A stretch of 64,000 nucleotides of DNA from positions 1,798,001-1,862,000 of the forward strand of contig NZ_OX458932.1 of NCBI RefSeq assembly GCF_949774925.1, written 5' to 3'. Position numbers and translations under genes: made by a program. Source of the DNA: Candidatus Methylacidiphilum fumarolicum (GTDB lineage Bacteria > Verrucomicrobiota > Verrucomicrobiia > Methylacidiphilales > Methylacidiphilaceae). Position 1 is the stretch's first letter. Every line of letters begins with the position of its first letter. Of the stretch, positions 1 to 64,000 are shown piece by piece. The notes below the pieces were generated by a model. It ran no database searches, was not told the origin of the DNA, and saw only the letters and a program-made list of their open reading frames with translations.

Positions 1-1112
1 ACGTTCCCAACCGGAAAAACATGGTTATTTCTGTCCAGGAAAAAAGAACTGGAAATGTGACTTTTGGACTTGGATACAGCACCATCGAGAGCCTGCTTGG
101 TTTTGTCGAGCTAAACCAAGGGAATTTTGACATCTCCAACCCCCCTTCTTTTACTGGTGCCGGTCAGAAATTCCGGTTTCGGTTGCAGCTGGGCATTTTT
201 ATGGAAAGTGCCATGCTTTCTTTCACTGAGCCATGGTTCATGGATCAACCACTTATGGTTGGTTTCGATCTGTTTTTCAATCAGCTCACCTATCTGCAGT
301 TTTATAACGGCTTTAACGAAACCCAGTATGGCTTAGACTTGCGCTTGGCCAAACGACTGAATCAATGGTTTACCCTGTCGACCCGATACGATTTTAATGT
401 CTATGATCTGTGGGGTTACCTCCCAGAGGTAGAGAACATTCCCGTTTTTGCTCAGAACAGAGGATCGAGAACACAAAGTGATATCACCATGGATTTGATT
501 TATGATAGCAGAGATAGCGTCTTTGTCACAAGACATGGCACCTTCCTGGATTTCAATATCTTGGGCGCTGGTGGTCCACTCCTAGGTCAAACAGATATTT
601 ACAGACTTCAATTGGATATATCCCATTTTGAAAATTTTCCTCTATGGGATATTATCATGTGGAATCATCTCACAGCAGGATTTGTCCAACAGTATGGGAA
701 AAGCAGTTTCGTGCCCCTTTTTGATAGTTATTTCGTAGGTGGTCCTCGGTCATTGCGAGGTTTCGATTATAATCTGGTCGGTCCTAATTACTTACCTTTG
801 GATTTCCCCATAGGAGGCCAAACAATGGCGGTTTGGAACCTAGAGTTTACTTTCCCTGTAGTCGATAGAGTTAGATTTGCGGTTTTCAATGATATGGGCT
901 TTAATGCTGGATCCCTGATCGGCCCCAATCAACCTGTCCCCACTCCTTTTGTTGCTGGTCAAGGAATTAATATCGATGCCGATTACGGTTTTGGCTTAAG
1001 ATTGTTTCTACCAATTGGCCCCCTACGATTGGACTACGGTATTCCTTATTTGAGACAGAGCTGGCTGAATAAAACGGGAAGATTTTATTTTGATGTCGGC
1101 TATTCCTTCTAA
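1..1112 (+). CDS. bamA: Outer membrane assembly protein BamA, C-terminal part (cut by window edge)
   Basis: BamA is the Omp85-family β-barrel that folds and inserts other outer-membrane proteins. The reading frame is open from the left edge (VPNRKNMVISV), so the ATG at 21 is internal and the start and most POTRA domains lie outside. The visible part starts at the join to the barrel (EKRTGNVTFGLGYS). It contains the conserved barrel loop motif as GGPRSLRGFDY, about 120 residues before the end, and finishes on an aromatic residue (DVGYSF) like an outer-membrane β-signal. skp and lpxD follow on the same strand, the usual bamA neighbourhood in Gram-negative bacteria. Confidence 0.93.
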   Translation, partial: VPNRKNMVISVQEKRTGNVTFGLGYSTIESLLGFVELNQGNFDISNPPSFTGAGQKFRFRLQLGIFMESAMLSFTEPWFMDQPLMVGFDLFFNQLTYLQFYNGFNETQYGLDLRLAKRLNQWFTLSTRYDFNVYDLWGYLPEVENIPVFAQNRGSRTQSDITMDLIYDSRDSVFVTRHGTFLDFNILGAGGPLLGQTDIYRLQLDISHFENFPLWDIIMWNHLTAGFVQQYGKSSFVPLFDSYFVGGPRSLRGFDYNLVGPNYLPLDFPIGGQTMAVWNLEFTFPVVDRVRFAVFNDMGFNAGSLIGPNQPVPTPFVAGQGINIDADYGFGLRLFLPIGPLRLDYGIPYLRQSWLNKTGRFYFDVGYSF

Positions 1113-1463
1113 TGAATAAAGCAAAGCAGTCTTAAGGAGAAAGTCGTTAGGATCTTCTCTATTACTCTAAAGGAGAAGGGTGGTTGCATTGGTTTGAGGA
1201 TCGATAACGGAAAAGATATAAAATGATTTGACAAAAAAAGAATTTTCATTTTTGATAAAGGTTCTCAAAACTAAAAAAAGAATTGTCAATATGGGAAAAA
1301 GGAATTGCTTGTAAGAAGAAACAAATCCCATATATTTTCTTGCTGTAAACTATATTAAAAAAAGGGTAATGTTGAAGGGGAAAAGATCTGAAAAAGAAAG
1401 CTTAAAACCTTCTAACTTAGCTATAGGATTTCCATTCATAATGAAGAAAAAAATAAAAAGTCT
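1113..1463. other. Intergenic region between bamA and skp, no gene seen
   Basis: This A+T-rich stretch of 351 bases has no plausible reading frame or RNA gene that I can recognise. It presumably carries a promoter for skp, but I could not identify a convincing -35/-10 pair. Confidence 0.5.
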
Positions 1464-2063
1464 ATGAAACCATTTATCTATATTGCTACTATTCTGTGTG
1501 CTTTATCCATACCATCCGTGTATTCTCAACAGGTATTAAAAATTGGTGTTGTTGATCTTCAGAAAGCTTTTAATGATTTCTATAAAACCAAAGAAGCCGA
1601 TGCCGAAATGAAATCCAAAGTGGCTGCCTTTGAAAAGGAACGTCAAGAAATGGCCAATGACTTAAACAAGGTTGGAGAAGAGGCCAAAAAAATGCATGAT
1701 GCGGCTCAGGATAAGACTCTTTCTGAAGCTGCTCGGGCTGAAAAACAGAAGGCTTTCGAAGCAAAAGCTCAAGATTTCCAAGCCATGCAAAGGAAGTTCC
1801 AAGAATTTCAATATGTCCGAACAAAGGAACTAGAAGACCGTTCCCAAAGAATACGTCAAAACATTATCGATGATATCACCAAAGCGATTTTAGAAATTAG
1901 CAGCCGAGAAAAATTTACTCTCGTTTTTGATAAATCGGGGAAAAGCCTTAGTGGCACCAATGTATTACTTTATTCACAAGACGTTAAAGATATTACCGAT
2001 GAAGTCATTCGAACAATAAATGCAACCAAACCTCAGCCGAAAGCTGCCTCTACTTCTCCATGA
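1464..2063 (+). CDS. skp: Periplasmic chaperone Skp/OmpH family
   Basis: Skp-like periplasmic holdase that carries unfolded outer-membrane proteins to BamA. The 199-residue product begins with a Sec signal peptide (about residues 1-21, ending SVYSQ), then the family start LKIGVVDLQKAFNDF. A long Lys/Glu/Ala-rich helical segment follows (about residues 40-130), matching the coiled-coil tentacles. The C-terminal part (FTLVFDKSGKSL) matches the conserved trimer-forming β-segment. The position between bamA and lpxD is the classical one. The Pro/Ala/Thr-rich tail is unremarkable. Confidence 0.9.
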   Translation: MKPFIYIATILCALSIPSVYSQQVLKIGVVDLQKAFNDFYKTKEADAEMKSKVAAFEKERQEMANDLNKVGEEAKKMHDAAQDKTLSEAARAEKQKAFEAKAQDFQAMQRKFQEFQYVRTKELEDRSQRIRQNIIDDITKAILEISSREKFTLVFDKSGKSLSGTNVLLYSQDVKDITDEVIRTINATKPQPKAASTSP

Positions 2064-2135
2064 TCCCTTAGAAGGCGGAGGGTTGGGCCTTGCTTCAAGG
2101 CTGGAAGAACACATCCACTTTAAAGGAATCCAAAA

Positions 2136-3197
2136 GTGGTCTCTTATTCAGTTGGACAGTTAGCTAAGCTTGTTGGAGGCATTATTGAAGGAGATCCAGA
2201 GTTAGAAATTACAGGTGTCTCCGACATTTTTGATGCTTCAAAAGGACAAATCACCTTTTTGAGTAACCCAAGATATGAATCGGCCGTGGAAAAAACGAAA
2301 GCTTCGGCAATCGTTGTTTCGAAAAATTATAAGGGTTCAAGTTCTGCTACATTGATTCGGGTAGATTCCCCTTCCCTTGCCTTTTCAACGATCATTGCTC
2401 TTTTCTGTCCAAAGCCAGTTACATACGAACCTGGCATCCACCCCACAGCCATTATAGGCAAGGAGGTAGGAATCGGTAAGGAGGTAAGCATCCAACCCTA
2501 TGCCGTGATCGAAGATGGCGTAAAGATAGGCGATAAGGTAGTCATAGGAGCCTTCGTTTTTATTGGCAAAGAAAGTATTATTGGAGAAAATTCTTTTCTC
2601 TATCCCCATGTGACGGTACGAGAAAGAACGGTAATAGGCAAAAGGGTTATTCTGCATTCGGGAGTCGTTGTCGGATCCGATGGATTTGGATATGAAAGAA
2701 AAAATGGAAAACATGAAAAAATTCCTCAGGTTGGGATAGTCCAAATAGACGATGATGTGGAAATTGGAGCCAATACTACGATCGATCGAGGCAGATTTGG
2801 GAAAACCTGGATTCAAGAAGGCTCTAAAATAGACAATCTTGTGCAGATTGCGCATAATGTCGTTATTGGCAAAAATTCGATCATTGCAGCTCAGACAGGG
2901 ATTTCTGGTAGTACTTCCCTAGGCAATCAAGTGACATTGGCTGGCCAAGTCGGCATCGCCGGGCATATTCATATTGGAGATGGAGCCACCATCACCGCCC
3001 AGTCTGGAGTAACCAAAGATGTCCCGCCTTATTCTGTTCTTTCAGGCCGTCATGCGCGACCAATTCAACTCACCCACAAACTAGAAGTTCTATATAATAA
3101 GCTTCCTGAAATCTGGGAAAGACTCAAGAAATTAGAAAAACAACTGAGGACTGAAGCTAACCCACCTGAGGCTGATCAAGACCTCTCAACGGAATAG
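2136..3197 (+). CDS. lpxD: UDP-3-O-acylglucosamine N-acyltransferase LpxD
   Basis: LpxD adds the second acyl chain to UDP-3-O-acylglucosamine in lipid A synthesis. The start is GTG, with AAAGGAA a few bases upstream. The N-terminal uridine-binding domain (residues 1-100) is followed by about ten hexapeptide repeats of the left-handed β-helix type, for example IGKEVGIGKEVSIQP. QIAHNVVIGKNS contains the expected catalytic histidine, and a helical C-terminus follows (about 310-353). The length of 353 aa is normal. The gene sits directly downstream of skp and 11 bp upstream of the preferred start of hom. It confirms that the organism makes lipopolysaccharide. Confidence 0.95.
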   Translation: MVSYSVGQLAKLVGGIIEGDPELEITGVSDIFDASKGQITFLSNPRYESAVEKTKASAIVVSKNYKGSSSATLIRVDSPSLAFSTIIALFCPKPVTYEPGIHPTAIIGKEVGIGKEVSIQPYAVIEDGVKIGDKVVIGAFVFIGKESIIGENSFLYPHVTVRERTVIGKRVILHSGVVVGSDGFGYERKNGKHEKIPQVGIVQIDDDVEIGANTTIDRGRFGKTWIQEGSKIDNLVQIAHNVVIGKNSIIAAQTGISGSTSLGNQVTLAGQVGIAGHIHIGDGATITAQSGVTKDVPPYSVLSGRHARPIQLTHKLEVLYNKLPEIWERLKKLEKQLRTEANPPEADQDLSTE

Positions 3198-3208
3198 GTT
3201 CCTTGGAT

Positions 3209-4525
3209 ATGAAAGCTTTTAATGTCGGATTGATTGGCCTTGGCAATGTTGGCTCTCGGGTATGGCATAACCTATTAACCCACAAAAAATTATTAGCAGA
3301 AAAATCAGGGAAAATTATTGAAATCAAGAGGGTTGCTGTCCGTTCCTTACAAAAAGGATATAACTTAGGCCTACCTAAAGAGATCCTTACAACTGATTGG
3401 CAAGATATTGTCAACGATCCAGAAATTGATGCGGTAGTGGAGTTAATTGGTGGGATTGATATTTCGTATGAAATTATTACAAGTGCTTTAAAAAAAGGAA
3501 AGGATGTCGTAACCGCTAACAAAGCCTTACTAGCAAACCATGGGCAGCAGATAGCCAACATTGCTTTTGAGCAAAAAAGAAGAATTCTTTTTGAAGCCAG
3601 TGTAGCGGGAGGCATTCCTCTTCTACAGGCTATTCAAGATGGACTGGTAGCGAACCGATTTCTGATGATTGCTGGCATCGTTAATGGCACCTGCAATTAT
3701 ATTCTCACAGAGATGACCAACCAGAAAAGTCCTTATGCTGAGGCTCTCAAGAAAGCCAAAGAACTTGGCTATGCGGAAGCCAATGAAAAACTGGATGTGA
3801 GCGGTGAAGACAGTGCGCATAAAGCAGCCATCCTCTGTGCCCTCTCCTATAGGTTCTGGCCTAAAGTCGAAGAAATTTATACAGCCGGTATCGAATCTGT
3901 GGATCCCATGGATATCCAGTATGCGGCGGACCTGGGATATATTTTAAAACTGCTAGCCATTATAAAAAAACATCCCCATTCGAAAAAGGTTGAAATTCGG
4001 GTGCATCCCACCTTACTTAAAAAAGATCATATTCTTAGTTCGGTTTCAGGAGCATTCAATGCCGTCATTGTGAAAGGAGATATTGTGGGAGATCAGTTAT
4101 TCTATGGAAGGGGAGCAGGTGGCGACCCCACAGCTAGCGCCGTACTGAGCGATCTGGTAGAACTCGCAAGATATCCTTCGGATGTCTATCATTCGAGGAT
4201 TTTCTTTTCCAGTACTGAGAGCGAGTATAAGATTATGCCCATTTCGGAAATTATTTCCAGGTATTATGTCCGGCTTAACGTCGTCGACAAACCAGGAGTT
4301 CTGGCTTCTATTGCTCAAATCCTTGGAAGAAAGAATATTGGAATATCCTCTGTCGTTCAACCAGAGGTCTCAAACCTTTCCCAAGGCGTACCTCTTATCA
4401 TCATGGTCCATGATGCCAAAGAAAAAGACTTTACAGAGGCTTGTGCAGAGATGTCTAAACTTCCTTTTCTTAAGGGAAACCCAGTGATATATAGAGTAGA
4501 GGATTTTCATGCTCAAGGTGAATAA
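3209..4525 (+). CDS. hom: Homoserine dehydrogenase
   Basis: Reduces aspartate semialdehyde to homoserine, the branch point to threonine and methionine. The N-terminal Rossmann motif is [13 protein letters not shown]; the family signature [11 protein letters not shown] and the catalytic-domain lysines follow; the C-terminal ACT domain (from about residue 355, [15 protein letters not shown]) suggests feedback control by threonine. I chose ATG 3209; an in-frame TTG two codons earlier (3203) is also possible. The 3' end overlaps thrC by 17 bp, so the two are probably translated as a pair. Confidence 0.95.
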
Positions 4526-5609
4526 TGAAAGATCATGGCAGGGAATAATCAAGCAGTACCGGGATCGACTTCCCGTGTGCGCTAATTGCCCAGATATTAC
4601 CCTCCTCGAAGGCAATACCCCCTTAATCCCTTCAACAAAACTTCCCCAGCTTTTTGGGAAAGGGTTGAAAGTCTATTTTAAATATGAAGGCCTCAATCCC
4701 ACCGCCTCTTTTAAAGACCGAGGGATGGTGGTTGCGATAACCAAGGCTTTGGAGCAAAATAAAAGAACAGTCATTTGCGCCAGTACTGGCAACACCGCCG
4801 CTTCAGCAGCCGCTTACGCGGCAAGAGCTGATTTAAAATGCTTTGTTTTTCTTCCACGTGGAAAGATTGCATTAGGAAAGCTCTCGCAGGCCATTATGCA
4901 TGGAGCAGAGATCGTAGAAATTGATGGATCCTTCGATGATACCATGCGAATGGTTATCAAACTAGCCGCTCTTAGACCAGAAATTGAACTAGTTAACTCC
5001 GTCAATCCAAGTCGGATTGAAGGACAAAAAACAGCAGCTTTTGAAATTTGTGATACCTTAGGCGATGCTCCAGACATTCACATTCTTCCTGTAGGAAACG
5101 CCGGGAACATCACCGCCTATTGGAAAGGCTATAAAGAATATCATGAAAGCAAGCTTTCAAGCAAACTGCCTCAGATGCTTGGCTTTCAAGCAGAAGGTGC
5201 CGCTCCTATTGTGAAAGGTAAAATCATAGAAAACCCAACGACGATTGCTTCAGCTATACGAATTGGCAATCCAGCAAGTTGGAAAAAAGCTGTAGAAGCA
5301 GCCAGAGAATCCTCAGGAAAAATTGATTCAGTCACTGATTCTGAAATCATTGAAGCCTATCAGTTTCTGGCTACAAAAGAAGGCATTTTTGTCGAACCCG
5401 CCTCCGCAGTATCGCTTGCTGGCTTTTTGAAAATCTGTAAAGAAAATACCCTTGCTAAGAATTCGACTGTGGTGATGACACTCACAGGTCATGGCCTAAA
5501 AGACCCAGCTTTCTCTGAATCTATCTTTGCTTCCTTCCCACGCCACCAGATCCCTCCTTCCATTGATAAAGCCTTAGAAATTCTAGAAAATGCAAAAAAA
5601 AGAAACTAA
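4509..5609 (+). CDS. thrC: Threonine synthase
   Basis: PLP enzyme that converts O-phosphohomoserine to threonine. The PLP lysine lies in [11 protein letters not shown] (about residue 73), and the glycine-rich phosphate-binding loop is [15 protein letters not shown]. At 366 aa it belongs to the short threonine synthase type. The ATG start lies inside the end of hom; a GTG at 4518 is an alternative. No kinase gene (thrB) is next to it. A weak A/T-rich inverted repeat at 5621-5649 follows the stop and could end transcription. Confidence 0.93.
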
Positions 5610-5723
5610 AATTCGATTGAGAAAGAATACTTTTTCCTTTTATTCTTTTCTTATGGATTAGATTATTTCTCCCTACGGGGATTATTCTTATTGTTATTAA
5701 TTCCATTACTTAATTTTTTTATT

Positions 5724-7091
5724 ATGACTTTAACAGAAAAGATACTTGCAAAAGCTAGCAAAAGATCGAAAGTCCTTCCTGGAGATAACATTTGGGTGGA
5801 GACCGACATTCTCCTTACTCATGATGTTTGCGGGCCAGGAACCATAGGTGTCTTTAAAAGGGAATTTGGGAAAAACGCGCGCGTTTGGAATCCTTACAAA
5901 ATCGTGATCATGCCCGATCACTACATTTTTACTTCCGATTCTCTTTCCAATAGAAATGTGGACATTTTAAGAGCTTTTTCAAAAGAACAGGGTCTTCCCT
6001 ATTTTTATGACGTCATTGATGATCCCAATGGAAATTGGAAATTTGATCCTCTCAAAGGGCCTTTACAACGTCAGTACGGAATGCATTACGCTGGCGTTTG
6101 CCATACTGCGCTTCCTGAAAAAGGTCATGTCCGACCCGGAGAAGTGCTCTTTGGGACCGACAGTCATACGTGCACAGCGGGGGCATTCAACCAGTTCGCA
6201 ACGGGAATCGGAAATACGGATGCGGGATTTGTAATGGGAACCGGGAAATTGCTCATCAAAGTCCCCCCAACTATCCAATTCTATCTGGATGGAGAACTTC
6301 AAAAAGGGGTCATGGCCAAAGACCTCATCCTTTACATTATTGGGGAAATAGGTTTTGATGGAGCCACTTACATGGCCATGCAGTTTGAAGGTCCGGGAGC
6401 CTTCTCTCTCTCAATCGAAGATAGAATGACGATGGCCAATATGGCCATAGAAGCAGGTGCTAAAAATGGGATATTCCCAGCGGATCAGAAAACTATCGAC
6501 TATGTTAACCAGAGGATTTTAAAGAATGGCACAAAAAAAGAATTCGAAGTCGTTGAGTTAGAAAAAGATCAAAAGTTCTTTGCATCTTACTCAATCGATC
6601 TTTCTAAGATAGAACCAACTGTGGCAGCTCCTCCTAATCCAGCTAATAGATTTAAGGCTAAGGAACTGGCTTCCGTAAAAATTGATCGCGCCTATCTCGG
6701 CTCTTGTACCGGAGGCAAGCTCACCGATTTTATTGCTTTTGCCTCGATTCTTAAAAACAATATGGTAAGCGTAGAAACTTTCGCCGTGCCTTCTACCCCA
6801 GAAGTCGTCGATCAACTCCACAAAATAGAGTTGGAAGGACAAAGTCTGTGGGAAATATTAGTTCAGGCAGGCGTGAAAATTACAGAAAATCCCTCCTGCG
6901 CAGCCTGTCTTGGAGGACCAATGGACACCTTCGGGAGAGTTAACAAGCCGCTGGTGTGTATCTCTTCGACAAACAGAAATTTTCCTGGGCGGATGGGAGA
7001 TAAAGCTTCCCTTGTTTATTTGGCTTCTCCCATGACGGTGGCGGCTTCGGCCATTAAAGGTAAAATTACGGATCCCAGAGAATTTCTCTAA
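5724..7091 (+). CDS. leuC: 3-isopropylmalate dehydratase large subunit (aconitase family)
   Basis: Aconitase-superfamily [4Fe-4S] isomerase; by family most likely LeuC of leucine synthesis, although homoaconitase or a related dehydratase cannot be excluded from sequence alone. Seen: TDSHTCTAGAFNQFATGIG, the cluster ligands in GSCTGG and PSCAACLGGPMD, and the substrate-loop region NFPGRMGD. ATG 5724 gives MTLTEKILAKAS, the usual start of the family. The upstream in-frame TTG 5691 would add a hydrophobic stretch of 11 residues that does not belong. No small subunit (leuD) follows in the window, so the partner is encoded elsewhere. Confidence 0.9.
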   Translation: MTLTEKILAKASKRSKVLPGDNIWVETDILLTHDVCGPGTIGVFKREFGKNARVWNPYKIVIMPDHYIFTSDSLSNRNVDILRAFSKEQGLPYFYDVIDDPNGNWKFDPLKGPLQRQYGMHYAGVCHTALPEKGHVRPGEVLFGTDSHTCTAGAFNQFATGIGNTDAGFVMGTGKLLIKVPPTIQFYLDGELQKGVMAKDLILYIIGEIGFDGATYMAMQFEGPGAFSLSIEDRMTMANMAIEAGAKNGIFPADQKTIDYVNQRILKNGTKKEFEVVELEKDQKFFASYSIDLSKIEPTVAAPPNPANRFKAKELASVKIDRAYLGSCTGGKLTDFIAFASILKNNMVSVETFAVPSTPEVVDQLHKIELEGQSLWEILVQAGVKITENPSCAACLGGPMDTFGRVNKPLVCISSTNRNFPGRMGDKASLVYLASPMTVAASAIKGKITDPREFL

Positions 7092-7127
7092 CTTCTTTTG
7101 TGTTGAAAATAAGGAGATAATAAAAGG

Positions 7128-7469
7128 ATGGGAAGGTGGATTTCGAAAATAAAAAAATGGAACTTGCATCTAATCTTTCTGCCTATTATGTCATTTGCTT
7201 TTCTCTCTTGTTCTTCAACCATTGGAGGGTATGAATATAACTTAGTGACGAAGGACAAGACCCCTTTTTATACTCAAGGGCCCGGAGAAGAAGTGCCCGA
7301 TAGTTATCTAGATAAAGGAACACGGTTAAAACTGCTTGGCTCCACAGGAGAAGGGTTCGTTCGGGTAGAAACCACGCGAGGCAAAAAAGGATTTGTTCCT
7401 GTCTCCTATCTTGAAAAGCAAGATGCTTATTATGGCGCTCCTTCAAGCAGTTTTGGTCCTAATTGGTGA
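7128..7469 (+). CDS. SH3-domain lipoprotein
   Basis: Small lipoprotein of 113 residues. The N-terminal signal has a lipobox (AFLSC, Cys at about residue 28) and is followed by one bacterial SH3-type domain (about residues 40-100: PFYTQGPGEEV, DKGTRLKLLG, GFVRVETTRGKKGFVPVSYL). Such domains often bind cell wall or proteins in the envelope. The specific role is unknown. It lies 36 bp after leuC and may share its transcript. Confidence 0.75.
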   Translation: MGRWISKIKKWNLHLIFLPIMSFAFLSCSSTIGGYEYNLVTKDKTPFYTQGPGEEVPDSYLDKGTRLKLLGSTGEGFVRVETTRGKKGFVPVSYLEKQDAYYGAPSSSFGPNW

Positions 7470-7531
7470 AAAGAAGCCTTAAGAAAAATAAATTTTCCAA
7501 TTACACTTTGCCATTTATAATAATAAGCACT

Positions 7532-7619
7532 GGACAGATGCCGGAGTGGTTGATCGGGCACGCCTGGAGAGCGTGTAGTCGGCTAAACCGACTCGAGGGT
7601 TCGAATCCCTCTCTGTCCG
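7532..7619 (+). tRNA. tRNA-Ser(GGA)
   Basis: Acceptor arms GGACAGA and TCTGTCC pair exactly, with discriminator G at 7619. The anticodon loop CTGGAGA is closed by CACGC/GCGTG, giving anticodon GGA. A long variable arm and the T-loop GTTCGAATC mark a class II serine tRNA. CCA is not encoded. Confidence 0.96.
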
Positions 7620-7629
7620 CTTTGTTTCC

Positions 7630-9996
7630 TTGATCGTAGCCAGGAAAACCTTTGTGCCTTACGACAGCAACAAGCTTTACTTAGGGTTATCATGGGCGGA
7701 AGCAAAAAAACGGTTGTTAGCAGAGGGTCCTAATACTCCCCCTGAAAAAAAGGAATCCTCTTTATTACTGTTTCTTTCTAAATTTTGGGCTCCTGTTCCA
7801 TGGATGCTTGAAATAACGATTCTTTTAGAAATCCTTCTTCACCGAATCCATGATGGGATCGCCATTGCTGGATTCCTAGTTTGTTCCTCCATGCTTTCTT
7901 TTTTGCAAGAACATCGTTCGAAACGTGCCCTTTTTTCTCTGCTCAATAAACTTTCTCCTGACGTTCGAGTACTCAGAGATGGAGTATGGACAACAATCCC
8001 TGCAAAAGAACTGGTTTGTGGGGATCTTGTCCTTTTACGCAGCGGGGATATTGTCCCTGCCGATCTGCAACTCATCGATGGAGAAATAGAAGTAAATGAA
8101 TCAGCAATAACTGGAGAGTCTCTCCCACGTACCGCTCAACCAGAAGAGAGGCTTTTAAGCGGATCTTTTGTGGAATCAGGACAAGCGCGTGGCATTGTCA
8201 TCGCGACAGGAGCAAAAACCCACTTTGGAAAAACAACTCGGTTGATTGAAATTGCCTCTCCCCCAAGTGAAGCCCAAAAAGTCATATTCAATATCGTTAA
8301 AGCATTGGTCTATGTGGATAGTCTGCTCATCGCATTGATTTTTCTCTATGGAATGATAAAGATGGCGCCCCTATCCTTTCTCTTGCCTTATGCTCTTGTT
8401 ATTCTTATAGCCTCCGTTCCTGTTACTTTGCCTTCTGTTTTTACCTTGGCCACAGCCCTAGGCTCAAAAGAGCTTGCAGAAAAAGGAGTGCTCTGTACCA
8501 AACTTTCTGCTTTAGAAGACGCCTCAACCATGGACATTTTGCTTGTAGATAAAACCGGAACGTTGACGTGTAATGAACTCAAGCTTCATATTTTAAAGCC
8601 CTTTGCTCCCTGTACGGAGCAAAATCTCCTGCTTTTTGCTGCGCTTTGTTCCGATCCTCTGGGAGAAAATCCTATCGATAAAGCTATCCTTGAAAAAGTA
8701 GACGAACTTCATTTGTCTACCAAAGAACTTGGCCTAGACTTTCAACATTATATTCCTGCAGATCCTAAGACCAAAATGGCTAAGGCTATATACAAAGATA
8801 AAGAAGGAAGGCAGTTCATAGTCCTCAAAGGATCTGTTTCTACAGTACTAAAAACGATAGGGATCGATTCAACAGAAGTACTGGATCAAGCAAAAACGCT
8901 TGAGACCGATGGCTCACGTATCCTTGCTGTTGCCTATGGTTCGCCTGCTGCCAATACGCTGCTGGGACTTATCGGTTTTTCGGATCCACTGAGGAACGAT
9001 GCAAAAGAATTAATCGCAAAGATTAAATGGCTCGGTATCAAAGTGGTTATGGTCACTGGAGATCAGGAATTCACAGCAAAATCTATAGGAAAACAAGTAG
9101 GTATTGGAGAACATTCGATTACCTTATCAGATTCCTCGGCTATTGATCCCCAACAAATTGAAAACTATGATATTATAGCTGGGGTATTCCCTGAGGATAA
9201 ATATAGAATTGTTCAGGCATTTCAAAAGAAAAACCATGTGACAGGAATGACAGGTGATGGCGTCAATGATGCCCCAGCGCTTCGACAAGCCCAAGTAGGA
9301 ATAGCCGTTTCGAACGCTGTCGATGTTGCAAAATCCGCAGCTAGCCTTATTCTTACAAATCCAGGGCTAATGGATATCATTCCGGCAATTATGCTGAGCC
9401 GCGCTATTTTCGAAAGGATCCTCACTTATATCCTCAACAAAATAATCAAAACGGTAGAAGTAGCGTTCTTTATGACGCTAGGACTAATAGTTGGAAATAC
9501 TTTTGTATTGAATCCATTTCTTGGTGTTCTTCTTGTCCTGTATAATGATGTGCTCACTCTTTCCCTAGTGACAGATAGGGTAAAACCAGCAAACCGGATC
9601 CGAAAATGGCCAATCCAATCGATTGTCATTGCAGGGACAACGATCGGTATTATGCTACTATTCTTTTCTTTCGGCCTCTTTTTGGTAGCTAAATATGCTT
9701 TAAAGCTGGATCCACCTCATCTCCAATCCATTAGTTTTATCCTTCTCGTATTGGAGGGACAAGCTACCCTCTACCTTGTTAGGGAACGACACCACTTATG
9801 GCATTCCCTTCCAAGCCCATGGATGATAGTTACCTCGGTCATGGTACTCTTAGGCCTAACTTTCCAGGCTACAAAGGGAATTGGCATGGAAAACATTGGA
9901 TTTTCTTCTCTTATGGCTATTGTCATAGCCATTCTCCTTTACTTCTTCATTCTTGATTCTTTCAAAGTTTGGCTTTTTCGAAGGCTTCATCTTTAG
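7630..9996 (+). CDS. Plasma-membrane proton-pumping P-type ATPase (P3A)
   Basis: Single-chain ATP-driven proton pump of the inner membrane, related to fungal/plant PMA ATPases. Seen in order: actuator motif TGES (about residue 159), membrane helix M4 with IASVPVTLPSVFTLATA, phosphorylation site DKTGTLT (Asp about 307), TGD (about 478), hinge GDGVNDAPAL (about 541), and a set of C-terminal helices ending near residue 785. The M4 motif PVTLP points to the proton-pump branch rather than Ca2+ or Na+/K+ pumps. The reading frame begins only ten bases after the tRNA with a TTG (7630) and no clear ribosome-binding site, so the true start is uncertain. Confidence 0.9.
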   Translation: MIVARKTFVPYDSNKLYLGLSWAEAKKRLLAEGPNTPPEKKESSLLLFLSKFWAPVPWMLEITILLEILLHRIHDGIAIAGFLVCSSMLSFLQEHRSKRALFSLLNKLSPDVRVLRDGVWTTIPAKELVCGDLVLLRSGDIVPADLQLIDGEIEVNESAITGESLPRTAQPEERLLSGSFVESGQARGIVIATGAKTHFGKTTRLIEIASPPSEAQKVIFNIVKALVYVDSLLIALIFLYGMIKMAPLSFLLPYALVILIASVPVTLPSVFTLATALGSKELAEKGVLCTKLSALEDASTMDILLVDKTGTLTCNELKLHILKPFAPCTEQNLLLFAALCSDPLGENPIDKAILEKVDELHLSTKELGLDFQHYIPADPKTKMAKAIYKDKEGRQFIVLKGSVSTVLKTIGIDSTEVLDQAKTLETDGSRILAVAYGSPAANTLLGLIGFSDPLRNDAKELIAKIKWLGIKVVMVTGDQEFTAKSIGKQVGIGEHSITLSDSSAIDPQQIENYDIIAGVFPEDKYRIVQAFQKKNHVTGMTGDGVNDAPALRQAQVGIAVSNAVDVAKSAASLILTNPGLMDIIPAIMLSRAIFERILTYILNKIIKTVEVAFFMTLGLIVGNTFVLNPFLGVLLVLYNDVLTLSLVTDRVKPANRIRKWPIQSIVIAGTTIGIMLLFFSFGLFLVAKYALKLDPPHLQSISFILLVLEGQATLYLVRERHHLWHSLPSPWMIVTSVMVLLGLTFQATKGIGMENIGFSSLMAIVIAILLYFFILDSFKVWLFRRLHL

Positions 9997-10416
9997 CAAT
10001 AACCCATATCTTTTGGAATCTTCATGGGATCATGATCATGCCCCCACTCAGAACATTCTCCTGGAGCATCCAACAGTTCAAGGACCTGGTTTTCTTAAAT
10101 TACTCCCTTTATCCATCCATGACTATGAGAGAGAGTGTAATCGAAGCAAAATAGGAAGGAGAAACACCCAGAGGTCTTGCAGAAAGAAAAGCAAGGGGAT
10201 AAGCCAAAGAAAAAAAGTCAAGAAGGAGGTTTCATCCAAGAAAAGTGGCAGATCTCTTGGTATTTTACCAGGTTCGAGAATATTGTTGCAACTGAGAATA
10301 CTGTAGTTTCAGACCACGTTGGCAAAACGATCATGAACTAAACTCCAACATCCCTACCTACTTTGGTATACCCACAGACAAGCTACTATCCCACAAACCC
10401 AGGGTAATCTTTACCT
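9997..10416. other. Intergenic region, no gene recognised
   Basis: This 420-bp stretch has plus-strand reading frames of up to about 110 codons that start inside the ATPase gene, are rich in Lys/Arg/Ser and have no family resemblance. I read it as non-coding or decayed sequence between convergent genes. Confidence 0.4.
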
Positions 10417-10779
10417 TCAAGAGCCGCAACAGGCAAAAGCCGAATGTTCTCCACAATGACTGCATAGAAAAAGATGCTTGTGGCTTTTTGTCTCTTTTGC
10501 ATGGATCAACCCTTTGCATAACCCCGGGCAATTCTGCCATTGACTAGAATCAAACCATGCAAGATGCTCTTTGCTAGCTTTTTTTACTATTGTCATCCAA
10601 ACCCCTTTGCATTTCCCACAAATCATAGCAAAAGTCTTCCCAGGGGGAATGGCTTTGGCTTCTTCATAACTGTTAAGAATAGTTAGTCTTTCTCCTTTAG
10701 ATGTTTGAACTATAGTACTTTGTCCAATGGAAGAGGATAGAAAATACAAAAAAAATAGAAAGATCAGTCCCTTTTTCAT
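10417..10779 (-). CDS. Small secreted Cys-rich protein of unknown function
   Basis: A 120-residue product with a clear signal peptide (residues 1-19, GLIFLFFLYFLSSSIG). The mature part contains paired cysteines (CGKCKG, CPGLC, LCSHCG and a CC near the end) that could bind a metal or form disulfides, and SSQW/GKTF segments. I do not recognise the family. Its start codon is preceded by an A-rich spacer; a second small zinc-ribbon gene lies 43 bp upstream on the same strand, so the two may be co-transcribed. Confidence 0.6.
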   Translation of the reverse strand: MKKGLIFLFFLYFLSSSIGQSTIVQTSKGERLTILNSYEEAKAIPPGKTFAMICGKCKGVWMTIVKKASKEHLAWFDSSQWQNCPGLCKGLIHAKETKSHKHLFLCSHCGEHSAFACCGS

Positions 10780-10822
10780 AAAGCTTTTTTTTCTATCAAA
10801 GCAGAAAATGGACCAATTTTTT

Positions 10823-11065
10823 TTAAAGGTAATCTTCTTGGGAAATCGACGTCGACTCCCTTTTACCCAAAATTTCTGCCTGTGCTATCACCATTTCCTT
10901 CGAACAATCAAATCGGTATCCATTACAATTGGGGCAAAATACAGCGTTCTTCGACACAATTGAACCACAACTTTCACAAACTTTAAATTCTTGTGGAGAG
11001 GCAATAATCCTTGCAGCCTTTTTTGCTCTATCATCTAATGGATCTTTCACAGTTTTAAAATACAA
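10823..11065 (-). CDS. Small zinc-ribbon protein
   Basis: An 80-residue cytoplasmic protein with a four-cysteine zinc ribbon: CESCGS at about residues 33-38 and CPNCNG at about 48-53. A helical N-terminus (DPLDDRAKKAARII) precedes it and a charged tail follows. Such proteins are often regulators or RNA-binding factors, but no specific role can be given. It lies just upstream of the secreted Cys-rich gene on the same strand. Confidence 0.65.
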   Translation of the reverse strand: MYFKTVKDPLDDRAKKAARIIASPQEFKVCESCGSIVSKNAVFCPNCNGYRFDCSKEMVIAQAEILGKRESTSISQEDYL

Positions 11066-11283
11066 TTCCTATAGCTAGATACAACGTTGAACTAAAAAAA
11101 ATTGCTCGCCATGTTGAGTCTTTTCCTTCTATAGCAATCCAATCTGAACGATCCACCCCTGTCAACTTTCAAGTGCCCCAAACCTTTTTTGTGTTCTATC
11201 TATTATATTCATAGTCCCATCGATTTTTTTTCCGCCCATAATCTTGCTCAACCAATCTATCTACCCTCCCTGTCAGCCAGTAC

Positions 11284-11311
11284 ACCAGCCAGAGCCTTTG
11301 GCTTGGCTGGT
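11284..11311. repeat. IS605-type left-end hairpin of the decayed element
   Basis: Inverted arms ACCAGCC and GGCTGGT enclose AGAGCCTTTGGCTT. The same hairpin, in the opposite orientation, stands at 45766-45792 in the second copy, downstream of tnpA. Such subterminal hairpins are the TnpA recognition sites in this family. Confidence 0.7.
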
Positions 11312-11383
11312 GGGGTAGGCTGTCCTATTCCAGTCTCTCTTGCCCTTCGATGTCCTGTTTGAGACGGTTAATAGGGCTCCTCA

Positions 11384-11750
11384 TCACCTAATAACACAGA
11401 AGGGACGGATCCAAAGTACTGGCTTACGATAGAAATGGCCGGCTGCCGTGGCAAACTCTCTGCGGAAAGGATTGAAAGAAGTTGTCTTAAGACTCTTTAC
11501 GAAGCAGCTGTGTTCAAGATTTGGTGGCAAAGCAAGCAGCAAGTGAAGGGGATCCGATTCTCCCTTGAACTCAATCAACTGTCCGCCCTCTCCCTCCCAG
11601 CGCATTTTAGCCATACTATGCACACAGCCAAGCATTAGGAGAGTTATCGCCTTGTGGCGGTATTTTGATACAAGCACTAAATGATAGGGCACGCGTTAAC
11701 GCATGGAGGCAAAACGTGTCAACGGACTGGAACTTGCATTTCACTAAATG
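11384..11750 (-). pseudogene. tnpA: Broken IS200/IS605 transposase TnpA
   Basis: The relic reads YHLVLVSKYRHKAI ... MRWEGEGGQL ... GESDPLHLLLALPPN, which aligns along its length with the intact TnpA at 45336-45752. The HUH metal motif (HVHLL in the intact copy) has become PLHLL, so one catalytic histidine is lost. The frame stops before the segment with the nucleophilic tyrosine (YIERQ in the intact copy), and the N-terminus is out of frame. It cannot be active. Confidence 0.8.
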
Positions 11751-11799
11751 TCCACTTTTCAGCGTTGTCCTATGAGCATTGCTCCACCCGTTGGTCTTC

Positions 11800-13150
11800 T
11801 CGTGCTTGACCCCGTTGAACACAAGGTTACCTACCAACACTATCCTTCCAAGGCCGTCCGGGATGAGCTTTTTCTGACTCGCTCGGGGGCATTGCTTCCT
11901 CTGGAAGCTGAATCTCGATGAGCGCAGGCGAGCATGGAAGGAGGAAAAGCGAGGTGCCTGTTTTTTCCGAGCAGGGCCGATTGGCTCACTGTCCTCCGCT
12001 CCCAAAACGCGCTTCTCTCCTCAATCAATGCTCTATCCCTCTAGGTAACGTTCAGGAGGCTGGACCACGTATTCCAGTCGCTCTTCCGTCACATCCGGCA
12101 AGGCAAAAAGCCCGGATTTCCCCTTTCCAACAGGCAGAGCGATTCAGCGGCTTTGGCTTCCAGCAGCACGAAGACGACTGGCGGCTGCTCACAAAAGACC
12201 AAAGCTCTCACCGGAAGCTCCCTCTCTCCGGCATCGGGGGGATCCGGATCCGGGGCAAGCTCTTTGCTCCCAAAGAACCCAGAAGATACGAGATATTTCT
12301 TTCCGGCGGCAAATGGCATGCGTCGGTCACGACACGCTGCCGGCCGCTGCCGAGAGCATGGAGCTGGTGCTGCGGCTTTCGAGTTGGGCAGGGAGCAGTT
12401 CCTAACCAGCGCCTCATTGAAGACAGAGAAAAGCGAGCCGGTCGTTTCCGAGGGAACCAATAAGCGGTATTTGCACAAGGCGCTCAAGAGGCTTAAGGAA
12501 GCTTTCGAGAACGATCTTCTGAAAGATAGAAGCGGCAATCAGCAACCAGGGGAAACGGGAAGGATTTCATGTATCCAAGAGGCTGTGGGAGCAGTGCGGA
12601 CAGCTCGGCTGGATGGAGGCCAAGGTGGCGAATGTTAGGAAGGATTTCCTGCACAAGCAGAGTGCCGCGATGGTGGGACGTAGTGGCCTATTGATCACAG
12701 AGGCGCTGGAGCCGAAAAGGATGAGGGTTTTAGCCAGAGGTAGCCTGGTAAAGCTGAGGAAAACAGGTTCGGCAAAAAGCTAGATGAAATCGAGAGAGGT
12801 TGGATGTGTCGTTTGGAGCTTTCAGATCGATGGTCAGAGACACAGCGGAAGTGGCTCATATCGGAAGCTGGAAGCACAGGCAAGGATGTTGGAACCAAGT
12901 TAGAGATGCAACCGAGGCGGCGGTATTGTGAAAAAGACTCTAGGGTGACCGGTGGCATGAGTGGTAGGGCATCCAGCCATCAGGACAAGAAATCGGCGCG
13001 CGGGGCTCTTCGATTGTGGCTTGGCGAAATGGATAAAAAACCACGACTTCGTCTTTCCAGGGGCCGAAGGTCGCTGGATACGGAAAGGAATGGACGAAAA
13101 AACCGATCCATGCGTGGAGCGGGTAACTCTAGTCCTAGAGCCGTTAGGCT
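11800..13150 (+). pseudogene. tnpB: Broken TnpB, IS605 type
   Basis: Fragments in all three plus frames align in order with the TnpB at 43779-45314: KVTYQHYPSKAVRDEL (from 11823), WLTVLRSQNALLSSIN (about 11980), FQSLFRHIRQGKKPGFP (about 12080), FSGFGFQQHEDDWR (12150), VARKDFLHKQSAAMV near 12640, ALEPKRM near 12710, and a zinc-ribbon and DRDENS-like relic near 12930-13010. Several indels and stops separate the pieces. At 11970-11980 it keeps CGAT where the second copy has TGA, which helps to interpret the stop there. Confidence 0.8.
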
Positions 13151-13167
13151 TGAATAGAGTATTCATC

Positions 13168-14379
13168 AAACAGAAAAAGATAAAGAACTAGCCCTTTACT
13201 AACCCTTCCTTAATAAGGCCAAGACTTCTCGGGATAAAAAGACTGACTAGCATTCATTCCCACTAGATCGCCGTTTACAACCAAAAATCCGATGGACTTG
13301 CCCCTTTCACAATCATTCAAAAGGTTTATCATTCTTAACATGCAACTATGTTTTGTTGGATCCAGGGCTGCTAATAAAATGGAAAAAATTCGTTCAAGGA
13401 TTCATACTTCTTAGCACGTAACCATTCTATTGGAGAGGTCTCATCGTCAGTTGCTGATAAAATGATGAGCGTGCCCCAAAAACCAACGCGACACGCTAAA
13501 AAATCCTAGTAAAACTGGGGAATAGAGACTTCGGAGTCTCCGTAAAAATTTCTATCATTAGCTTTTTCTATTGCCGAGGAGATTGCTTGTGCAGGAAACA
13601 GCCTTCTAAAGCATAACTACTTTTCCTATGCGCTTATCATCAAGCTATGACCTCCCGACTCAAACTCTTTTGTGCAAATTTCAAATAATAAAATGCCTCT
13701 CCTTTAATTAACGAATACAAATCTTCAAAACACTTCCTATCCTTTGTTGGATTTATGTAACTACATAGTCCTCCCTTTATTGTAGATCGTAAAGTAAAGG
13801 CCTGAAGAACTATCGTATAGATATTTCCTAGCTAGACTTAAAGATTCGGCTAAATGAAGCTCATGGCCATGAAGCCCTTTATAAAGCTTCTTACATACAG
13901 ATTACGTGTCACAAAATAAAAAAAATGACCTTCCTTTGGATCTTCTTCCCTTTACGACGGAATAGAAGATAGCCTGTCAATTACTGGATAATAATAACCC
14001 AATCCAAAACTAAACCCATTGGCATAAGCCAAAATTCCTTGTATACCCCTGAAATTACAACTCCAAATTCCCTTTGGCTTAGCTAATTAGCTTCTCCTGT
14101 TGATCGTGGAAATGGCGGTGGATTGAATACATTATAGGGTTTTTCTGCTTAATAAGAAAGAAACCTTTCCAATAATGTATATCATTGGTTATCTAAACTC
14201 ATTACTCTTATCCATGTACAATATTAAAATAGTACTAACGAAAACTGAAAAAAATCCATTCGTTCGTTGGCGCATGCATTTTTAAGTCTTCATTCAATAA
14301 ATTCTTCTGACTTTTCTTTTATTGGCAAACCTAAACAAAGTTTCTTTTTCCTATTAATAATAGTGCAAGAGAATAGGAA
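13168..14379. other. Long gene-free stretch before the A/B array
   Basis: In about 1.2 kb of A+T-rich sequence I find no coding frame with family resemblance and no tRNA or rRNA. One compact hairpin stands out at 13525-13540 (GAGACT-TCGG-AGTCTC, a perfect stem with a stable tetraloop); it is not followed by a T-run, so it is not a standard terminator. The last 50 bases contain TTCTTTTTCCTATTA (14343-14357), a string that recurs in the leader of every later array unit, so the duplicated segment begins about here. Confidence 0.45.
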
Positions 14380-15981
14380 ATGAGCGGAAAAAGGTTTTTT
14401 ATTTTCTCTTTTTTTATTTTTCTTTTTTTTACTCTTCCTGCCTACTCTCAACAACAAGGCTATCAACCCAATGGGTCCCTTTCAGGGATCGATCCAAGTC
14501 TTGGTCCACTTATTCAAAAAGTTTTTCAGTTTGGTCAGCAAGCTAGAGAAGAAGGTGAGCAGATTGCCGTAAGCATCGCCCCCTTTCTATTTTTCATGGC
14601 CGCAGCCATTGGAGGATTTCGAGTGGCCTTCGGAAGGCCCATTATCGATGAACTCATCGATTATACCATCCATGCGGTCGTGATTTGGATCGTTGTGTAT
14701 GCACAATTTCCTCAGCACCTTATTGATGCCGCCAGGCAAGCATTAATTCAAGGTGGACTTAACTGGGGGCATCAAATCGCTAACCTTGCCTTTGATCCGC
14801 CTGCAGGAAGTACCCCAACGCAATGGTGGATATGTTGGATCCATGTGCCTCCATCCAGTGGAATTGGGGCTGTGGCATCTCCAGGAGGAGTGTGTCCGGG
14901 CAATATCGCCGATTTTAAATTTGGACCGATCTTTGTAAGCCGCATGTTTGGACTAGCCAATAATTTGGCGATTTTTAATCCAGTAGTCTACAAATATCTC
15001 AATCAAGCCTTTCAGGGACTTCTCTCATGGATGGCCATGATGCCAAATGACATCAGTCCGGTTGCTTCTCAAACTGTCACTGCCATGCAGATCTGGGCAA
15101 TCCCTCTTATGACTTCTATCGGCTGGGTATTTGCTCTAGTCTTAACAGCGGCTCTCCTGTGCATTGGAGCTATCTTCACCATCATCTTTAGCCAGATTAT
15201 ATTGCTTGGGGGCAGTGAGGCAGCCTATCAAGCCTTGACCGGTTTTGGGATTGCTCTGGTCCCATTGACTTTCTTTGCTTCCTTCCGTGGACTCTGGAGG
15301 CCAATGCTTATAGGCCTAGTCGCCGTATCAATCGTCCCACCCCTTTACTGCATCCTTGCCGGACTTGGTTATATGATGGCAGACATCATTTTTAACACCC
15401 TCTTTGGCATTAGTGTCAGTGGGGATATGGGCTTTGTAGCGGGTGCAACAACTCTAGGAGCCATGGTCCCAATGATCATTGAAGCAACCATCGGCTGGCC
15501 TATTAACGGACTTAGCCTTTCCAACCTTTTTGGAGGCAGTGAAGGCGGCTTTTCCAGTCTCTTACAAGTCTTTCTCCAATCCATTCTTACCAATAACGGT
15601 GCCACAGGAGGGGTCCCTATTCAACAATGCCTAGAACAAGGGGCTACGGCTAAAAGCTCTTTTTTGTGTGCTGTGGTCTATACCATTCTAGGGTTTTTGC
15701 AGGCTTCAGGAGCTTGGGTGCTCTACTCCCTAGGCATCAACATTGTGGCCGCTTTTATCTATGCTGGTTCTATGTTCCCTCTTGTTGCCGTACGAGTTGC
15801 GTATGGATGGTCTTTAGCCTTCTCTGACATGGCTGGGGCCTTGCTGGAAGGCTTTAGCGGGCATTTCGGTAGGGTGCACGGGGCAAGCATGGAAGGACTC
15901 CAGGGTGTGGGACAGAATATCCAAACCCGAGTAGGAGGCATCGTAAGAGCAATTGCTGGAAAGGACCCCCGCGTCCCATGA
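14380..15981 (+). CDS. Family A, full copy: polytopic membrane protein, VirB6/TrbL-like
   Basis: The only complete family member, 533 residues. A signal peptide (1-24, TLPAYSQQQ) is followed by hydrophobic segments near residues 64-82, 94-110, 238-276, 283-300, 309-335, 350-370, 427-441 and 447-485. The arrangement (secreted N-terminus, central multi-helix core, Gly/Ala-rich segments, soluble tail) recalls VirB6/TrbL inner-membrane components of type IV secretion channels. This is a fold-level guess, without diagnostic motifs. The ribosome-binding site is AGGAA before the ATG. The stop overlaps the start of the next gene (ATGA), so translation is likely coupled. Confidence 0.8.
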   Translation: MSGKRFFIFSFFIFLFFTLPAYSQQQGYQPNGSLSGIDPSLGPLIQKVFQFGQQAREEGEQIAVSIAPFLFFMAAAIGGFRVAFGRPIIDELIDYTIHAVVIWIVVYAQFPQHLIDAARQALIQGGLNWGHQIANLAFDPPAGSTPTQWWICWIHVPPSSGIGAVASPGGVCPGNIADFKFGPIFVSRMFGLANNLAIFNPVVYKYLNQAFQGLLSWMAMMPNDISPVASQTVTAMQIWAIPLMTSIGWVFALVLTAALLCIGAIFTIIFSQIILLGGSEAAYQALTGFGIALVPLTFFASFRGLWRPMLIGLVAVSIVPPLYCILAGLGYMMADIIFNTLFGISVSGDMGFVAGATTLGAMVPMIIEATIGWPINGLSLSNLFGGSEGGFSSLLQVFLQSILTNNGATGGVPIQQCLEQGATAKSSFLCAVVYTILGFLQASGAWVLYSLGINIVAAFIYAGSMFPLVAVRVAYGWSLAFSDMAGALLEGFSGHFGRVHGASMEGLQGVGQNIQTRVGGIVRAIAGKDPRVP

Positions 15982-16640
15982 CGATCCTGCTTTCCTTTTT
16001 TTTCCTTTATTATTACATTGAATCAACACATACCTATGCCAAGCTCTTCCTAACTAGGGAGAAAACCTACCCATATGTCCTAAGTCCCCATGTCTTCTTT
16101 GATCAAAAAGTAATTTACAATTGCAATGAAATGTCAAACGCACATATTCCCGAAGATCCCAGGTATCCTGCGGTATGGGCCAGGGCTTGGATTAATGGCC
16201 ATCCACTAAGCATGAAAAAATACACTAGAGCGCAAGCAGCATCTATGAGAGTCCGTAATGTTTCTCGTCATTCGAAATACGTCTGGCTTTCTAACCACTA
16301 TGAAGGTAGCGGAGAACTACATAAACAGGCGGAGTTTGTCGTGCTGCCGGCAGAAGGCACTCAAAAAATAGATGAATACATCTGTATTTTACACTGGGAT
16401 GATCTTGATCGTCCAATCGAAGAAGTAACCTTTACGATGGATCTTGGGGCCATCACCATGGCTATTCCTGGCATCGGTAGACAAAATAATCCTTATTATG
16501 TTCAGTGGCTCTATGGCACGTTTTTTAGGCTAGAACCTCCCGGTTACCAAAGAGTCGGGAGTACTGTCAGCTGGCGCTGGACCCATATCCCAAGGATTGA
16601 CCAAAAAATCCGCATCCAATGGTATGCCTGGTATAGATGA
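15978..16640 (+). CDS. Family B copy 1: small membrane-anchored protein
   Basis: A 220-residue protein of unknown function. One hydrophobic N-terminal segment (residues 3-15) acts as signal or anchor, followed by a probably extracytoplasmic domain. Segments nearly identical in all copies: STHTYAKLFLTREKTYPY, IPEDPRYPAVWARAWINGHP, GELHKQAEFVVLPAE, EEVTFTMDLGAITMAIPGIG, PYYVQWLYGTFFRLEPPGYQ and the C-terminal QWYAWYR. Between them lie short variable stretches; here DQKVIYNCNEMSN, AASMRVRN, NHYEGSG and HWDDLD. The start overlaps the full A gene by ATGA. I do not recognise the family. Confidence 0.8.
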   Translation: MTILLSFFFLYYYIESTHTYAKLFLTREKTYPYVLSPHVFFDQKVIYNCNEMSNAHIPEDPRYPAVWARAWINGHPLSMKKYTRAQAASMRVRNVSRHSKYVWLSNHYEGSGELHKQAEFVVLPAEGTQKIDEYICILHWDDLDRPIEEVTFTMDLGAITMAIPGIGRQNNPYYVQWLYGTFFRLEPPGYQRVGSTVSWRWTHIPRIDQKIRIQWYAWYR

Positions 16641-16754
16641 ATGGATCTTATCTCGGCTCTTCGCTTCAGAAGAAATCAGAGTTTCTAATAATGTTTTTGA
16701 TTTCAATGCAAGGCTCTTATCCCTTTTTATAGTGTCTTTTTTAAACTATGACAC

Positions 16755-16772
16755 AGGCATTGTAAAATGCCT
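16755..16772 (+). promoter_or_regulatory. Unit leader hairpin 1
   Basis: AGGCATT-GTAA-AATGCCT, a perfect 7-bp stem with a 4-base loop, located between B copy 1 and the next A gene. It is kept in all five inter-unit leaders while nearby bases vary. No T-run follows, so it is more likely a regulatory or processing element than a plain terminator. Confidence 0.5.
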
Positions 16773-16889
16773 CCGTTTGTAGATGCCTAACTCAGTCAGG
16801 AAAGTTAAAAGAAAAATCTCTTTGTTTTCCTTTCATTGGTCAAGTCTTTCCCTTCTTTTTCCTATTACTAGTTCTATACACCGTAATCA

Positions 16890-16976
16890 ATGAATAAAAT
16901 ATGTCTTTTTGTTTTTTTCTTCTATCCTTTTCCCTCCCTTTTTTTCTGGCATCCCCAGGAGGAGTATGTCCGATGA
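16890..16976 (+). CDS. Possible leader peptide upstream of short A copy
   Basis: A 28-codon frame starting MNKICLFVFFFYPFP and ending with a TGA that overlaps an ATG of the A frame (ATGA at 16973-16976). AGGAGG at 16957-16962 precedes that internal ATG by ten bases. The same ATG serves as the actual start of the medium A genes (MNKIPGN). The arrangement suggests termination-reinitiation coupling, but the frame could also be a by-product of the way the leader was joined. The same frame exists upstream of the A copies at 18443 and 21961. Confidence 0.35.
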   Translation: MNKICLFVFFFYPFPSLFFWHPQEEYVR

Positions 16977-17503
16977 ATATAGCCGATTTTAAATTTGGAC
17001 CGATCATTGAAGCAACCATCGGCTGGCCTATTAACGGACTTAGCCTTTCCAACCTTTTTGGAGGCAGTGAAGGCGGCTTTTCCAGTCTCTTACAAGTCTT
17101 TCTCCAATCCATTCTTACCAATAACGGTGCCACAGGAGGGATCCCTATTCAACAATGCCTAGAACAAGGGGCTACGGCTAAAAGCTCTTTTTTGTGTGCT
17201 GTGGTCTATACCATTCTAGGGTTTTTGCAGGCTTCCGGAGCCTGGGTGCTCTACTCCTTAGGCATCAACATTGTGGCCGCTTTTATCTATGCTGGTTCGA
17301 TGTTCCCTCTTGTCGCCGTACGAGTTGCGTATGGATGGTCTTTAGCCTTCTCTGATATGGCTGGTGCCTTGCTTGAAGGCTTTAGCGGGCATTTCGGTAG
17401 GGTGCATGGGGCAAGCATGGAAGGGCTCCAGGGTGTGGGACAGAATATCCAAACCCGAGTAGGAGGCGTCTTAAAAGCCATTGTTGGAAAGAAAATCGAT
17501 TAA
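16901..17503 (+). CDS. Family A, short copy 2
   Basis: A 200-residue derivative of the full A protein. It keeps the equivalents of residues 166-184 and 367-533 and lacks 182 codons between them. The join FGPI-IEAT falls on a GATC present at both break points of the full gene (14928 and 15474). From ATG 16901 the product gains a new hydrophobic leader (SFCFFLLSFSLPFFLASPGG) that looks like a signal peptide. The internal ATG 16973 with AGGAGG is an alternative start. It reads GGIPIQQ where the others have GGVPIQQ and ends LKAIVGKKID. The B start follows 25 bp after the stop. Confidence 0.65.
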   Translation: MSFCFFLLSFSLPFFLASPGGVCPMNIADFKFGPIIEATIGWPINGLSLSNLFGGSEGGFSSLLQVFLQSILTNNGATGGIPIQQCLEQGATAKSSFLCAVVYTILGFLQASGAWVLYSLGINIVAAFIYAGSMFPLVAVRVAYGWSLAFSDMAGALLEGFSGHFGRVHGASMEGLQGVGQNIQTRVGGVLKAIVGKKID

Positions 17504-17528
17504 AAGCCATTATTGGAAAGGAATCTTG

Positions 17529-18185
17529 GTGACGATCCTGCTTTGCTTTTTTTTCCTATATCATTACATCGAATCCACCCATACCTATGCCAAGCTATTT
17601 CTGACAAGGGAGAAAACCTACCCGTATGCCCTACGCCCGCATGTCTTCATTGATCAAAAAGTAATTGCTTATACCAATCAAGAGAGACTAGCCTATATTC
17701 CGGAAGATCCCAGGTATCCTGCGGTATGGGCCAGGGCTTGGATTAAGGGCCATCCGTTGAGTATGAAAAAATACACTAGAACACATGCTGCCGGGATGGG
17801 TCTTGTAGTTTCTCAACATTCGAAATACATCTGGCTTTCGAAAGAAAATATACCTGATGGTGAACTTCATAAACAGGCGGAGTTTGCCGTACTGCCAGCA
17901 GAAGGCACTCAAAAAATAGATGAATATGTCTGTATTTTAAACTGGGAGTCAGACCGGCCCATTGAAGAGGTAACCTTTACGATGGATCTTGGGTCTATCA
18001 CCATGGCTATTCCTGGCATCGGTAGACAAAATAACCCTTATTATGTTCAGTGGCTCTATGGCACGTTTTTTAGACTAGAACCTCCTGGCTACCAAAGAGT
18101 CGGTAGCACCGTCAACTGGCGCTGGTCTAATATCCCAAGGATTGACCAAAAAATTCGCATCCAATGGTATGCCTGGTATAGATGA
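17529..18185 (+). CDS. Family B copy 2
   Basis: Start set at GTG 17529 (MTILLCFFFLYHY), which matches the other copies and gives 218 residues; the frame is open further upstream to TTG 17481, but that part overlaps the A gene. The usual ATGA overlap is lost because a short sequence, AAAAGCCATT(G/A)TTGGAAAG, is duplicated in tandem at the A/B border (from about 17473 and 17503). Variable stretches: DQKVIAYTNQERL, THAAGMGLV, KENIPDG, NWESD. It has AWIKGHP instead of AWINGHP and VNWRWSNIP near the end. Confidence 0.75.
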   Translation: MTILLCFFFLYHYIESTHTYAKLFLTREKTYPYALRPHVFIDQKVIAYTNQERLAYIPEDPRYPAVWARAWIKGHPLSMKKYTRTHAAGMGLVVSQHSKYIWLSKENIPDGELHKQAEFAVLPAEGTQKIDEYVCILNWESDRPIEEVTFTMDLGSITMAIPGIGRQNNPYYVQWLYGTFFRLEPPGYQRVGSTVNWRWSNIPRIDQKIRIQWYAWYR

Positions 18186-18299
18186 ATGGATCTCGTCTTG
18201 GCTTTCCGCTTCCTAAAAATCAGAGTTTGTAATAATGTTTCTGATTTCAAAGCAAGGCTCTTATCACTTTTTTATAGTGTCTTTTTTAAACTATGACAT

Positions 18300-18317
18300 A
18301 GGCATTGTAAAATGCCT
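18300..18317 (+). promoter_or_regulatory. Unit leader hairpin 2
   Basis: Same AGGCATT-GTAA-AATGCCT stem-loop as in the other leaders. The flanks (GACATAGG, CTACGTTTGTGG) are the variant also found in leader 4, whereas leaders 1, 3 and 5 have GACACAGG and CTCCGTTTGTAG. Confidence 0.5.
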
Positions 18318-18442
18318 ACGTTTGTGGACGCATAACTCAGGCAGGAAAGTTGAAAAAAATACCTTTATTTTCCTTTCATCGGTCCAGCCTTCCCTTCTTT
18401 TTCCTATTACTAGTTCTATACACCGTAATAAATGAATAAAAT

Positions 18443-19051
18443 ATGTCTTTTTGTTTTTTTCTTCTATCCTTTTCCCTCCCTTTTTTTCTGGCATCCCCAG
18501 GAGGAGTATGTCCGATGAATATAGCCGATTTTAAATTTGGACCGATCATTGAAGCGACCATCGGCTGGCCTATTAACGGACTTAGCCTTTCTAACCTTTT
18601 TGGAGGCAGTGAAGGCGGCTTTTCCAGTCTCTTACAAGTCTTTCTCCAATCCATTCTTACCAATAACGGTGCCACAGGAGGGGTCCCTATTCAACAATGC
18701 CTAGAACAAGGGGCTACGGCAAAAAGCTCTTTTTTGTGTGCTGTGGTCTATACCATTCTAGGGTTTTTGCAGGCTTCCGGAGCCTGTGTGCTCTACTCCT
18801 TAGGCATCAACATCGTGGCCGCGTTTATCTATGCGGGATCAATGTTTCCTCTTGTCGCCGTACGAGTTGCGTATGGATGGTCTTTAGCCTTCTCTGACAT
18901 GGCTGGTGCCTTGCTGGAAGGCTTTAGCGGGCATTTCGGTAGGGTGCACGGGGCAAGCATAGAAGGGCTCCAGGGTGTGGGACAGAATATCCAAACCCGA
19001 GTAAGAGGCGTCGTAAGAGCCATTATTGGAAAGGATGGTCCCCACGAATGA
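18443..19051 (+). CDS. Family A, short copy 3
   Basis: A 202-residue short form with the same GATC join as copy 2, so both descend from one deletion event. It has SGACVLY where full and medium copies have SGAWVLY, a change shared only with the short copy at 21961. The tail is RGVVRAIIGKDGPHE. The stop overlaps the next B gene (ATGA). Upstream leader frame and AGGAGG-preceded internal ATG are the same as in copy 2. Confidence 0.65.
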   Translation: MSFCFFLLSFSLPFFLASPGGVCPMNIADFKFGPIIEATIGWPINGLSLSNLFGGSEGGFSSLLQVFLQSILTNNGATGGVPIQQCLEQGATAKSSFLCAVVYTILGFLQASGACVLYSLGINIVAAFIYAGSMFPLVAVRVAYGWSLAFSDMAGALLEGFSGHFGRVHGASIEGLQGVGQNIQTRVRGVVRAIIGKDGPHE

Positions 19052-19704
19052 TGATCCTGATTTCCTTTTTTTTCCTCTATCATTACATCGAATCGACCCA
19101 TACCTATGTGAAGCTCTTCCTGACGAGAGAAAAAACCTATCCGTATGCTCTAAGCCCGCATATCTTCTTTGATCAAAAAGTAATTTCTAATTCCAATCAA
19201 GGGCACCACGCCTATATTCCGGAAGATCCCAGGTATCCAGCGGTATGGGCCAGGGCTTGGATCAACGGCCATCCATTGAGCATAAAAAAATACACTAGAG
19301 CTCAGGCAGCGGAGTCCGGCTTTGTTTCACGTTATTCTAAATACGTCTGGCTTTCTAACTACTATGAAGAAAATGGAGAACTCCATAAACAAGCAGAGTT
19401 TGTCGTACTGCCAGCAGAAGGCATTCAAAAAATAGATGAATATGTCTGTATTTTAAACTGGGAGGATGTTGATCGGCCCATTGAAGAGGTGACCTTTACA
19501 ATGGATCTTGGGGCTATCACCATGGCTATTCCTGGCATAGGTAGACAAAATAACCCTTATTATGTTCAATGGCTCTATGGGACGTTTTTTAGACTAGAAC
19601 CTCCTGGCTACCAAAGAGTCGGTAGCATCGTCAGCTGGCGCTGGACCCATATCCTAAGGATTGACCAAAAAATCCGTATCCAATGGTATGCGTGGTATAG
19701 ATGA
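19048..19704 (+). CDS. Family B copy 3
   Basis: A 218-residue copy starting MMILISFFFLYHY. Variable stretches: DQKVISNSNQGHH, QAAESGFVSRY, NYYEENG, NWEDVD. It is almost identical to copy 4 two kb further on, so one was recently copied from the other. Small differences are EGIQKID, VGSIVSW and HILRIDQ. Confidence 0.78.
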   Translation: MMILISFFFLYHYIESTHTYVKLFLTREKTYPYALSPHIFFDQKVISNSNQGHHAYIPEDPRYPAVWARAWINGHPLSIKKYTRAQAAESGFVSRYSKYVWLSNYYEENGELHKQAEFVVLPAEGIQKIDEYVCILNWEDVDRPIEEVTFTMDLGAITMAIPGIGRQNNPYYVQWLYGTFFRLEPPGYQRVGSIVSWRWTHILRIDQKIRIQWYAWYR

Positions 19705-19817
19705 ATGGATCTTTTCTCGACTCTTCGATTCAAAAAAACCAGAGTTTCTAATAATGTTTTTGATTTCAATGCAAGGCTCTTATCCCTTTTTATAGTGTCT
19801 TTTTTAAACTATGACAC

Positions 19818-19835
19818 AGGCATTGTAAAATGCCT
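19818..19835 (+). promoter_or_regulatory. Unit leader hairpin 3
   Basis: Same AGGCATT-GTAA-AATGCCT stem-loop, with the GACACAGG/CTCCGTTTG flank variant. It stands upstream of a medium A copy, so the hairpin does not depend on the type of A gene that follows. Confidence 0.5.
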
Positions 19836-19952
19836 CCGTTTGTAGATGCCTAACTCAGTCAGGAAAGTTAAAAGAAAAATCTCTTTGTTTTCCTTTCATT
19901 GGTCCAGTCTTTCCCTTCTTTTTCCTATTAAAAGTTCTATACACCCTAATAA

Positions 19953-21050
19953 ATGAATAAAATACCTGGCAATATCGCCGATTTTAAATTTGGAGCGATC
20001 TTTGTAAGTCGCATGTTTGGACTAGCCAATAATTTGGCGATCTTTAATCCTGTGGTCTACAAATATCTCAATCAAGCTTTTCAGGGGCTTCTCTCATGGA
20101 TGGCTATAATGCCAAATGACATCAGTCCGGTTGCTTCTCAAACCGTCACTGCCATGCAGATCTGGGCAATCCCCCTTATGACTTCTATCGGCTGGGTATT
20201 TGCTCTTGTTTTAACAGTAGCTCTCCTTTGCATTGGAGCCATCTTCACCATCATCTTTAGCCAGATTATATTGCTTGGGGGCAGTGAGGCAGCCTATCAA
20301 GCCTTGACTGGTTTTGGCATTGCGCTGGTCCCATTGACTTTCTTTGCTTCCTTCCGTGGACTCTGGAGACCCATGCTTATAGGCCTAGTTGCCGTATCAA
20401 TCGTCCCAGCCCTTTACTGCATCCTTGCTGGACTAGGTTACATGATGGCAGACATCATTTTTAACACCCTCTTTGGCATTAGTGTCAGTGGGGATATGGG
20501 CTTTGTAGCGGGTGCAACCACCCTAGGAGCTATGATTCCTATGATCATTGAAGCAACCATCGGCTGGCCTATTAACGGACTTAGCCTTTCTAACCTTTTT
20601 GGAGGCAGTGAAGGCGGCTTTTCCAGTCTCTTACAAGTCTTTCTCCAATCCATTCTTACCAATAACGGTGCTCCAGGAGGGGTCCCTATTCAACAATGCC
20701 TAGAACAAGGGGCTACGGCTAAAAGCTCTTTTTTGTGTGCTGTAGTTTATACTATTCTAGGGTTTTTGCAGGCTTCAGGAGCCTGGGTGCTCTACTCCTT
20801 AGGCATCAACATCGTGGCCGCTTTTATCTATGCTGGTTCAATGTTCCCTCTTGTCGCCGTACGAGTCGCTTATGGGTGGTCTTTAGCCTTCTCTGACATG
20901 GCTGGGGCCTTGCTGGAAGGCTTTAGCGGGCATTTCGGTAGGGTGCACGGGGCAAGCATAGAAGGGCTCCAGGGTGTGGGACAGAATATCCAAACCCGAG
21001 TAAGAGGCGTCGTAAGAGCCATTATTGGAAAGGATGATCCCCACAAATGA
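19953..21050 (+). CDS. Family A, medium copy 4
   Basis: A 365-residue form that starts MNKIPGNIADFKFGAIF and continues as the full protein from about residue 174. It lacks the signal peptide and first two hydrophobic segments and keeps the whole helical core. Sequence-specific marks are FGAIF, MAIMPND, NNGAPGG and VPALYC (the full copy has VPPLYC). The start lies in the leader, directly joined to A sequence. The stop overlaps the B start by ATGA. Confidence 0.72.
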   Translation: MNKIPGNIADFKFGAIFVSRMFGLANNLAIFNPVVYKYLNQAFQGLLSWMAIMPNDISPVASQTVTAMQIWAIPLMTSIGWVFALVLTVALLCIGAIFTIIFSQIILLGGSEAAYQALTGFGIALVPLTFFASFRGLWRPMLIGLVAVSIVPALYCILAGLGYMMADIIFNTLFGISVSGDMGFVAGATTLGAMIPMIIEATIGWPINGLSLSNLFGGSEGGFSSLLQVFLQSILTNNGAPGGVPIQQCLEQGATAKSSFLCAVVYTILGFLQASGAWVLYSLGINIVAAFIYAGSMFPLVAVRVAYGWSLAFSDMAGALLEGFSGHFGRVHGASIEGLQGVGQNIQTRVRGVVRAIIGKDDPHK

Positions 21051-21703
21051 TGATCCTGCTTTCCTTTTTTTTCCTTTATAATTACATCAAATCAACGCAT
21101 ACCTATGCCAAGCTCTTCTTGACGAGAGAAAAAACCTATCCGTATGCTCTAAGCCCGCATATATTCTTTGATCAAAAAGTAATTTCTAATTCCAATCAAG
21201 GGCACCACGCCTATATTCCGGAAGATCCCAGGTATCCAGCGGTATGGGCCAGGGCTTGGATTAACGGTCATCCCCTGAGCATAAAAAAATACACTAGAGC
21301 TCAGGCAGCGGAGTCCGGCTTTGTTTCACGTTATTCTAAATACGTCTGGCTTTCTAACTACTATGAAGAAAATGGAGAACTCCATAAACAAGCAGAGTTT
21401 GTCGTACTGCCAGCAGATGGCACTCAAAAAATAGATGAATATGTCTGTATTTTAAACTGGGAGCATGTTGATCGGCCCATTGAAGAGGTGACCTTTACGA
21501 TGGATCTTGGGGCCATCACCATGGCTATTCCTGGAATCGGTAAACAAAATAACCCTTATTATGTTCAGTGGCTCTATGGCACGTTTTTTAGACTAGAACC
21601 TCCTGGCTACCAAAGAGTCGGCAGCACCGTCAGCTGGCGCTGGACCCATATCCAAAGGATTGACCAAAAAATTCGCATCCAATGGTATGCTTGGTATAGA
21701 TGA
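21047..21703 (+). CDS. Family B copy 4
   Basis: A 218-residue near-duplicate of B copy 3, with the same first three variable stretches (DQKVISNSNQGHH, ESGFVSRY, NYYEENG) and NWEHVD instead of NWEDVD. The anchor reads MMILLSFFFLYNYIKS. Differences from copy 3 near the end are VGSTVSW and HIQRIDQ. Confidence 0.78.
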   Translation: MMILLSFFFLYNYIKSTHTYAKLFLTREKTYPYALSPHIFFDQKVISNSNQGHHAYIPEDPRYPAVWARAWINGHPLSIKKYTRAQAAESGFVSRYSKYVWLSNYYEENGELHKQAEFVVLPADGTQKIDEYVCILNWEHVDRPIEEVTFTMDLGAITMAIPGIGKQNNPYYVQWLYGTFFRLEPPGYQRVGSTVSWRWTHIQRIDQKIRIQWYAWYR

Positions 21704-21817
21704 ATGGATCTTTTCTCAGCTCTTCGATTCAGAAGAATCAGAGGTTCTAATAATGTTTTTGATTTCAAAGCAAGGCTCTTATCACTTTTTTATAGTGTCT
21801 TTTTTAAACTATGACAT

Positions 21818-21835
21818 AGGCATTGTAAAATGCCT
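21818..21835 (+). promoter_or_regulatory. Unit leader hairpin 4
   Basis: Same AGGCATT-GTAA-AATGCCT stem-loop, with the flanks of leader 2. It is part of the block at about 21753-22522 that duplicates 18235-19004. Confidence 0.5.
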
Positions 21836-21960
21836 ACGTTTGTGGACGCATAACTCAGGCAGGAAAGTTGAAAAAAATACCTTTATTTTCCTTTCATCGG
21901 TCCAGCCTTCCCTTCTTTTTCCTATTACTAGTTCTATACACCGTAATAAATGAATAAAAT

Positions 21961-22563
21961 ATGTCTTTTTGTTTTTTTCTTCTATCCTTTTCCCTCCCTT
22001 TTTTTCTGGCATCCCCAGGAGGAGTATGTCCGATGAATATAGCCGATTTTAAATTTGGACCGATCATTGAAGCGACCATCGGCTGGCCTATTAACGGACT
22101 TAGCCTTTCTAACCTTTTTGGAGGCAGTGAAGGCGGCTTTTCCAGTCTCTTACAAGTCTTTCTCCAATCCATTCTTACCAATAACGGTGCCACAGGAGGG
22201 GTCCCTATTCAACAATGCCTAGAACAAGGGGCTACGGCAAAAAGCTCTTTTTTGTGTGCTGTGGTCTATACCATTCTAGGGTTTTTGCAGGCTTCCGGAG
22301 CCTGTGTGCTCTACTCCTTAGGCATCAACATCGTGGCCGCGTTTATCTATGCGGGATCAATGTTTCCTCTTGTCGCCGTACGAGTTGCGTATGGATGGTC
22401 TTTAGCCTTCTCTGACATGGCTGGTGCCTTGCTGGAAGGCTTTAGCGGGCATTTCGGTAGGGTGCACGGGGCAAGCATAGAAGGGCTCCAGGGTGTGGGA
22501 CAGAATATCCAAACCCGCGTAGGAGGCATCGTAAGAGCAATTACTGGAAAAGGCTCACAATGA
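21961..22563 (+). CDS. Family A, short copy 5
   Basis: A 200-residue short form, identical to short copy 3 through most of its length (including SGACVLY) up to QTRV. It then switches to GGIVRAITGKGSQ, close to the tail of the full copy (GGIVRAIAGKDP). The exchange point near 22515 suggests recombination between units. The stop overlaps the next B start (ATGA). Confidence 0.65.
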   Translation: MSFCFFLLSFSLPFFLASPGGVCPMNIADFKFGPIIEATIGWPINGLSLSNLFGGSEGGFSSLLQVFLQSILTNNGATGGVPIQQCLEQGATAKSSFLCAVVYTILGFLQASGACVLYSLGINIVAAFIYAGSMFPLVAVRVAYGWSLAFSDMAGALLEGFSGHFGRVHGASIEGLQGVGQNIQTRVGGIVRAITGKGSQ

Positions 22564-23213
22564 CGATCCTGCTTTCCTTTTTTTTCCTTTATAATTACAT
22601 CAAATCAACGCATACCTATGCCAAGCTCTTCCTGACGAGAGAAAAAACCTACCCATATGCCCTAAGCCCCCATGTCTTCTTTGATCAAAAAGTAATTACT
22701 TATGATCAAGGGGGATTCGCTTATATTCCGGAAGATCCCAGGTATCCTGCGGTATGGGCCAGGGCTTGGATTAACGGTCATCCCCTGAGCATGAAAAAAT
22801 ACACTAGAGGGCAAGCAGCCGGGATGGGGCATTTAGTTTCTCGACATTCGAAATACGTCTGGCTTTCTAACCACTATGAAGGTAGCGGAGAACTACATAA
22901 ACAGGCGGAGTTTGTCGTGCTGCCGGCAGAAGCTACCCAAAAAATCGATGAATACGTCTGTATTTTAAATTGGGAGCCAGACCGGCCCATTGAAGAGGTG
23001 ACCTTTACGATGGATCTTGGAGCCATCACCATGGCTATTCCTGGAATCGGTAGACAAAATAACCCTTATTATGTTCAGTGGCTCTATGGCACGTTTTTTA
23101 GGCTAGAACCTCCCGGTTACCAAAGAGTCGGGAGTACTGTCAGCTGGCGCTGGACCCATATCCCAAGGATTGACCAAAAAATCCGCATCCAATGGTATGC
23201 CTGGTATAGATGA
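22560..23213 (+). CDS. Family B copy 5
   Basis: A 217-residue copy with variable stretches DQKVITYDQGGF, GQAAGMGHLV, NHYEGSG and NWEPD. It is a mosaic: the middle (NHYEGSG) and the last 60 residues with the following leader match copy 1, the DQGGF segment matches copy 7, and the anchor (LYNYIKS) matches copy 4. Confidence 0.78.
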   Translation: MTILLSFFFLYNYIKSTHTYAKLFLTREKTYPYALSPHVFFDQKVITYDQGGFAYIPEDPRYPAVWARAWINGHPLSMKKYTRGQAAGMGHLVSRHSKYVWLSNHYEGSGELHKQAEFVVLPAEATQKIDEYVCILNWEPDRPIEEVTFTMDLGAITMAIPGIGRQNNPYYVQWLYGTFFRLEPPGYQRVGSTVSWRWTHIPRIDQKIRIQWYAWYR

Positions 23214-23327
23214 ATGGATCTTATCTCGGCTCTTCGCTTCAGAAGAAATCAGAGTTTCTAATAATGTTTTTGATTTCAATGCAAGGCTCTTATCCCTTTT
23301 TATAGTGTCTTTTTTAAACTATGACAC

Positions 23328-23345
23328 AGGCATTGTAAAATGCCT
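23328..23345 (+). promoter_or_regulatory. Unit leader hairpin 5
   Basis: Same AGGCATT-GTAA-AATGCCT stem-loop; the leader is the same as leader 1 (identical block 16597-16782 and 23170-23355), although the A genes that follow are of different types. Confidence 0.5.
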
Positions 23346-23462
23346 CCGTTTGTAGATGCCTAACTCAGTCAGGAAAGTTAAAAGAAAAATCTCTTTGTTT
23401 TCCTTTCATTGGTCAAGTCTTTCCCTTCTTTTTCCTATTACTAGTTCTATACACCCTAATAA

Positions 23463-24557
23463 ATGAATAAAATACCTGGCAATATCGCCGATTTTAAATT
23501 TGGACCGATCTTTGTAAGTCGTATGTTTGGACTAGCCAATAATTTGGCGATCTTTAATCCAGTGGTCTACAAATATCTCAATCAAGCCTTTCAGGGACTT
23601 CTCTCATGGATGGCCATGATGCCAAATGACATCAGTCCGGTTGCTTCTCAAACTGTCACTGCCATGCAGATCTGGGCAATCCCTCTTATGACTTCTATCG
23701 GTTGGGTATTTGCTCTAGTCTTAACAGCGGCTCTCCTGTGCATTGGAGCTATCTTCACCATCATCTTTAGCCAGATTATATTGCTTGGGGGCAGTGAGGC
23801 AGCCTATCAAGCCTTGACTGGTTTTGGCATTGCTCTGGTCCCATTGACTTTTTTTGCTTCCTTCCGTGGACTCTGGAGACCCATGCTTATAGGCCTAGTT
23901 GCCGTATCAATCGTCCCAGCCCTTTACTGCATCCTTGCTGGACTTGGTTATATGATGGCAGACATCATTTTTAACACCCTCTTTGGCATTAGTGTCAGTG
24001 GGGATATGGGCTTTGTAGCGGGTGCAACAACTCTAGGAGCCATGGTCCCAATGATCATTGAAGCGACCATCGGCTGGCCTATTAACGGACTTAGCCTTTC
24101 CAACCTTTTTGGAGGCAGTGAAGGCGGCTTTTCTAGTCTCTTACAAGTCTTTCTCCAATCCATTCTTACCAATAACGGTGCCACAGGAGGGGTCCCTATT
24201 CAACAATGCCTAGAACAAGGGGCTACGGCTAAAAGCTCTTTTTTGTGTGCTGTGGTCTATACCATTCTAGGGTTTTTGCAGGCTTCAGGAGCTTGGGTGC
24301 TCTACTCCTTAGGCATCAACATCGTGGCCGCGTTTATCTATGCTGGTTCAATGTTCCCTCTTGTCGCCGTACGAGTTGCGTATGGATGGTCTTTAGCCTT
24401 CTCTGATATGGCTGGTGCCTTGCTTGAAGGCTTTAGCGGGCATTTCGGTAGGGTGCATGGGGCAAGCATGGAAGGGCTCCAGGGTGTGGGACAGAATATC
24501 CAAACCCGAGTAAGAGGCGTCGTAAGGGCTTTAACCAAAGGAAATATTGAGGGATAA
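23463..24557 (+). CDS. Family A, medium copy 6
   Basis: A 364-residue medium form starting MNKIPGNIADFKFGPIF. It is closer to the full copy than medium copy 4 is (MAMMPND, NNGATGG), but has VPALYC as in copy 4. The tail is RGVVRALTKGNIEG. The stop is TAA and the next B gene begins 17 bp later, so the ATGA overlap is absent in this unit. Confidence 0.72.
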   Translation: MNKIPGNIADFKFGPIFVSRMFGLANNLAIFNPVVYKYLNQAFQGLLSWMAMMPNDISPVASQTVTAMQIWAIPLMTSIGWVFALVLTAALLCIGAIFTIIFSQIILLGGSEAAYQALTGFGIALVPLTFFASFRGLWRPMLIGLVAVSIVPALYCILAGLGYMMADIIFNTLFGISVSGDMGFVAGATTLGAMVPMIIEATIGWPINGLSLSNLFGGSEGGFSSLLQVFLQSILTNNGATGGVPIQQCLEQGATAKSSFLCAVVYTILGFLQASGAWVLYSLGINIVAAFIYAGSMFPLVAVRVAYGWSLAFSDMAGALLEGFSGHFGRVHGASMEGLQGVGQNIQTRVRGVVRALTKGNIEG

Positions 24558-24574
24558 TTAGACAATTTTTCCCA

Positions 24575-25231
24575 ATGATTATCCTGTTTTCTTTCTTTTT
24601 TCTTTATTGGTACTTCGAATCAACCCATACCTATGTCAAGCTCTTCCTGACGAGGGAGAAAACCTACCCATATGTCCTAAGTCCTCATGTCTTCTTTGAT
24701 CAAAAAGTTGTTTTTAAATGCAATGAAGGTTTCAACGCCTATATTCCGGAAGATCCCAAGTATCCTGCGGTATGGGCCAGGGCTTGGATTAATGGTCATC
24801 CGCTGAGCATGAAAAAATATAATGCCCAGCAAGCATCTATGATAGTCCGTTATGTTTCTCGCCATTCGAAATATGTCTGGCTTTCTAGAGAAAACATACC
24901 CGATGGAGAACTCCATAAACAAGCAGAGTTTGTCGTACTGCCAGCAGAAGGCGCTCAAAAAATAGATGAATACATCTGTATTTTGCACTGGGAGTCAGAT
25001 CGGCCCATTGAAGAGGTGACCTTTACAATGGATCTTGGGGCTATCACCATGGCTATTCCTGGAATCGGTAAACAAAATAACCCTTATTATGTTCAGTGGC
25101 TCTATGGCACGTTTTTTAGACTAGAACCTCCTGGCTACCAAAGAGTCGGTAGCATCGTCAGCTGGCGCTGGACCCATATCCCAAGGATAGATCAGAAAAT
25201 CCGCATCCAATGGTATGCCTGGTATAGATGA
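24575..25231 (+). CDS. Family B copy 6
   Basis: A 218-residue copy starting MIILFSFFFLYWYFES. Variable stretches: DQKVVFKCNEGFN, YNAQQASMIVRYV, RENIPDG and HWESD. ENIPDG is shared with copy 2, and HW with copy 1. The usual long leader does not follow; instead a short, T-rich 98-bp spacer leads to B copy 7. Confidence 0.78.
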   Translation: MIILFSFFFLYWYFESTHTYVKLFLTREKTYPYVLSPHVFFDQKVVFKCNEGFNAYIPEDPKYPAVWARAWINGHPLSMKKYNAQQASMIVRYVSRHSKYVWLSRENIPDGELHKQAEFVVLPAEGAQKIDEYICILHWESDRPIEEVTFTMDLGAITMAIPGIGKQNNPYYVQWLYGTFFRLEPPGYQRVGSIVSWRWTHIPRIDQKIRIQWYAWYR

Positions 25232-25329
25232 TTTTTTTTATGCTTCCTTCCACTCCCAATACCACACTACCTAATAATGAGTTGAGTCCCAACCGACCTA
25301 TGATTAACTCTCCATAGGAAAGACCACCC

Positions 25330-25983
25330 ATGACGATTCTGCTTTCCTTTTTTTTCCTTTATAATTACATCGAATCAACCCATACCTATGTCAAGCTCTT
25401 CCTAACGAGGGAGAAAACCTACCCGTACACCCTACGCCCGCATGTCTTCTTTGATCAAAAAGTAGTTGCTTATGACCAAGGGGGATTCGCCTATATTCCG
25501 GAAGATGCCAGGTATCCTGCGGTTTGGGCCAGGGCTTGGATCAACGGCCATCCGCTGCTCATGAAAAAATACACTAGCGCGCAAGCAGCCGAGGCGGGTC
25601 ATCTAGTTTCTCGTCATTCGAAATATGCCTGGTTTTCTAACCTCTATGAAGGTAGCGGAGAACTCCATAAACAAGCGGAGTTTGTCGTACTGCCAGCAGA
25701 AGACACTCAAAAAATCGATGAATACATCTGTATTTTAAATTGGCAGTCAGACCGGCCAATCGAAGAGGTAACCTTCACGATGGATCTTGGGACCATTATC
25801 ATGGCCATTCCAGGCATCGGTAAACAAAATAGCCCGTATTATGTCCAGTGGCTCTATGGCACTTTTTTTAGGCTAGAACCTCCTGGCTACCAAAGAGTCG
25901 GTAACACCGTCAGCTGGCGTTGGTCCAAGATCCCAAGGATTGATGAGAAAATCCACATCCAATGGTATGCCTGGTATAGATGA
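25330..25983 (+). CDS. Family B copy 7, without A partner
   Basis: A 217-residue copy that has no A gene before it, only a 98-bp spacer with a Shine-Dalgarno-like ATAGGAAAG. Variable stretches: DQKVVAYDQGGF, SAQAAEAGHLV, NLYEGSG, NWQSD. It has most changes in otherwise fixed segments (EDARYPA, HPLLMKK, AWFSN, GTIIMAIPGIGKQNSP, IDEKIHIQ), so it may be an older or relaxed copy. It ends the array; the next gene converges from the other strand. Confidence 0.78.
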   Translation: MTILLSFFFLYNYIESTHTYVKLFLTREKTYPYTLRPHVFFDQKVVAYDQGGFAYIPEDARYPAVWARAWINGHPLLMKKYTSAQAAEAGHLVSRHSKYAWFSNLYEGSGELHKQAEFVVLPAEDTQKIDEYICILNWQSDRPIEEVTFTMDLGTIIMAIPGIGKQNSPYYVQWLYGTFFRLEPPGYQRVGNTVSWRWSKIPRIDEKIHIQWYAWYR

Positions 25984-26036
25984 TTTGAATATTCCTTCTA
26001 TGCGCCAGTGGCGCATGAGTAATTTGATATTCTATA

Positions 26037-27272
26037 TTATGGTACTTTTTCTTTAGAGGTATCTTTTTCTTTTTGTTTCTTACCATCCGATAAGGAAAGA
26101 GGATAACGCATCTGAGATTTTGTTTGTATTTGTATCCCGTGGGTTATCGCTTTTTGTAAGCCTTTCTGACTTTCAAACACATAATCTGTGGGATAATTTC
26201 TAAATTCATCCGTATACGCATCAGCAGTAACGACATAGGGGAAACCTGCTTTCTTCAGTTCCTCGGAAAGATCAGTGTTTCTTGTTTTCCATTCTCCCAA
26301 ATGGTAAGCTCCTCCCCAATGGATCACTCTGGCACCTGGATAATAAAAAGATCTAGTTTCTGCCACTTTTTTAATGCTGCATGGACCATATTTATGATCC
26401 TTTTTTAACTCTAGGGTTCCAGACATCCTTTGATCCCTATAATTCAAAAATTCAGGGTTCATGTCTGCTTCTATGATAATGTTTCCACTATCGATATCTC
26501 CTAATTTTTGATAGCATCGAACTACAAGGCTTTTATCCCTCCGCTGCATTTTCGCTATACTATCCAGTTGCTTTAAGAAGAGATCCTGGGAATCATGTAA
26601 AAAAATTCCTTCTTTTTGAAGTGCCTCGGCTAGTTTCTTTTTAAGACTCTCTTTTGGGCTTTTCTCAAGCAAAGCACTTTTCCTTGCTTTCTTTAGGTAC
26701 TCCTCAATAGGCTGTTGGCAGGATTCAGGCAAACCTATTCTAAGAAATAGATTTCCTTTTTTCGCCTGTTCTTTCAGTTCTTTCGTGCTAATGTCCACCG
26801 CATAGACCTGCAAATTTCCATGGTTTAGAACATTATGCTTTACTGCCTCTCTGATTACATCGGCATAATTAGGCATACCTTTAATCGGTCCTATTTCCCC
26901 AGTGTCTTTCGCCCCAGTTCTTTTTTCCACTAAATACCATTGGTTTGTATCCCTTTTGAAATAATACTTTTCCATCTCATAAGGTGAGAGAAGAGCAGGG
27001 TTTCTTTTTGTCATTTTATAGAGCAGTTTTGCTTCCAATCGATCGACTCTTTTTTCAGCTTCTTGCATATCTAATTTATGCTCGTTAGCCTTTTCATAGA
27101 TCTGACTAGCTTTCCGCATAAAATGTTGGATTAGGGGATTAAAATCCCTTGAAAGTTCCAAGGCTATAACAAAGCCTTGTTGATCAAGTTGAGGAAGGGT
27201 CTTTATTAAGGACTTATGATGATTCTTAGTGTGGATCTCACCCACAAGGACCGCTAAATCTCTTCTTTTCAT
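26037..27272 (-). CDS. Tiki/ChaN-like protein (EreA/ChaN superfamily), putative
   Basis: A 411-residue cytoplasmic protein without a signal peptide. It shows the sparse signature of the EreA/ChaN/TraB-Tiki superfamily: VLVGEIHTKNHH near the start, ALELSRDF at about residue 37, and IHWGGAYHLGEW at about 315, a pattern of Glu-His and Gly-x-His motifs that forms a metal site in known members. The middle contains a Lys/Glu-rich helical insertion (about 75-105 and 190-230), and the tail is strongly charged. The substrate is unknown. It converges on the A/B array. Confidence 0.5.
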   Translation of the reverse strand: MKRRDLAVLVGEIHTKNHHKSLIKTLPQLDQQGFVIALELSRDFNPLIQHFMRKASQIYEKANEHKLDMQEAEKRVDRLEAKLLYKMTKRNPALLSPYEMEKYYFKRDTNQWYLVEKRTGAKDTGEIGPIKGMPNYADVIREAVKHNVLNHGNLQVYAVDISTKELKEQAKKGNLFLRIGLPESCQQPIEEYLKKARKSALLEKSPKESLKKKLAEALQKEGIFLHDSQDLFLKQLDSIAKMQRRDKSLVVRCYQKLGDIDSGNIIIEADMNPEFLNYRDQRMSGTLELKKDHKYGPCSIKKVAETRSFYYPGARVIHWGGAYHLGEWKTRNTDLSEELKKAGFPYVVTADAYTDEFRNYPTDYVFESQKGLQKAITHGIQIQTKSQMRYPLSLSDGKKQKEKDTSKEKVP

Positions 27273-27349
27273 TTTTTATGGCAAGTTGTAGTTTTTAACC
27301 TATACATTGTAAAACCACTAAGAAAGATTAGATAACAGTGAAGGTGACA

Positions 27350-28039
27350 CTAAGGAGACTTGGTAAGACTAAACTGTAATTCGACTAGCCTATTTGCTAT
27401 GAATTTACATCTTAGAGGAGACGGTGTTATATATTGTTCTTTGCTGATAGAGATTGGATAGGGTATCAATAAAGAGCCATTCTTCTCCAGAAACTTTCTC
27501 TTAAGCCCATAGGCTTTTATGATATCTTCAGGACTAAACTTCACTTTACTTCCATCAAAAGTTATAACGACATTTTGCTTCTTCTCAATGCAACTAATTG
27601 ATAAGCGATTTGGATTTTTCTCCAGGATAAGCATCCACCCCCCCAAATCTCCTATCGGAGTTTCATATTCTTCATCTTTTGTGTAGTCAACCGCTACAAT
27701 TTCTCTTATGGCTCGATCAACTGTACTTGGACAATCATAAGTGTAAACTGATTTTCTAGTTCGAATTTCACAATAATCATGCCCTTTTTGTATGACTTTC
27801 GGACGGGAAGAATATTTTTGAACCCTAAAGATTCTGTTATCCTCTGTTATTTTATATAAATTATCCGGAAAATAATATGTTATTGCTTTAACAAGACTTT
27901 TAAAGTCTTCGATATCCATCGATTGTTTTCTTATTAAATTTAAAAGCTTGGTTTCAGCGTCTAGGAGTTCTATGGTGCCAAGAAAAAAAAGAAAAAAGAA
28001 AACCATCCGTTTCTCACAAAACAAGTTCAATATTCTCAT
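27350..28039 (-). CDS. Secreted protein of unknown function
   Basis: A 229-residue product from ATG 28039 (an upstream TTG at 28060 is also in frame). The N-terminal signal is MVFFFLFFLGTIELLDAET at about residues 12-30. The rest has no motif known to me; cysteines near CEIRTRKS, YDCPST and SCIEKK could form disulfides. It lies 77 bp upstream of the Tiki/ChaN-like gene on the same strand, so the two may form an operon. Confidence 0.6.
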   Translation of the reverse strand: MRILNLFCEKRMVFFFLFFLGTIELLDAETKLLNLIRKQSMDIEDFKSLVKAITYYFPDNLYKITEDNRIFRVQKYSSRPKVIQKGHDYCEIRTRKSVYTYDCPSTVDRAIREIVAVDYTKDEEYETPIGDLGGWMLILEKNPNRLSISCIEKKQNVVITFDGSKVKFSPEDIIKAYGLKRKFLEKNGSLLIPYPISISKEQYITPSPLRCKFIANRLVELQFSLTKSP

Positions 28040-28299
28040 ATCTATTTTATAGGTTCCCAATTCTATAAGAGAACCTCCCTAGGTCTGTTTTTTTTCTGTT
28101 TTATCCCCACATCTGTAGCCCTCAAGTCATATGAGACCAGCCCAAACAATTTAGGTTTTTCAGAGAGCTATTTATTAGCTAAGAAAAGAAGTAACTGAAG
28201 GTCTATCTACTTCCCTCCGTCTAATCAAAAGTTTCAAGAGTTCTTAAGTAAGAGATGAAAAGAAATTTCACTTTTCACTTGATTAGAGAACAGGGGCTT

Positions 28300-28860
28300 T
28301 GACCTCCTCTCATGCCTAAAGACCGGAGATTCCTTGCTCGTTCACACACAGCATTGAGCCACTTTTTTCTTCTAAGCCGCCTAGACGGGTTCCTGTTGCC
28401 TGTGAGCTAATGCATCGCTCATTTACGGGCAAGCCAAGCGTGCTTAGCCTTTAGAATATTGATTATATCCACCACATCGACGTTATCTTGGAAACCCCAT
28501 TCCTCGCATTGAACTGGCCTTGACTCTGATGGTTTGCCTTCGACACCTATTCACCATACGGGCAGGTACGGCTGGCATTCTTCCGATAGCACGGCAATAA
28601 GCCATCCGTTCTTTCATTGCTCATTATAACCAGTTTATGGCAGAACTCTCCTAAGCGTTGATCGGCAATAGACTTGTTCAGGGCAGCTCCTATCATTGCT
28701 TAGTTTTAGCTAATTGCAGTCAAGGTTTTGTGCAGGAACTTATGGCCAACATAGCGTCAATACGGGCATAAATCCCTTAGACGCAGGCATTGGCCTTCTT
28801 GCACTTGTTGCTGATCTCTAGCTTGCAGCTCACGCGTAGGAAAAGCACTGATCAAAAAGA
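28300..28860 (-). pseudogene. tnpB: Relic of a TnpB gene (different subfamily)
   Basis: The reverse strand contains ordered TnpB fragments: NKCKKANACV and YARIDAML (about 28750-28830), ALNKSIADQRLGEFCHKL (about 28635-28690, matching the family segment LNKxIxDQGWGEF), SRTCPYGE-VSKANHQSQ (zinc-ribbon start, about 28540-28590) and, after a frameshift, NVDVVDIINILKAKHAWLA (about 28435-28490, the last RuvC segment). Stops and frameshifts separate the parts. It is unlike the IS605 and IS607 copies in this window and represents another insertion. Confidence 0.75.
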
Positions 28861-28990
28861 TAACCTCTCCCCTATGTCGCAACGAGCGACCATTCCTCTC
28901 CTTTGGATAGGGATGGATCCATCATCATCCAAAACCTAGATAGAAAAGAAAGAATTGCAGAATAACCCCCTTTCATCAAAAATAGGAAAA

Positions 28991-29668
28991 ATGGGTCTTT
29001 TGTCTTTCTTTCTTGCCTTCTTCTTTTTTGCTTACTATGAAAAAATAGACACCTATGCTCGACTCTTTCTCACTCAAAAGCCTGGCACTATGTTCCAGGA
29101 ACCGCACATATTTTTCGATCAACGATATTCTTCCGTACTTTCTCCTGTACTATTCGTAGGCAATCTATTTTTGCCTGAAGACCCTCAATTTCCAGCATTG
29201 TGGGTCAGGGGATGGCTCAATGGCTCTCCGATTCCTATGAAAAAATATCCACGAGAAGAAGCAGAAAAAATTTTTGCTAGACATTATGCCTCACACTACG
29301 CCCAATATGTCTGGCTTTCTGAGTCTTTTCATGTCCATGGTGGTTATAATTATATCATTCAAGCTGAATTCAACGTCCTTCCGGCTCTAGAACAAGGGAA
29401 AATTGATGAATTCCACTATATTATCAATGGAAATTCTTCCGAACCCCTGTATATGACTTTTACTCTAGATCTCAGCTACATCAATCGATTCATTCCTGGA
29501 ATTGGAAAACCCAACTCTCCCTATTTTATCCAATGGTTGTGTGGCAATTTTTTTAAACTTTCTCCAGATGGCTACAAAACTTCGAGTGGTAGAGTCTATT
29601 GGCAGTGGCAAAATATTCATTCTATTGATCAAAAAATTAAAGCAGAATGGTATGCTTGGTACAGGTAA
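28991..29668 (+). CDS. Family B, divergent eighth copy
   Basis: A 225-residue homologue of the array B proteins. It keeps the frame of conserved positions: anchor LLSFFLAFFFFAYY, DTYARLFLT, PHIFFDQ, LPEDPQFPALWVRGWLNG, MKKYPREEA, IIQAEFNVLPA, FTLDLSYINRFIPGIG, YFIQWLCGNFFKL and the end EWYAWYR. Identity to the array copies is roughly 40-45% by eye, so it separated long before the array was amplified. ATG 28991 matches the start of the other copies; a TTG at 28955 is upstream in frame. No A gene is next to it. Confidence 0.75.
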   Translation: MGLLSFFLAFFFFAYYEKIDTYARLFLTQKPGTMFQEPHIFFDQRYSSVLSPVLFVGNLFLPEDPQFPALWVRGWLNGSPIPMKKYPREEAEKIFARHYASHYAQYVWLSESFHVHGGYNYIIQAEFNVLPALEQGKIDEFHYIINGNSSEPLYMTFTLDLSYINRFIPGIGKPNSPYFIQWLCGNFFKLSPDGYKTSSGRVYWQWQNIHSIDQKIKAEWYAWYR

Positions 29669-29945
29669 ACACCATCAAATGGATTATTACCAATGTCTAG
29701 CATACTTTTTTTAAAAAAGCTTTGGATGACCTAAGGTTCTTCAGTAAAGCTCATCGAAGCATAATTATTCCAGGGGAAGTATAAAAAAGAGAGAGAAATA
29801 ATTTCTTGGACAGTAGCCATGGTTAAAAAAACCCTTTTTAGTCCAAGGGATTGAAAGTTATCCTTTGGCCACTACAAACTCTTTCCCTGAGAATGCCCTT
29901 GGAGTCACTTAATAAAAGCCATCTTGTCTTCTGTATAGGGAATGG

Positions 29946-30033
29946 CGGACAGGGTGGGATTCGAACCCACGAGGGAGGGAAACTCCCTAACGGTTTTCAA
30001 GACCGTCCCAATCAACCGCTCTGGCACCTGTCC
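29946..30033 (-). tRNA. tRNA-Ser(TGA)
   Basis: On the reverse strand, GGACAGG and CCTGTCC form the acceptor stem, and CTTGAAA is the anticodon loop closed by ACGGT/ACCGT, giving anticodon TGA. A long variable arm (AGGGAGTTTCCCTCCCT) and GTTCGAATC mark serine. CCA is not encoded. Confidence 0.96.
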
Positions 30034-30778
30034 CTATTCAGACATAAATACTTCAAGGCATATCTTACTGAACCACTTGGCTATAGGCAATAGCTATTAG
30101 AGTGACACTCCCATATTTCCTAAAGAGGATGAGTTTCTAACCCCCTCTCTCCTGTTCCCATAGCCTTTTCCCGATATGATGGTTGATACTTATGACTGAA
30201 GCTAGAGAGAGCGTTGGCCTCTCTCCGGGCTACTACCACCCTTGAGACTTCTTAGGAACACCTCCAATCCACAGGATTTGCATCGTCAGGTCCATCCATT
30301 GGGCTGGTGATACAGGCCGTATACCACACACCGGCTAGACCTGTTAGGCTCCTCTCCTGTGAAACACACAATGCGCCCTTTTCCCAACTTTTTGAGTTGC
30401 TATCCATTGTCCTTGCCGTATTCCACATGCTCTGGTTATGGGAAGAGCCGGCATGGTTTCTCAGGACCTTTTAGAGTTGCCGAAAAAAACGACTGAATAC
30501 GTTGTGGAATCTCTTGGAGACAAAGGATGCATATTCGTTTCCTTTTTGCTACTCTAGCGGAATGAATGGTGCAGGACAAACCAGAATAACTAGTTGGATC
30601 CATTATCCACTTGCCTACCCCTTCGGGGGGATTCTGAATTGTCGCCGGAAAGTACTCGCAGCAAGAAAAAGAACACGTAGGACTTACTCTTCATGGAGTG
30701 GGCTTTTACTCTTCTGCGCTTTGGCAAGAGACTTTGAGCCTGTGCCTTATTTCCATTCCGTGCCGCTTTGTAAAGTGG
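30034..30778. other. Gene-free stretch, probably decayed sequence
   Basis: In 745 bp I see no intact gene. The longest plus-strand frame (30502-30840) runs into the end of the next gene and has no family resemblance. The local base composition is mixed, as in the decayed insertion elements elsewhere in the window. A 17-base string, AGAGACTTTGAGCCTGT (from 30728), also occurs beside the right end of the IS605 element (near 43785-43801, reverse strand). Confidence 0.4.
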
Positions 30779-31618
30779 TTATGGCAATGGGCCTCCAAAA
30801 AAAGGTTGTAAGAGCACAAGCGCATCATACCATTTGTTAGGGCTATCTAGGATAACAATGATGAGTTTTTTCTCTTTTCTTTGGCACAAACCAACGAAAG
30901 TATTTCTGGATTCAGGGGTCCAACCAGTTTTTCCAGCCACCATACCCTGATAAAGATCGAGCAGTTTATTGGTCGACATAAGGTATTGAACGGGTTTGCC
31001 CTCCACAGTAAATAGTTCATAATTGACAGAAGCAGCGATTTTTACAAGGTCTGGAACAGCTAGAAAAGCTTCAAAAATTTTCCTCAAATCGTTTGCACAG
31101 GTCATGTGACCAGGATAAGAAATCCCGTGAGGATTCTGAAAATGGGTGTGCAAGCATCCTAAAGTTCTTGCTTTTTTATTCATCTCATCGACAAAGGCCA
31201 TGACAGTCCCACCAGAATGCCTGGCCAAAGCCATGGCTGCTTCATTGCTCGAAGCAAGAAGCATGGCATAGAGGAGACTTTTGACCGAGTATTTTTCTCC
31301 AGGCAGAAAGCGAACCACAGGACATTCCGATAGACCGAGGTCTCCGGGCTGTATTGTAACGGTCCCTTCCAGTTTGGTCTTTTCGTAGGTGATAAGTGCA
31401 GTCATGATTTTTGTGGTGCTTGCTGGATAATACTGTGAGTCAGCATCGCGACTAAACAGATCTTTTTTTTGGTCCACATCCCATACAAGGGCTGCTCTGG
31501 CCTGCAGATTCTTTTCAATAAAGGTAGCTTCTTCACCCATAGCTAATCGAAGCAGCGGAATAGCCCAAAAGAGGACATAAAGCAATAGCTTTAGCTTCTG
31601 TCTATTCTTGTTTTTCAT
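30779..31618 (-). CDS. D-alanyl-D-alanine carboxypeptidase (peptidase S11)
   Basis: Periplasmic low-molecular-weight penicillin-binding protein that trims the terminal D-Ala of peptidoglycan peptides. Signal peptide about residues 1-28. All three active-site motifs are present: SxxK in ASTTKIMTAL, SxN in LASSNEAAM and KTG in GKTGWTPES. At 279 residues it holds only the catalytic domain; the C-terminal domain and amphipathic anchor of PBP5 are absent. The DUF123 gene lies 4 bp upstream, so the two are probably an operon. Confidence 0.9.
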   Translation of the reverse strand: MKNKNRQKLKLLLYVLFWAIPLLRLAMGEEATFIEKNLQARAALVWDVDQKKDLFSRDADSQYYPASTTKIMTALITYEKTKLEGTVTIQPGDLGLSECPVVRFLPGEKYSVKSLLYAMLLASSNEAAMALARHSGGTVMAFVDEMNKKARTLGCLHTHFQNPHGISYPGHMTCANDLRKIFEAFLAVPDLVKIAASVNYELFTVEGKPVQYLMSTNKLLDLYQGMVAGKTGWTPESRNTFVGLCQRKEKKLIIVILDSPNKWYDALVLLQPFFGGPLP

Positions 31619-31622
31619 GGTT

Positions 31623-32132
31623 TTAGATCTTCTCTATGATTTTTGTGCTAATTTTTTCCCAATCCAACTCATTTGGCGTATACAACAAATGGCTTATACA
31701 CTTCTTCTGGCAATCCGTCGAGCCAAATCCTGGCAAAGGGGCCCTTAAACCATAAAAATGGATCAATCCTTGGCTCAACAAGCATTCTAGAAAGGGAGTT
31801 AAACGTTCATACAAGCAGATAGCTACAAAAGAGGCCTGAGGGGTCAAAAGATCAATATGCCAATGAGCAGTTTTAAAAACTGAAATATGCCTAGAAAGAC
31901 GGCTGCGTAAGCCACCATTCCCTCTGGCCGAACCGCAATAACAATACCATCCTTCAGCTATCAGCCTCTTTGTTTGTTTAAAAAAAATGGTTGTTCTGCT
32001 TAAAAAGAAAATAAGTAGATAGGATCCCTTTCTAGCTGGTATATCAGTTAGAGAAAAAGAAGAAGAAAAAGGGATAAATCTTTCTTTTTGAGAGCGCATC
32101 TTTCTTTGTGATAATTGTGTTAGAAAGACCAT
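31623..32132 (-). CDS. DUF123 family protein (GIY-YIG-related)
   Basis: A 169-residue protein with the full DUF123 pattern: GSYLLIFFLSR, YCYCGSARGNGGLRSRLSRH, HWHIDLLT and near the end GFGSTDCQKKCISHLLY. DUF123 is a GIY-YIG-like domain found alone or fused to endonuclease III; its activity is not established. The start could be ATG 32132 or ATG 32099 (MRSQKERF). It is followed closely by the DD-carboxypeptidase gene. Confidence 0.8.
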   Translation of the reverse strand: MVFLTQLSQRKMRSQKERFIPFSSSFSLTDIPARKGSYLLIFFLSRTTIFFKQTKRLIAEGWYCYCGSARGNGGLRSRLSRHISVFKTAHWHIDLLTPQASFVAICLYERLTPFLECLLSQGLIHFYGLRAPLPGFGSTDCQKKCISHLLYTPNELDWEKISTKIIEKI

Positions 32133-32299
32133 TTTTTTCTTTTTTTTATCATTTTGAATGCTAAAACTAATGCCATAAAAAGACCTAATTGGAATGAAAT
32201 TTTTAGCATTTTAGGCTACATAATTCTTTTTACTGGAGTAGCTTACTTAACGTTACATGGAAGCTGCACTCCATTTAAATTTTGAGATGGCACTTGGAT

Positions 32300-32860
32300 A
32301 TGGCGGTCTTCCCTCTTTTGTTTTCTTCTTGTAAAAAAGCTTTAATTTTTCTTTTAGCCATAACGGTCTTGTCTACTCTTCCAAATGCTTACTCCAAAAG
32401 TGTTAAAGACGCGATGAAAGAATATATAGAAGCGGTGAGAAACAAAAAGGAATCCAAAATCATTCATTTTTTTCCAAAAAATCAACCCGCCCTCGTTCTA
32501 ATATATACTCAAGGGAATCTTTCTAATCCAAATTTCCAATGGAAAATCGATCAACAAAAAATCGAAAAGGATTTCAAATCTAAAGGTCCATTGTTTCATC
32601 TTTTTTTTGATGAAACAAAAAAGACAAACCGATCTTTTTACAGAACAAAAATGGAAGGACCCACCTATAATGAACTTTTTGATTCGGCTCATGCTGAAGC
32701 ACTAAGCTATCGGGATCTTCTTAAGAAAGAATCTAAAGGCAAGTGGAAAAAGAAAGATAAAAGTTTTTTTCTACAAAGTCCAAAAGTCTGCGACTATGTG
32801 CGTTGGAAAAAGAAAGGAGGAAAATGGATTTTAGAAGAAGTAGCCATCACGGCTCCTTAA
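32300..32860 (+). CDS. Secreted protein of unknown function
   Basis: A 186-residue product from ATG 32300 (TTG 32282 is also in frame). The hydrophobic N-terminus ALIFLLAITVLSTLPNAYS is a signal peptide. The mature part is very Lys/Glu-rich, with a helical start (VKDAMKEYIEAVRNKKESK) and a C-terminal part (VCDYVRWKKKGGKWILEEVAI) that resembles the SnoaL/NTF2-like or DUF-type folds of small exported proteins, which is only an impression. Confidence 0.6.
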   Translation: MAVFPLLFSSCKKALIFLLAITVLSTLPNAYSKSVKDAMKEYIEAVRNKKESKIIHFFPKNQPALVLIYTQGNLSNPNFQWKIDQQKIEKDFKSKGPLFHLFFDETKKTNRSFYRTKMEGPTYNELFDSAHAEALSYRDLLKKESKGKWKKKDKSFFLQSPKVCDYVRWKKKGGKWILEEVAITAP

Positions 32861-33274
32861 AACTTTGGTCAACAGTTCTAGCAAAAAAATTATCTGAATT
32901 TCGAAAAATATCCTGATTGTGGTTTTTCTAATCAATGAAAAATGCTAAAAGGATTTATTGATAACCATTTAGCAGCAAGCAACCATTACAACTCAAGAAT
33001 TATGAAAATCTTGTCTTGTTTTTTTCTTTGATTTCATCAAAAAGAAGCAGATAAATGGTTTGGCTTGATAATCGTTTGGTTGTCCGAATATATTCGTCGC
33101 GAAATTAAGGATGCACTTTTAGAAAATTCCGGTTATGGATAGAGCTTCGAAGAGAAAATTCGCCATTTTTTTCTTTTTATGGAAAAGGCTAACTTTAGCT
33201 CCTTGTTTCTCTTCAGTCTCCAGCCACATGCTCACCTATCCCAAAAAACAATTCACTACTAAGGATGATTTTCT
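32861..33274. other. Intergenic region, nothing recognised
   Basis: About 410 bp of A+T-rich sequence upstream of the glycosyltransferase. I see no reading frame of interest and no clear structured RNA. Confidence 0.4.
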
Positions 33275-34732
33275 ATGATATCCTTTGGTTTTTTAATGCT
33301 TGCACTGATCCTTTTGATACATGGAATCTATCGGATAAGCCTTGTGTTTAGACTATTCCTAGGTTCCAATGGAGAGAAAAAAAAGCAGGAAAATATACTA
33401 TTTACTGATTCTTGTCCAGAAGTAACGATCCAGCTTCCGATTTATAATGAAAAATCGGTAGTAGAACGCTTGCTGTATGCGGTGTGTGCTATCGATTATC
33501 CAAAAGAGAAAATGGAAATTCAAATTATAGACGACTCTACTGATGAAACGACTGCCATCGTTTCGGGTCTAATCGCTGATTTTAAAAAAAGGGGGTTTGA
33601 CATTCAACATCTCCAAAGAGGAACAAGAGCGGGTTATAAGGCAGGCGGCTTACAATATGGACTGGAAAAAGCAAAAGGCGAGTTTATAGCCATTTTCGAT
33701 GCGGATTTTATTCCTCCTCCATCTTTTCTTAAAAATACTCTTCCTTATTTTTCCTCTCCAAAAATTGGCATGGTTCAAGCTAGATGGGGCTATTTAAATC
33801 GCAATTCCAATCTGCTTACCCGCTGTCAGGCATTGTTTCTTGATGGACATTTTCTTTTGGAACAACCCGTTCGGTACAAACAAAACCTTTTTTTCAATTT
33901 CAATGGAACCGCTGGGGTCTGGAGAAAACAATGCATTATTGATGCTGGAGGATGGGAAGGGGACACTCTAACCGAAGATTTAGATCTCAGTTACCGAGCA
34001 CAATTTAAAGGATGGAAATTTGTTTATACTCAAAAAATGGTTGTTCCAAGCGAACTACCTTCTCCTATCGTTGCTTTTAGAACCCAACAACATCGGTGGG
34101 CCAAAGGAGCGATTCAAACTGCAAAAAAACATCTTCTTTCTTTACTGCGTGGCTCTTTTCCTACAACCTCCAAAATTGAAGGTTTATTCCACTTACTTGC
34201 CCATTCTATCCATCCTATCGTTGCCCTTCTGGTTATTCTAAATGCCGTTACTTTTTTCTCTGCTCCTCAAGAAAAATCCTCAGTTCAAGTATTTGCCGGA
34301 ATCCTTTTCTCTGTGATTTCTCTTTTTTACATTTCCTATCTATCTGTCATTCTGATCTTAAGTAAGAAGTTCGAACTTAGTACTCTCTTTATTTTGCCTT
34401 TTTCTATGGCAATGGCTCTAGGTATGACCTTTGCCAATACGAAGTCAGTCATCGACGGCTTATTTGGGAAAAACAATATATTTGTGCGCACACCCAAAAA
34501 TGGTTCTTTTAATCCTCAAAAACCAATATACAAAGTCGAACATAGTCTAACCCTTCCCCTGTTGGAAACATTGGCTGCTACTGTATTTAGTATAGCGCTC
34601 TATCAGGCTTTTCAGAAGCATCTCTGGGTATCTGTTCCCACTCTTTTCCTTCATACTATGGGATTCGGTTATGTAGGAATTGCCACTCTCTATTCAATCA
34701 TCAAAATGAAAAAGATACCAAGTAACCACTAA
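33275..34732 (+). CDS. Family 2 glycosyltransferase, membrane-bound
   Basis: Processive-type GT2 enzyme (cellulose-synthase/glucosylceramide-synthase-like) of the inner membrane. N-terminal helix (residues 3-25); catalytic motifs in order: IIDDSTDE (about 86), IFDADFIPP (about 144), TEDLDLSYR (about 231) and QQHRWAKG (about 271, the QxxRW motif); then four to five C-terminal helices (about 305-475). The product is probably a polysaccharide or glycolipid, and the sugar cannot be read from the sequence. It stands alone between non-related genes. Confidence 0.85.
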   Translation: MISFGFLMLALILLIHGIYRISLVFRLFLGSNGEKKKQENILFTDSCPEVTIQLPIYNEKSVVERLLYAVCAIDYPKEKMEIQIIDDSTDETTAIVSGLIADFKKRGFDIQHLQRGTRAGYKAGGLQYGLEKAKGEFIAIFDADFIPPPSFLKNTLPYFSSPKIGMVQARWGYLNRNSNLLTRCQALFLDGHFLLEQPVRYKQNLFFNFNGTAGVWRKQCIIDAGGWEGDTLTEDLDLSYRAQFKGWKFVYTQKMVVPSELPSPIVAFRTQQHRWAKGAIQTAKKHLLSLLRGSFPTTSKIEGLFHLLAHSIHPIVALLVILNAVTFFSAPQEKSSVQVFAGILFSVISLFYISYLSVILILSKKFELSTLFILPFSMAMALGMTFANTKSVIDGLFGKNNIFVRTPKNGSFNPQKPIYKVEHSLTLPLLETLAATVFSIALYQAFQKHLWVSVPTLFLHTMGFGYVGIATLYSIIKMKKIPSNH

Positions 34733-34778
34733 GACTAACAGGAACTATATAAAAAGAAGGGAACCTTTCATTCGTTCT

Positions 34779-35423
34779 TCAAGAGGAAGCCACTATTTTA
34801 TCAATAAAAAATACTCCTATGTTTTCTACTGAACTGGCATGAAAGACCTCTCCTTGTTTGTTTAAAATTCCATATCCTAGTCCATAGGCGGGACCATTGA
34901 GAACGCAATAATCTGATCCAGACCGTTCGATCTGTTGTTTTCCTTTTTTGTAGACAGTCTCGTAATTGCCACTGACTTCGTATTTCCAACCGGTAATAAG
35001 GGCTTTGGGAAAAATTGCTCGAAAATTTTCGAGCAATTTCCTAGCCGGAACAATCCGCATCCAATATTCTCTATCAGTGGCTATTTTAGTTTTTACTGCT
35101 TCTTTTCCATGCTGATCAACGATTTCTTTGACTTGAAAATCACAAAGAGCAGCCGCATGAAAGACAGCATTAAAGCAATGTTCTTGAGCTAGCCCTTTAA
35201 TGGTATTCCATAGTCCTTCGTTAGTATCGAAAGAATAGAGCTTAAATGGAGGATTCTGCGGTCGGACTGTAGATAAACTGCCAAGCACACAGATCACTTC
35301 AAAGCCAGAAAGGGAAAAAAAGGTGGATAATTGAATGCCAAGCCTACCAGTGGAAAAATTTGTTATCCTTCGGACATCGTCGATTGGTTCAAAGCTTGGA
35401 CCGCAGGTAACCAATATCTTCAT
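34779..35423 (-). CDS. coaB: Phosphopantothenate-cysteine ligase domain protein (CoaB)
   Basis: Joins phosphopantothenate and cysteine in coenzyme A synthesis. From ATG 35423 it starts MKILVTCGPSFEPIDDVRRITN, the CoaB signature, with NFSTGRLG, FHAAALCDF, KIATDR and GSDYCVLN following. It is 214 residues long and has no CoaC decarboxylase domain, unlike the usual fused CoaBC, so the decarboxylase must be encoded elsewhere. It is divergent from lipA with a 100-bp shared promoter region. Confidence 0.85.
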   Translation of the reverse strand: MKILVTCGPSFEPIDDVRRITNFSTGRLGIQLSTFFSLSGFEVICVLGSLSTVRPQNPPFKLYSFDTNEGLWNTIKGLAQEHCFNAVFHAAALCDFQVKEIVDQHGKEAVKTKIATDREYWMRIVPARKLLENFRAIFPKALITGWKYEVSGNYETVYKKGKQQIERSGSDYCVLNGPAYGLGYGILNKQGEVFHASSVENIGVFFIDKIVASS

Positions 35424-35523
35424 TGTTTTTCTTCTATTCTCAACTAGAACCTCCCATATCATTTTTTATTCGAACGAACAAATCTATTGCTTCTTTGAGA
35501 AGTTCTCAATTAATTGTTTAGCT

Positions 35524-36384
35524 ATGGAACAATTACTTATGGCAAGAAAACCCTCGTGGCTCAGGGCAAAAATTCCGGGGGGAGCGGCTTATAACGAAAT
35601 CCGCAATATAGTCAGTCTTTACCATCTTCATACAGTTTGTGAAAGTGCTCTTTGTCCGAATATTGGAGAATGTTGGGGTAGGAAAACGGCAACCCTGATG
35701 ATTCTAGGTGATAGATGCACGCGCAGCTGTCGGTTCTGTGCGGTAACTACGGCTAAGCCCTTAGGGGTAGATCCCGAGGAGCCTAAAAACGTGGCTCTTG
35801 CTATTCAAGCAATGGGACTGAAATATGCTGTCATCACCTCTGTGGCCCGAGACGATCTAAAAGATGGTGGAGCGGATATATGGGCCAAAACTATTAGAGA
35901 AGTCAGGGCTTTGAACCCGCATACAAAGATTGAAGTCCTTATTCCAGATTTTAGGGGAAATAGAGAAAGTCTAAGGAAGGTGCTCGAGGCAAAACCCGAT
36001 GTTTTGAACCACAACGTAGAAACTGTCCCGAGGTTACAAAAACTGGTCCGTCCCCAAGCGCGATATGACCGATCCCTAGAAGTCCTTAAAACATCAGCAA
36101 AAGAAGGCTTTCTAACGAAAACCGGCTTGATGCTTGGAATTGGAGAAACGGAAAAGGAAATAGAAAGCACCCTATTGGAACTTCGACAGGTTGGCGTTCA
36201 AATTCTTACTTTAGGGCAATACTTACGACCTTCAAAAAATCATCTTCCGATCGACAGATGGGTTCATCCTGAAGAATTCCAAAGCTGGAAAGAATATGGA
36301 TTAAAAATTGGATTTAGCCATGTGGAATCTGGTCCTTTAGTCCGCAGTTCTTATCATGCCGATGAACACTTGAAGCATCAGTGA
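35524..36384 (+). CDS. lipA: Lipoyl synthase
   Basis: Radical-SAM enzyme that inserts sulfur into protein-bound octanoyl groups. Both iron-sulfur motifs are intact: CESALCPNIGEC (auxiliary cluster) and CTRSCRFC (SAM cluster). The end RSSYHADEHL is typical. ATG 35524 (MEQLLMARKPSWL) gives 286 residues, the family length; an open frame upstream to 35335 overlaps coaB and is not used. The dead IS607 element begins 2 bp after the stop, so the insertion just spared the gene. Confidence 0.95.
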   Translation: MEQLLMARKPSWLRAKIPGGAAYNEIRNIVSLYHLHTVCESALCPNIGECWGRKTATLMILGDRCTRSCRFCAVTTAKPLGVDPEEPKNVALAIQAMGLKYAVITSVARDDLKDGGADIWAKTIREVRALNPHTKIEVLIPDFRGNRESLRKVLEAKPDVLNHNVETVPRLQKLVRPQARYDRSLEVLKTSAKEGFLTKTGLMLGIGETEKEIESTLLELRQVGVQILTLGQYLRPSKNHLPIDRWVHPEEFQSWKEYGLKIGFSHVESGPLVRSSYHADEHLKHQ

Positions 36385-36525
36385 TACTGTTCCTAAAAAC
36401 ACACTTGGGATTTGCTTACATCTGAACCAAGTTCGTTCTTTTCGCCTTGGTTTTGTGTCAGGATGCCCCATGATTACCAGGACCGTTTCGTTCTTGGTGG
36501 AGTGGGATAGAATTCGCATATCATC

Positions 36526-37800
36526 TTAACAATCAAAGAGGACACCTTTCCAGTGTCTGGAGTTGTCCGCCCTGGAACAGTCCCCCCTCCTCGGGATTCC
36601 CATCGGGCGGTGACCCGCTATTACGGGTAAGCCTCCCCAAAAGCAACGCATGCAGCCGGTTCTGCGACGTCCACGAAAGAATCTCCCGATTTCCAATCTT
36701 TTCCTTGAGGTTGTATGTGCCAACTTGTCCGTATGACGAGTATGCTCGCCATGACGATACACAAACTTGTCCCCCCTGTAGTTCTTCAGATGGATATACC
36801 CACACCGGGGATAAAGCTGAGAACTATAGGCTGGGTTCACCTTTTCTCGACGGGAACCTCCTGCAGGTGCCTGCAATTCGATTCGCTCTTGAAGCACGCA
36901 ACTGCGCATTGGTAGGAGGCCCCTGGAAAGCTCTTTACTTGGAGCTTTTCCCATATCTAGGTAGATCCTCAAGAAACAAGTACCGAAGCTCTTCGTAATG
37001 TAAGAAGTGGGCTCTAGGCTTATATTCATCCACCACTCTATTCCCGCCTGCCCCTTGCGCACACGAGGCCACCCGCTTTTTCTTTCCCTAAGTTGTGCTT
37101 ACAGATGCGTCTTGGTTTACTCCCTAAACCCTCTCCCATATTTCTTTCCATGGTCCTCTGTGAAAACTCTAGAAAATCCAGCCTCTATCCTGACTGCTTC
37201 CCCCCCTATAATCGCTTCGGAATTTGTAGTGGCGCCCCATAGGGAATTGCCGCCTCCTTTTCCTTTAAAACAAGGCACATCATGCCCCAAATCTTTAAGT
37301 TAGCTAACAAAAGAGTGACCATCCTTTTGCCACCTTCAAGACTCATGAACGGGATACACTCTCTTGCCTTCTCTTCAAAAATCTGGTACCTCCATTCCTC
37401 GCATCCAATCGACTGACACAGCCTCACTCTTGGCAGCTTTCCGATTGCCCTTCCGCAAGTCCTTTCAAAAGCTCAAAAGGATGAGAGCTTGCCGCTCTTT
37501 TGTCATGTGAAATTTAGAAGCAGGCGGCTCTCTTTTTCCTAACACAGAAACAAGCTGCTGCAGAGAGTGGAATATCCAGCAAGCAACCCGCTTTGCTTCT
37601 TCTGTCCATCTCTGATGGCGCCGGATCTTTGGGTTGATCATCGCAGAAGAGGCTAACCCGCACTTCTCGATCACTGCCTAGCCATCCCTGAGGGCTACCT
37701 TCCACATTCTTGCCGGCAACCCGCTAGGGATTATTCGCCACATCGGCTAATCCGGCCTCATCGGCTTCCCCCACCATGGCCTCTGGTCTTTTCTTTTTGT
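36526..37800 (-). pseudogene. tnpB: Broken TnpB of IS607 copy 1
   Basis: The C-terminal relic reads LQERIELQAPAGGSRREKVNPAYSS, then PRCGYIHLKN, RGDKFVYRHGEHTRHTDKLA, the TnpB zinc-ribbon and last RuvC segment. Three of the expected cysteines are changed (LYPRCG for CPxCG, and YRHGE for CxxC). A frameshift follows, after which YNLKEKIGNREI continues in another frame. N-terminal pieces such as FMSLEGGKRM lie upstream around 37300-37700 in other frames. Non-functional. Confidence 0.75.
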
Positions 37801-37829
37801 ATTGGCGTAAACCGAAAAGAGGGCTTGGG

Positions 37830-38385
37830 AAAGCAGGGAAGGATCGAAAGGAGCTCCTTGGGCATCTCTTTCTCCAGAGAAAGGGATTCGCCCGTTCATG
37901 ACGATGAATTTGGTCCTAAGAGAGAAGCAAAACTTCTAGGGGCCATTTGAAACTGAACCGCACGAGTCAGTTCTGTAAGCCACCATGACCATCAGAAATC
38001 TCACCGTGTTCCCCCATCCCTATCTGACGTGAGGAAATGCTTTCTCTTGTAGTTTAGTCCCCTGCTTTCAATCCCCCAGCCGTTCGTCCACCGTTTTGCC
38101 CTGAGCTAGAAAAAACCTTGCCAGAGCTTTCCACTGAGCCTTCTGATCCCCCTTTTGTCCGGCACTGGAGACTTTTGCATACGTGCTTGTGCGGCGCTCT
38201 CGTCGCCTTTTGCCCAATCACCCGCAGGAAGTGCTCATGGGGAAAATACCGCTAGTTTGCCAGAGTCCGGTTGGTGGGCGGCTCCCTTTCTCATCGCCTT
38301 GCGCTACTGGCTGTTGGTGCTCCGACCGATTAGCGCGCCAAACTTCTTCGGCGTATATAGATTCGATATGCCTATTCATAACTAG
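37830..38385 (-). pseudogene. tnpA: Broken serine recombinase TnpA of IS607 copy 1
   Basis: The better frame is visible in copy 2; here the same gene is more eroded. Recognisable parts are QGKTVDERLGD, KLQEKAFPHVR (after a stop) and the tail FDPSLLSQALFSVYANTKK, which correspond to QGKxVDExLxD, YKRKxFxRL and LLxIVHxFSxRLYGLRxYKK of the IS607 recombinases. The catalytic serine segment is out of frame. Non-functional. Confidence 0.65.
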
Positions 38386-38506
38386 ATTGGCATCGCAATA
38401 GCAATAACTATTCATTACTCTATAAAACTTTGAGTACAAAAGCTTGCGAAAGACTAGCTATGCATTAAAATGAAAAAGCTTTTAACAAAAAAAATAGCAT
38501 TTGGTT

Positions 38507-39274
38507 GTGAAAATCTCTAAGACACTTCTTTTCTATCTTTTTCTTCTATTGCCTACTTCTCTTCTAGCGATTGATTCCTTTACGACCGTTCTCATTGACC
38601 CTGGCCATGGTGGTATTGACAATGGAGGGAGCAGTGGAAGAAAAGCGCCACATTATTTGATGGAAAAAGAATTGACCCTTGATATAGCTCGAAGACTTGC
38701 CAACGAACTAAGAAAAATGGGATTTAGAGTCATCATGACAAGAACGGATGATCGTTTTGTCGATCTAGATGAAAGGGTAAGAATCGCTAATGGCCTTGGA
38801 AAACGAGCGATTTTAGTAAGTATTCATTGCGATTCCCTGTCCAATCGTAAGTTAAGAGGTATAAAAACTTACTTCTGGCATGCCAATAGTTATGGATTGG
38901 CCACCAGGATCCAAAGAAGTCTTGTGAAAATGACTGGAGCAAAGGATCTTGGCGTGATTCGACGCAGGCTGCGACTAACTCGTAATCCTACTATACCTTC
39001 CGTACTTTGTGAATGTGGCTTTATGACCAATCCCTTTGAAAACAAGCTCTTGGCTAGTCCTTCTTATAGACAAACCCTGGCGATAGCCCTTGCCCAAGGG
39101 ATCAATGAAGAAAAGCGGCTTGGTGACTTTGGAATTAGCCCTGTACCTGAAATTTGGGCGCCTCTTTCTAGGCCCACTGATGCCCATCGTCATGTGTATC
39201 ACAAAAAAACCAAGAAAAGAAAACAACTAAAAAAGATTGAAGCTCTCTTAGGAACCAAAAGCTTCCATAGTTAA
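38507..39274 (+). CDS. N-acetylmuramoyl-L-alanine amidase (Amidase_3)
   Basis: Zinc-dependent periplasmic amidase that cleaves the peptide stem from glycan strands, usually in daughter-cell separation. Signal peptide about residues 1-21 (LLFYLFLLLPTSLLA). Zinc ligands are in DPGHGG, MEKELTLD and SIHCDS, and the catalytic glutamate in VLCECGFMTNP. The Lys/Arg-rich tail (about 225-255) may bind wall polymers. Start is GTG 38507 or TTG 38501. It lies between the two IS607 copies. Confidence 0.9.
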   Translation: MKISKTLLFYLFLLLPTSLLAIDSFTTVLIDPGHGGIDNGGSSGRKAPHYLMEKELTLDIARRLANELRKMGFRVIMTRTDDRFVDLDERVRIANGLGKRAILVSIHCDSLSNRKLRGIKTYFWHANSYGLATRIQRSLVKMTGAKDLGVIRRRLRLTRNPTIPSVLCECGFMTNPFENKLLASPSYRQTLAIALAQGINEEKRLGDFGISPVPEIWAPLSRPTDAHRHVYHKKTKKRKQLKKIEALLGTKSFHS

Positions 39275-39331
39275 AAAAAAAGACTTTTTCTTTAAGCCAC
39301 TTTCTGTTAAAAACGCATTTTGCAAGTTTTT

Positions 39332-40402
39332 ATGAAGGGGTTTTTAAGGGAGTTGGGCTATTTTCTTTATTATTTTTTCTTCCTCTTTGGTAGCAGTTCT
39401 TTTCTTCTTTCAAAACCCGCCTATGTCCTTTCTGAACTACAAATCCAGAACGCCGCTTCCTATTCAAGAGCACACAACCATTTATCTCTTCTTATCATCA
39501 AAAATGGCCAGGTACTTCACGAAGAATATGCTCCGGGGAACAGTCCTTATCTCCGACACCGAATATTCAGTGGAACAAAAGGCTTTTGGGGCGTAATTGC
39601 CATGAAGGCCTTGGAAGAAAGGCTTCTTTCCTTACAAGAACCCGTAGCTTCAACAATAGAAGAATGGAGCAATGGCAACCATAATGATCCAAGAAAAAAA
39701 ATAACAATTTATGATCTTTTGCATTTTACTGATGGCATAGAGCCTGCCTTTTATCTACATAACGACGGATTTTTGGATCGGAATCTTCATGCCCTCCTTT
39801 TAAAACCAGTAAGAGCGCCAGGGACCGTATTTACATACGGACCTAGTCATTTACAGATTTTTTGCGAGATCCTCAATCGTAAACTAAAGCAAAAGGGGAT
39901 GACTACTTCTAGATATATCGAAGAAAAATTACTCTTCCCACTGGGTATTCAACAAGTCGAATTTAAGAAAGATGGTCATGGCAATCCTCTTTTAGCCGCA
40001 GGCTTTAGATTGACTCCAAAGGAATGGGCGAGACTTGGCGAATTGATCCTCCAGAAAGGCTGGTATAGAGGGAAAAGTATTATTTCTTGGCCCTATTTAA
40101 AAGAATGCTTTCAAGGCAGTTCAGCAAACCCTCTCTACGGGATTGGTTTCTGGGTAAATACTCTGGCACCTTATGGAAGAGAAATAGACGTTGAACAGGA
40201 ACTAAGCAAACCTTGGGAAAAAGAAAATTGGCAAAGAGCCAGTCTTTGTAACGATGCGCCTAGCGATCTTATTGAATCGATTGGTTCAGCCAATCAAAGA
40301 TTATTCGTTATTCCTTCAATGAACTTAATTATTGTTAGACAGTCGCATGGTGGTGGTTTTTCAGACAGGACTTTCTTAAAGCTTCTTTTCGGGAAAAATT
40401 AA
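39332..40402 (+). CDS. Serine hydrolase of the β-lactamase/PBP class C family
   Basis: Exported serine hydrolase (Pfam Beta-lactamase type). The hydrophobic N-terminus (residues 7-29) is a signal. The nucleophile motif SxxK is SGTK in RIFSGTKGFWG (about residue 86), the tyrosine motif is YGPSH in TVFTYGPSHLQIF (about residue 170; S in place of the usual N), and the third motif is near RQSHGGG close to the C-terminus. It may be an esterase or peptidase acting on the cell wall; substrate unknown. ATG 39332 is chosen over TTG 39320. Confidence 0.82.
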   Translation: MKGFLRELGYFLYYFFFLFGSSSFLLSKPAYVLSELQIQNAASYSRAHNHLSLLIIKNGQVLHEEYAPGNSPYLRHRIFSGTKGFWGVIAMKALEERLLSLQEPVASTIEEWSNGNHNDPRKKITIYDLLHFTDGIEPAFYLHNDGFLDRNLHALLLKPVRAPGTVFTYGPSHLQIFCEILNRKLKQKGMTTSRYIEEKLLFPLGIQQVEFKKDGHGNPLLAAGFRLTPKEWARLGELILQKGWYRGKSIISWPYLKECFQGSSANPLYGIGFWVNTLAPYGREIDVEQELSKPWEKENWQRASLCNDAPSDLIESIGSANQRLFVIPSMNLIIVRQSHGGGFSDRTFLKLLFGKN

Positions 40403-40538
40403 TAGACTATCCTCTATTCGCTAAAATCCTTTCCCTCCACTTGCCTCCATGCAAAATTGCTTTGAAGCTAAAAGGATAGGTAGTTAATCTGTCATATTTG
40501 CTAGGTGGGTCGCAATCCTTTTCTTCAATCATTCTTTC

Positions 40539-41645
40539 TTACTGAGTTTTTAATGAAATGATTAATCCTGCTTCCTTAGGGTTCCATTTATAGCCAAAAC
40601 CAAACGGCAAAGGCTCGGTTTTCTGCTGAGCAAACGCCGCTTCCAGATCTTTTTGATAAAATTCCTTGAATATATTCAAAGGCGGCGTATAGACGCCAAA
40701 AAGCTCAACTTTTCGTCCACCAGCGAACAAATACCGATAGGGAATACCACTATCATCTTGAATGATCATTTCGCTATGGGAAAGGAGAAACTCTCTCAGA
40801 GATGAAAAATTGCTCCCATGCAGCAGATAAGAAGCCGATTTAATAATAGTATTGAACGGACCCAAAGAAGAAAGAAAATTCATAAGGCTTCCTTCAAATC
40901 CCCCATTGGAGAGATCCGACTGGAAATAGTAAAGGGTTTTGAGCTTCCCTTTTGAATAAAATCGAATAATAGCTCTTGAGCCCATTGTTTTGCAATCGAC
41001 GACTCTACCGCCAGAGCGAACAATCATGATGAGAAAAAGAGGCACATTACCGCCAAGCGTGGGAAGATCCTGACGTAATTCTTTTGTCACAAAGTATCCG
41101 GCTTTAAAATAACTGTGCAAGGAAGCGAGAATCAGGGGAAAATTCCTTTCAAATGTCTTTACTGACTCAAGATCTGGGCAGTTGCCAGCAGACTCCCGAC
41201 TAGCCAGAACATAGGTGGAAGCCAAAGGGAAAAGAGCCAAGGTGAACATAAAGTCAGGCCCACTAAAAGGATAGAATACGGGCAGATAGGGATCATCCAG
41301 TTTACTTATTTTATTTTCCGAAAAAACTCGAATGGGTGTCCAGGACCAGGAGTCGCGTTTTTGCCACTGCTTTTCCAGTAACTGGGCATACTGCTGCCAT
41401 GCTTGCGACTTTTCATAAGCATATAATAAAGCTGAATCATGTTCTTTGACCGGCAATCCCCCTAAAAACAAACTAATAGCATCAATTCCCGTTTTTGTTT
41501 GTTCAGGGATTGCCTCCTCCTCTTCAAGCTGACCAAAAAGATATGACCACAACCCAAAGACAAAAAAAAGAAGCCATAGGCTTATGGTCATTTTCAATTT
41601 GGATTCGATAATTATTTTATGTTCCATTGTTTGATTCGTCTCCAA
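40539..41645 (-). CDS. Membrane-anchored protein of unknown function
   Basis: A 368-residue protein with one hydrophobic segment (about residues 20-38, ISLWLLFFVFGLWSYLFG) and a large exported domain without motifs I recognise. It contains two Gly-rich turns (TLGGNVPLF, RSGGRVVD) and a conserved-looking end (FGFGYKWNPKEAGLIISL). The start is ATG 41645 or 41627. The second IS607 copy begins 84 bp upstream, so its promoter region may have been altered. Confidence 0.65.
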   Translation of the reverse strand: METNQTMEHKIIIESKLKMTISLWLLFFVFGLWSYLFGQLEEEEAIPEQTKTGIDAISLFLGGLPVKEHDSALLYAYEKSQAWQQYAQLLEKQWQKRDSWSWTPIRVFSENKISKLDDPYLPVFYPFSGPDFMFTLALFPLASTYVLASRESAGNCPDLESVKTFERNFPLILASLHSYFKAGYFVTKELRQDLPTLGGNVPLFLIMIVRSGGRVVDCKTMGSRAIIRFYSKGKLKTLYYFQSDLSNGGFEGSLMNFLSSLGPFNTIIKSASYLLHGSNFSSLREFLLSHSEMIIQDDSGIPYRYLFAGGRKVELFGVYTPPLNIFKEFYQKDLEAAFAQQKTEPLPFGFGYKWNPKEAGLIISLKTQ

Positions 41646-41868
41646 AGAATAGACTTTTGAAAGGCAAGATTAAAGAAGAGCATCGAAAAAAGGTGATAAT
41701 CGCTAGAAGGATATCAATCAAGAGAAAAACTGTTCCTAAAAACACACTTGGGATTTGCTTACATCTGAACCAAGTTCGTTCTTTTCGCCTTGGTTTTGTG
41801 TCAGGATGCCCCATGATTACCAGGACCGTTTCGTTCTTGGTGGAGTGGGATAGAATTCGCATATCATC

Positions 41869-43143
41869 TTAACAATCAAAGAGGACACCTTTCCAGTGTC
41901 TGGAGTTGTTCGCCCTGGAACAGTCCCCCCTCCTCGGGATTCCCATCGGGCGGTAACCCGCTATTACGGGTAAGCCTCTCCAAAAGCAACGCATGCAGCC
42001 GGTTCTGCGACGTCCACGAAAGAATCTCCCGATTTCCAATCTTTTCCTTGAGGTTGTATGTGCCAACTTGTCCGTATGACGAGTATGCTCGCCATGACGA
42101 TACACAAACTTGTCCCCCCTGTAGTTCTTCAGATGGATATACCCACACCGGGGATAAAGCTGAGAACTATAGGCTGGGTTCACCTTTTCTCGACGGGAAC
42201 CTCCTGCAGGTGCCTGCAATTCGATTCGCTCTTGAAGCACGCAACTGCGCATTGGTAGGAGGCCCCTGGAAAGCTCTTTACTTGGAGCTTTTCCCATATC
42301 TAGGTAGATCCTCAAGAAACAAGTACCGAAGCTCTTCGTAATGTAAGAAGTGGGCTCTAGGCTTATATTCATCCACCACTCTATTCCCGCCTGCCCCTTG
42401 CGCACACGAGGCCACCCGCTTTTTCTTTCCCTAAGTTGTGCTTACAGATGCGTCTTGGTTTACTCCCTAAACCCTCTCCCATATTTCTTTCCATGGTCCT
42501 CTGTGAAAACTCTAGAAAATCCAGCCTCTATCCTGACTGCTTCCCCCCCTATAATCGCTTCGGAATTTGTAGTGGCGCCCCATAGGGAATTACCGCCTCC
42601 TTTTCCTTTAAAACAAGGCACATCATGCCCCAAATCTTTAAGTTAGCTAACAAAAGAGTGACCATCCTTTTGCCACCTTCAAGACTCATGAACGGGATAC
42701 ACTCTCTTGCCTTCTCTTCAAAAATCTGGTACCTCCATTCCTCGCATCCAATCGACTGACACAGCCTCACTCTTGGCAGCTTTCCGATTGCCCTTCCGCA
42801 AGTCCTTTCAAAAGCTCAAAAGGATGACAGCTTGCCGCTCTTTTGTCATGTGAAATTTAGAAGCAGGCAGCTCTCTTTTTCCTAACACAGAAACAAGCTG
42901 CTGCAGAGAGTGGAATATCCAGCAAGCAACCCGCTTTGCTTCTTCTGTCCATCTCTGATGGCGCCGGATCTTTGGGTTGATCATCGCAGAAGAGGCTAAC
43001 CCGCACTTCTCGATCACTGCCTAGCCATCCCTGAGGGCTACCTTCCACATTCTTGCCGGCAACCCGCTAGGGATTATTCGCCACATCGGCTAATCCGGCC
43101 TCATCGGCTTCCCCCACCATGGCCTCTGGTCTTTTCTTTTTGT
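41869..43143 (-). pseudogene. tnpB: Broken TnpB of IS607 copy 2
   Basis: Carries the same frame breaks and the same replaced zinc-ribbon cysteines as the relic in copy 1. Only single bases differ, for example RGLPVIAGY against GGLPVIAGH in one of the shifted frames. Confidence 0.75.
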
Positions 43144-43172
43144 ATTGGCGTAAACCGAAAAGAGGGCTTGGG

Positions 43173-43728
43173 AAAGCAGGGAAGGATCGAAAGGAGCTCC
43201 TTGGGCATCTCTTTCTCCAGAGAAAGGGATTCGCCCGTTCATGACGATGAATTTGGTCCTAAGAGAGAAGCAAAACTTCTAGGGGCCATTTGAAACTGAA
43301 CCGCACGAGTCAGTTCTGTAAGCCACCATGACCATCAGAAATCTCACCGTGTTCCCCCATCCCTATCTGACGTGAGGAAATGCTTTCTCTTGTAGTTTAG
43401 TCCCCTGCTTTTATTCCCCCAGCTGTTCGGTTAGCGTTTTGCCTTGGACCAGGCAAAACCTTGCCAAAGCTTTCCACTGAGCCTTCTGATCCCCCTTTTG
43501 TCCGGCGCTGGAGACTTTTGCATACGCGCTTGTGCGCGTTCTCGTCACCTTTTGGCCGATCCCCCGCAGAGAGTGCTCATGGGGGTAATACCGCCAGTTT
43601 GCCAAAGTCCGGTTGGTGGGCGGCTCCCTTTCCCATCGCCTTGCGCTACTGGCTGTGGATGCTCCGACCAATCAGCACGCCAAACTTCTTCGGCGAATAA
43701 TAGATTCGACATGCCTATTCATAACTAG
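43173..43728 (-). pseudogene. tnpA: Broken serine recombinase TnpA of IS607 copy 2
   Basis: Clear IS607 TnpA fragments: SPKKFGVLIGRS (MerR-like helix-turn-helix start), ARRWEREPP, IGQKVTRTRTSAYAKVSSAGQKGDQKAQWKAL (resolvase start with the catalytic-serine segment VSSAGQK; positions about 43460-43560), then a stop after LTEQLGE at 43411. The remaining C-terminal part is present as in copy 1 but out of frame. Non-functional. Confidence 0.72.
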
Positions 43729-43778
43729 ATTGGCATCGCAATAGCAATAACTATTCATTACTCCTAAAGGTAGCCAAG

Positions 43779-45314
43779 TTATCCGACAGGCTCAAAGTCT
43801 CTAGTAGCTATATGAACTACTCCATCCAAGCCTGAGGGCTCTGGGATGGAGTTTCGCGCTTCCCTGCGGGCAGTTTCACCGGAGTATGCTCGGCTCGCGG
43901 ACTTCCAGCCCGCAGCGAGGTTCCATCCGGCCAGAGCTTCCCGCTCCACGCATGGATCGGTTCCCGTCCATTCCTTTCCGTTTCTATCGACCTTCGGCCC
44001 CGGAAAGGCGAAGCCGTGCTCCTTCTCCCATTTCGCCAAGCCCCAGTCGAGGAGCCCGAGCGCCGAGTTCTCGTCCCGATGGCAGGACGCTCCGCATGCG
44101 CACTCATGCCACCGGTCGCCGAGGGTCTTTTTCACGACGCCGCCGCATCGGTGGCATCTCTGGCTTGGCTTCAACGTCCTCGCCTGTGCTTCCAGGTATC
44201 CGATACCAGCCTCTTCCGCTTTGTATCCGACCATCGCCCCGAAAGCTCCGAACGATGCGTCCAACATCTCTCGATTCAGCCCGGCTTTTTGCCGCACACG
44301 TTTCCCGGGCTTTTTCCGGCTGCCCCGGGCCGAAGCCGTCATCCTTTTCGGCTCCAGCTCCTCCGTGATCAACAGTCCGCTGCGTCTTACCATCGCGGCG
44401 CTCTGCTTGTGCAGGAAATCCTTCCTGACGTTCGCCACCTTGGCGTGCATCCGGGCGAGCAGCTCGTACTGCTTGCGCAACCTCTTGGAAATGCGAAATC
44501 CCTTCCGTTTCCCGTGCTTGCGGATCGCCGCCTCCATCTTGCGGGAGATCGTCCGTCCGAGCTTCCTGAGCTTCTTAAGCGCCTTGCGCAGATGGCGCGG
44601 ATTGGCGACCTCGGAAACGTCCGGCTCGCTCTTTCCCGGCTCCAACCTGGCGCTGGTCAGGAACCGCTCCGTGTCCAGGTCGAAAGCCTCGGCTCCACAG
44701 CCATGCTCCCGCGCCGGCCGGCAACGCATCGTGACCGACGCATGCCATCGGCCGCCGGAAAGAAAGATCTCGCATGTCCTGGGTTCTCCGGGAGTACGGG
44801 CTTTGCCCCGGATCGGGATCTCCCCAATGCCGGAGAGACGAAGCTTCAGGTGAGCGCTTCGCTCTCTGGCGATCTGCCGCCAGTCACCTTCGTGCTGCTT
44901 GAAGCCGAAGCCGCTGAATCGCCCTGCCTGCTTGAAACGCGGGAATCCCGGCTTTTCGCCTTGCCGGATGCGGCGGAAGAACGCCTGAAAGGCGAGGTAC
45001 AACCTCTTGAGCGTTACCTGAGCGGATTGAGCGTTAATCGAGGAGAGAAGCGCGCTGCGGGAACGGAGCTCGGTGAGCCATCAGCACTGCTCGACGAAAC
45101 CGATGCGCCGCTTTTCCTCCTTCCACGCCCGCCTGCGCTCCTCCAAAGCTAGGTTCCAGAGGAAGCAATGGACCCAGCGAGTCCGCAAAAGCTCCTCCCG
45201 GACGGTCTTGGATGGATAGAGCCGGTAGGTGACCTTGCGCTCGACCGGGCCCAGAACGGGAAGACCAGCGGGTGACGCGATCATCATGAGGCGACGCTGG
45301 ACAGTGGCCAGCAA
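43779..45314 (-). pseudogene. tnpB: TnpB, full length but with one in-frame UGA
   Basis: One frame runs the whole length and is broken only by TGA at 45081-45083 (FVEQC-stop-WLTELRS). Downstream everything needed is present: RuvC aspartate in AFDLDTERF, glutamate in ITEELEPKRM, zinc ribbon CHRCGG...CACG and aspartate in CHRDENSALG. The fossil copy at 11970 has CGA at the site of the TGA (followed by an extra T), so CGA-to-TGA mutation is the simplest explanation. A shorter 407-residue product could start after the stop (45002), but it would lack the N-terminal domain. Confidence 0.8.
43819..43852. repeat. IS605-type right-end hairpin
   Basis: Arms ACTCCATCC and GGATGGAGT with a 16-base loop (plus-strand reading). 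On the tnpB strand it is followed by AGTTCAT, the same pattern that ends the 11.3-13.2 kb fossil (AGTATTCAT). The tnpB frame reads through it; in this family the 3' end of tnpB and this end also specify the guide RNA. Confidence 0.7.
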
Positions 45315-45335
45315 TATGGTCTATCATTTAGTGTA

Positions 45336-45752
45336 ATGACAGGTCAAGTGCGTTTGCACCTTCTGCATCACTGCGTTTACGCGCTGCACTACCATTTAGT
45401 TCTTGTCACAAAATACCGCCGCAAGGCGCTCACCCGCCCCATGCTTGACCGGTTGCGTGCTCTTGCGGAAATGCGCTGGGAGGGATGGGGCGGACAGCTG
45501 CTTGAGTGCAACGGAGAATCTGACCACGTTCACTTGCTGGTTGCGTTGCCACCAAATCTTGGACTCAGCCGCTTCGTGAACAATCTCAAGACAACTTCTT
45601 CCAGGCTTCTCCGCAGAGAGTTTGTCACAACGGTCGCCCGTTTCTATCGTAAGGCAGTTCTTTGGAGCCGTTCCTACTGCATTATCACGTGCGGGGGCGC
45701 CCCATTAACCGTCCTCAAACAGTACATCGAACGGCAAGAAACGCCGGAATAG
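45336..45752 (+). CDS. tnpA: IS200/IS605 family transposase TnpA (Y1 HUH)
   Basis: Single-strand DNA transposase of 138 residues. The HUH metal motif is HVHLL (in GESDHVHLLVALPPN, about residue 66) and the nucleophilic tyrosine is in LKQYIERQ near the C-terminus. Other family marks are YHLVLVTKYRRKAL and WSRSYCI. There is no frameshift, so it may still be active and could mobilise any element with matching ends. It is divergent from tnpB, with 21 bp between the two frames. Confidence 0.9.
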   Translation: MTGQVRLHLLHHCVYALHYHLVLVTKYRRKALTRPMLDRLRALAEMRWEGWGGQLLECNGESDHVHLLVALPPNLGLSRFVNNLKTTSSRLLRREFVTTVARFYRKAVLWSRSYCIITCGGAPLTVLKQYIERQETPE

Positions 45753-45765
45753 GGCGGCCTTCACC

Positions 45766-45792
45766 ACCAGCCAAGCCCAAGGCTCTGGCTGG
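45766..45792. repeat. IS605-type left-end hairpin
   Basis: Arms ACCAGCC and GGCTGG(A) around AAGCCCAAGGCTCT, 14 bp downstream of the tnpA stop. Same hairpin as at 11284-11311. Confidence 0.7.
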
Positions 45793-45920
45793 AGCACTGG
45801 CCGCCAGAGAGGGTAGGGCATTAGAGCCAGTGGCAGTGAAGTCGGCTTGAGAAAACCGCAAGGTAAGACGCAAGACTTTTTGGCACCTAAGGCCATGTCA
45901 ACAGATTTTATCTCGAGGTC

Positions 45921-47219
45921 TTACCTCGAACGAGACTTAGTCGAAAGGAAGTAAACAATGGCACCCACTAGAAAGGTAGAGAGTCCTAGCAATGATTCTA
46001 CTGGTCTTTGCCTGAACACCTGCAACAGAATGATAGACTCAATGATGACATAGAGTAAAGGAGTCAATGGGTAGCCCCATGTAGAATAAAAACGCTTGAG
46101 TTCAGGGGCTTTCACACGCAGCACAAACACTCCAAGAACCGTAACAACGGTCGATAAGCCCAAAGCAAACTCCACATAAGTGATTATCTTTGCAAAGGAA
46201 GAACTAAACAGAAGACAAAACATAATAAGGGCTTGAAGCAATAACCCTACGTAAGGTACGCCTTCTTTTGAACGTTTACTTAAAATACGAAAAAAAGGAT
46301 AATCCTCTCCTATAGCTGCAGCCACCCTTGGTCCAGTCCATGCCATGGCGCTCAGAGAAGAAACGAGACTTACGCCAATTAAAAATCCGGCAAACCGGCT
46401 TCCCCACTCCCCAAAAACTTTTCTAGCCACAATGGCGCCGACCTCAATTTGACCTAAAATTTGATCTCGAGGAACAGAAAATATAAAGATTGCATTAAGA
46501 AAAGTATAGATGACGACTACGATGGTCGTTCCTAAAATAAGGGCAAGAGGAATGTTTTTCTTTGGATTTTCGATCTCTCCAGCGATATAGGCTGCAGCGT
46601 TCCACCCGGAGTAGGAATACATCGTGTAAATAAAACACAAGGCAAAAGGCGGGCTAAAAAAAACAGCTAGATCTTCTGGCTTTGGAAGAAAATTGAGTTT
46701 TGGTCTTTCTATATGCCCAATCCCGCTAACAATAAAAAACAAAATCAAAAAGATTTCGATCAAGATAAAAATATTTTGGAAAATTGATTCCCAGCGAAGG
46801 CTCCGAAGATGCAAAGCATAAACCAGAACTGCCACACAACAAGAAATCCAAAGGGGTGATATCATGGGAAAGACATAGTGAAAATACTTTCCAAGGGCCA
46901 TTGCAGTGGCTGCAGAAGGAGCAGCAAACCCCACAGTAACCGAAAGCCATCCTGCCAAAAAGCCTACCATCGGATGATAAATTTTACTTAAAAACAGATA
47001 TTCTCCTCCCGATCTTTGAAAGATAGCTCCAAGTTCTGCATAGGAAAGAGCACCGCTAAGAGCAACAATGCCTCCCAAAATCCAAATACACAGAATGATA
47101 AAGGGGGAAGCAATTTCCTTTACTTGAAAACCAAGGGTTGTAAATACGCCCGTGCCAATCATATTAGCGATTACGATTGAGATAGCTGTTAGAGCCGATA
47201 TTTTCTTAGGGCCGATCAT
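45921..47219 (-). CDS. Amino-acid permease (APC superfamily)
   Basis: Inner-membrane transporter of 432 residues with about 12 hydrophobic segments. The first helix has the APC signature VIANMIGTGVFTTLGFQ, and SYAELGAIFQRSGGEY follows helix 2, typical of the amino-acid/polyamine/organocation superfamily. The substrate cannot be told; the sequence resembles the LAT/YfnA-type basic amino-acid branch. It is divergent from the aminotransferase gene with a 98-bp spacer. Confidence 0.87.
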   Translation of the reverse strand: MIGPKKISALTAISIVIANMIGTGVFTTLGFQVKEIASPFIILCIWILGGIVALSGALSYAELGAIFQRSGGEYLFLSKIYHPMVGFLAGWLSVTVGFAAPSAATAMALGKYFHYVFPMISPLWISCCVAVLVYALHLRSLRWESIFQNIFILIEIFLILFFIVSGIGHIERPKLNFLPKPEDLAVFFSPPFALCFIYTMYSYSGWNAAAYIAGEIENPKKNIPLALILGTTIVVVIYTFLNAIFIFSVPRDQILGQIEVGAIVARKVFGEWGSRFAGFLIGVSLVSSLSAMAWTGPRVAAAIGEDYPFFRILSKRSKEGVPYVGLLLQALIMFCLLFSSSFAKIITYVEFALGLSTVVTVLGVFVLRVKAPELKRFYSTWGYPLTPLLYVIIESIILLQVFRQRPVESLLGLSTFLVGAIVYFLSTKSRSR

Positions 47220-47317
47220 TACCCTTCCATTTTCCTTGTTTATACAGAAAATACCACTTAATTCTCCTATTCTTTTCGATTGTCAGTAGGCCTATTAATT
47301 TCTTACTTTACGTTCTT

Positions 47318-48643
47318 ATGAGCCTGCCTTCTTCTTATTTCTTTTTTGAGCCTTCCTCAGCAACCCCATCGCTCATTATAGAGCGGGCTCAAGGTATTTA
47401 TCTCTATACCAAAGAAGGCAAGGAAATTATTGATGCGGCTTCAGGGGCAGTTGTTGTCAATATTGGTCAAGGCAGAGAAGAAATCGCGACAATAGCCCAG
47501 GAGCAAATAAAAAAACTAGATTATATTGTCCCCATTTGGTTATCTGAAGCACTCGAAGGGCTTGTCAAAAAATTATCCGAGTGGTTTCCAACCGAACCCT
47601 ATCGGTTCTACTTTACGACGGGAGGCGCAGAATCTGTAGAAGCAGCGTTTCGTTTTGCTTTTTTGTACCAAATAGCTGAGAATAAGCCTTGGAAGAACAA
47701 AATCCTTTCTCGTTGGACGTCCTATCATGGCATTACCCTTGGCGCTTTATCAGCCAGCGGCAACCGGTTACGAAGAGAGCATTTGGAACACTGTCTGCTT
47801 GATTGGCCCAAAATCCCTCCTCCCTATTGTTATCGTTGTCCATGGTCCAAAACCTATCCCTCCTGTGGCATTGCCTGTGCTCAAGCACTAGAGGAAGTGC
47901 TCCACTCCAAGACAGGCAACAGTATAGCCGCTTTCATTGCCGAACCTATTATTGGAGCTAGTGGTGGAGCAATTGTACCCGTCGAGGAGTACTGGCCTGC
48001 CATTGCGGACATCTGTAAAAAACATGGCCTATTACTAATTGTCGATGAAGTGATGACTGGTTTCGGGAGGACAGGAAAACGATTTGCTTTTGAACACTGG
48101 AAGCTTCAACCAGACATTATTGTCAGTGCAAAAGGTCTATCGGGCGGATATATCCCCATGGGTATGCTTGCTGTCAGAGAAGAGCTTGTCCAAAGATGTG
48201 AAAAAGTAGCAAAAAATTTCATGTTTTTTACCTATACTTCCCATCCACTAAGCTGCGCGATTGCAAAAAAAGTGATCGATATTTTGGAGGCTGAGAACCT
48301 TATTGATCACTCAATGAAAATGGGTGAACTACTTGGCCAGTCCTTAAAAAACGAACTAGCGAATCACCCATTTGTTGGAGAAATACGTGGCAAAGGCCTT
48401 TTTTGGGGAGTAGAATTTGTAAAATCCAAAATCACCAAAGAACCTTTCCCTCCTGAAGAAGGCTTTTTAAACCGGTTATTAAGAAAAGCGCTGGAACTTG
48501 GAGTATTTTTTTATCCTTGTCAAGGAATGGCTGACGGCTTTTCGGGTGAAGCTGTGCTTGTTTGCCCCCCTCTTATCGTGAAGGAAGGAGATATTCTGAA
48601 AATCGTTGCTGTTTTAAAAGAATCCCTAAACCAACTGATTTAA
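47318..48643 (+). CDS. Class III aminotransferase
   Basis: PLP-dependent aminotransferase of fold type I, 441 residues. Seen: FTTGGAESVEAAFRFA, YHGITLGALSASGN, FIAEPIIGASGGAIVP, IVDEVMTGFGRTGK (Asp that holds the pyridine nitrogen) and the PLP lysine in SAKGLSGGYIPMG (about residue 271). Substrates may be ω-amino acids, but class III members vary and no assignment is safe. An unusual Cys-rich segment YCYRCPWSKTYPSCGIAC (about 168-186) is seen in some ω-aminotransferase-like members. Confidence 0.85.
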   Translation: MSLPSSYFFFEPSSATPSLIIERAQGIYLYTKEGKEIIDAASGAVVVNIGQGREEIATIAQEQIKKLDYIVPIWLSEALEGLVKKLSEWFPTEPYRFYFTTGGAESVEAAFRFAFLYQIAENKPWKNKILSRWTSYHGITLGALSASGNRLRREHLEHCLLDWPKIPPPYCYRCPWSKTYPSCGIACAQALEEVLHSKTGNSIAAFIAEPIIGASGGAIVPVEEYWPAIADICKKHGLLLIVDEVMTGFGRTGKRFAFEHWKLQPDIIVSAKGLSGGYIPMGMLAVREELVQRCEKVAKNFMFFTYTSHPLSCAIAKKVIDILEAENLIDHSMKMGELLGQSLKNELANHPFVGEIRGKGLFWGVEFVKSKITKEPFPPEEGFLNRLLRKALELGVFFYPCQGMADGFSGEAVLVCPPLIVKEGDILKIVAVLKESLNQLI

Positions 48644-48663
48644 TATTACGGCGGGGGGGTATT

Positions 48664-49374
48664 TCATGGAAGGATAGCGGATTGTGGCCAGTGAGCAGAA
48701 AACCAATCGGCAGCCACCGCAGCGACTTTATTGAGGGCTCCTGGTTCTTCAAAAAGATGGGAAGCTCCTGGAATAATTACTAGTTCTTTTTTACACTGCA
48801 GGGCTTCTAGTGCCTGTTCATTAAGCCTTAAAACAAACTCATCCAGACTCCCAACAATGAGCAGGGTCGGAGACTTTACCTTTTTTAGCGATTCACCGGC
48901 TAGATCCGGCCTTCCTCCTCGAGAAACCACAGCTTTTATTTTATCACCAAGCTCGGCGGCAGCGACCAAAGCAGCTCCTCCTCCTGTGCTCGAGCCGAAA
49001 AAGCCTATTGGATAATTTCTGGTTTGTTTTTGTATTTTTAACCAATGAGCGGCTCCTACCAGCCTCTTAGCTAGCAGTCCGATATCAAACCGATAAATTC
49101 CACTAAACTCATCTTCGGCTTCTTCATCAGAGGTTAAAAGATCAAAAAGAAGGGTTCCAGACCCTTTTTCTCTTAAAACTTTAGCAACAAACTGATTCCT
49201 CGGACTAAAACGGCTGCTGCCACTGCCATGGGCAAAAAGAACGATACCCCTTGCTTCAGGAGGAATTTCTAAAGTCCCAGGGAGATAAATTTCCCCAATT
49301 GTTACCTTGACTTCTTCTTTGATTGCTTCATTAAGCACAAAAATAAATATGACAGTTAGGAATAAAGAAATCAA
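48664..49374 (-). CDS. α/β-hydrolase, dienelactone-hydrolase-like
   Basis: A 236-residue α/β-hydrolase with an N-terminal hydrophobic segment (residues 1-14) that could be a signal or anchor. Oxyanion region [14 protein letters not shown], nucleophile serine in [12 protein letters not shown] (about 127), aspartate in VGSLDEFV (about 181) and histidine in [10 protein letters not shown] (about 211). The substrate is unknown. The ATG overlaps the argG stop by ATGA, so the gene is coupled to argG. Confidence 0.8.
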
Positions 49375-50591
49375 GAATGGCTTCTTCCTAAGCCGAATAG
49401 ACCTTTGTAAGACTGAGCGGCCGTCCTAAGCCTCAAAGACTGAAGTTTGATAAATCCAGTGGCATCCTTTGGGTCATAGGCACCTTGATCAGCCTCCATC
49501 GTCGCCAGCTTTGGGTTATAAAGCGAATAGGGACTTTTCCTACCAAGCGTGTAGAGTTGGCCTTTGAAGAGTTTCAGCCGAACAGTTCCTGTTACAAAAC
49601 GCTGGCTTTGATCGAATGCAGCTTGGAGGAAATATCTCTCTGGAGAAAACCAAAATCCATTATAAATCAACTCAGCATATTTTGGGATCAAGCTATCCCG
49701 CAGGTGCATGACTTCCCTATCCAGAGTGATCGTTTCCATCTGCCGATGCCCAAAATAAAGGATCGTTCCTCCAGGACACTCATAGACGCCTCTAGACTTT
49801 ATTCCTACAAAGCGATTTTCAACGATATCAATTCTACCGATTCCATGCTTTGCTCCAAGCCTATTCAAAGACTTTAAAATTTCGACCGGACTTTTTTTCT
49901 CCCCATTGACCCCCACACAGTTACCTTCTTCAAATTCTAACTCTACCACTTCTGGTATATTAGGTGCCTCTTCAGGGCTTTTAGTTAACCGAAATAAGTC
50001 CTGAGGCGGTTCTTGCCAAGGATCTTCTAAAACACCGCTTTCATAGCTAATGTGTAAGATATTCCTGTCCATTGAATAAGGTTTTTCTCGACTGACTGGC
50101 ACCTCGATACCCTGTTTTCTAGCGTAGGCTATTAGATCTTCTCTTCCCTGAAAGCCCCATTCTCTCCATGGAGAAATGACTTTAAACTCAGGCGCTAAGG
50201 CGGCATAAGCTAACTCGAAACGGACCTGATCGTTCCCTTTCCCCGTAGCTCCATGCGCAAGTGAATCAGCCCCTTCTTTCCTTGCAACCTCCACCTGTTT
50301 TTTAGCAATTAAGGGCCTAGCAATACTTGTGCCCAAAAGATACTGATTTTCGTATATGGCTCCTGCTCGAAGCATCGGATAGATATAATCCCTAACAAAC
50401 TCTTCGGTCAGGTCTTCCACAATGCATTTTGAAGCACCAAGCTTCCGTGCTTTTTCCTCTAAGCCTATGAGTTCTTCTTCCTGACCTAAATTTGCACAAT
50501 AGGCAATAACCTCCGCCTGATACTGCTCGATGAGCCATCGCAATATCACCGAAGTATCTAATCCACCTGAATAAGCCAAGACGATCTTCAT
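49371..50591 (-). CDS. argG: Argininosuccinate synthase
   Basis: Joins citrulline and aspartate in arginine synthesis. P-loop-like [14 protein letters not shown] at the start, [15 protein letters not shown] at about 112-126 and [12 protein letters not shown] at about 174-186. The 406 residues correspond to the normal length. It is the fourth gene of a minus-strand cluster, 22 bp after dxs. Confidence 0.96.
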
Positions 50592-50613
50592 GCTCTACGC
50601 ATTCCTTTTAGTC

Positions 50614-52506
50614 TCAAGCAATTTCTAGATGGCCTCCGGCCTTCGATCCCTTTAAAATTTTCAAGGACTGCTCCAGAGCATTCTCGACCGTTAACCCATA
50701 TTTTTTCCTGAGGATATCCACTTTCCCATGTTCAATAAACTGATCCGGCCAGCCAATTCTAACTACAGGCGTTCGCAATCCGAGCTGCTGCAACTCTTCA
50801 AGCACAAGCGAGCCAAAGCCTCCAGCTAACACATGATCTTCAATCGTTACAACTAGCTCCACATGTCTAGCGAAAAACTCAAGCGTTCCTCTATCAAAGG
50901 GCTTGACAGTCCTTGGGTTAATCAACGCAGCCGAATAGCCAAGCTCTTCAAATCTTGCCGCTAATTCTTTTGCCATTTCTATCATCACCCCTAGTCCAAA
51001 GATTGCCACCTCCCTACCATGTTGAAGGACCTCAGCCCGTCCGATAGGTATTAATTCCGGTTGCTCTTTGACCGCTACCCCGCTGCCTGTTCCCCTTGGA
51101 TACCGGATAGCCACCGGTCCAGGATGATGCATGGCAGTAAAAAGCATATCGGCTAGTTCATCTTCATCTTTCGGATGCATTATCGTAATATTTGGTACGG
51201 TCCGTAAATAGGCCACATCGAAAAGCCCATGATGGGTTGGTCCATCATCTCCTGAAAGTCCCCCACGATCCAAGCAGAAGACTACTGGCAATTTCTGCAA
51301 GCAAACATCATGAATGATAGGATCATAAGCCCTTTGAAGAAAGGTTGAATAGATCGCACAATAAGGTTTGAATCCCTTGGTAGCTAGGCCAGCAGCAAAA
51401 ATGACTGCATGCTCTTCCGCAATTCCCACGTCAAAATACCTATCCGGAAATTTAGGCTGGAACTTATCCAAGGCTGTCCCATTGGGCATTGCCGCTGTGA
51501 TCGCCACAACATTCCTGTTCATGTCAGCTAGCTTGATCATTGTCTCAGCAAAGACTTCTGAATATGTTTTTCTTGGGCTTGTGGGAGTTTCGCCAGTAAT
51601 AGGATTATAAGGTCCTAGACCATGAAATTTCTTTTGCTTTTCTAAAGCAGGAGGGAAGCCCCTTCCTTTTTGCGTGATGACATGAAGCAACACCGGATAT
51701 TCTTGATTTTTGAGAAACTCAAAAGTCGAAATTAACCTAGGAATATCATGGCCGTCGATAGGACCATGATAAGTCAGACCCAATTCTTCAAAAATAACGC
51801 TTGGCCAGAGAAGACTTTTAAAAGCCTCTTCAGCTTTCCTGGCGACTTTAAGAACATTTTTGCCTGGCCATTTTTCTAGCACCTTTTCCACACGATCACG
51901 CAAATAGGAATAGGCAGGATTGGTAACGATCTTGTTAAAATAACTCGCTATTGCCCCCACATTCTTATCAATCGACCATTCGTTGTCATTAAGAATGACA
52001 ATGAGTCTTTGTGTTGTTGAGGCAATATTATTTAATGCTTCAAAGGTAATACCGCAAGTAAAGGCGGCATCGCCACAGAGAGCTATGACGTGCTCTTTGC
52101 CTCCTCTCCGATCCCTTCCTACAGCCATTCCAAGGGCAGCCGATAGGGCCGTTCCCGCATGCCCTGCCCCATAACAGTCATACTCACTTTCTTCTCGACA
52201 CATGAACCCCGAAATCCCTCCTGGTTGACGAATCGTATGGAACCTATTTTTCCTACCTGTCAGAATTTTATGGACATAGGCTTGATGGCTAACATCAAAT
52301 ACAAAATTATCCTTGGGAACATCAAAAACGTAATGCAAGGCGAGGGTCAATTCCACCACCCCAAGATTTGGTCCAAGATGCCCTCCGTTTTTAGATAGCA
52401 CTGTGATCATTTCCTGCCGGATCTCTTCGGCCAGTTTAGGCAATTCAGGAATGGGAATTTTTTTAAGATCCGAAGGACTGTCTATTTGGTCTAAGAGTCT
52501 ATCCAT
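50614..52506 (-). CDS. dxs: 1-deoxy-D-xylulose-5-phosphate synthase
   Basis: First enzyme of the MEP isoprenoid pathway, thiamine-diphosphate dependent. ATG 52506 (MDRLLDQIDSPSDL), preceded by GGAGG, gives 630 residues; the open frame further upstream overlaps xseB. Seen: HPDVSHQAY-like DVSHQAYVHKILTGR, GHAGTALSAALG, the ThDP motif GDAAFTCGITFEALN...ILNDNEWSI and the pyrimidine-domain segment DVGIAEEHAVIFAAG. xseB ends 31 bp upstream, an xseB-dxs order that occurs in many bacteria. Confidence 0.96.
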   Translation of the reverse strand: MDRLLDQIDSPSDLKKIPIPELPKLAEEIRQEMITVLSKNGGHLGPNLGVVELTLALHYVFDVPKDNFVFDVSHQAYVHKILTGRKNRFHTIRQPGGISGFMCREESEYDCYGAGHAGTALSAALGMAVGRDRRGGKEHVIALCGDAAFTCGITFEALNNIASTTQRLIVILNDNEWSIDKNVGAIASYFNKIVTNPAYSYLRDRVEKVLEKWPGKNVLKVARKAEEAFKSLLWPSVIFEELGLTYHGPIDGHDIPRLISTFEFLKNQEYPVLLHVITQKGRGFPPALEKQKKFHGLGPYNPITGETPTSPRKTYSEVFAETMIKLADMNRNVVAITAAMPNGTALDKFQPKFPDRYFDVGIAEEHAVIFAAGLATKGFKPYCAIYSTFLQRAYDPIIHDVCLQKLPVVFCLDRGGLSGDDGPTHHGLFDVAYLRTVPNITIMHPKDEDELADMLFTAMHHPGPVAIRYPRGTGSGVAVKEQPELIPIGRAEVLQHGREVAIFGLGVMIEMAKELAARFEELGYSAALINPRTVKPFDRGTLEFFARHVELVVTIEDHVLAGGFGSLVLEELQQLGLRTPVVRIGWPDQFIEHGKVDILRKKYGLTVENALEQSLKILKGSKAGGHLEIA

Positions 52507-52537
52507 AGTTCCTCCATCTTGAAAAAAACCTGCTCCT

Positions 52538-52783
52538 TTAGTTCTCCTTGGCTCCACCACCATTGTCTTGTTTAGCGGACAATACAATGATCCTTTGTTC
52601 AGCTTCGTTCAGCTTCTCGTCACAGATCTTTAATAACCTTCTACCTTCTTCGTATTTCTGCAAGAGATCTTCTAAAGGCATTTGACCGGATTCCAGGCTA
52701 TTGACGATTTCTTGGAGTTTTTTGAAAGCTTCCTCAAATCGCATCTCTTTTTCTCCCCCACTCTGCTTGTCGATCTGGCTCAT
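52538..52783 (-). CDS. xseB: Exodeoxyribonuclease VII small subunit
   Basis: Small helical subunit (81 residues) of exonuclease VII. FEEAFKKLQEIVNSLESGQMPLEDLL and YEEGRRLLKICDEKLNEAEQRI are the family core. ATG 52783 is chosen; a TTG two codons upstream (52789) abuts the preceding stop. The large subunit gene is not in this window. Confidence 0.9.
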   Translation of the reverse strand: MSQIDKQSGGEKEMRFEEAFKKLQEIVNSLESGQMPLEDLLQKYEEGRRLLKICDEKLNEAEQRIIVLSAKQDNGGGAKEN

Positions 52784-52789
52784 AGGCAA

Positions 52790-53305
52790 TCAAGTCACCG
52801 GTTGGTAGGTTCCTATTTTAAACCGTGGATCGGCTGCTATTAAAGATCCAAGATTTTTCCACTTCACTCCTTCCATCTCATAAAAACCCTGAAGATAAAT
52901 AGAAACATATTCTTTTGGGAATTCCTCAAAAAGCGTATTCACAGCTTGTTGTAAGGCCTCAAAAGGAGGCTCTACAGGATCCTCCTCAAGAATGCCTTTT
53001 TCATCATGAGCTATGCCTAGCATATCAAGCCAACGGCATAACATCGGGCTTTGAGTTTCTATAAGCCAATGGGAAAGAAGATAAAAACTCATCGTTTCGC
53101 TTCTAGGATGCGACAGGACTTTTTTGCACAGGGTATGCCTTTTGGTTTTGGGCATTTCCAGTAGTTTATTGATCCGAATTCCAAATCCTTTTGAAACCAT
53201 ATCTAAGAGCAGTCGATACAGTTTTTTATCAGACTGCTGGGCGCAAAGAAGGATCTGGTGAGATAATTCTTCGGAGATGGAATTCCAAATGAAATAGGTG
53301 GGCAT
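52790..53305 (-). CDS. Conserved-looking protein of unknown function
   Basis: A 171-residue soluble, mostly helical protein (YRLLLDMVSKGFGIRINKLLEM, YLLSHWLIETQSPMLCRWLDMLGI, FEALQQAVNTLFEEFPKEYVSIYLQGF) without recognised motif. It is the first gene of the xseB-dxs-argG cluster and ends 6 bp before the xseB ATG. Confidence 0.7.
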   Translation of the reverse strand: MPTYFIWNSISEELSHQILLCAQQSDKKLYRLLLDMVSKGFGIRINKLLEMPKTKRHTLCKKVLSHPRSETMSFYLLSHWLIETQSPMLCRWLDMLGIAHDEKGILEEDPVEPPFEALQQAVNTLFEEFPKEYVSIYLQGFYEMEGVKWKNLGSLIAADPRFKIGTYQPVT

Positions 53306-53479
53306 AAAGCTAGAAGCATTATTAGAACAAAAATTTCAAAAAAAACAATCTCTTTTTCCTTTTTCTATAACTTCTCATTTGAACTTGCATGAGCCGATGA
53401 TTGATTTAAAGATTAATCGAAATAGACACGGGACTAGAAAGGATTTTTTCTTTGTCCCAATAAGGATAAATTTGAGATA

Positions 53480-56125
53480 ATGCATACCGAAGAGACATTT
53501 CCGAAAGCTTACGAGCCAGCTGCTGTTCAGGACCGACTGTATAGAGAGTGGCTTGATCAAAAAATTTTCCACGCTGACCCAAATTCTTCAAAGCCTCCCT
53601 TTTCCATTGTCATGCCCCCTCCCAATATTACAGGAGTGCTGACTCTAGGCCATGTGCTAAATAATACCATACAAGATGTTTTGTCCCGAAAAGCACGCAT
53701 GGAAGGCTACGAGGTTCTCTGGCTGCCTGGATTAGATCACGCCGGTCTAGCCACTCAAGTCGCCGTTCAAAAATACCTACTGAAGACCAAAAACATTGAT
53801 CCTCGGACCTTATCCAAAGAAGAATTCTTAAAGATTGTATGGGAATGGAAAGAGAGTCATTCAAATAGAATCCTTGAACAGCTCCAAAAACTTGGTTGCT
53901 CGGCAGACTGGGAAAGAACCCGCTTTACCATGGATTCTGCTTATAGCAAAGCCGTTTCGACGGCTTTCATAAAACTTTATCATAAGGGGCTAATTTATAG
54001 AGGCAAACGGATGATCAACTGGTGTCCAGCCTCGCAAACGGCCCTTTCTGACGAAGAAGTCATTCCAAAGAAAATAGATGGCTTCCTTTTCTATGTACGC
54101 TATCCTTTAGCGGATCAACCCTCTCTTTTTTTGACCGTTGCCACGACCCGACCCGAGACCATTCCAGCTGACTCAGCCTTGGCCGTGCACCCCGAGGATC
54201 AACGATACCAGCAATTTATTGGGAAGTTCTGTTTGAGACCCTTTCCCAAAGAACCAATACCGGTGATTGCCGATACCAGGGTTGACCCAAAGTTTGGGTC
54301 GGGAGTACTCAAAATTACCCCTGCCCATGATACACTCGATTTTGAGATTGGCTGCGAGCATCATTTGCCAATCAGGGATATCCTTACAGCAGACGGCAAG
54401 ATCAATTGTCCTGAACTGCCGGCACTCCATGGCTTAGACCGGTTTGAGGCCCGCAAAAAATCCATCGAACTTTTATCGTCCCTTGGTCTTCTCGAATCCC
54501 AACAACCTTACAGTCATGTCGTGGGTTTCAGCGAACGAGCCGATGTGGTCATTGAACCAAGGATTAGTGAACAATGGTTTTTGAGATATCCAAAGACAAA
54601 AGAAGCTCTCGAAGTAGTAAAAGAGAAAATCATCACTTTTTTCCCCGCTTACTGGGAAAAGGTTTACGAACATTGGATAAAAAATATTAAAGATTGGTGT
54701 ATTTCAAGGCAAGTATGGTGGGGTCATCCCATCCCCGTATGGTGGAAAAATGGCCAATACATCTGCCAAGAAGAATCTCCTGGGGAAGGATGGCAACGAG
54801 ATCCAGATACCCTGGATACCTGGTTTTCCTCATGGCTCTGGGCCTATGAAACGATGGATGGGGAGACAAGGAAAAAGTTTTATCCAACAAATGTTCTGGT
54901 AACTGGCCCGGATATCATTTTCCTATGGGTTGCCAGAATGGTCATCGCTGGATTAGAATTTAAACCTAGTCTTTCAGATGATATTTACCAAAATATTCCC
55001 TTCCGGAAGGTCTATTTTACTGGATTGATTAGAGATCGGTTGGGAAGAAAAATGTCCAAGTCCTTAGGAAATTCACCTGATCCCCTTGAACTCATTCAGA
55101 AATATGGGGCCGATGGCCTGCGGTTTGGCCTGCTTCGCATCGCTCCCCAAGGCCAAGACATTCGTTTTGAGGAATCACAAATTGAGGAAGGCAGAAATTT
55201 CTGCAACAAACTCTGGAATGCATGTCGGTTTCGGATCCGCTTTGGAAGCATCAATCCTAAGGCTAGGCCTTGGGATTATCCTAGATCCTCTTTTTCCCAA
55301 GATATTTTGAGAAAACTGGCTCAAACCTCTATTCTCCTAAAGGAAGCCTTTGAGGCCTTTGAATTTAACCAAGCAGCCATCATTCTTTATGAATTTGTTT
55401 GGAATGAATTCTGTTCGAAATTCATTGAAGCAACCAAATGGGAATTGGCTTTTGATTCTAAAGAAACCCATCAAGGAGCTTTGGAAACCTTCGATTATTC
55501 CATGTCAGTTATTTTAAGATGGCTCCATCCATTTGTTCCTTTTGTAACAGAAGAGCTGTGGCGGAGAATGGCTTTTGGCCATACCACTATTCAACTCGAA
55601 CCTTGGCCGAATGAAGAGCTGCAGGAAATCTTAAAAAAACCGCTCTATGATCCTCATGCTGCCTCTATTGCCCAGGCTATTTTTGAAACCGTTGTCGCTG
55701 CGCGTAATCTCAGGGCTCAATATTGCCCTAACTTCAACCAAAAAATTAAATTTTTTATCAAGAAAGACAAAGAAATATCCCATCTTGAAAAAGCTGTTCT
55801 TTGCGGTCTTATCGGTGCCACTTCGATTCTTTCCATCGATGTCAGACCTCCAAAAATGCCACTGGTTTCTACACCAATAGGAGAATTATATTTGCCTTTG
55901 GAATTAATCGATTTCGAGTCAGAAAAAAAACGGATTGATAAAGAACTATCTAAATTAAAAAGAGATCAGTTGCTTTTAGAAAAAAGATTAACCGACGAAC
56001 AGACTCTCTCTAAAGCCCCAAAAGAAAAAATTGAACAATGGAAAGAAGAGAAAAACCTTATCGACTTAAAAATTAAAAGGTTAGAAGAACAATTGGAACA
56101 TATGAGTAGTATCCAGACCGACTGA
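53480..56125 (+). CDS. valS: Valyl-tRNA synthetase
   Basis: Charges tRNA-Val. Class I signature in PPPNITGVLTLGHVLNN (HIGH as TLGH) and KMSKS in GRKMSKSLGNSPDPLE (about residue 520). The editing domain lies between (TTRPETIPADSALAVHPED), and the C-terminus is the valS-type coiled coil (about 815-880, rich in Lys/Glu). 881 residues is a normal length. Confidence 0.97.
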   Translation: MHTEETFPKAYEPAAVQDRLYREWLDQKIFHADPNSSKPPFSIVMPPPNITGVLTLGHVLNNTIQDVLSRKARMEGYEVLWLPGLDHAGLATQVAVQKYLLKTKNIDPRTLSKEEFLKIVWEWKESHSNRILEQLQKLGCSADWERTRFTMDSAYSKAVSTAFIKLYHKGLIYRGKRMINWCPASQTALSDEEVIPKKIDGFLFYVRYPLADQPSLFLTVATTRPETIPADSALAVHPEDQRYQQFIGKFCLRPFPKEPIPVIADTRVDPKFGSGVLKITPAHDTLDFEIGCEHHLPIRDILTADGKINCPELPALHGLDRFEARKKSIELLSSLGLLESQQPYSHVVGFSERADVVIEPRISEQWFLRYPKTKEALEVVKEKIITFFPAYWEKVYEHWIKNIKDWCISRQVWWGHPIPVWWKNGQYICQEESPGEGWQRDPDTLDTWFSSWLWAYETMDGETRKKFYPTNVLVTGPDIIFLWVARMVIAGLEFKPSLSDDIYQNIPFRKVYFTGLIRDRLGRKMSKSLGNSPDPLELIQKYGADGLRFGLLRIAPQGQDIRFEESQIEEGRNFCNKLWNACRFRIRFGSINPKARPWDYPRSSFSQDILRKLAQTSILLKEAFEAFEFNQAAIILYEFVWNEFCSKFIEATKWELAFDSKETHQGALETFDYSMSVILRWLHPFVPFVTEELWRRMAFGHTTIQLEPWPNEELQEILKKPLYDPHAASIAQAIFETVVAARNLRAQYCPNFNQKIKFFIKKDKEISHLEKAVLCGLIGATSILSIDVRPPKMPLVSTPIGELYLPLELIDFESEKKRIDKELSKLKRDQLLLEKRLTDEQTLSKAPKEKIEQWKEEKNLIDLKIKRLEEQLEHMSSIQTD

Positions 56126-56308
56126 TTGAGGTTGTTCGTAGGCCGTTCTCAACATTCCAGTTCTATCTCTCAACTTACTAACTGCTTTTTTTAATCCTCT
56201 AAACTCCCCTCTCACAGCCTTAGCCATATTTTTTTCAATTAGTTCTAACCGCTTCCCCTCTCCTTCAGTCAACACTCATTTCCGAGCAAAGACATCTATC
56301 CGCTACCC

Positions 56309-56434
56309 TTAAGCCTCAAACCTAGCATTTATATCCAAGAGGAGATCCTCTAATTGTTTGTCGACGCGGTTAAAAAACCACACCATTTTTCCCAAAAGAG
56401 CACCGAAGATGGTGAATGACTGTACCCATTCCAT
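56309..56434 (-). CDS. Tiny membrane-anchored protein, possibly a truncated relic
   Basis: A 41-codon frame, MEWVQSFTIFGALLGKMVWFF followed by an amphipathic helix NRVDKQLEDLLLDINARFEA. The pattern of one short hydrophobic helix and a heptad-like tail resembles small proteins made of an anchor and a coiled coil. Further out on the same strand, 56081-56275 reads ELIEKNMAKAVRGEFRGLKK, also helical, and could be the lost remainder of the coiled coil. Real or relic cannot be decided. Confidence 0.35.
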   Translation of the reverse strand: MEWVQSFTIFGALLGKMVWFFNRVDKQLEDLLLDINARFEA

Positions 56435-56488
56435 ACGTTCTAGGATCCGCTATTTTTTACTTTTCTTAAAGTTTTCCTTTCCATTTGT

Positions 56489-57529
56489 TCAACTATCCGA
56501 GGTGACAGACGCATCGGCTCCAAAAACTTTTCCTCTGGTTGCCGCTTCCAATTTAGCACACAGAACAGGATCTGATTTCAAGAGATTGACAACAGCTTCC
56601 CGTCCCTGGCCAAGTTGCGTTCCTTCAAAATACATCCAAGAGCCTCGTTTTTCGATTATTTGCTCTTCAATAGCTAAATCGATCAACGAGCCTTCCCTAG
56701 ATATACCCTCATTATAGAGAATATCAAATTCACATTCTGTAAATGGAGGCGCAACCTTATTTTTAACGACTTTAAGCTTCGTTCTATTCCCATACACCGT
56801 CCCATCTGGTCCCTTTAATTGAGCCAACTTTCTAATGTCAATTCTGACCGAAGCATAAAACTTTAATGCCTTACCTCCAGGAGTTGTCTCGGGATTACCG
56901 AACATCACTCCTATTTTGTCTCTAAGCTGGTTGGTAAAAATGCAAACGGTTTTGGCTTTGCTAATCTGCGCCGTCAGTTTCCTAAGAGCGCTACTCATGA
57001 GTCTGGCTTGCGCTCCTACAACAGCATCTCCCATTTGACCTTCTATTTCAACTCTAGGGGTCAAAGCAGCTACTGAATCGATCACAATCACATCCACAGC
57101 ATTAGATCGAATGAGTGTTTCAGCGATTGTCAAAGCTTCTTCACCCGAATCAGGCTGAGAAATAAGCAATTCGTTCATGTTCACCCCTAATTTCCGGCAA
57201 TAATGAGGATCCAGAGCATGTTCGACATCGATAATCACTCCGACTCCCCCCATTTTTTGAGCTTGCGCAATAACCGTTAGGGCAAGTGTTGTTTTGCCAG
57301 AAGATTCTGGACCATAAATTTCTATGATTCTGCCTCTAGGAAAGCCCCCTACGCCAAGAGCCCTATCGATGGTTAAACAACCTGTGGGGATCGTTTCAAT
57401 CTTAAGCCTTGAACGATCATCTCCTAACCGTAAGATCGATCCTTCGCCAAACTCTTTTGCAATGGATTGAATCGCAAGCTCTAAACTTTTATCTTTGAAT
57501 GGCGATTTATCCTCAACTCTATTTCCCAT
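56489..57529 (-). CDS. recA: Recombinase RecA
   Basis: Strand-exchange ATPase of homologous recombination. Walker [11 protein letters not shown] (about residue 65), [13 protein letters not shown], and the L2 loop [22 protein letters not shown]. The length of 346 residues is normal. The activity of this protein is the likely route for the exchanges seen among array units and IS607 copies. Confidence 0.97.
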
Positions 57530-58095
57530 AAATCTAATTCTCCTTTGTTCAATTTTACCATTTTTCTTCTAGATCGAACAGGATTTTTAGGAAATCAAAA
57601 GCACATACCATGGTTATTCTTTATTTTTAAAAAATATGAAGATATGCCAGTGATGACTAGAGAATCATCCTAAGTCCCATAGGCCCTTTTCTTCGTCACT
57701 GTCTGAAAGAGCATGCGCAGTAATAGATGATTGCTACAACACGTTGGGCGTCTTCCCTACGAGGCTATCCCTGTCGGCTTGATGCGATTAGGTCAACAGT
57801 CCAAGTAGGTGTTGCTCTTGGGGAAGTATTGATCCGATAACCCAACACCTCCACTAGGCATCCTCTCCGTAAATTCCAACAGCTACTAAAACTCTAACCA
57901 GTCAGCCTGCCATAAGGGACTAGATCAATAGACGCTTCTTCAACATTCTTCCAGTCTTTGATCCCAACGGTATAGCCTCAACGCATTGGATTCGTAGCAA
58001 GCTATCACTCCAACTCCTTTATCCAGAAAGAAACTGCCGATCACATTCTTCAAAGCCCACTTTTTTCTCTATAAACAATAATTTTCTTGAAAGGC
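57530..58095. other. Gene-free stretch, possibly decayed insertion sequence
   Basis: Between recA and rpoD lie 566 bp. The minus strand gives TnpB-tail-like scraps (for example VAVGIYGEDA near 57890) in broken frames, and an inverted repeat CCTAAGTCCCATAGG near 57671 could be a terminal hairpin. The similarity is too weak to call an element. Confidence 0.3.
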
Positions 58096-59973
58096 TTAAA
58101 AAAGTTGATCGATTTCGAGAAAGCCTTTCAAATGACGCAATCTCGTTGGATGACGCATTTTCCGAAGGGCTTTGGCTTCAATCTGTCGGATCCTTTCCCG
58201 TGTTACTCGAAACTGTTTGCCTACCTCTTCAAGGGTTCGAGGATAGCCATCGAGCAACCCAAAGCGTTGTTCGATAACCGTTCTTTCACGTTCTGTGAGG
58301 GTATGGAGCACATCTCTAATCTTTTCTCTCAAAAGAGAATAGCCGGTCATCTCGGAGGGATTTTCAGCAGCTTTATCTTCTATAAAATCCCCAAAGGTAG
58401 TATCTTCGCTTTCTCCCACTTGAGCTTGAAGGGAAATGGGATGTTGTGCCATTTTTATGATAGCTCGGATTCTATCCACGCTCATCTGCGTTTCTTCAGC
58501 AATTTCTTCAGGGGTAGGTTCTCTTCCAAGCTCCTGAATTAATTGTTTTTGAACGCGCATCAATTTATTGATCGTTTCGATCATGTGCACAGGAATACGA
58601 ATCGTCCGAGCCTGATCAGCAATACTCCGGGTGATCGCCTGCCGAATCCACCATGTCGCGTAAGTCGAAAATTTATAGCCCCTGCGGTATTCAAATTTTT
58701 CAACCGCTTTCATAAGGCCCATATTTCCCTCCTGGATTAAATCCAAGAAAGAAAGGCCCCTGTTACTGTATTTTTTGGCTATGGAGATGACCAGTCGCAA
58801 GTTCGCTTCAACCATGCAACTTTTTGCCTTCAGAGCCTCGTTAAGCCATTGCTTTAATTCTTCATGCTTCTTTTTGAAAAGATCAAGTGGAAGATGTATT
58901 TGATGTTCTAATTGCTCAACTTTCAAGCTGAGTTGCTTACCTTCTTTTTCTTTTGCTTCAGGATCCAATCCACTTTTTTCTAAAACCTCTTTTTCTTTTT
59001 CTAACTTCAATACTTCTTGATAATAGGATTCGCTGACTTGGACAAAATCCTCGATGACTTTCTGCTTGAAATAGAGCTTTTCAAAAATTTTCTCAAGGCA
59101 ACTCTTAGCTCTTTGGAACTCTTTTTCCAAGCCCTTTCTTTCTTTGGATTTTTCCGGCAGCTTAGCTATCTTTGCATACAATTCTTCTATTTTGGCTATA
59201 TAAGATTCCAGCCGTTCAATCAGTTCGGGCAACTTCGTCAAATATTCTTCGCGACACTCTACATGTTTATCCTGAATGACCCGATCAAACCTCTCTTTAC
59301 CCTGACCCAATTTCTTTGCCAAATTTAAATATTCCTTCGCAATAAAATGGAAGCTGTGCAAACAACTCTTGACATTGGCTTCAGACTGCTCGATTTTTTT
59401 GGAAATTTCCACCTCCTGTTCTCTCGTCAAAAGAGGCACCTGCCCCATCTGCTTTAAATACATGCGAACCGGATCATCGACGATGTCCAATTTCGCTTCT
59501 CTCCCTTCGCTTTCCTCTATGTCAGCCACTACAGCCGATTTGGCATTATCCACATCCGAGCTGTCTATAATTTCAATTTCTAGAGTTCTTAAAAAGTCGA
59601 GGACCGCATCGATTTCTTCCGGATTATTAATGCTATCGGAAAGAGCTTCGTTAATGTCATCGTAGGTGAGATAAGTCTGTTCCTTGGCTAGTTTAATCAA
59701 AGACCGAAGCTTTTCCTGCCTATCTGGATACTCTTCCCAAATTTTAGCAAGCCTTGAGGCAATCTGACGGTCTTCTAAAACGAGTAGTTTTGTAGAGCAC
59801 TGTTTGTCAGTCGGATAATTTCCTGGAGAACCATCCAGGCATTTTTCACCCCCCTCCTCCCTCTTGTACCTCCCCTCCGAATCGTGGGAAGGATCGGATG
59901 AACCATTATTATTCGTTGAGCAGCCTGAAGATAGAGAGACAACATCATTGGTTTTTCTCGATTTCTTTTTCAT
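58096..59973 (-). CDS. rpoD: Primary sigma factor RpoD (σ70)
   Basis: Housekeeping sigma factor, 625 residues. Region 1.2 begins [21 protein letters not shown] (about 165); a charged helical non-conserved region of about 200 residues separates it from region 2 ([22 protein letters not shown]...[15 protein letters not shown]). Region 3 and region 4.2 follow ([24 protein letters not shown]). The N-terminal 60 residues are Ser/Asn/Lys-rich and weakly conserved. It follows dnaG by 55 bp, the old dnaG-rpoD arrangement. Confidence 0.97.
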
Positions 59974-60028
59974 AGAGAAGAGCTTTTGGAATCAGTCTTT
60001 GGACATTTTTTGACAACGAGTAGTTAAA

Positions 60029-61804
60029 TTATAGAAGCTTTTTCCTTAAGTCAACAATCTCCTTTAATTTTGCTGAAATTTCTTCTGAGGATAGCTTTTC
60101 GGAAGCAATTTGTAGCCTTATTTTTTCTATTCGGTGCTGACACCATAATGAAGAGAGCCGCTCTTTGAGCATCAAAAAATGTTCTTCTTTAGAATAATCC
60201 CCCTGTTGTTCCTGCTGAAGTTGAAACAAAAAAGAAACGACCCTTTTCCTTTCTTCTTGAGAAAGCATTTCCAAAAAATCGGATGTTCCTTTCTGCTCTC
60301 TTATAGCATCCACTCTATAAAGTTTTGCTAATAGCTCTCCTCCAGGAACCTCCCTCAATGCCTCCTCAGGCAGGGCTTCTTTGAATCTCGGCATATACTC
60401 GGGATTTTCGATTAAAAACCAGATCGTTTCTGAAACAGCTGGACTGATACTGTTTTCCACCCACCTCTCCTCTTCGACTGCTTTCTGGCTATCCCGTTTG
60501 GTAAGGAGGGTCTGTTCAATTTTTTTTTCAAAGGCTTCCACGCTAACTCCAATCCGGGCAGCAACTTCTAGGCTAGCAACATGTCTGCGTATGGGATCAT
60601 TGATTTTGACAATGAGTCGAGCCATCTTTTCAGCAATTTTGCTTTTTCCTACAGCAGTCTGTGGGCAATATTCTATAGAAGCCTTGTTTAAAACGAAAGA
60701 AGGATAAGGCAGAGCAGTGGCAAGGATCTGCTCGAAAGCGGCTCGGCCGCCTTTTGCAATGAGGCTATCTGGGTCCTCTCCACTTGGAAGCTGCGCCACT
60801 TTTACTTCAAAACCTTCTTCCAAGAGGATATCCAGTGCTCTGACTGCCGCATCCTCCCCAGCCCTATCCCCATCATAGGCAACTATTACTTCAGAACAAA
60901 ACCTCTTCAAAAGAGCAGCTTGGTGATCCGTTAAGGCCGTGCCTTGCGTGGCAACAGCCGTGGGAAATCCAGAGGCATGCAGTCGGATCAAATCGATATG
61001 GCCTTCGCACAAAATCGCTTTGTCAGACTCTACGATTGCTTTTTTTGCCACATTGAGCCCGTAGAGAATTTTTCCTTTTGAAAAAATCAGGCTTTCAGGA
61101 GAATTCAAATATTTAGGACCCTGATCCGATCCTATCAGCCTGCCACTAAAGCCCACAATTTTCCCAGTTTCATCGGAGATCCTAAAGATGAGTCTCCCAC
61201 GGAACCGATCATATATTTTTGAATTTTCAGCCCGGACGACAAGACCAGCAGGTTCCAAAAGTTCAAGAAACCCACTTTTCTCTGAAGCCCATCTGAGCAA
61301 TCCATCCCAGAGAGCTGGTGCATAGCCGAGACCGAAGGTTCTAGCTGTCTCTAGATTTATCCCCCTTTCTTTCAGATAGGCTCTTCCCACTTCCCCTTCT
61401 GGCTCTTCCAGCAGTATTTTTGTCCAATATTCAGCAACGGCTCTGTGGAGATCCCATAACCTTTGTTGAATAGATAGCTTTTCTGCCTTCTCCGAAGACC
61501 TAAAGGAAGAAGGAAAGGCAATTCCCGCTCTTTGAGCTAAATATTTCAATGCCCCTAAAAAGTCGAGCTTTTCGTAATACATGATAAAATCAAAAACAGT
61601 CCCTCCATACCCACTGCTGAAGCATTTAAAGAGTTGCTTTTGCGGATCAACAAAGAAAGAAGGCGTTTTTTCTTTTTTAAAGGGACTAAGGGATTTAAAC
61701 TTGGCACCGGCTTTTTTTAAGACCACATATTCACTCACCACCTCAACGATGTCATTAGCCTTGCGGACCCTTTCCACAAATTCTTTGAAGCCGATTGTAT
61801 CCAT
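60029..61804 (-). CDS. dnaG: DNA primase DnaG with degenerate zinc-binding domain
   Basis: Makes RNA primers for DNA replication. The TOPRIM domain is intact (LCEGHIDLIRLHASGF at about 262 and VIAYDGDRAGEDAA at about 310). The N-terminal CHC2 zinc domain keeps its overall shape (SLSPFKKEKTPSFFVDPQKQ, then KCFSSGYGGTVFDFI) but has Ser, Lys, Cys and Ser where the usual ligands are Cys, His, Cys and Cys, so three of four ligands are missing. At 591 residues it has normal length. Directly upstream of rpoD. Confidence 0.93.
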   Translation of the reverse strand: MDTIGFKEFVERVRKANDIVEVVSEYVVLKKAGAKFKSLSPFKKEKTPSFFVDPQKQLFKCFSSGYGGTVFDFIMYYEKLDFLGALKYLAQRAGIAFPSSFRSSEKAEKLSIQQRLWDLHRAVAEYWTKILLEEPEGEVGRAYLKERGINLETARTFGLGYAPALWDGLLRWASEKSGFLELLEPAGLVVRAENSKIYDRFRGRLIFRISDETGKIVGFSGRLIGSDQGPKYLNSPESLIFSKGKILYGLNVAKKAIVESDKAILCEGHIDLIRLHASGFPTAVATQGTALTDHQAALLKRFCSEVIVAYDGDRAGEDAAVRALDILLEEGFEVKVAQLPSGEDPDSLIAKGGRAAFEQILATALPYPSFVLNKASIEYCPQTAVGKSKIAEKMARLIVKINDPIRRHVASLEVAARIGVSVEAFEKKIEQTLLTKRDSQKAVEEERWVENSISPAVSETIWFLIENPEYMPRFKEALPEEALREVPGGELLAKLYRVDAIREQKGTSDFLEMLSQEERKRVVSFLFQLQQEQQGDYSKEEHFLMLKERLSSLWCQHRIEKIRLQIASEKLSSEEISAKLKEIVDLRKKLL

Positions 61805-61896
61805 CGCAAAGTTGGATGATGACCCGATGCTTTCGTGTCGAACTATTTTACGCTATTATGAATAAAAAACCGAATTAAAAATTGGACTTTTCTAAA

Positions 61897-63018
61897 ATGC
61901 TTACTTTTTGGGTTTTACTGCTTGAGTTTTGCCTTTTGTTGATTCCAGATCTTTGGGCCCAAACCACCGAAAAACACCGTGTGCTTATCGTTGAAAATCC
62001 TGCTTCGGTCGTAGGCTATGAAGCTAATTTTTCAATTGTTAAAGCAATGTTTCAATCTGCTCTGAAAACCTACACTCAGAAATCATCAAGCCGAGAGGCC
62101 TGGTCAAGCTTTTTTCATATCAGCTCAAAGGATGTGGTGGGCATAAAGATCAACGCATCGGGAGGGACCATCATGTCCACAAGAAAAGCTTTGGTCAATG
62201 CCATAGTAGAAAGTCTTATGGAAGCAGGGGTTCCGTCCCAACATATTATCGTTTGGGACAAATACGAAGATGACCTTTATAACGCGAACTATCTCCCGCT
62301 TACCGAAGATAGCCGCTATCTGGTCAAATCCGTGATTCCCCAAACCGGATTCGATCCAAAGGTATTTTATGTCAACGAAATTTTAGGCAAACTCATCTGG
62401 GGAGACATGCTCTTTCAAGGACTCAAGCCTTCGCCATTTGAAAAGAAACAGGCTTCGGACTCAGAAGATAACGTTGCCAAATTGTACGAAAAAGGAGTTC
62501 CAGTCAGCAGTCTCGAAAGACGGGTAAGTAACAAATCATTCTATGCGAAAATTGTCACTCAACTCTGCTCAAAAATTATCAACGTGCCCGTGTTCTGCGA
62601 CAATCCCAACATCGGACTCAATGGTTGTCTGGCTTCGCTTGCTCTAGGAATGGTCGATAACACGCGGCGGTTCCAGGGAGAAGGGGTATGGGGCGATCCG
62701 GCCATCGCTGAAATCCTCGATCAACCCATAGTCAGGAAAAAGGTCATCCTCCATGTTATGGATGCGTTGATTGCTGGATATGCTGGAGGTCCACAGTTCA
62801 GCCCAGAATATGCGGTAGTGACTGGCAGTATTTATTTGAGTACGGATCCTGTCGCCATTGATTCCATCGTGCTTCCTCAAATGGACGCTTGGAGGATTTC
62901 GGCAAGAATTCCCCCACTAAGTCCTTATTCCCATTACATTCAAACGGCTGAAGAATATGGTCTTGGTATAGCTGACAGTAGAAAAATTCAGGTTATCCGC
63001 AATTCCTTTCCTCCCTAA
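61897..63018 (+). CDS. DUF362 family exported protein
   Basis: Exported protein of 373 residues from ATG 61897 (TTG 61882 would add five residues). Signal peptide about 1-22 (VLLLEFCLLLIPDLWAQ). The body shows the DUF362 pattern: VVGIKINASGGTIMSTRKALVNAIVESLMEAGVP, IINVPVFCDNPNIGLNGCLASLALGMVD and STDPVAIDSIVLPQMD. DUF362 members often accompany iron-sulfur proteins, but no ferredoxin motif is present here, and the function is unknown. Confidence 0.78.
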   Translation: MLTFWVLLLEFCLLLIPDLWAQTTEKHRVLIVENPASVVGYEANFSIVKAMFQSALKTYTQKSSSREAWSSFFHISSKDVVGIKINASGGTIMSTRKALVNAIVESLMEAGVPSQHIIVWDKYEDDLYNANYLPLTEDSRYLVKSVIPQTGFDPKVFYVNEILGKLIWGDMLFQGLKPSPFEKKQASDSEDNVAKLYEKGVPVSSLERRVSNKSFYAKIVTQLCSKIINVPVFCDNPNIGLNGCLASLALGMVDNTRRFQGEGVWGDPAIAEILDQPIVRKKVILHVMDALIAGYAGGPQFSPEYAVVTGSIYLSTDPVAIDSIVLPQMDAWRISARIPPLSPYSHYIQTAEEYGLGIADSRKIQVIRNSFPP

Positions 63019-63088
63019 AGATAAACTGTTGTTTGAAAGACTTTGCTTTTGTATTATAATGTTGCTTTTCTCTTTTTTTTAGTCACCT

Positions 63089-63874
63089 ATGAATCCATAC
63101 GACTCTCTTCCTGCAGACCCCTTACTCAGGATCCTCTCCATTATGACCATTTTAAGATCGCCCCAAGGCTGTCCCTGGGATAGGGAACAGACCCACAAGA
63201 GTCTGAAAGCAAAACTCATTGAGGAATGTTACGAGCTGATCGAAGCCATTGATTCTGAAGATATGGCATCAATGAAAGAAGAACTTGGAGACATACTTCT
63301 TCATGTCTTTTTCCATGCACAAATAGCTCAAGAAGAGGGAAACTTTTCTTTCTTGGAAGTTTTAGAGGACCTTTGCACCAAGCTAATACGCCGTCATCCT
63401 CATGTATTCGGTACCGAATCGGCCACCACTACCGATGAGGTCCATAAGCATTGGGAAAAAATTAAGAAAGCAGAAAAACCGCATAGAGAAAGCTTATTCG
63501 ACGGTATTCCATCCCTCCTACCACCCCTTCTCAAAGCTATAAAGCTCCAATCCAGGGCTTCCAAAATGCATCTGGATTGGACTAGTCCAGAAGGTCCACT
63601 GTTGAAAATGGAAGAAGAACTCCAAGAAATCAAAGAAGCCTACAAGGGAAAGGATCTAGAAAAGATTAAAAAAGAAATTGGCGATCTTATTTTTTCAGCA
63701 ATCAATTTTGCAAGATGGCTTGGGATCGATCCAGAAGAAGCTATTAAAGACTCCTTGTTGACTTTTGAAAAAAGATGTCGGTTTGTCGAAAAAGAACTTA
63801 AAGACAAAGCCAATCCAGTTTCCCCTGAAGAACTGGACAGGCTATGGGAAAGAGCCAAAGAGAAATATTCCTAA
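63089..63874 (+). CDS. mazG: Nucleoside triphosphate pyrophosphohydrolase MazG
   Basis: Hydrolyses NTPs to NMP and pyrophosphate, a house-cleaning role. Two MazG domains: the first with CPWDREQTHKSLKAKLIEECYELIEAI and MKEELGDILLHVFFHAQIA (EExxE...ExxD metal site), the second with KMEEELQEIKEAYKG...KKEIGDLIFSAINFARWLG. 261 residues, the normal bacterial length. The next gene would start beyond the window. Confidence 0.93.
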   Translation: MNPYDSLPADPLLRILSIMTILRSPQGCPWDREQTHKSLKAKLIEECYELIEAIDSEDMASMKEELGDILLHVFFHAQIAQEEGNFSFLEVLEDLCTKLIRRHPHVFGTESATTTDEVHKHWEKIKKAEKPHRESLFDGIPSLLPPLLKAIKLQSRASKMHLDWTSPEGPLLKMEEELQEIKEAYKGKDLEKIKKEIGDLIFSAINFARWLGIDPEEAIKDSLLTFEKRCRFVEKELKDKANPVSPEELDRLWERAKEKYS

Positions 63875-64000
63875 TAGTTTGTTAGAGGATGGGCTGGAGG
63901 CTCTGTCCTTCTCCTTTTCGACTTGATTGTGTCTCTAAGGAAGCTAAAATAAAAAAAATAGAAAGTGATGCTTCGAGCACAGCGGCGCACTATTTCGGAG

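Follow-up and report, generated by a model that had tools for sequence, protein, structure and literature searches.

A tandem array pairing pieces of a predicted type IV secretion membrane protein with diversified small exported proteins in Candidatus Methylacidiphilum fumarolicum

Organization of the array

The window analyzed here is a stretch of 64,000 nucleotides from the single contig of Candidatus Methylacidiphilum fumarolicum (NZ_OX458932.1, positions 1,798,001 to 1,862,000). The list of its open reading frames contains six copies of a membrane-protein gene, termed A (one full-length, two medium, and three short), and seven intact copies of a gene for a small exported protein, termed B, all on the forward strand (Table 1). 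The two genes alternate along the array, with B7 standing alone at the end. A repeat search recovered six to seven copies at 77-100% nucleotide identity and a spacing of 1.5-2.0 kb. The tandem, unidirectional arrangement of full, short, and medium A forms with B genes, described in an earlier note on this DNA, was confirmed. The conserved leaders described there were found before units 2-6 only (261 nt, 89-99% identity), but not before A1 or B7. This leader did not occur elsewhere in the same genome or in 12 relatives, and scans for promoters and terminators gave chance-level results only. The divergent B paralogue downstream also adjoins the array in the Kam-like, Yel, and V4-like genomes.

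Table 1. Positions, within the window, of the array genes, their leaders, and a neighboring B paralogue
Feature	Description	Position	Strand	Basis
A1	Full-length polytopic membrane protein, 533 aa; signal-peptide-like N terminus, several transmembrane segments	14380..15981	+	ORF; orthologues; T4SS context
B1	Small exported protein, 220 aa; ATGA overlap with A1 stop	15978..16640	+	
Unit 2 leader	261 nt, repeated before units 3-6	16640..16900	+	
A2	Short form, lacking the N-terminal part and residues 184-365; alternative ATG at 16973 behind AGGAGG	16901..17503	+	
B2	GTG start at 17529; TTG at 17481 also possible	17529..18185	+	
Unit 3 leader		18185..18442	+	
A3	Short form; alternative ATG at 18515	18443..19051	+	
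B3		19048..19704	+	
Unit 4 leader		19704..19952	+	
A4	Medium form, residues 173-533 of A	19953..21050	+	
B4		21047..21703	+	
Unit 5 leader		21703..21960	+	
A5	Short form; alternative ATG at 22033	21961..22563	+	
B5		22560..23213	+	
Unit 6 leader		23213..23462	+	
A6	Medium form	23463..24557	+	
B6		24575..25231	+	
B7	No A partner, no leader	25330..25983	+	
B paralogue	Divergent, 48% identity	28955..29668	+	

The array is not an assembly artefact, since its copies differ from one another (dS 0.16-0.6 for B and 0.05-0.2 for A), the host genome is one finished contig, and PacBio reads were used to finish the published genome (PMC4210602) of SolV, very probably the present strain.

Only one of the six A copies is whole, and the other five lack the N-terminal third or more. 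The medium forms are missing residues 1-172, while the short forms join approximately residues 165-183 to the C-terminal 168 across a clean deletion of 546 bp that keeps the reading frame and falls at a GATC/GATC microhomology. The A copies are 91-97% identical to one another. The 3' end of A is preserved in all fragments and lies immediately upstream of B, the B gene overlaps or follows each A form, and in several units a GGAAAGGA-like motif ahead of B falls within the last A codons. To call the locus an amplified VirB6 array is misleading, because B is the gene that has multiplied in intact, diversified copies. There is no amplification of the channel itself, and the dosage-amplified channel component that had been proposed is unlikely, given that five of six A genes are truncated whereas all B genes are intact.

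Relationship of A to a chromosomal type IV secretion system

In the sister genus, an A orthologue (42-45% identity) is flanked by a MoxR-type AAA gene and a gene for an exported coiled-coil protein, and the downstream part of the operon encodes a 210-aa protein, a 130-aa membrane protein, and a VirD4/TraG-type ATPase (PF12696, 8e-9; PF02534). The coiled-coil protein looked VirB5/TrbJ-like by eye; it is not called VirB5 here because profile comparison with verrucomicrobial VirB5-like proteins was unsupportive. A is also a profile-level homologue of A', a 455-aa polytopic protein encoded in the VirB4 operon (97.8%, E 1e-12; controls <0.2%). Among 13 genomes of the family, only G007 is without A, and VirB4, VirD4, and the coiled-coil protein are missing from it as well. 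All A orthologues contain several hydrophobic segments, indicative of a polytopic protein that is probably placed in the inner membrane. Taken from sequence and gene context, these data identify A as a polytopic membrane protein of the chromosomally encoded type IV secretion system (T4SS) of the Methylacidiphilaceae, now displaced from its ancestral position in the operon.

The earlier note had called A VirB6/TrbL-like on topology. Sister-genus synteny, homology to the second T4SS-locus protein, and co-occurrence support a T4SS polytopic membrane protein, but membership of PF04610 does not hold: profile searches found no PF04610 match for A, or anywhere in its own genome or family, and hhalign comparison of A with three verrucomicrobial TrbL proteins was negative (0.2%). 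Because A has no sequence match to Pfam TrbL/VirB6, the label 'VirB6-like' is valid by context and topology, not by family membership. Searches of Pfam, NCBIfam, PADLOC, PHROGs, and PDB sequences returned nothing usable for A or B, and A was not found in phage and plasmid collections. The AlphaFold model of A, built from a shallow alignment, was all-helical and carried no confidence (pLDDT 34). Two stray results were set aside. An apparent break in A of G008 (one stop in one search) was rejected, as the 531-aa frame is complete, and a match to A at 1.5297 Mb of G000 was treated as chance after a second search of the region did not confirm it.

The earlier statement that no other secretion gene is near is true of the window, but the same genome carries a full T4SS cluster at 1.333-1.375 Mb, about 440-480 kb from the array. 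This cluster is of the VirB/D4 type and encodes a VirB4-class ATPase (PF19044, 3e-23), VirD4 (PF02534, 1e-10), TrbI/VirB10 (PF03743, 4e-19), a GspE/VirB11-class ATPase that is closer to GspE/PilB than to VirB11 (PF00437, 2.6e-84), and a VirB2-like pilin scoring under the Pfam cut-off (1e-4). The A-less equivalent of the sister-genus block lies at 1.342-1.352 Mb of this genome. The A slot of G010 measures only ~0.4 kb; in Methylacidiphilum the slot is empty and A is relocated. The idea that A stands apart because the T4SS is dead was rejected, as the system retains VirB4, VirD4, VirB10, and the GspE-type ATPase in intact, conserved form. One B paralogue is located in the T4SS region. The only relaxase family searched for, PF03432, had no member in the 13 family genomes; conjugation, and hence classical entry exclusion, is for this reason not established.

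Divergence and recurrence of the units

Mean dS was 0.15 for A versus 0.41 for B, with B the higher in 15 of 15 unit pairs. All 13 array genes are nevertheless open, though B synonymous divergence reaches 0.6, and purifying selection was significant on most copy pairs. The dN/dS values were 0.12-0.30 between B copies and 0.02-0.05 for the core of the medium A forms, while the C termini of the A fragments gave 0.1-0.3 versus ~0.05 for the full A gene between species. Recombination among the B copies was detected (PHI P=0.0005). Variation in B is found mainly in two loops, at about residues 42-60 and 84-118, where pN/pS rose to ~0.8 and was never above 1. In its recombination and excess divergence, B resembles a recombining variable-gene repertoire. 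Judged by these comparisons, the leader and A are near-uniform between units and B has diversified and recombined under purifying selection. Gene conversion is presumably what keeps the leader and A uniform, and conversion from full-length A could account for part of the constraint on the truncated forms.

B is absent from G008 and G012, both of which keep A and VirB4, and G007 has B although it lacks such a T4SS; B is therefore not an obligate T4SS part. Its AlphaFold model was weak and mostly beta (mean pLDDT 53), and Foldseek with this model found no match below 1e-3. Resemblances to aminopeptidase N-type domains were not used (E 0.0095 or worse, TM ~0.3). B may act as a recognition partner, exported to the periplasm or membrane.

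B expanded separately in SolV and in the V4-like genome. The latter carries A at full length once only, together with fragments of ~103 residues. In a third genus, A copies alternate with a different lipoprotein, termed E, in eight or nine copies. Tandem arrays have expanded independently in a second species, and the third genus has amplified A with an unrelated lipoprotein.

Possible roles of the array

A shares with the VirB6/TrbL/TraG-N/DotA subunits its polytopic nature, orthologues in an operon with a VirD4-type ATPase, a homologue in a VirB4/VirB2 operon, and co-occurrence with VirB4. It differs from them in lacking similarity to PF04610 or TrbL profiles and, in Methylacidiphilum, in being displaced from the T4SS cluster and present as truncated tandem copies. 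Tandem copies of a T4SS polytopic subunit are also found as virB6 in the Rickettsiales (Rickettsia, Anaplasma, and Wolbachia), but there the copies lie within the vir operon and are very divergent and extended (PMC2653234, PMC7648143). In the present case, the near-identical and mostly truncated A copies are interleaved with B and lie at a distance from the remaining T4SS genes, and the host is a free-living thermoacidophile; an expansion of the Rickettsiales type is not seen.

Exclusion proteins have the VirB6-class TraG/TraY as their targets, and the genes are adjacent (PMC11493245, PMC12624023). As in the entry-exclusion pairs TraG/TraS (F), TraG/Eex (SXT/R391, IncC), and TraY/ExcA (IncI), the gene for a small exported or membrane protein with variable sequence adjoins a VirB6-class gene: B lies beside each A form, and the lipoprotein alternates with A in the third genus. 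Unlike those pairs, the array is chromosomal, belongs to a family without a PF03432 relaxase, encodes a mostly beta predicted partner in many copies, and is known from genes alone. The array also resembles orphan immunity and variable-antigen arrays, in which intact paralogues of a small exported protein stand in tandem, recombine, and vary in their loops, but B is interleaved with pieces of a secretion-machine gene, and no toxin, switching site, or expression locus was identified.

The interpretation tentatively preferred here is that the B proteins are exported, have diversified, and partner a T4SS subunit, perhaps in a way akin to entry exclusion. The 'variable surface or exclusion system' of the earlier note, the better of its two options, remains a candidate role. 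A left its T4SS operon slot and in Methylacidiphilum became coupled to B, after which tandem duplication multiplied B to seven intact copies along with pieces of A. Full-length A may be a VirB6/DotA-like inner-membrane stalk or channel subunit. Its variable recognition partners may be the B proteins, which would be coupled in translation to an A form and end up, after export, in the periplasm or membrane. The likeliest role would be self recognition of an entry-exclusion kind: when a sibling system arrives, B proteins, perhaps tethered by truncated A forms, would bind its A-type subunit and block injection, several B variants conferring several specificities. The full extension of this idea, namely a chromosomal exclusion or kin-discrimination locus built from a displaced T4SS subunit, truncated decoys, and recombining exported partners, repeatedly arisen in a single family around different, unrelated partners (B in the case of Methylacidiphilum and lipoprotein E in that of the third genus), is unlikely to be right in every part. 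If the partners do set specificity against sibling T4SS machines, the array would offer a testable case of exclusion outside plasmids. The analysis also uncovers a chromosomal T4SS shared across a family of verrucomicrobial methanotrophs, on which two genome papers (PMC4210602, PMC6688271) make no mention of secretion systems, and a membrane subunit of this T4SS that left its operon and repeatedly seeded tandem arrays with small variable exported proteins. Whichever reading holds, the natural truncated A forms can be used in dissecting a VirB6-class subunit.

It could also be that B is the unit under selection, with the A fragments as passengers acting as translational leaders, and that B forms a variable surface or periplasmic repertoire unrelated to the channel role of A. 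Here, duplication breakpoints would fall inside A because its 3' end carries the ribosome-binding site of B and the ATGA coupling. The retention of that end directly upstream of B in every fragment, including the ~103-residue ones of the V4-like genome, agrees with this, as do the GGAAAGGA-like motif within the last A codons, the occurrence of B without a T4SS in G007, the single full-length A in SolV and in the V4-like genome, and the weaker constraint on fragment C termini than on the full gene. However, the medium core is constrained like the full gene, far beyond the needs of a leader, the 546-bp deletion in the short forms is exactly in frame, and A pieces have been amplified with a different partner in the third genus. 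This account is plausible yet rather doubtful.

The two remaining explanations are both improbable. The A/B cassettes might be interchangeable stalk and tip components through which the T4SS switches partner or substrate, as with the Rickettsiales virB2/virB6 alleles; in Anaplasma, genes for VirB6 and VirB2 exist in multiple copies and are expressed (PMC7648143), and the B copies are diverse and recombining. Against this stand the loss of the N-terminal third or more from five of six A forms, the near-identity of the A copies when rickettsial VirB6 duplicates are ~80% different (PMC2653234), and the dispensability of B in G008 and G012. Dosage amplification or neutral tandem duplication with no specific function has in its favor that recombination readily makes tandem arrays and that the SolV genome is rich in repeats (PMC4210602). 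Note, however, that dosage would favor whole A genes and identical B genes, that the open frames and purifying selection described above persist despite the divergence of B, and that expansions recur in other lineages.

Organization of the A/B array

The polytopic membrane protein A derives from a type IV secretion system (T4SS) and was relocated to an array in which A forms were co-amplified with a small protein, B, with A remaining uniform and B diversifying under purifying selection. As the earlier note described, six A genes alternate with seven B genes in tandem and in one direction, and the units, each an A form with its B, recur every 1.5-2.0 kb. In the short A forms an in-frame deletion of exactly 546 bp, bounded by two GATC sites, joins the two retained parts, and there are two candidate starts, one at 16901 giving a signal-like N terminus and one at 16973 preceded by an AGGAGG motif. 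In units 1, 3, 4, and 5 the two genes overlap at ATGA, with B starting within the stop codon of A, and in several units the likely ribosome-binding site of B (GGAAAGGA-like) lies within the final codons of A. The conserved leaders noted earlier were found as a 261-nt leader upstream of units 2-6, but not of all units, and this leader had no further occurrence in the source genome, here called SolV, or in 12 relatives.

SolV is a single contig of 2,476,671 bp, of which the window covers bases 1,798,001-1,862,000, and its A gene has Methylacidiphilum sp. Yel as nearest named relative (96% identity). The published M. fumariolicum SolV genome is 2.48 Mb and PacBio-finished (PMC4210602).

Features of the array, its surroundings, and related loci
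Feature	Location	Strand	Remarks
A/B array	window 14,380-25,983	+	six A, seven B genes
A1			533 aa; sole full-length A of the array
A4, A6 (medium)			364-365 aa; residues 1-172 missing
A2, A3, A5 (short)			~residues 165-183 and C-terminal 168 residues retained
411-aa gene	window 26037-27272	-	very weak ChaN/Tiki-like match
236-aa gene	window 27350-28060	-	
B paralogue	window 28,955-29,668		
178-aa ORFs	window 36526-37062, 41869-42405	-	5.3 kb apart
GC-rich stretches	window 11600-13200, 43779-45752		IS200/IS605-type transposase-like ORFs
T4SS cluster	SolV 1.333-1.375 Mb (L108, L109, L137)		
B paralogue	SolV 1.333 Mb		inside T4SS region
Operon block lacking A	SolV 1.342-1.352 Mb		
Duplicated 411-aa/236-aa pair	SolV 1.527-1.534 Mb (L111 7152-9082, 11482-13412)		tandem
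B-family gene	SolV 2030895-2031548 (~2.031 Mb; L110 9893-10552)		internal stop codon; apparently decaying
B-family genes	G002 (sister genus), L071 6675-10076		four in tandem, ~3.4 kb from A orthologue

Origin of A

No usable match to A was found in Pfam, NCBIfam, PHROGs, PADLOC, or PDB sequences, and a survey of 388 genomes from the phylum located it only within its own family. The A orthologue of the sister genus is 42-45% identical and shares its operon, which adjoins a MoxR-type AAA gene, with genes for an exported coiled-coil protein (559 aa), two smaller proteins (210 aa and 130 aa, the latter a membrane protein), and a VirD4/TraG-type ATPase. SolV holds the equivalent block without A, and in relative G010 (2,202,032 bp), which we take to be Kam-like, the A slot between the AAA and coiled-coil genes measures just ~ 0.4 kb; A was therefore relocated from the ancestral operon and, displaced from the T4SS block, now lies roughly 450 kb away.

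The chromosomal T4SS cluster of SolV is complete, encoding TrbI/VirB10, VirD4, a VirB4-class ATPase, a VirB2-like pilin, and a GspE/VirB11-class ATPase of GspE type, and is for the most part shared by three genera of the Methylacidiphilaceae. The first gene of its VirB4 operon encodes a 455-aa polytopic protein, A', which profile comparison showed to be homologous to A (97.8%, E 1e-12; controls against an unrelated polytopic family, < 0.2%). Only one of the 13 family genomes, G007, lacks A, and VirB4, VirD4, and the coiled-coil protein are missing from it as well. Synteny, homology to A', and this absence pattern show A to be a T4SS membrane component. The VirB6/TrbL likeness proposed earlier stands in part: A resembles VirB6/TrbL/DotA in position, topology, and associated genes, but the profile search did not place it in PF04610 and profile comparison with TrbL proteins was negative. 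In Rickettsiales, virB6 expansions lie inside the vir operon and their copies differ by ~ 80% (PMC2653234), whereas the SolV A copies are near-identical, are truncated in most cases, and lie outside the T4SS operon. The cluster also holds small pilus-assembly-like genes and lipoprotein genes. Secretion systems are unmentioned in the two genome papers checked on these organisms (PMC4210602, PMC6688271).

Diversification of B and its relation to A

B (217-220 aa) has a hydrophobic N-terminal segment and is probably exported; its predicted structure, a weak model, is mostly beta. It is missing in two T4SS-bearing genomes, yet found in one genome without this T4SS, and by this uncoupled distribution it is an accessory rather than a core T4SS part. 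Several B-family genes (L141, L142) are retained in G007, a sister-genus genome.

For matched units, mean dS was 0.145 for the A C terminus versus 0.41 for B, with B greater in 15 of 15 pairs. Pairs of B copies gave dS of 0.16-0.6 and dN/dS of 0.12-0.30, their amino acid differences clustering at approximately residues 42-60 and 84-118, and recombination among them was detected (PHI P = 0.0005). The seven SolV B copies form one group (86/89), as do the three of relative G009 (2,287,145 bp; presumably V4-like) (88/100), so the two expansions were either separate or concerted. The V4-like genome carries one full A and two 3'-fragments, and a third genus (G012; L077, L140) has A homologues without the N-terminal part that alternate with, or precede, eight or nine gene copies for another small lipoprotein. 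Thus A forms have been amplified repeatedly together with a small exported protein, and the latter alone was amplified intact. The lipoprotein genes of G012 are divergent and in places separated by truncated A homologues; this arrangement parallels that of A and B, but with another partner.

The favoured interpretation of these data is that B would be a recognition partner of A, for which exclusion offers the best precedent: TraS/Eex act on the VirB6-class TraG and ExcA targets TraY, each being encoded adjacent to its target (PMC11493245, PMC12624023). Note, however, that B is only incompletely linked to the T4SS, which counts against exclusion, as does the finding of no PF03432 relaxase when the 13 genomes were searched for that relaxase family. 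The strongest rival is that selection acts on B alone, the A pieces being coupled leaders. The C termini of the truncated A forms show dN/dS of 0.1-0.3, significantly below neutrality in most pairs. The core of the medium forms is strongly constrained (dN/dS 0.02-0.05), which speaks against this rival, although gene conversion from A1 could lend it some of that constraint.

Surroundings of the array

The 411-aa and 236-aa genes flank the array; the former lies beside A in all four relatives and the latter in three of the four. The two 178-aa ORFs are identical over the first 60 residues listed, which suggests an element that was duplicated recently or is mobile. The first GC-rich stretch lies directly upstream of the array, and its transposase-like ORFs are broken.

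Follow-up and report, generated by a model that had tools for sequence, protein, structure and literature searches.

Recombining copies of a loop-variable, probably exported protein family lie beside putatively VirB6-like genes in a verrucomicrobial methanotroph

What does a bacterium gain from seven closely related genes in one array whose products concentrate their differences in four short stretches? We came upon such an array in a 64,000-nucleotide stretch (the window) of the genome of Candidatus Methylacidiphilum fumarolicum, a heat- and acid-loving, methane-eating bacterium. Most of the seven genes, here called B, adjoin a whole or partial copy of a second gene, A (Table 1), and in four of the six A-B pairs the two frames overlap in ATGA. 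A scan for promoters and terminators found sites not in excess of those in shuffled sequence.

Table 1. Positions of the A and B genes in the window
Feature	Position	Strand	Length	Remarks
A1	14380..15981	+	533 aa	ORF; full-length, putatively polytopic and VirB6/TrbL-like; start resembles a signal peptide
B1	15978..16640	+		4-nt ATGA overlap with the A1 stop
A2	16901..17503	+	200 aa	A with internal deletion; A residues 366-528 kept
B2	17529..18185	+		GTG start; upstream TTG at 17481 possible (taken by the ORF list)
A3	18443..19051	+	202 aa	A with internal deletion
B3	19048..19704	+		ATGA overlap with A3
A4	19953..21050	+	365 aa	N-truncated A; A residues 172-530
B4	21047..21703	+		ATGA overlap with A4
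A5	21961..22563	+	200 aa	A with internal deletion
B5	22560..23213	+		ATGA overlap with A5; copy used for the structure model
A6	23463..24557	+	364 aa	N-truncated A
B6	24575..25231	+		ORF
B7	25330..25983	+		no preceding A copy
B8	28955..29668	+		diverged B paralogue

All seven B reading frames are intact (217-220 residues), and they share 82.6-95.4% pairwise DNA identity. The initial annotation had described their products as a fixed framework with four short variable windows, and comparison of the seven copies bears this out: residues vary in 31 of 35 window columns compared with 38 of 185 other columns, a count that is partly circular as the windows were taken from that same description. The pattern repeats in data that were new to the annotation. 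In the three-copy array of a second species (G003), pN is 0.027 for the framework and 0.245 for the windows, and two single-copy B orthologues give 0.039 and 0.358, respectively. The G003 array formed independently and varies in the same windows. Purifying selection on the framework of our seven copies is strong (dN/dS 0.09, 95% interval 0.06-0.13). The windows contain in-frame indels and evolve at a near-neutral rate (0.67, 0.39-1.14; W1 and W3 together 1.03, 0.50-2.11), so that diversifying selection is possible. A confident model of B5 (pLDDT 84) places the windows mostly within coil or loop segments. Of the four, only W3 and W4 might share one end, provided that strands 110-119 and 129-138 run antiparallel side by side. 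Of the earlier suggestion that exposed loops are diversified by selection, the loop placement thus stands in the model, whereas a dN/dS above 1 was dropped as a claim, since the window interval includes 1.

Recombination between the B copies, the second element of the mosaic proposed at the outset, is borne out by several tests. The PHI test gives p = 0.0002 (94 informative sites, 5000 permutations), and among 60 control data sets simulated without recombination and with fast windows, three reached p ≤ 0.05 and none p ≤ 0.005. Trees from B segments partly reject one another in AU tests, and the A and B trees from the same units conflict (AU p = 1.4e-5 and 1.6e-5). Within-gene recombination among the B paralogues, by gene conversion or unequal crossing-over, is thus well supported, and it is a property that B shares with antigen families varied by gene conversion. 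In the genome collections compared, we found just one strain of this species. The shared window variants that had been read as reassortment are of unequal weight. NHYEGSG is identical at the DNA level in copies 1 and 5, and DQGGF differs by a single silent change between copies 5 and 7. ENIPDG, in copies 2 and 6, carries three silent differences and is therefore old or convergent, SNSNQGHH marks a recent pair (copies 3 and 4, with three windows in common and 95.4% identity overall) rather than reassortment, and the two residues HW of copies 1 and 6 are too short to prove anything. On these grounds, we rejected the reading that every shared window proves reassortment equally.

Unexpectedly, conservation extends to the truncated A copies that accompany the extra B genes. 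Their private derived changes comprise nine silent and one amino-acid-changing substitution (n = 10), and in the A pieces of G003 all 11 variable codons, across 82 codons, are silent. A5 and A3 are 99.8% identical across their common C-terminal part. We had considered the truncated copies as plain debris, a view dropped because the private changes are mostly silent. Selection for B translation could keep the A frames open, yet it would leave the silent bias unexplained; conversion from other copies could conceivably contribute to the conservation. These data bear on the notion that the windows are unconstrained loops and the array a dosage-driven or neutral tandem duplication in which recombination spreads neutral variants. 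Such an origin would agree with the window dN/dS, with the in-frame indels, with the modeled loop placement, and with G002, a genome that keeps A and VirB4 and has no B, which makes B dispensable there. It seems rather unlikely, however, given that all seven copies have stayed intact under constraint on the framework, that the A pieces are constrained as well, and that the second species built its array from other A pieces than those duplicated here.

A contains long hydrophobic stretches and is putatively a VirB6/TrbL-like membrane protein. Its structural model is of low confidence, helices included (pLDDT 33). A matches no Pfam, NCBIfam, PADLOC, or PHROG model, and neither A nor its own genome matches the TrbL model. 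Full-length copies in relatives are 42-97% identical, and 2 of 11 A-family members match TrbL at E ≤ 1, the distant member L081 with 30.2 bits, above the Pfam cut-off of 25.9, and L094 with 14.6 bits, below it. Antibody chains, the best matches of the A family in a sequence search of solved structures (E 0.018 and above), were taken as chance hits.

In three genomes of the sister genus (G006, G007, and G008), A lies directly after the TraD, 210-residue, and 622-residue genes of a chromosomal type IV secretion system (T4SS) locus, the neighborhood expected of a VirB6/TrbL protein; this arrangement is not found in Methylacidiphilum. The G007 locus also encodes VirB4-, VirB8-, VirB9-, and VirB10-like proteins, and in G008 four tandem B genes sit between a MoxR gene and A. 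Many sister-genus B homologues are not beside A, and several B homologues elsewhere have no adjoining A. The T4SS locus of our own genome has a separate VirB6-like gene (455 residues), so A is not clearly needed there, and searches with PF03432 and PF08751, the sole two Pfam families used, found no relaxase. The association of B with a VirB6-like gene, and with a T4SS locus in the sister genus, tends to favor a role in specificity over that of a plain surface antigen. A surface antigen varied for escape from phages or grazers, functionally separate from the T4SS, would fit a probably exported, loop-variable, and recombining protein, but a general repeat search and the promoter scan gave no pointer to silent cassettes or a switch, and together with the T4SS linkage this makes such a role very improbable.

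B itself is probably exported, and its model suggests a beta-sandwich fold. The family is confined to Methylacidiphilaceae among the genomes searched; it matches no Pfam, NCBIfam, PADLOC, or PHROG model, and the best hit of its sequence to solved structures has an E value of 1.3. A fold search returned a top match with Z 11.8 (rmsd 3.9, 179 aligned residues). The modeled sandwich arrangement is common to B and Legionella lpg2210 (4g2a), oligosaccharyltransferase chains, the N-terminal domain of M1 aminopeptidase, and inter-alpha-inhibitor heavy chain 1, from which B differs as a single, probably exported domain with 5-12% identity among the matches listed. The Legionella protein 4g2a may belong to DUF4424; the corresponding model, PF14415, has no match in our genome at E ≤ 10. 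In a viral fold library, the best matches are giant-virus proteins, one of them named as an inter-alpha-trypsin inhibitor family member. The fold likeness says nothing on function.

We tentatively propose that B acts outside the cytoplasm as a variable partner of the VirB6-like A in recognition or exclusion, and that tandem duplication has multiplied it while recombination keeps it mosaic. An exported beta-sandwich B would partner the membrane protein A, which would serve the chromosomal T4SS of Methylacidiphilaceae as a VirB6/TrbL-like component, and A would have moved out of the T4SS locus to its present site in Methylacidiphilum. A unit consisting of B and the 3' part of A would have been duplicated in tandem, separately in at least two species, and recombination among units would reshuffle the copies. 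With four loops free to vary on a fixed framework, the cell would encode a set of B proteins, most with a constrained C-terminal A piece. The loops might be the surface that touches a variable partner carried by another cell or element, in T4SS target recognition or exclusion, and the retained A pieces might anchor or export the extra B proteins. The evolutionary part of this explanation is well supported. The data show duplication, recombination, constraint on framework and A pieces, loop placement in the model, and the presence of A at the T4SS locus of the sister genus, whereas the function of B is what we infer from them. Nearly identical A copies show no co-variation with the B windows, which makes A an unlikely target of the variable loops inside the cell. 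The absence of B from G002 and the sister-genus B homologues located away from A also speak against the proposal, as do the missing TrbL match of A and the second VirB6-like gene of our T4SS locus.

This lack of co-variation also bears on a possible role of B in exclusion or immunity, with exported B proteins in a recipient blocking related T4SSs or toxins and the array providing a set of specificities. According to the available excerpts of PMC8923210 and PMC11493245, exclusion genes of several conjugation systems adjoin their VirB6-homologue targets, such as TraG, and Eex-TraG and TrbK-TrbL pair an exported or membrane protein with a VirB6/TrbL homologue in specificity groups; B likewise lies directly after A. 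A reference title in PMC11493245 ascribes TraT specificity to a five-residue region. SUKH-1, a common immunity class in the accessible part of PMC3482391, is represented by genes in our T4SS locus and, in G004, ahead of A, while a wrecked copy precedes A here. The same excerpt describes tandem arrays of immunity paralogues as polyimmunity loci, which resemble our array in the tandem order of paralogous genes of one type and in the SUKH genes nearby. However, B has no match among Pfam, NCBIfam, or PADLOC models, nor any sequence match to the exclusion proteins, from which it also differs in being multi-copy and mosaic. It falls outside recognized immunity families, and neither a toxin nor, with the two Pfam families named above, a relaxase was identified. 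The Eex/TraS-TraG determinants of SXT/R391 and IncF are cytoplasmic, as far as the excerpt of PMC11493245 goes, whereas B looks exported. Taken together, an exclusion or immunity role seems somewhat unlikely. A further variant of the preferred recognition-partner explanation is a modular T4SS repertoire, in which a VirB6-type C-terminal part would have been split off and copied as a membrane partner reserved for each of several loop-variable exported proteins, and the new combinations made by recombination between units would give a cell several target or exclusion specificities; we regard this as decidedly doubtful.

The nearest precedent we found is in Anaplasma, whose T4SS genes VirB2 and VirB6 are tandemly multiplied, with 8 to 15 VirB2 paralogues and VirB2 diversity mainly in two hypervariable regions (from the available part of PMC3556328). 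Tandem multiplication of T4SS component genes, putative ones in our case, and diversity mainly in a few variable regions are common to both systems, although the VirB2 pilin is helical and the variable B is a modeled beta-sandwich, and the VirB6-like copies here, unlike those of Anaplasma, are mostly truncated and nearly invariant. Our host is moreover a free-living methanotroph. If true, our proposal would describe a case from a non-pathogen in which recombination remodels a recognition repertoire linked to a secretion machine. The literature searched contained no discussion of a T4SS in verrucomicrobial methanotrophs, and the accessible text of the Methylacidiphilum genome papers PMC2474590, PMC4210602, and PMC6688271 discusses neither the B array nor a T4SS; the portion of PMC4210602 available reports 409 repeats genome-wide and does not name the array among them. 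The array also allows the capabilities of a free-standing VirB6 C-terminal fragment to be tested cleanly, and it gives access to a probably exported family that has not been described before. That family extends beyond the array: the eighth B (47% identity) has orthologues in three other Methylacidiphilum genomes, and two further B homologues lie elsewhere in our genome, one of them with an internal stop.

The window carries a tandem array that recombines, with B proteins whose framework is constrained and whose loops change fast, and this array adjoins conserved pieces of a VirB6-like protein (A) that, in the sister genus, is part of a type IV secretion system (T4SS) locus. Besides full-length A, an extra partial A copy (A2 to A6, n = 5) precedes each of B2 to B6, with none ahead of B7. 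A2, A3 and A5 (each ∼200 aa long) have an internal deletion in common, A4 and A6 lack the N-terminal third of A, and an ATGA overlap joins A to B in four of the six pairs. The host genome (G000) is one contig of 2,476,671 bases, in which the window corresponds to C1:1798001-1862000. Among its congeners, G003 (2,287,145 bases; which we take to be M. infernorum V4) contains three Bs, a full A and two A pieces of only 128–130 aa; G004 (presumably M. kamchatkense) and G001 have one A-B pair each, and G002 has A without B. The A pieces differ between the G000 and G003 arrays, which shows that the two arose separately.

The seven B copies vary at 69 of 220 aligned residues. As the initial annotation had proposed, a conserved framework is interrupted by four variable windows (W1–W4), which hold 31 variable columns in 35, versus 38 in 185 elsewhere. 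Variable columns are clustered (34 adjacent ones versus a permutation mean of 21.3, maximum 34; 10,000 permutations). dN/dS is 0.09 for the G000 framework (bootstrap 0.06–0.13), 0.67 (0.39–1.14) for all four windows together and 1.03 (0.50–2.11) for W1 and W3. We find pN values of 0.245 in windows versus 0.027 in framework among the three G003 copies, and of 0.358 versus 0.039 between G004 and G001; the contrast is weaker in orthologues from three genomes of B8, a diverged paralogue outside the array (0.069 versus 0.019). The windows thus evolve fast in all sets, array or not. These values are compatible both with relaxed constraint and with the proposed diversifying selection. An AlphaFold2 model of B (16 sequences; pLDDT 84, pTM 0.82) places the windows mostly in loops or coil, as anticipated (B5 numbering): W1 (46–55) is mostly loop 49–54, W2 (82–92) a short helix and coil, W3 (104–109) coil, and W4 (137–140) a strand end and loop.

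Exchange between B copies, also part of the original proposal, is supported by the PHI test (p = 0.0002 at each of three window sizes); simulations without recombination but with fast windows were positive in 3/60 cases at 0.05 and 0/60 at 0.005. Common runs survive Bonferroni correction in 3 of 21 pairs (B1-B5, B3-B4 and B4-B6). In AU tests, B segment 541–660 rejects the trees of all three other segments, 136–336 rejects those of 337–540 and 541–660, 1–135 rejects that of 337–540, and 337–540 rejects no other segment's tree. None of the four segments rejects the full-length B tree, which counts against recombination; the conflict is therefore between segments, not between a segment and the average tree. 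Across the six units, the A C-terminal and B trees reject each other (AU 1.4e-5 and 1.6e-5): A3 and A5 are 99.8% identical, yet B3 pairs with B4, and B5 is nearest to B1.

The six A copies vary at 31 of 151 codons, 27 of these silently. When changes over 148 codons are polarised by G004 and G001, those private to the short copies are five silent and one amino-acid-changing, and those private to A4/A6 four and none; the silent bias of private A changes has p = 2.3e-5 at a neutral share of 0.757 and 1.4e-4 at 0.70. In G003 all 11 variable codons over 82 codons are silent, and residues past these differ between copies. Part of this bias could also be mimicked if a selected copy had repeatedly converted the others.

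A has no match to Pfam or NCBIfam models, one DUF at E 0.36 aside. A TrbL/VirB6 match (E ≤ 1) is found in 2 of 11 scanned family members, both distant, at 30.2 bits (above the 25.9 cut-off) and 14.6 (below it). Homologues occur in 17 of 60 genomes, own included; within the family the count is 12 of 13 genomes, and all nine members checked for VirB4 have it. In three sister-genus genomes (G006, G007 and G008), A lies inside a T4SS locus, directly after genes for TraD, a 210-aa and a 622-aa protein, and the G007 locus also has VirB4-, VirB8-, VirB9-, VirB10- and PilB-like genes. Locus names follow Pfam (TraD, VirB4 (P-loop TraG), TrbI, T2SSE and, weakly, VirB2); VirB8, VirB9, PilN, PilO and PilP are our own reading of the sequences. 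The G000 T4SS locus (∼C1:1.33–1.375 Mb) is without A; it ends with a B homologue (C1:1333473) and also contains another VirB6-like gene (455 aa, 30% identity to A across 93 residues). A distant A relative in G020 adjoins a secretion ATPase. Since A or its relatives sit with T4SS or secretion genes elsewhere, the simpler reading is that A moved out of a T4SS locus. In G008, the T4SS locus includes four tandem B homologues (L054:8660-12073), flanked by a MoxR-type gene on one side and A on the other; the first is without the usual C-terminal AWYR, and a fifth B fragment lies directly beside A. G005 (L091) has two A-like genes side by side and no B in its genome.

B occurs in 11 of 60 genomes, own included; a search across 288 genomes of the phylum gave 4 with B. 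All belong to the same family. We infer that genus g3 is Methylacidimicrobium, from the same kind of B in Methylacidimicrobium. Among solved structures aligned to the model, Legionella lpg2210 ranks first (Z 11.8, r.m.s.d. 3.9, 179 residues), followed by oligosaccharyltransferase chains, M1 aminopeptidase N-terminal domains and an inter-alpha-inhibitor heavy chain. B is probably exported, because sister-genus homologues have signal-peptide-like N termini. AWYR forms the C-terminal end in 39 of 45 collected sequences; of the remaining six, two extend briefly past the motif, three are truncated where their locus stops and one ends in PWW. The motif, which may act as a signal for sorting or processing, is almost invariant though the family otherwise falls to ∼25% identity. 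We infer a role for B in recognition or exclusion. Comparable systems, of which the array is at most a candidate member, are the Anaplasma VirB2 paralogues, which have two hypervariable regions (PMC3556328), and exclusion genes adjoining VirB6 homologues (PMC8923210, PMC11493245).

G004 has an intact homologue of the SUKH-like remnant in the corresponding position before A, and a second one lies in the G000 T4SS locus. The 411-aa and 236-aa genes beyond the array are also found alongside the A-B locus of both G003 and G004, and are possibly an effector-immunity pair. The two 178-aa ORFs are probably remnants of a TnpB-type element.

Features of the array and its surroundings
Feature	Position	Strand	Remark
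SUKH-like gene remnant	13374-14202	-	frame-disrupted; directly before A
Full-length A	14380-15981		upstream of seven B genes
C-terminal tails of A copies	before 15981, 17503, 19051, 21050, 22563, 24557		extreme tail is the sole strongly variable part
AWYR motif (example)	25969-25980		
411-aa protein	26037-27272	-	ChaN/Tiki match below threshold
236-aa protein	27350-28060	-	export-signal-like start
B8	28955-29668	+	
178-aa ORFs	36526-37062 and 41869-42405	-	near-identical
TnpB/TnpA pair	43779-45752		intact-looking
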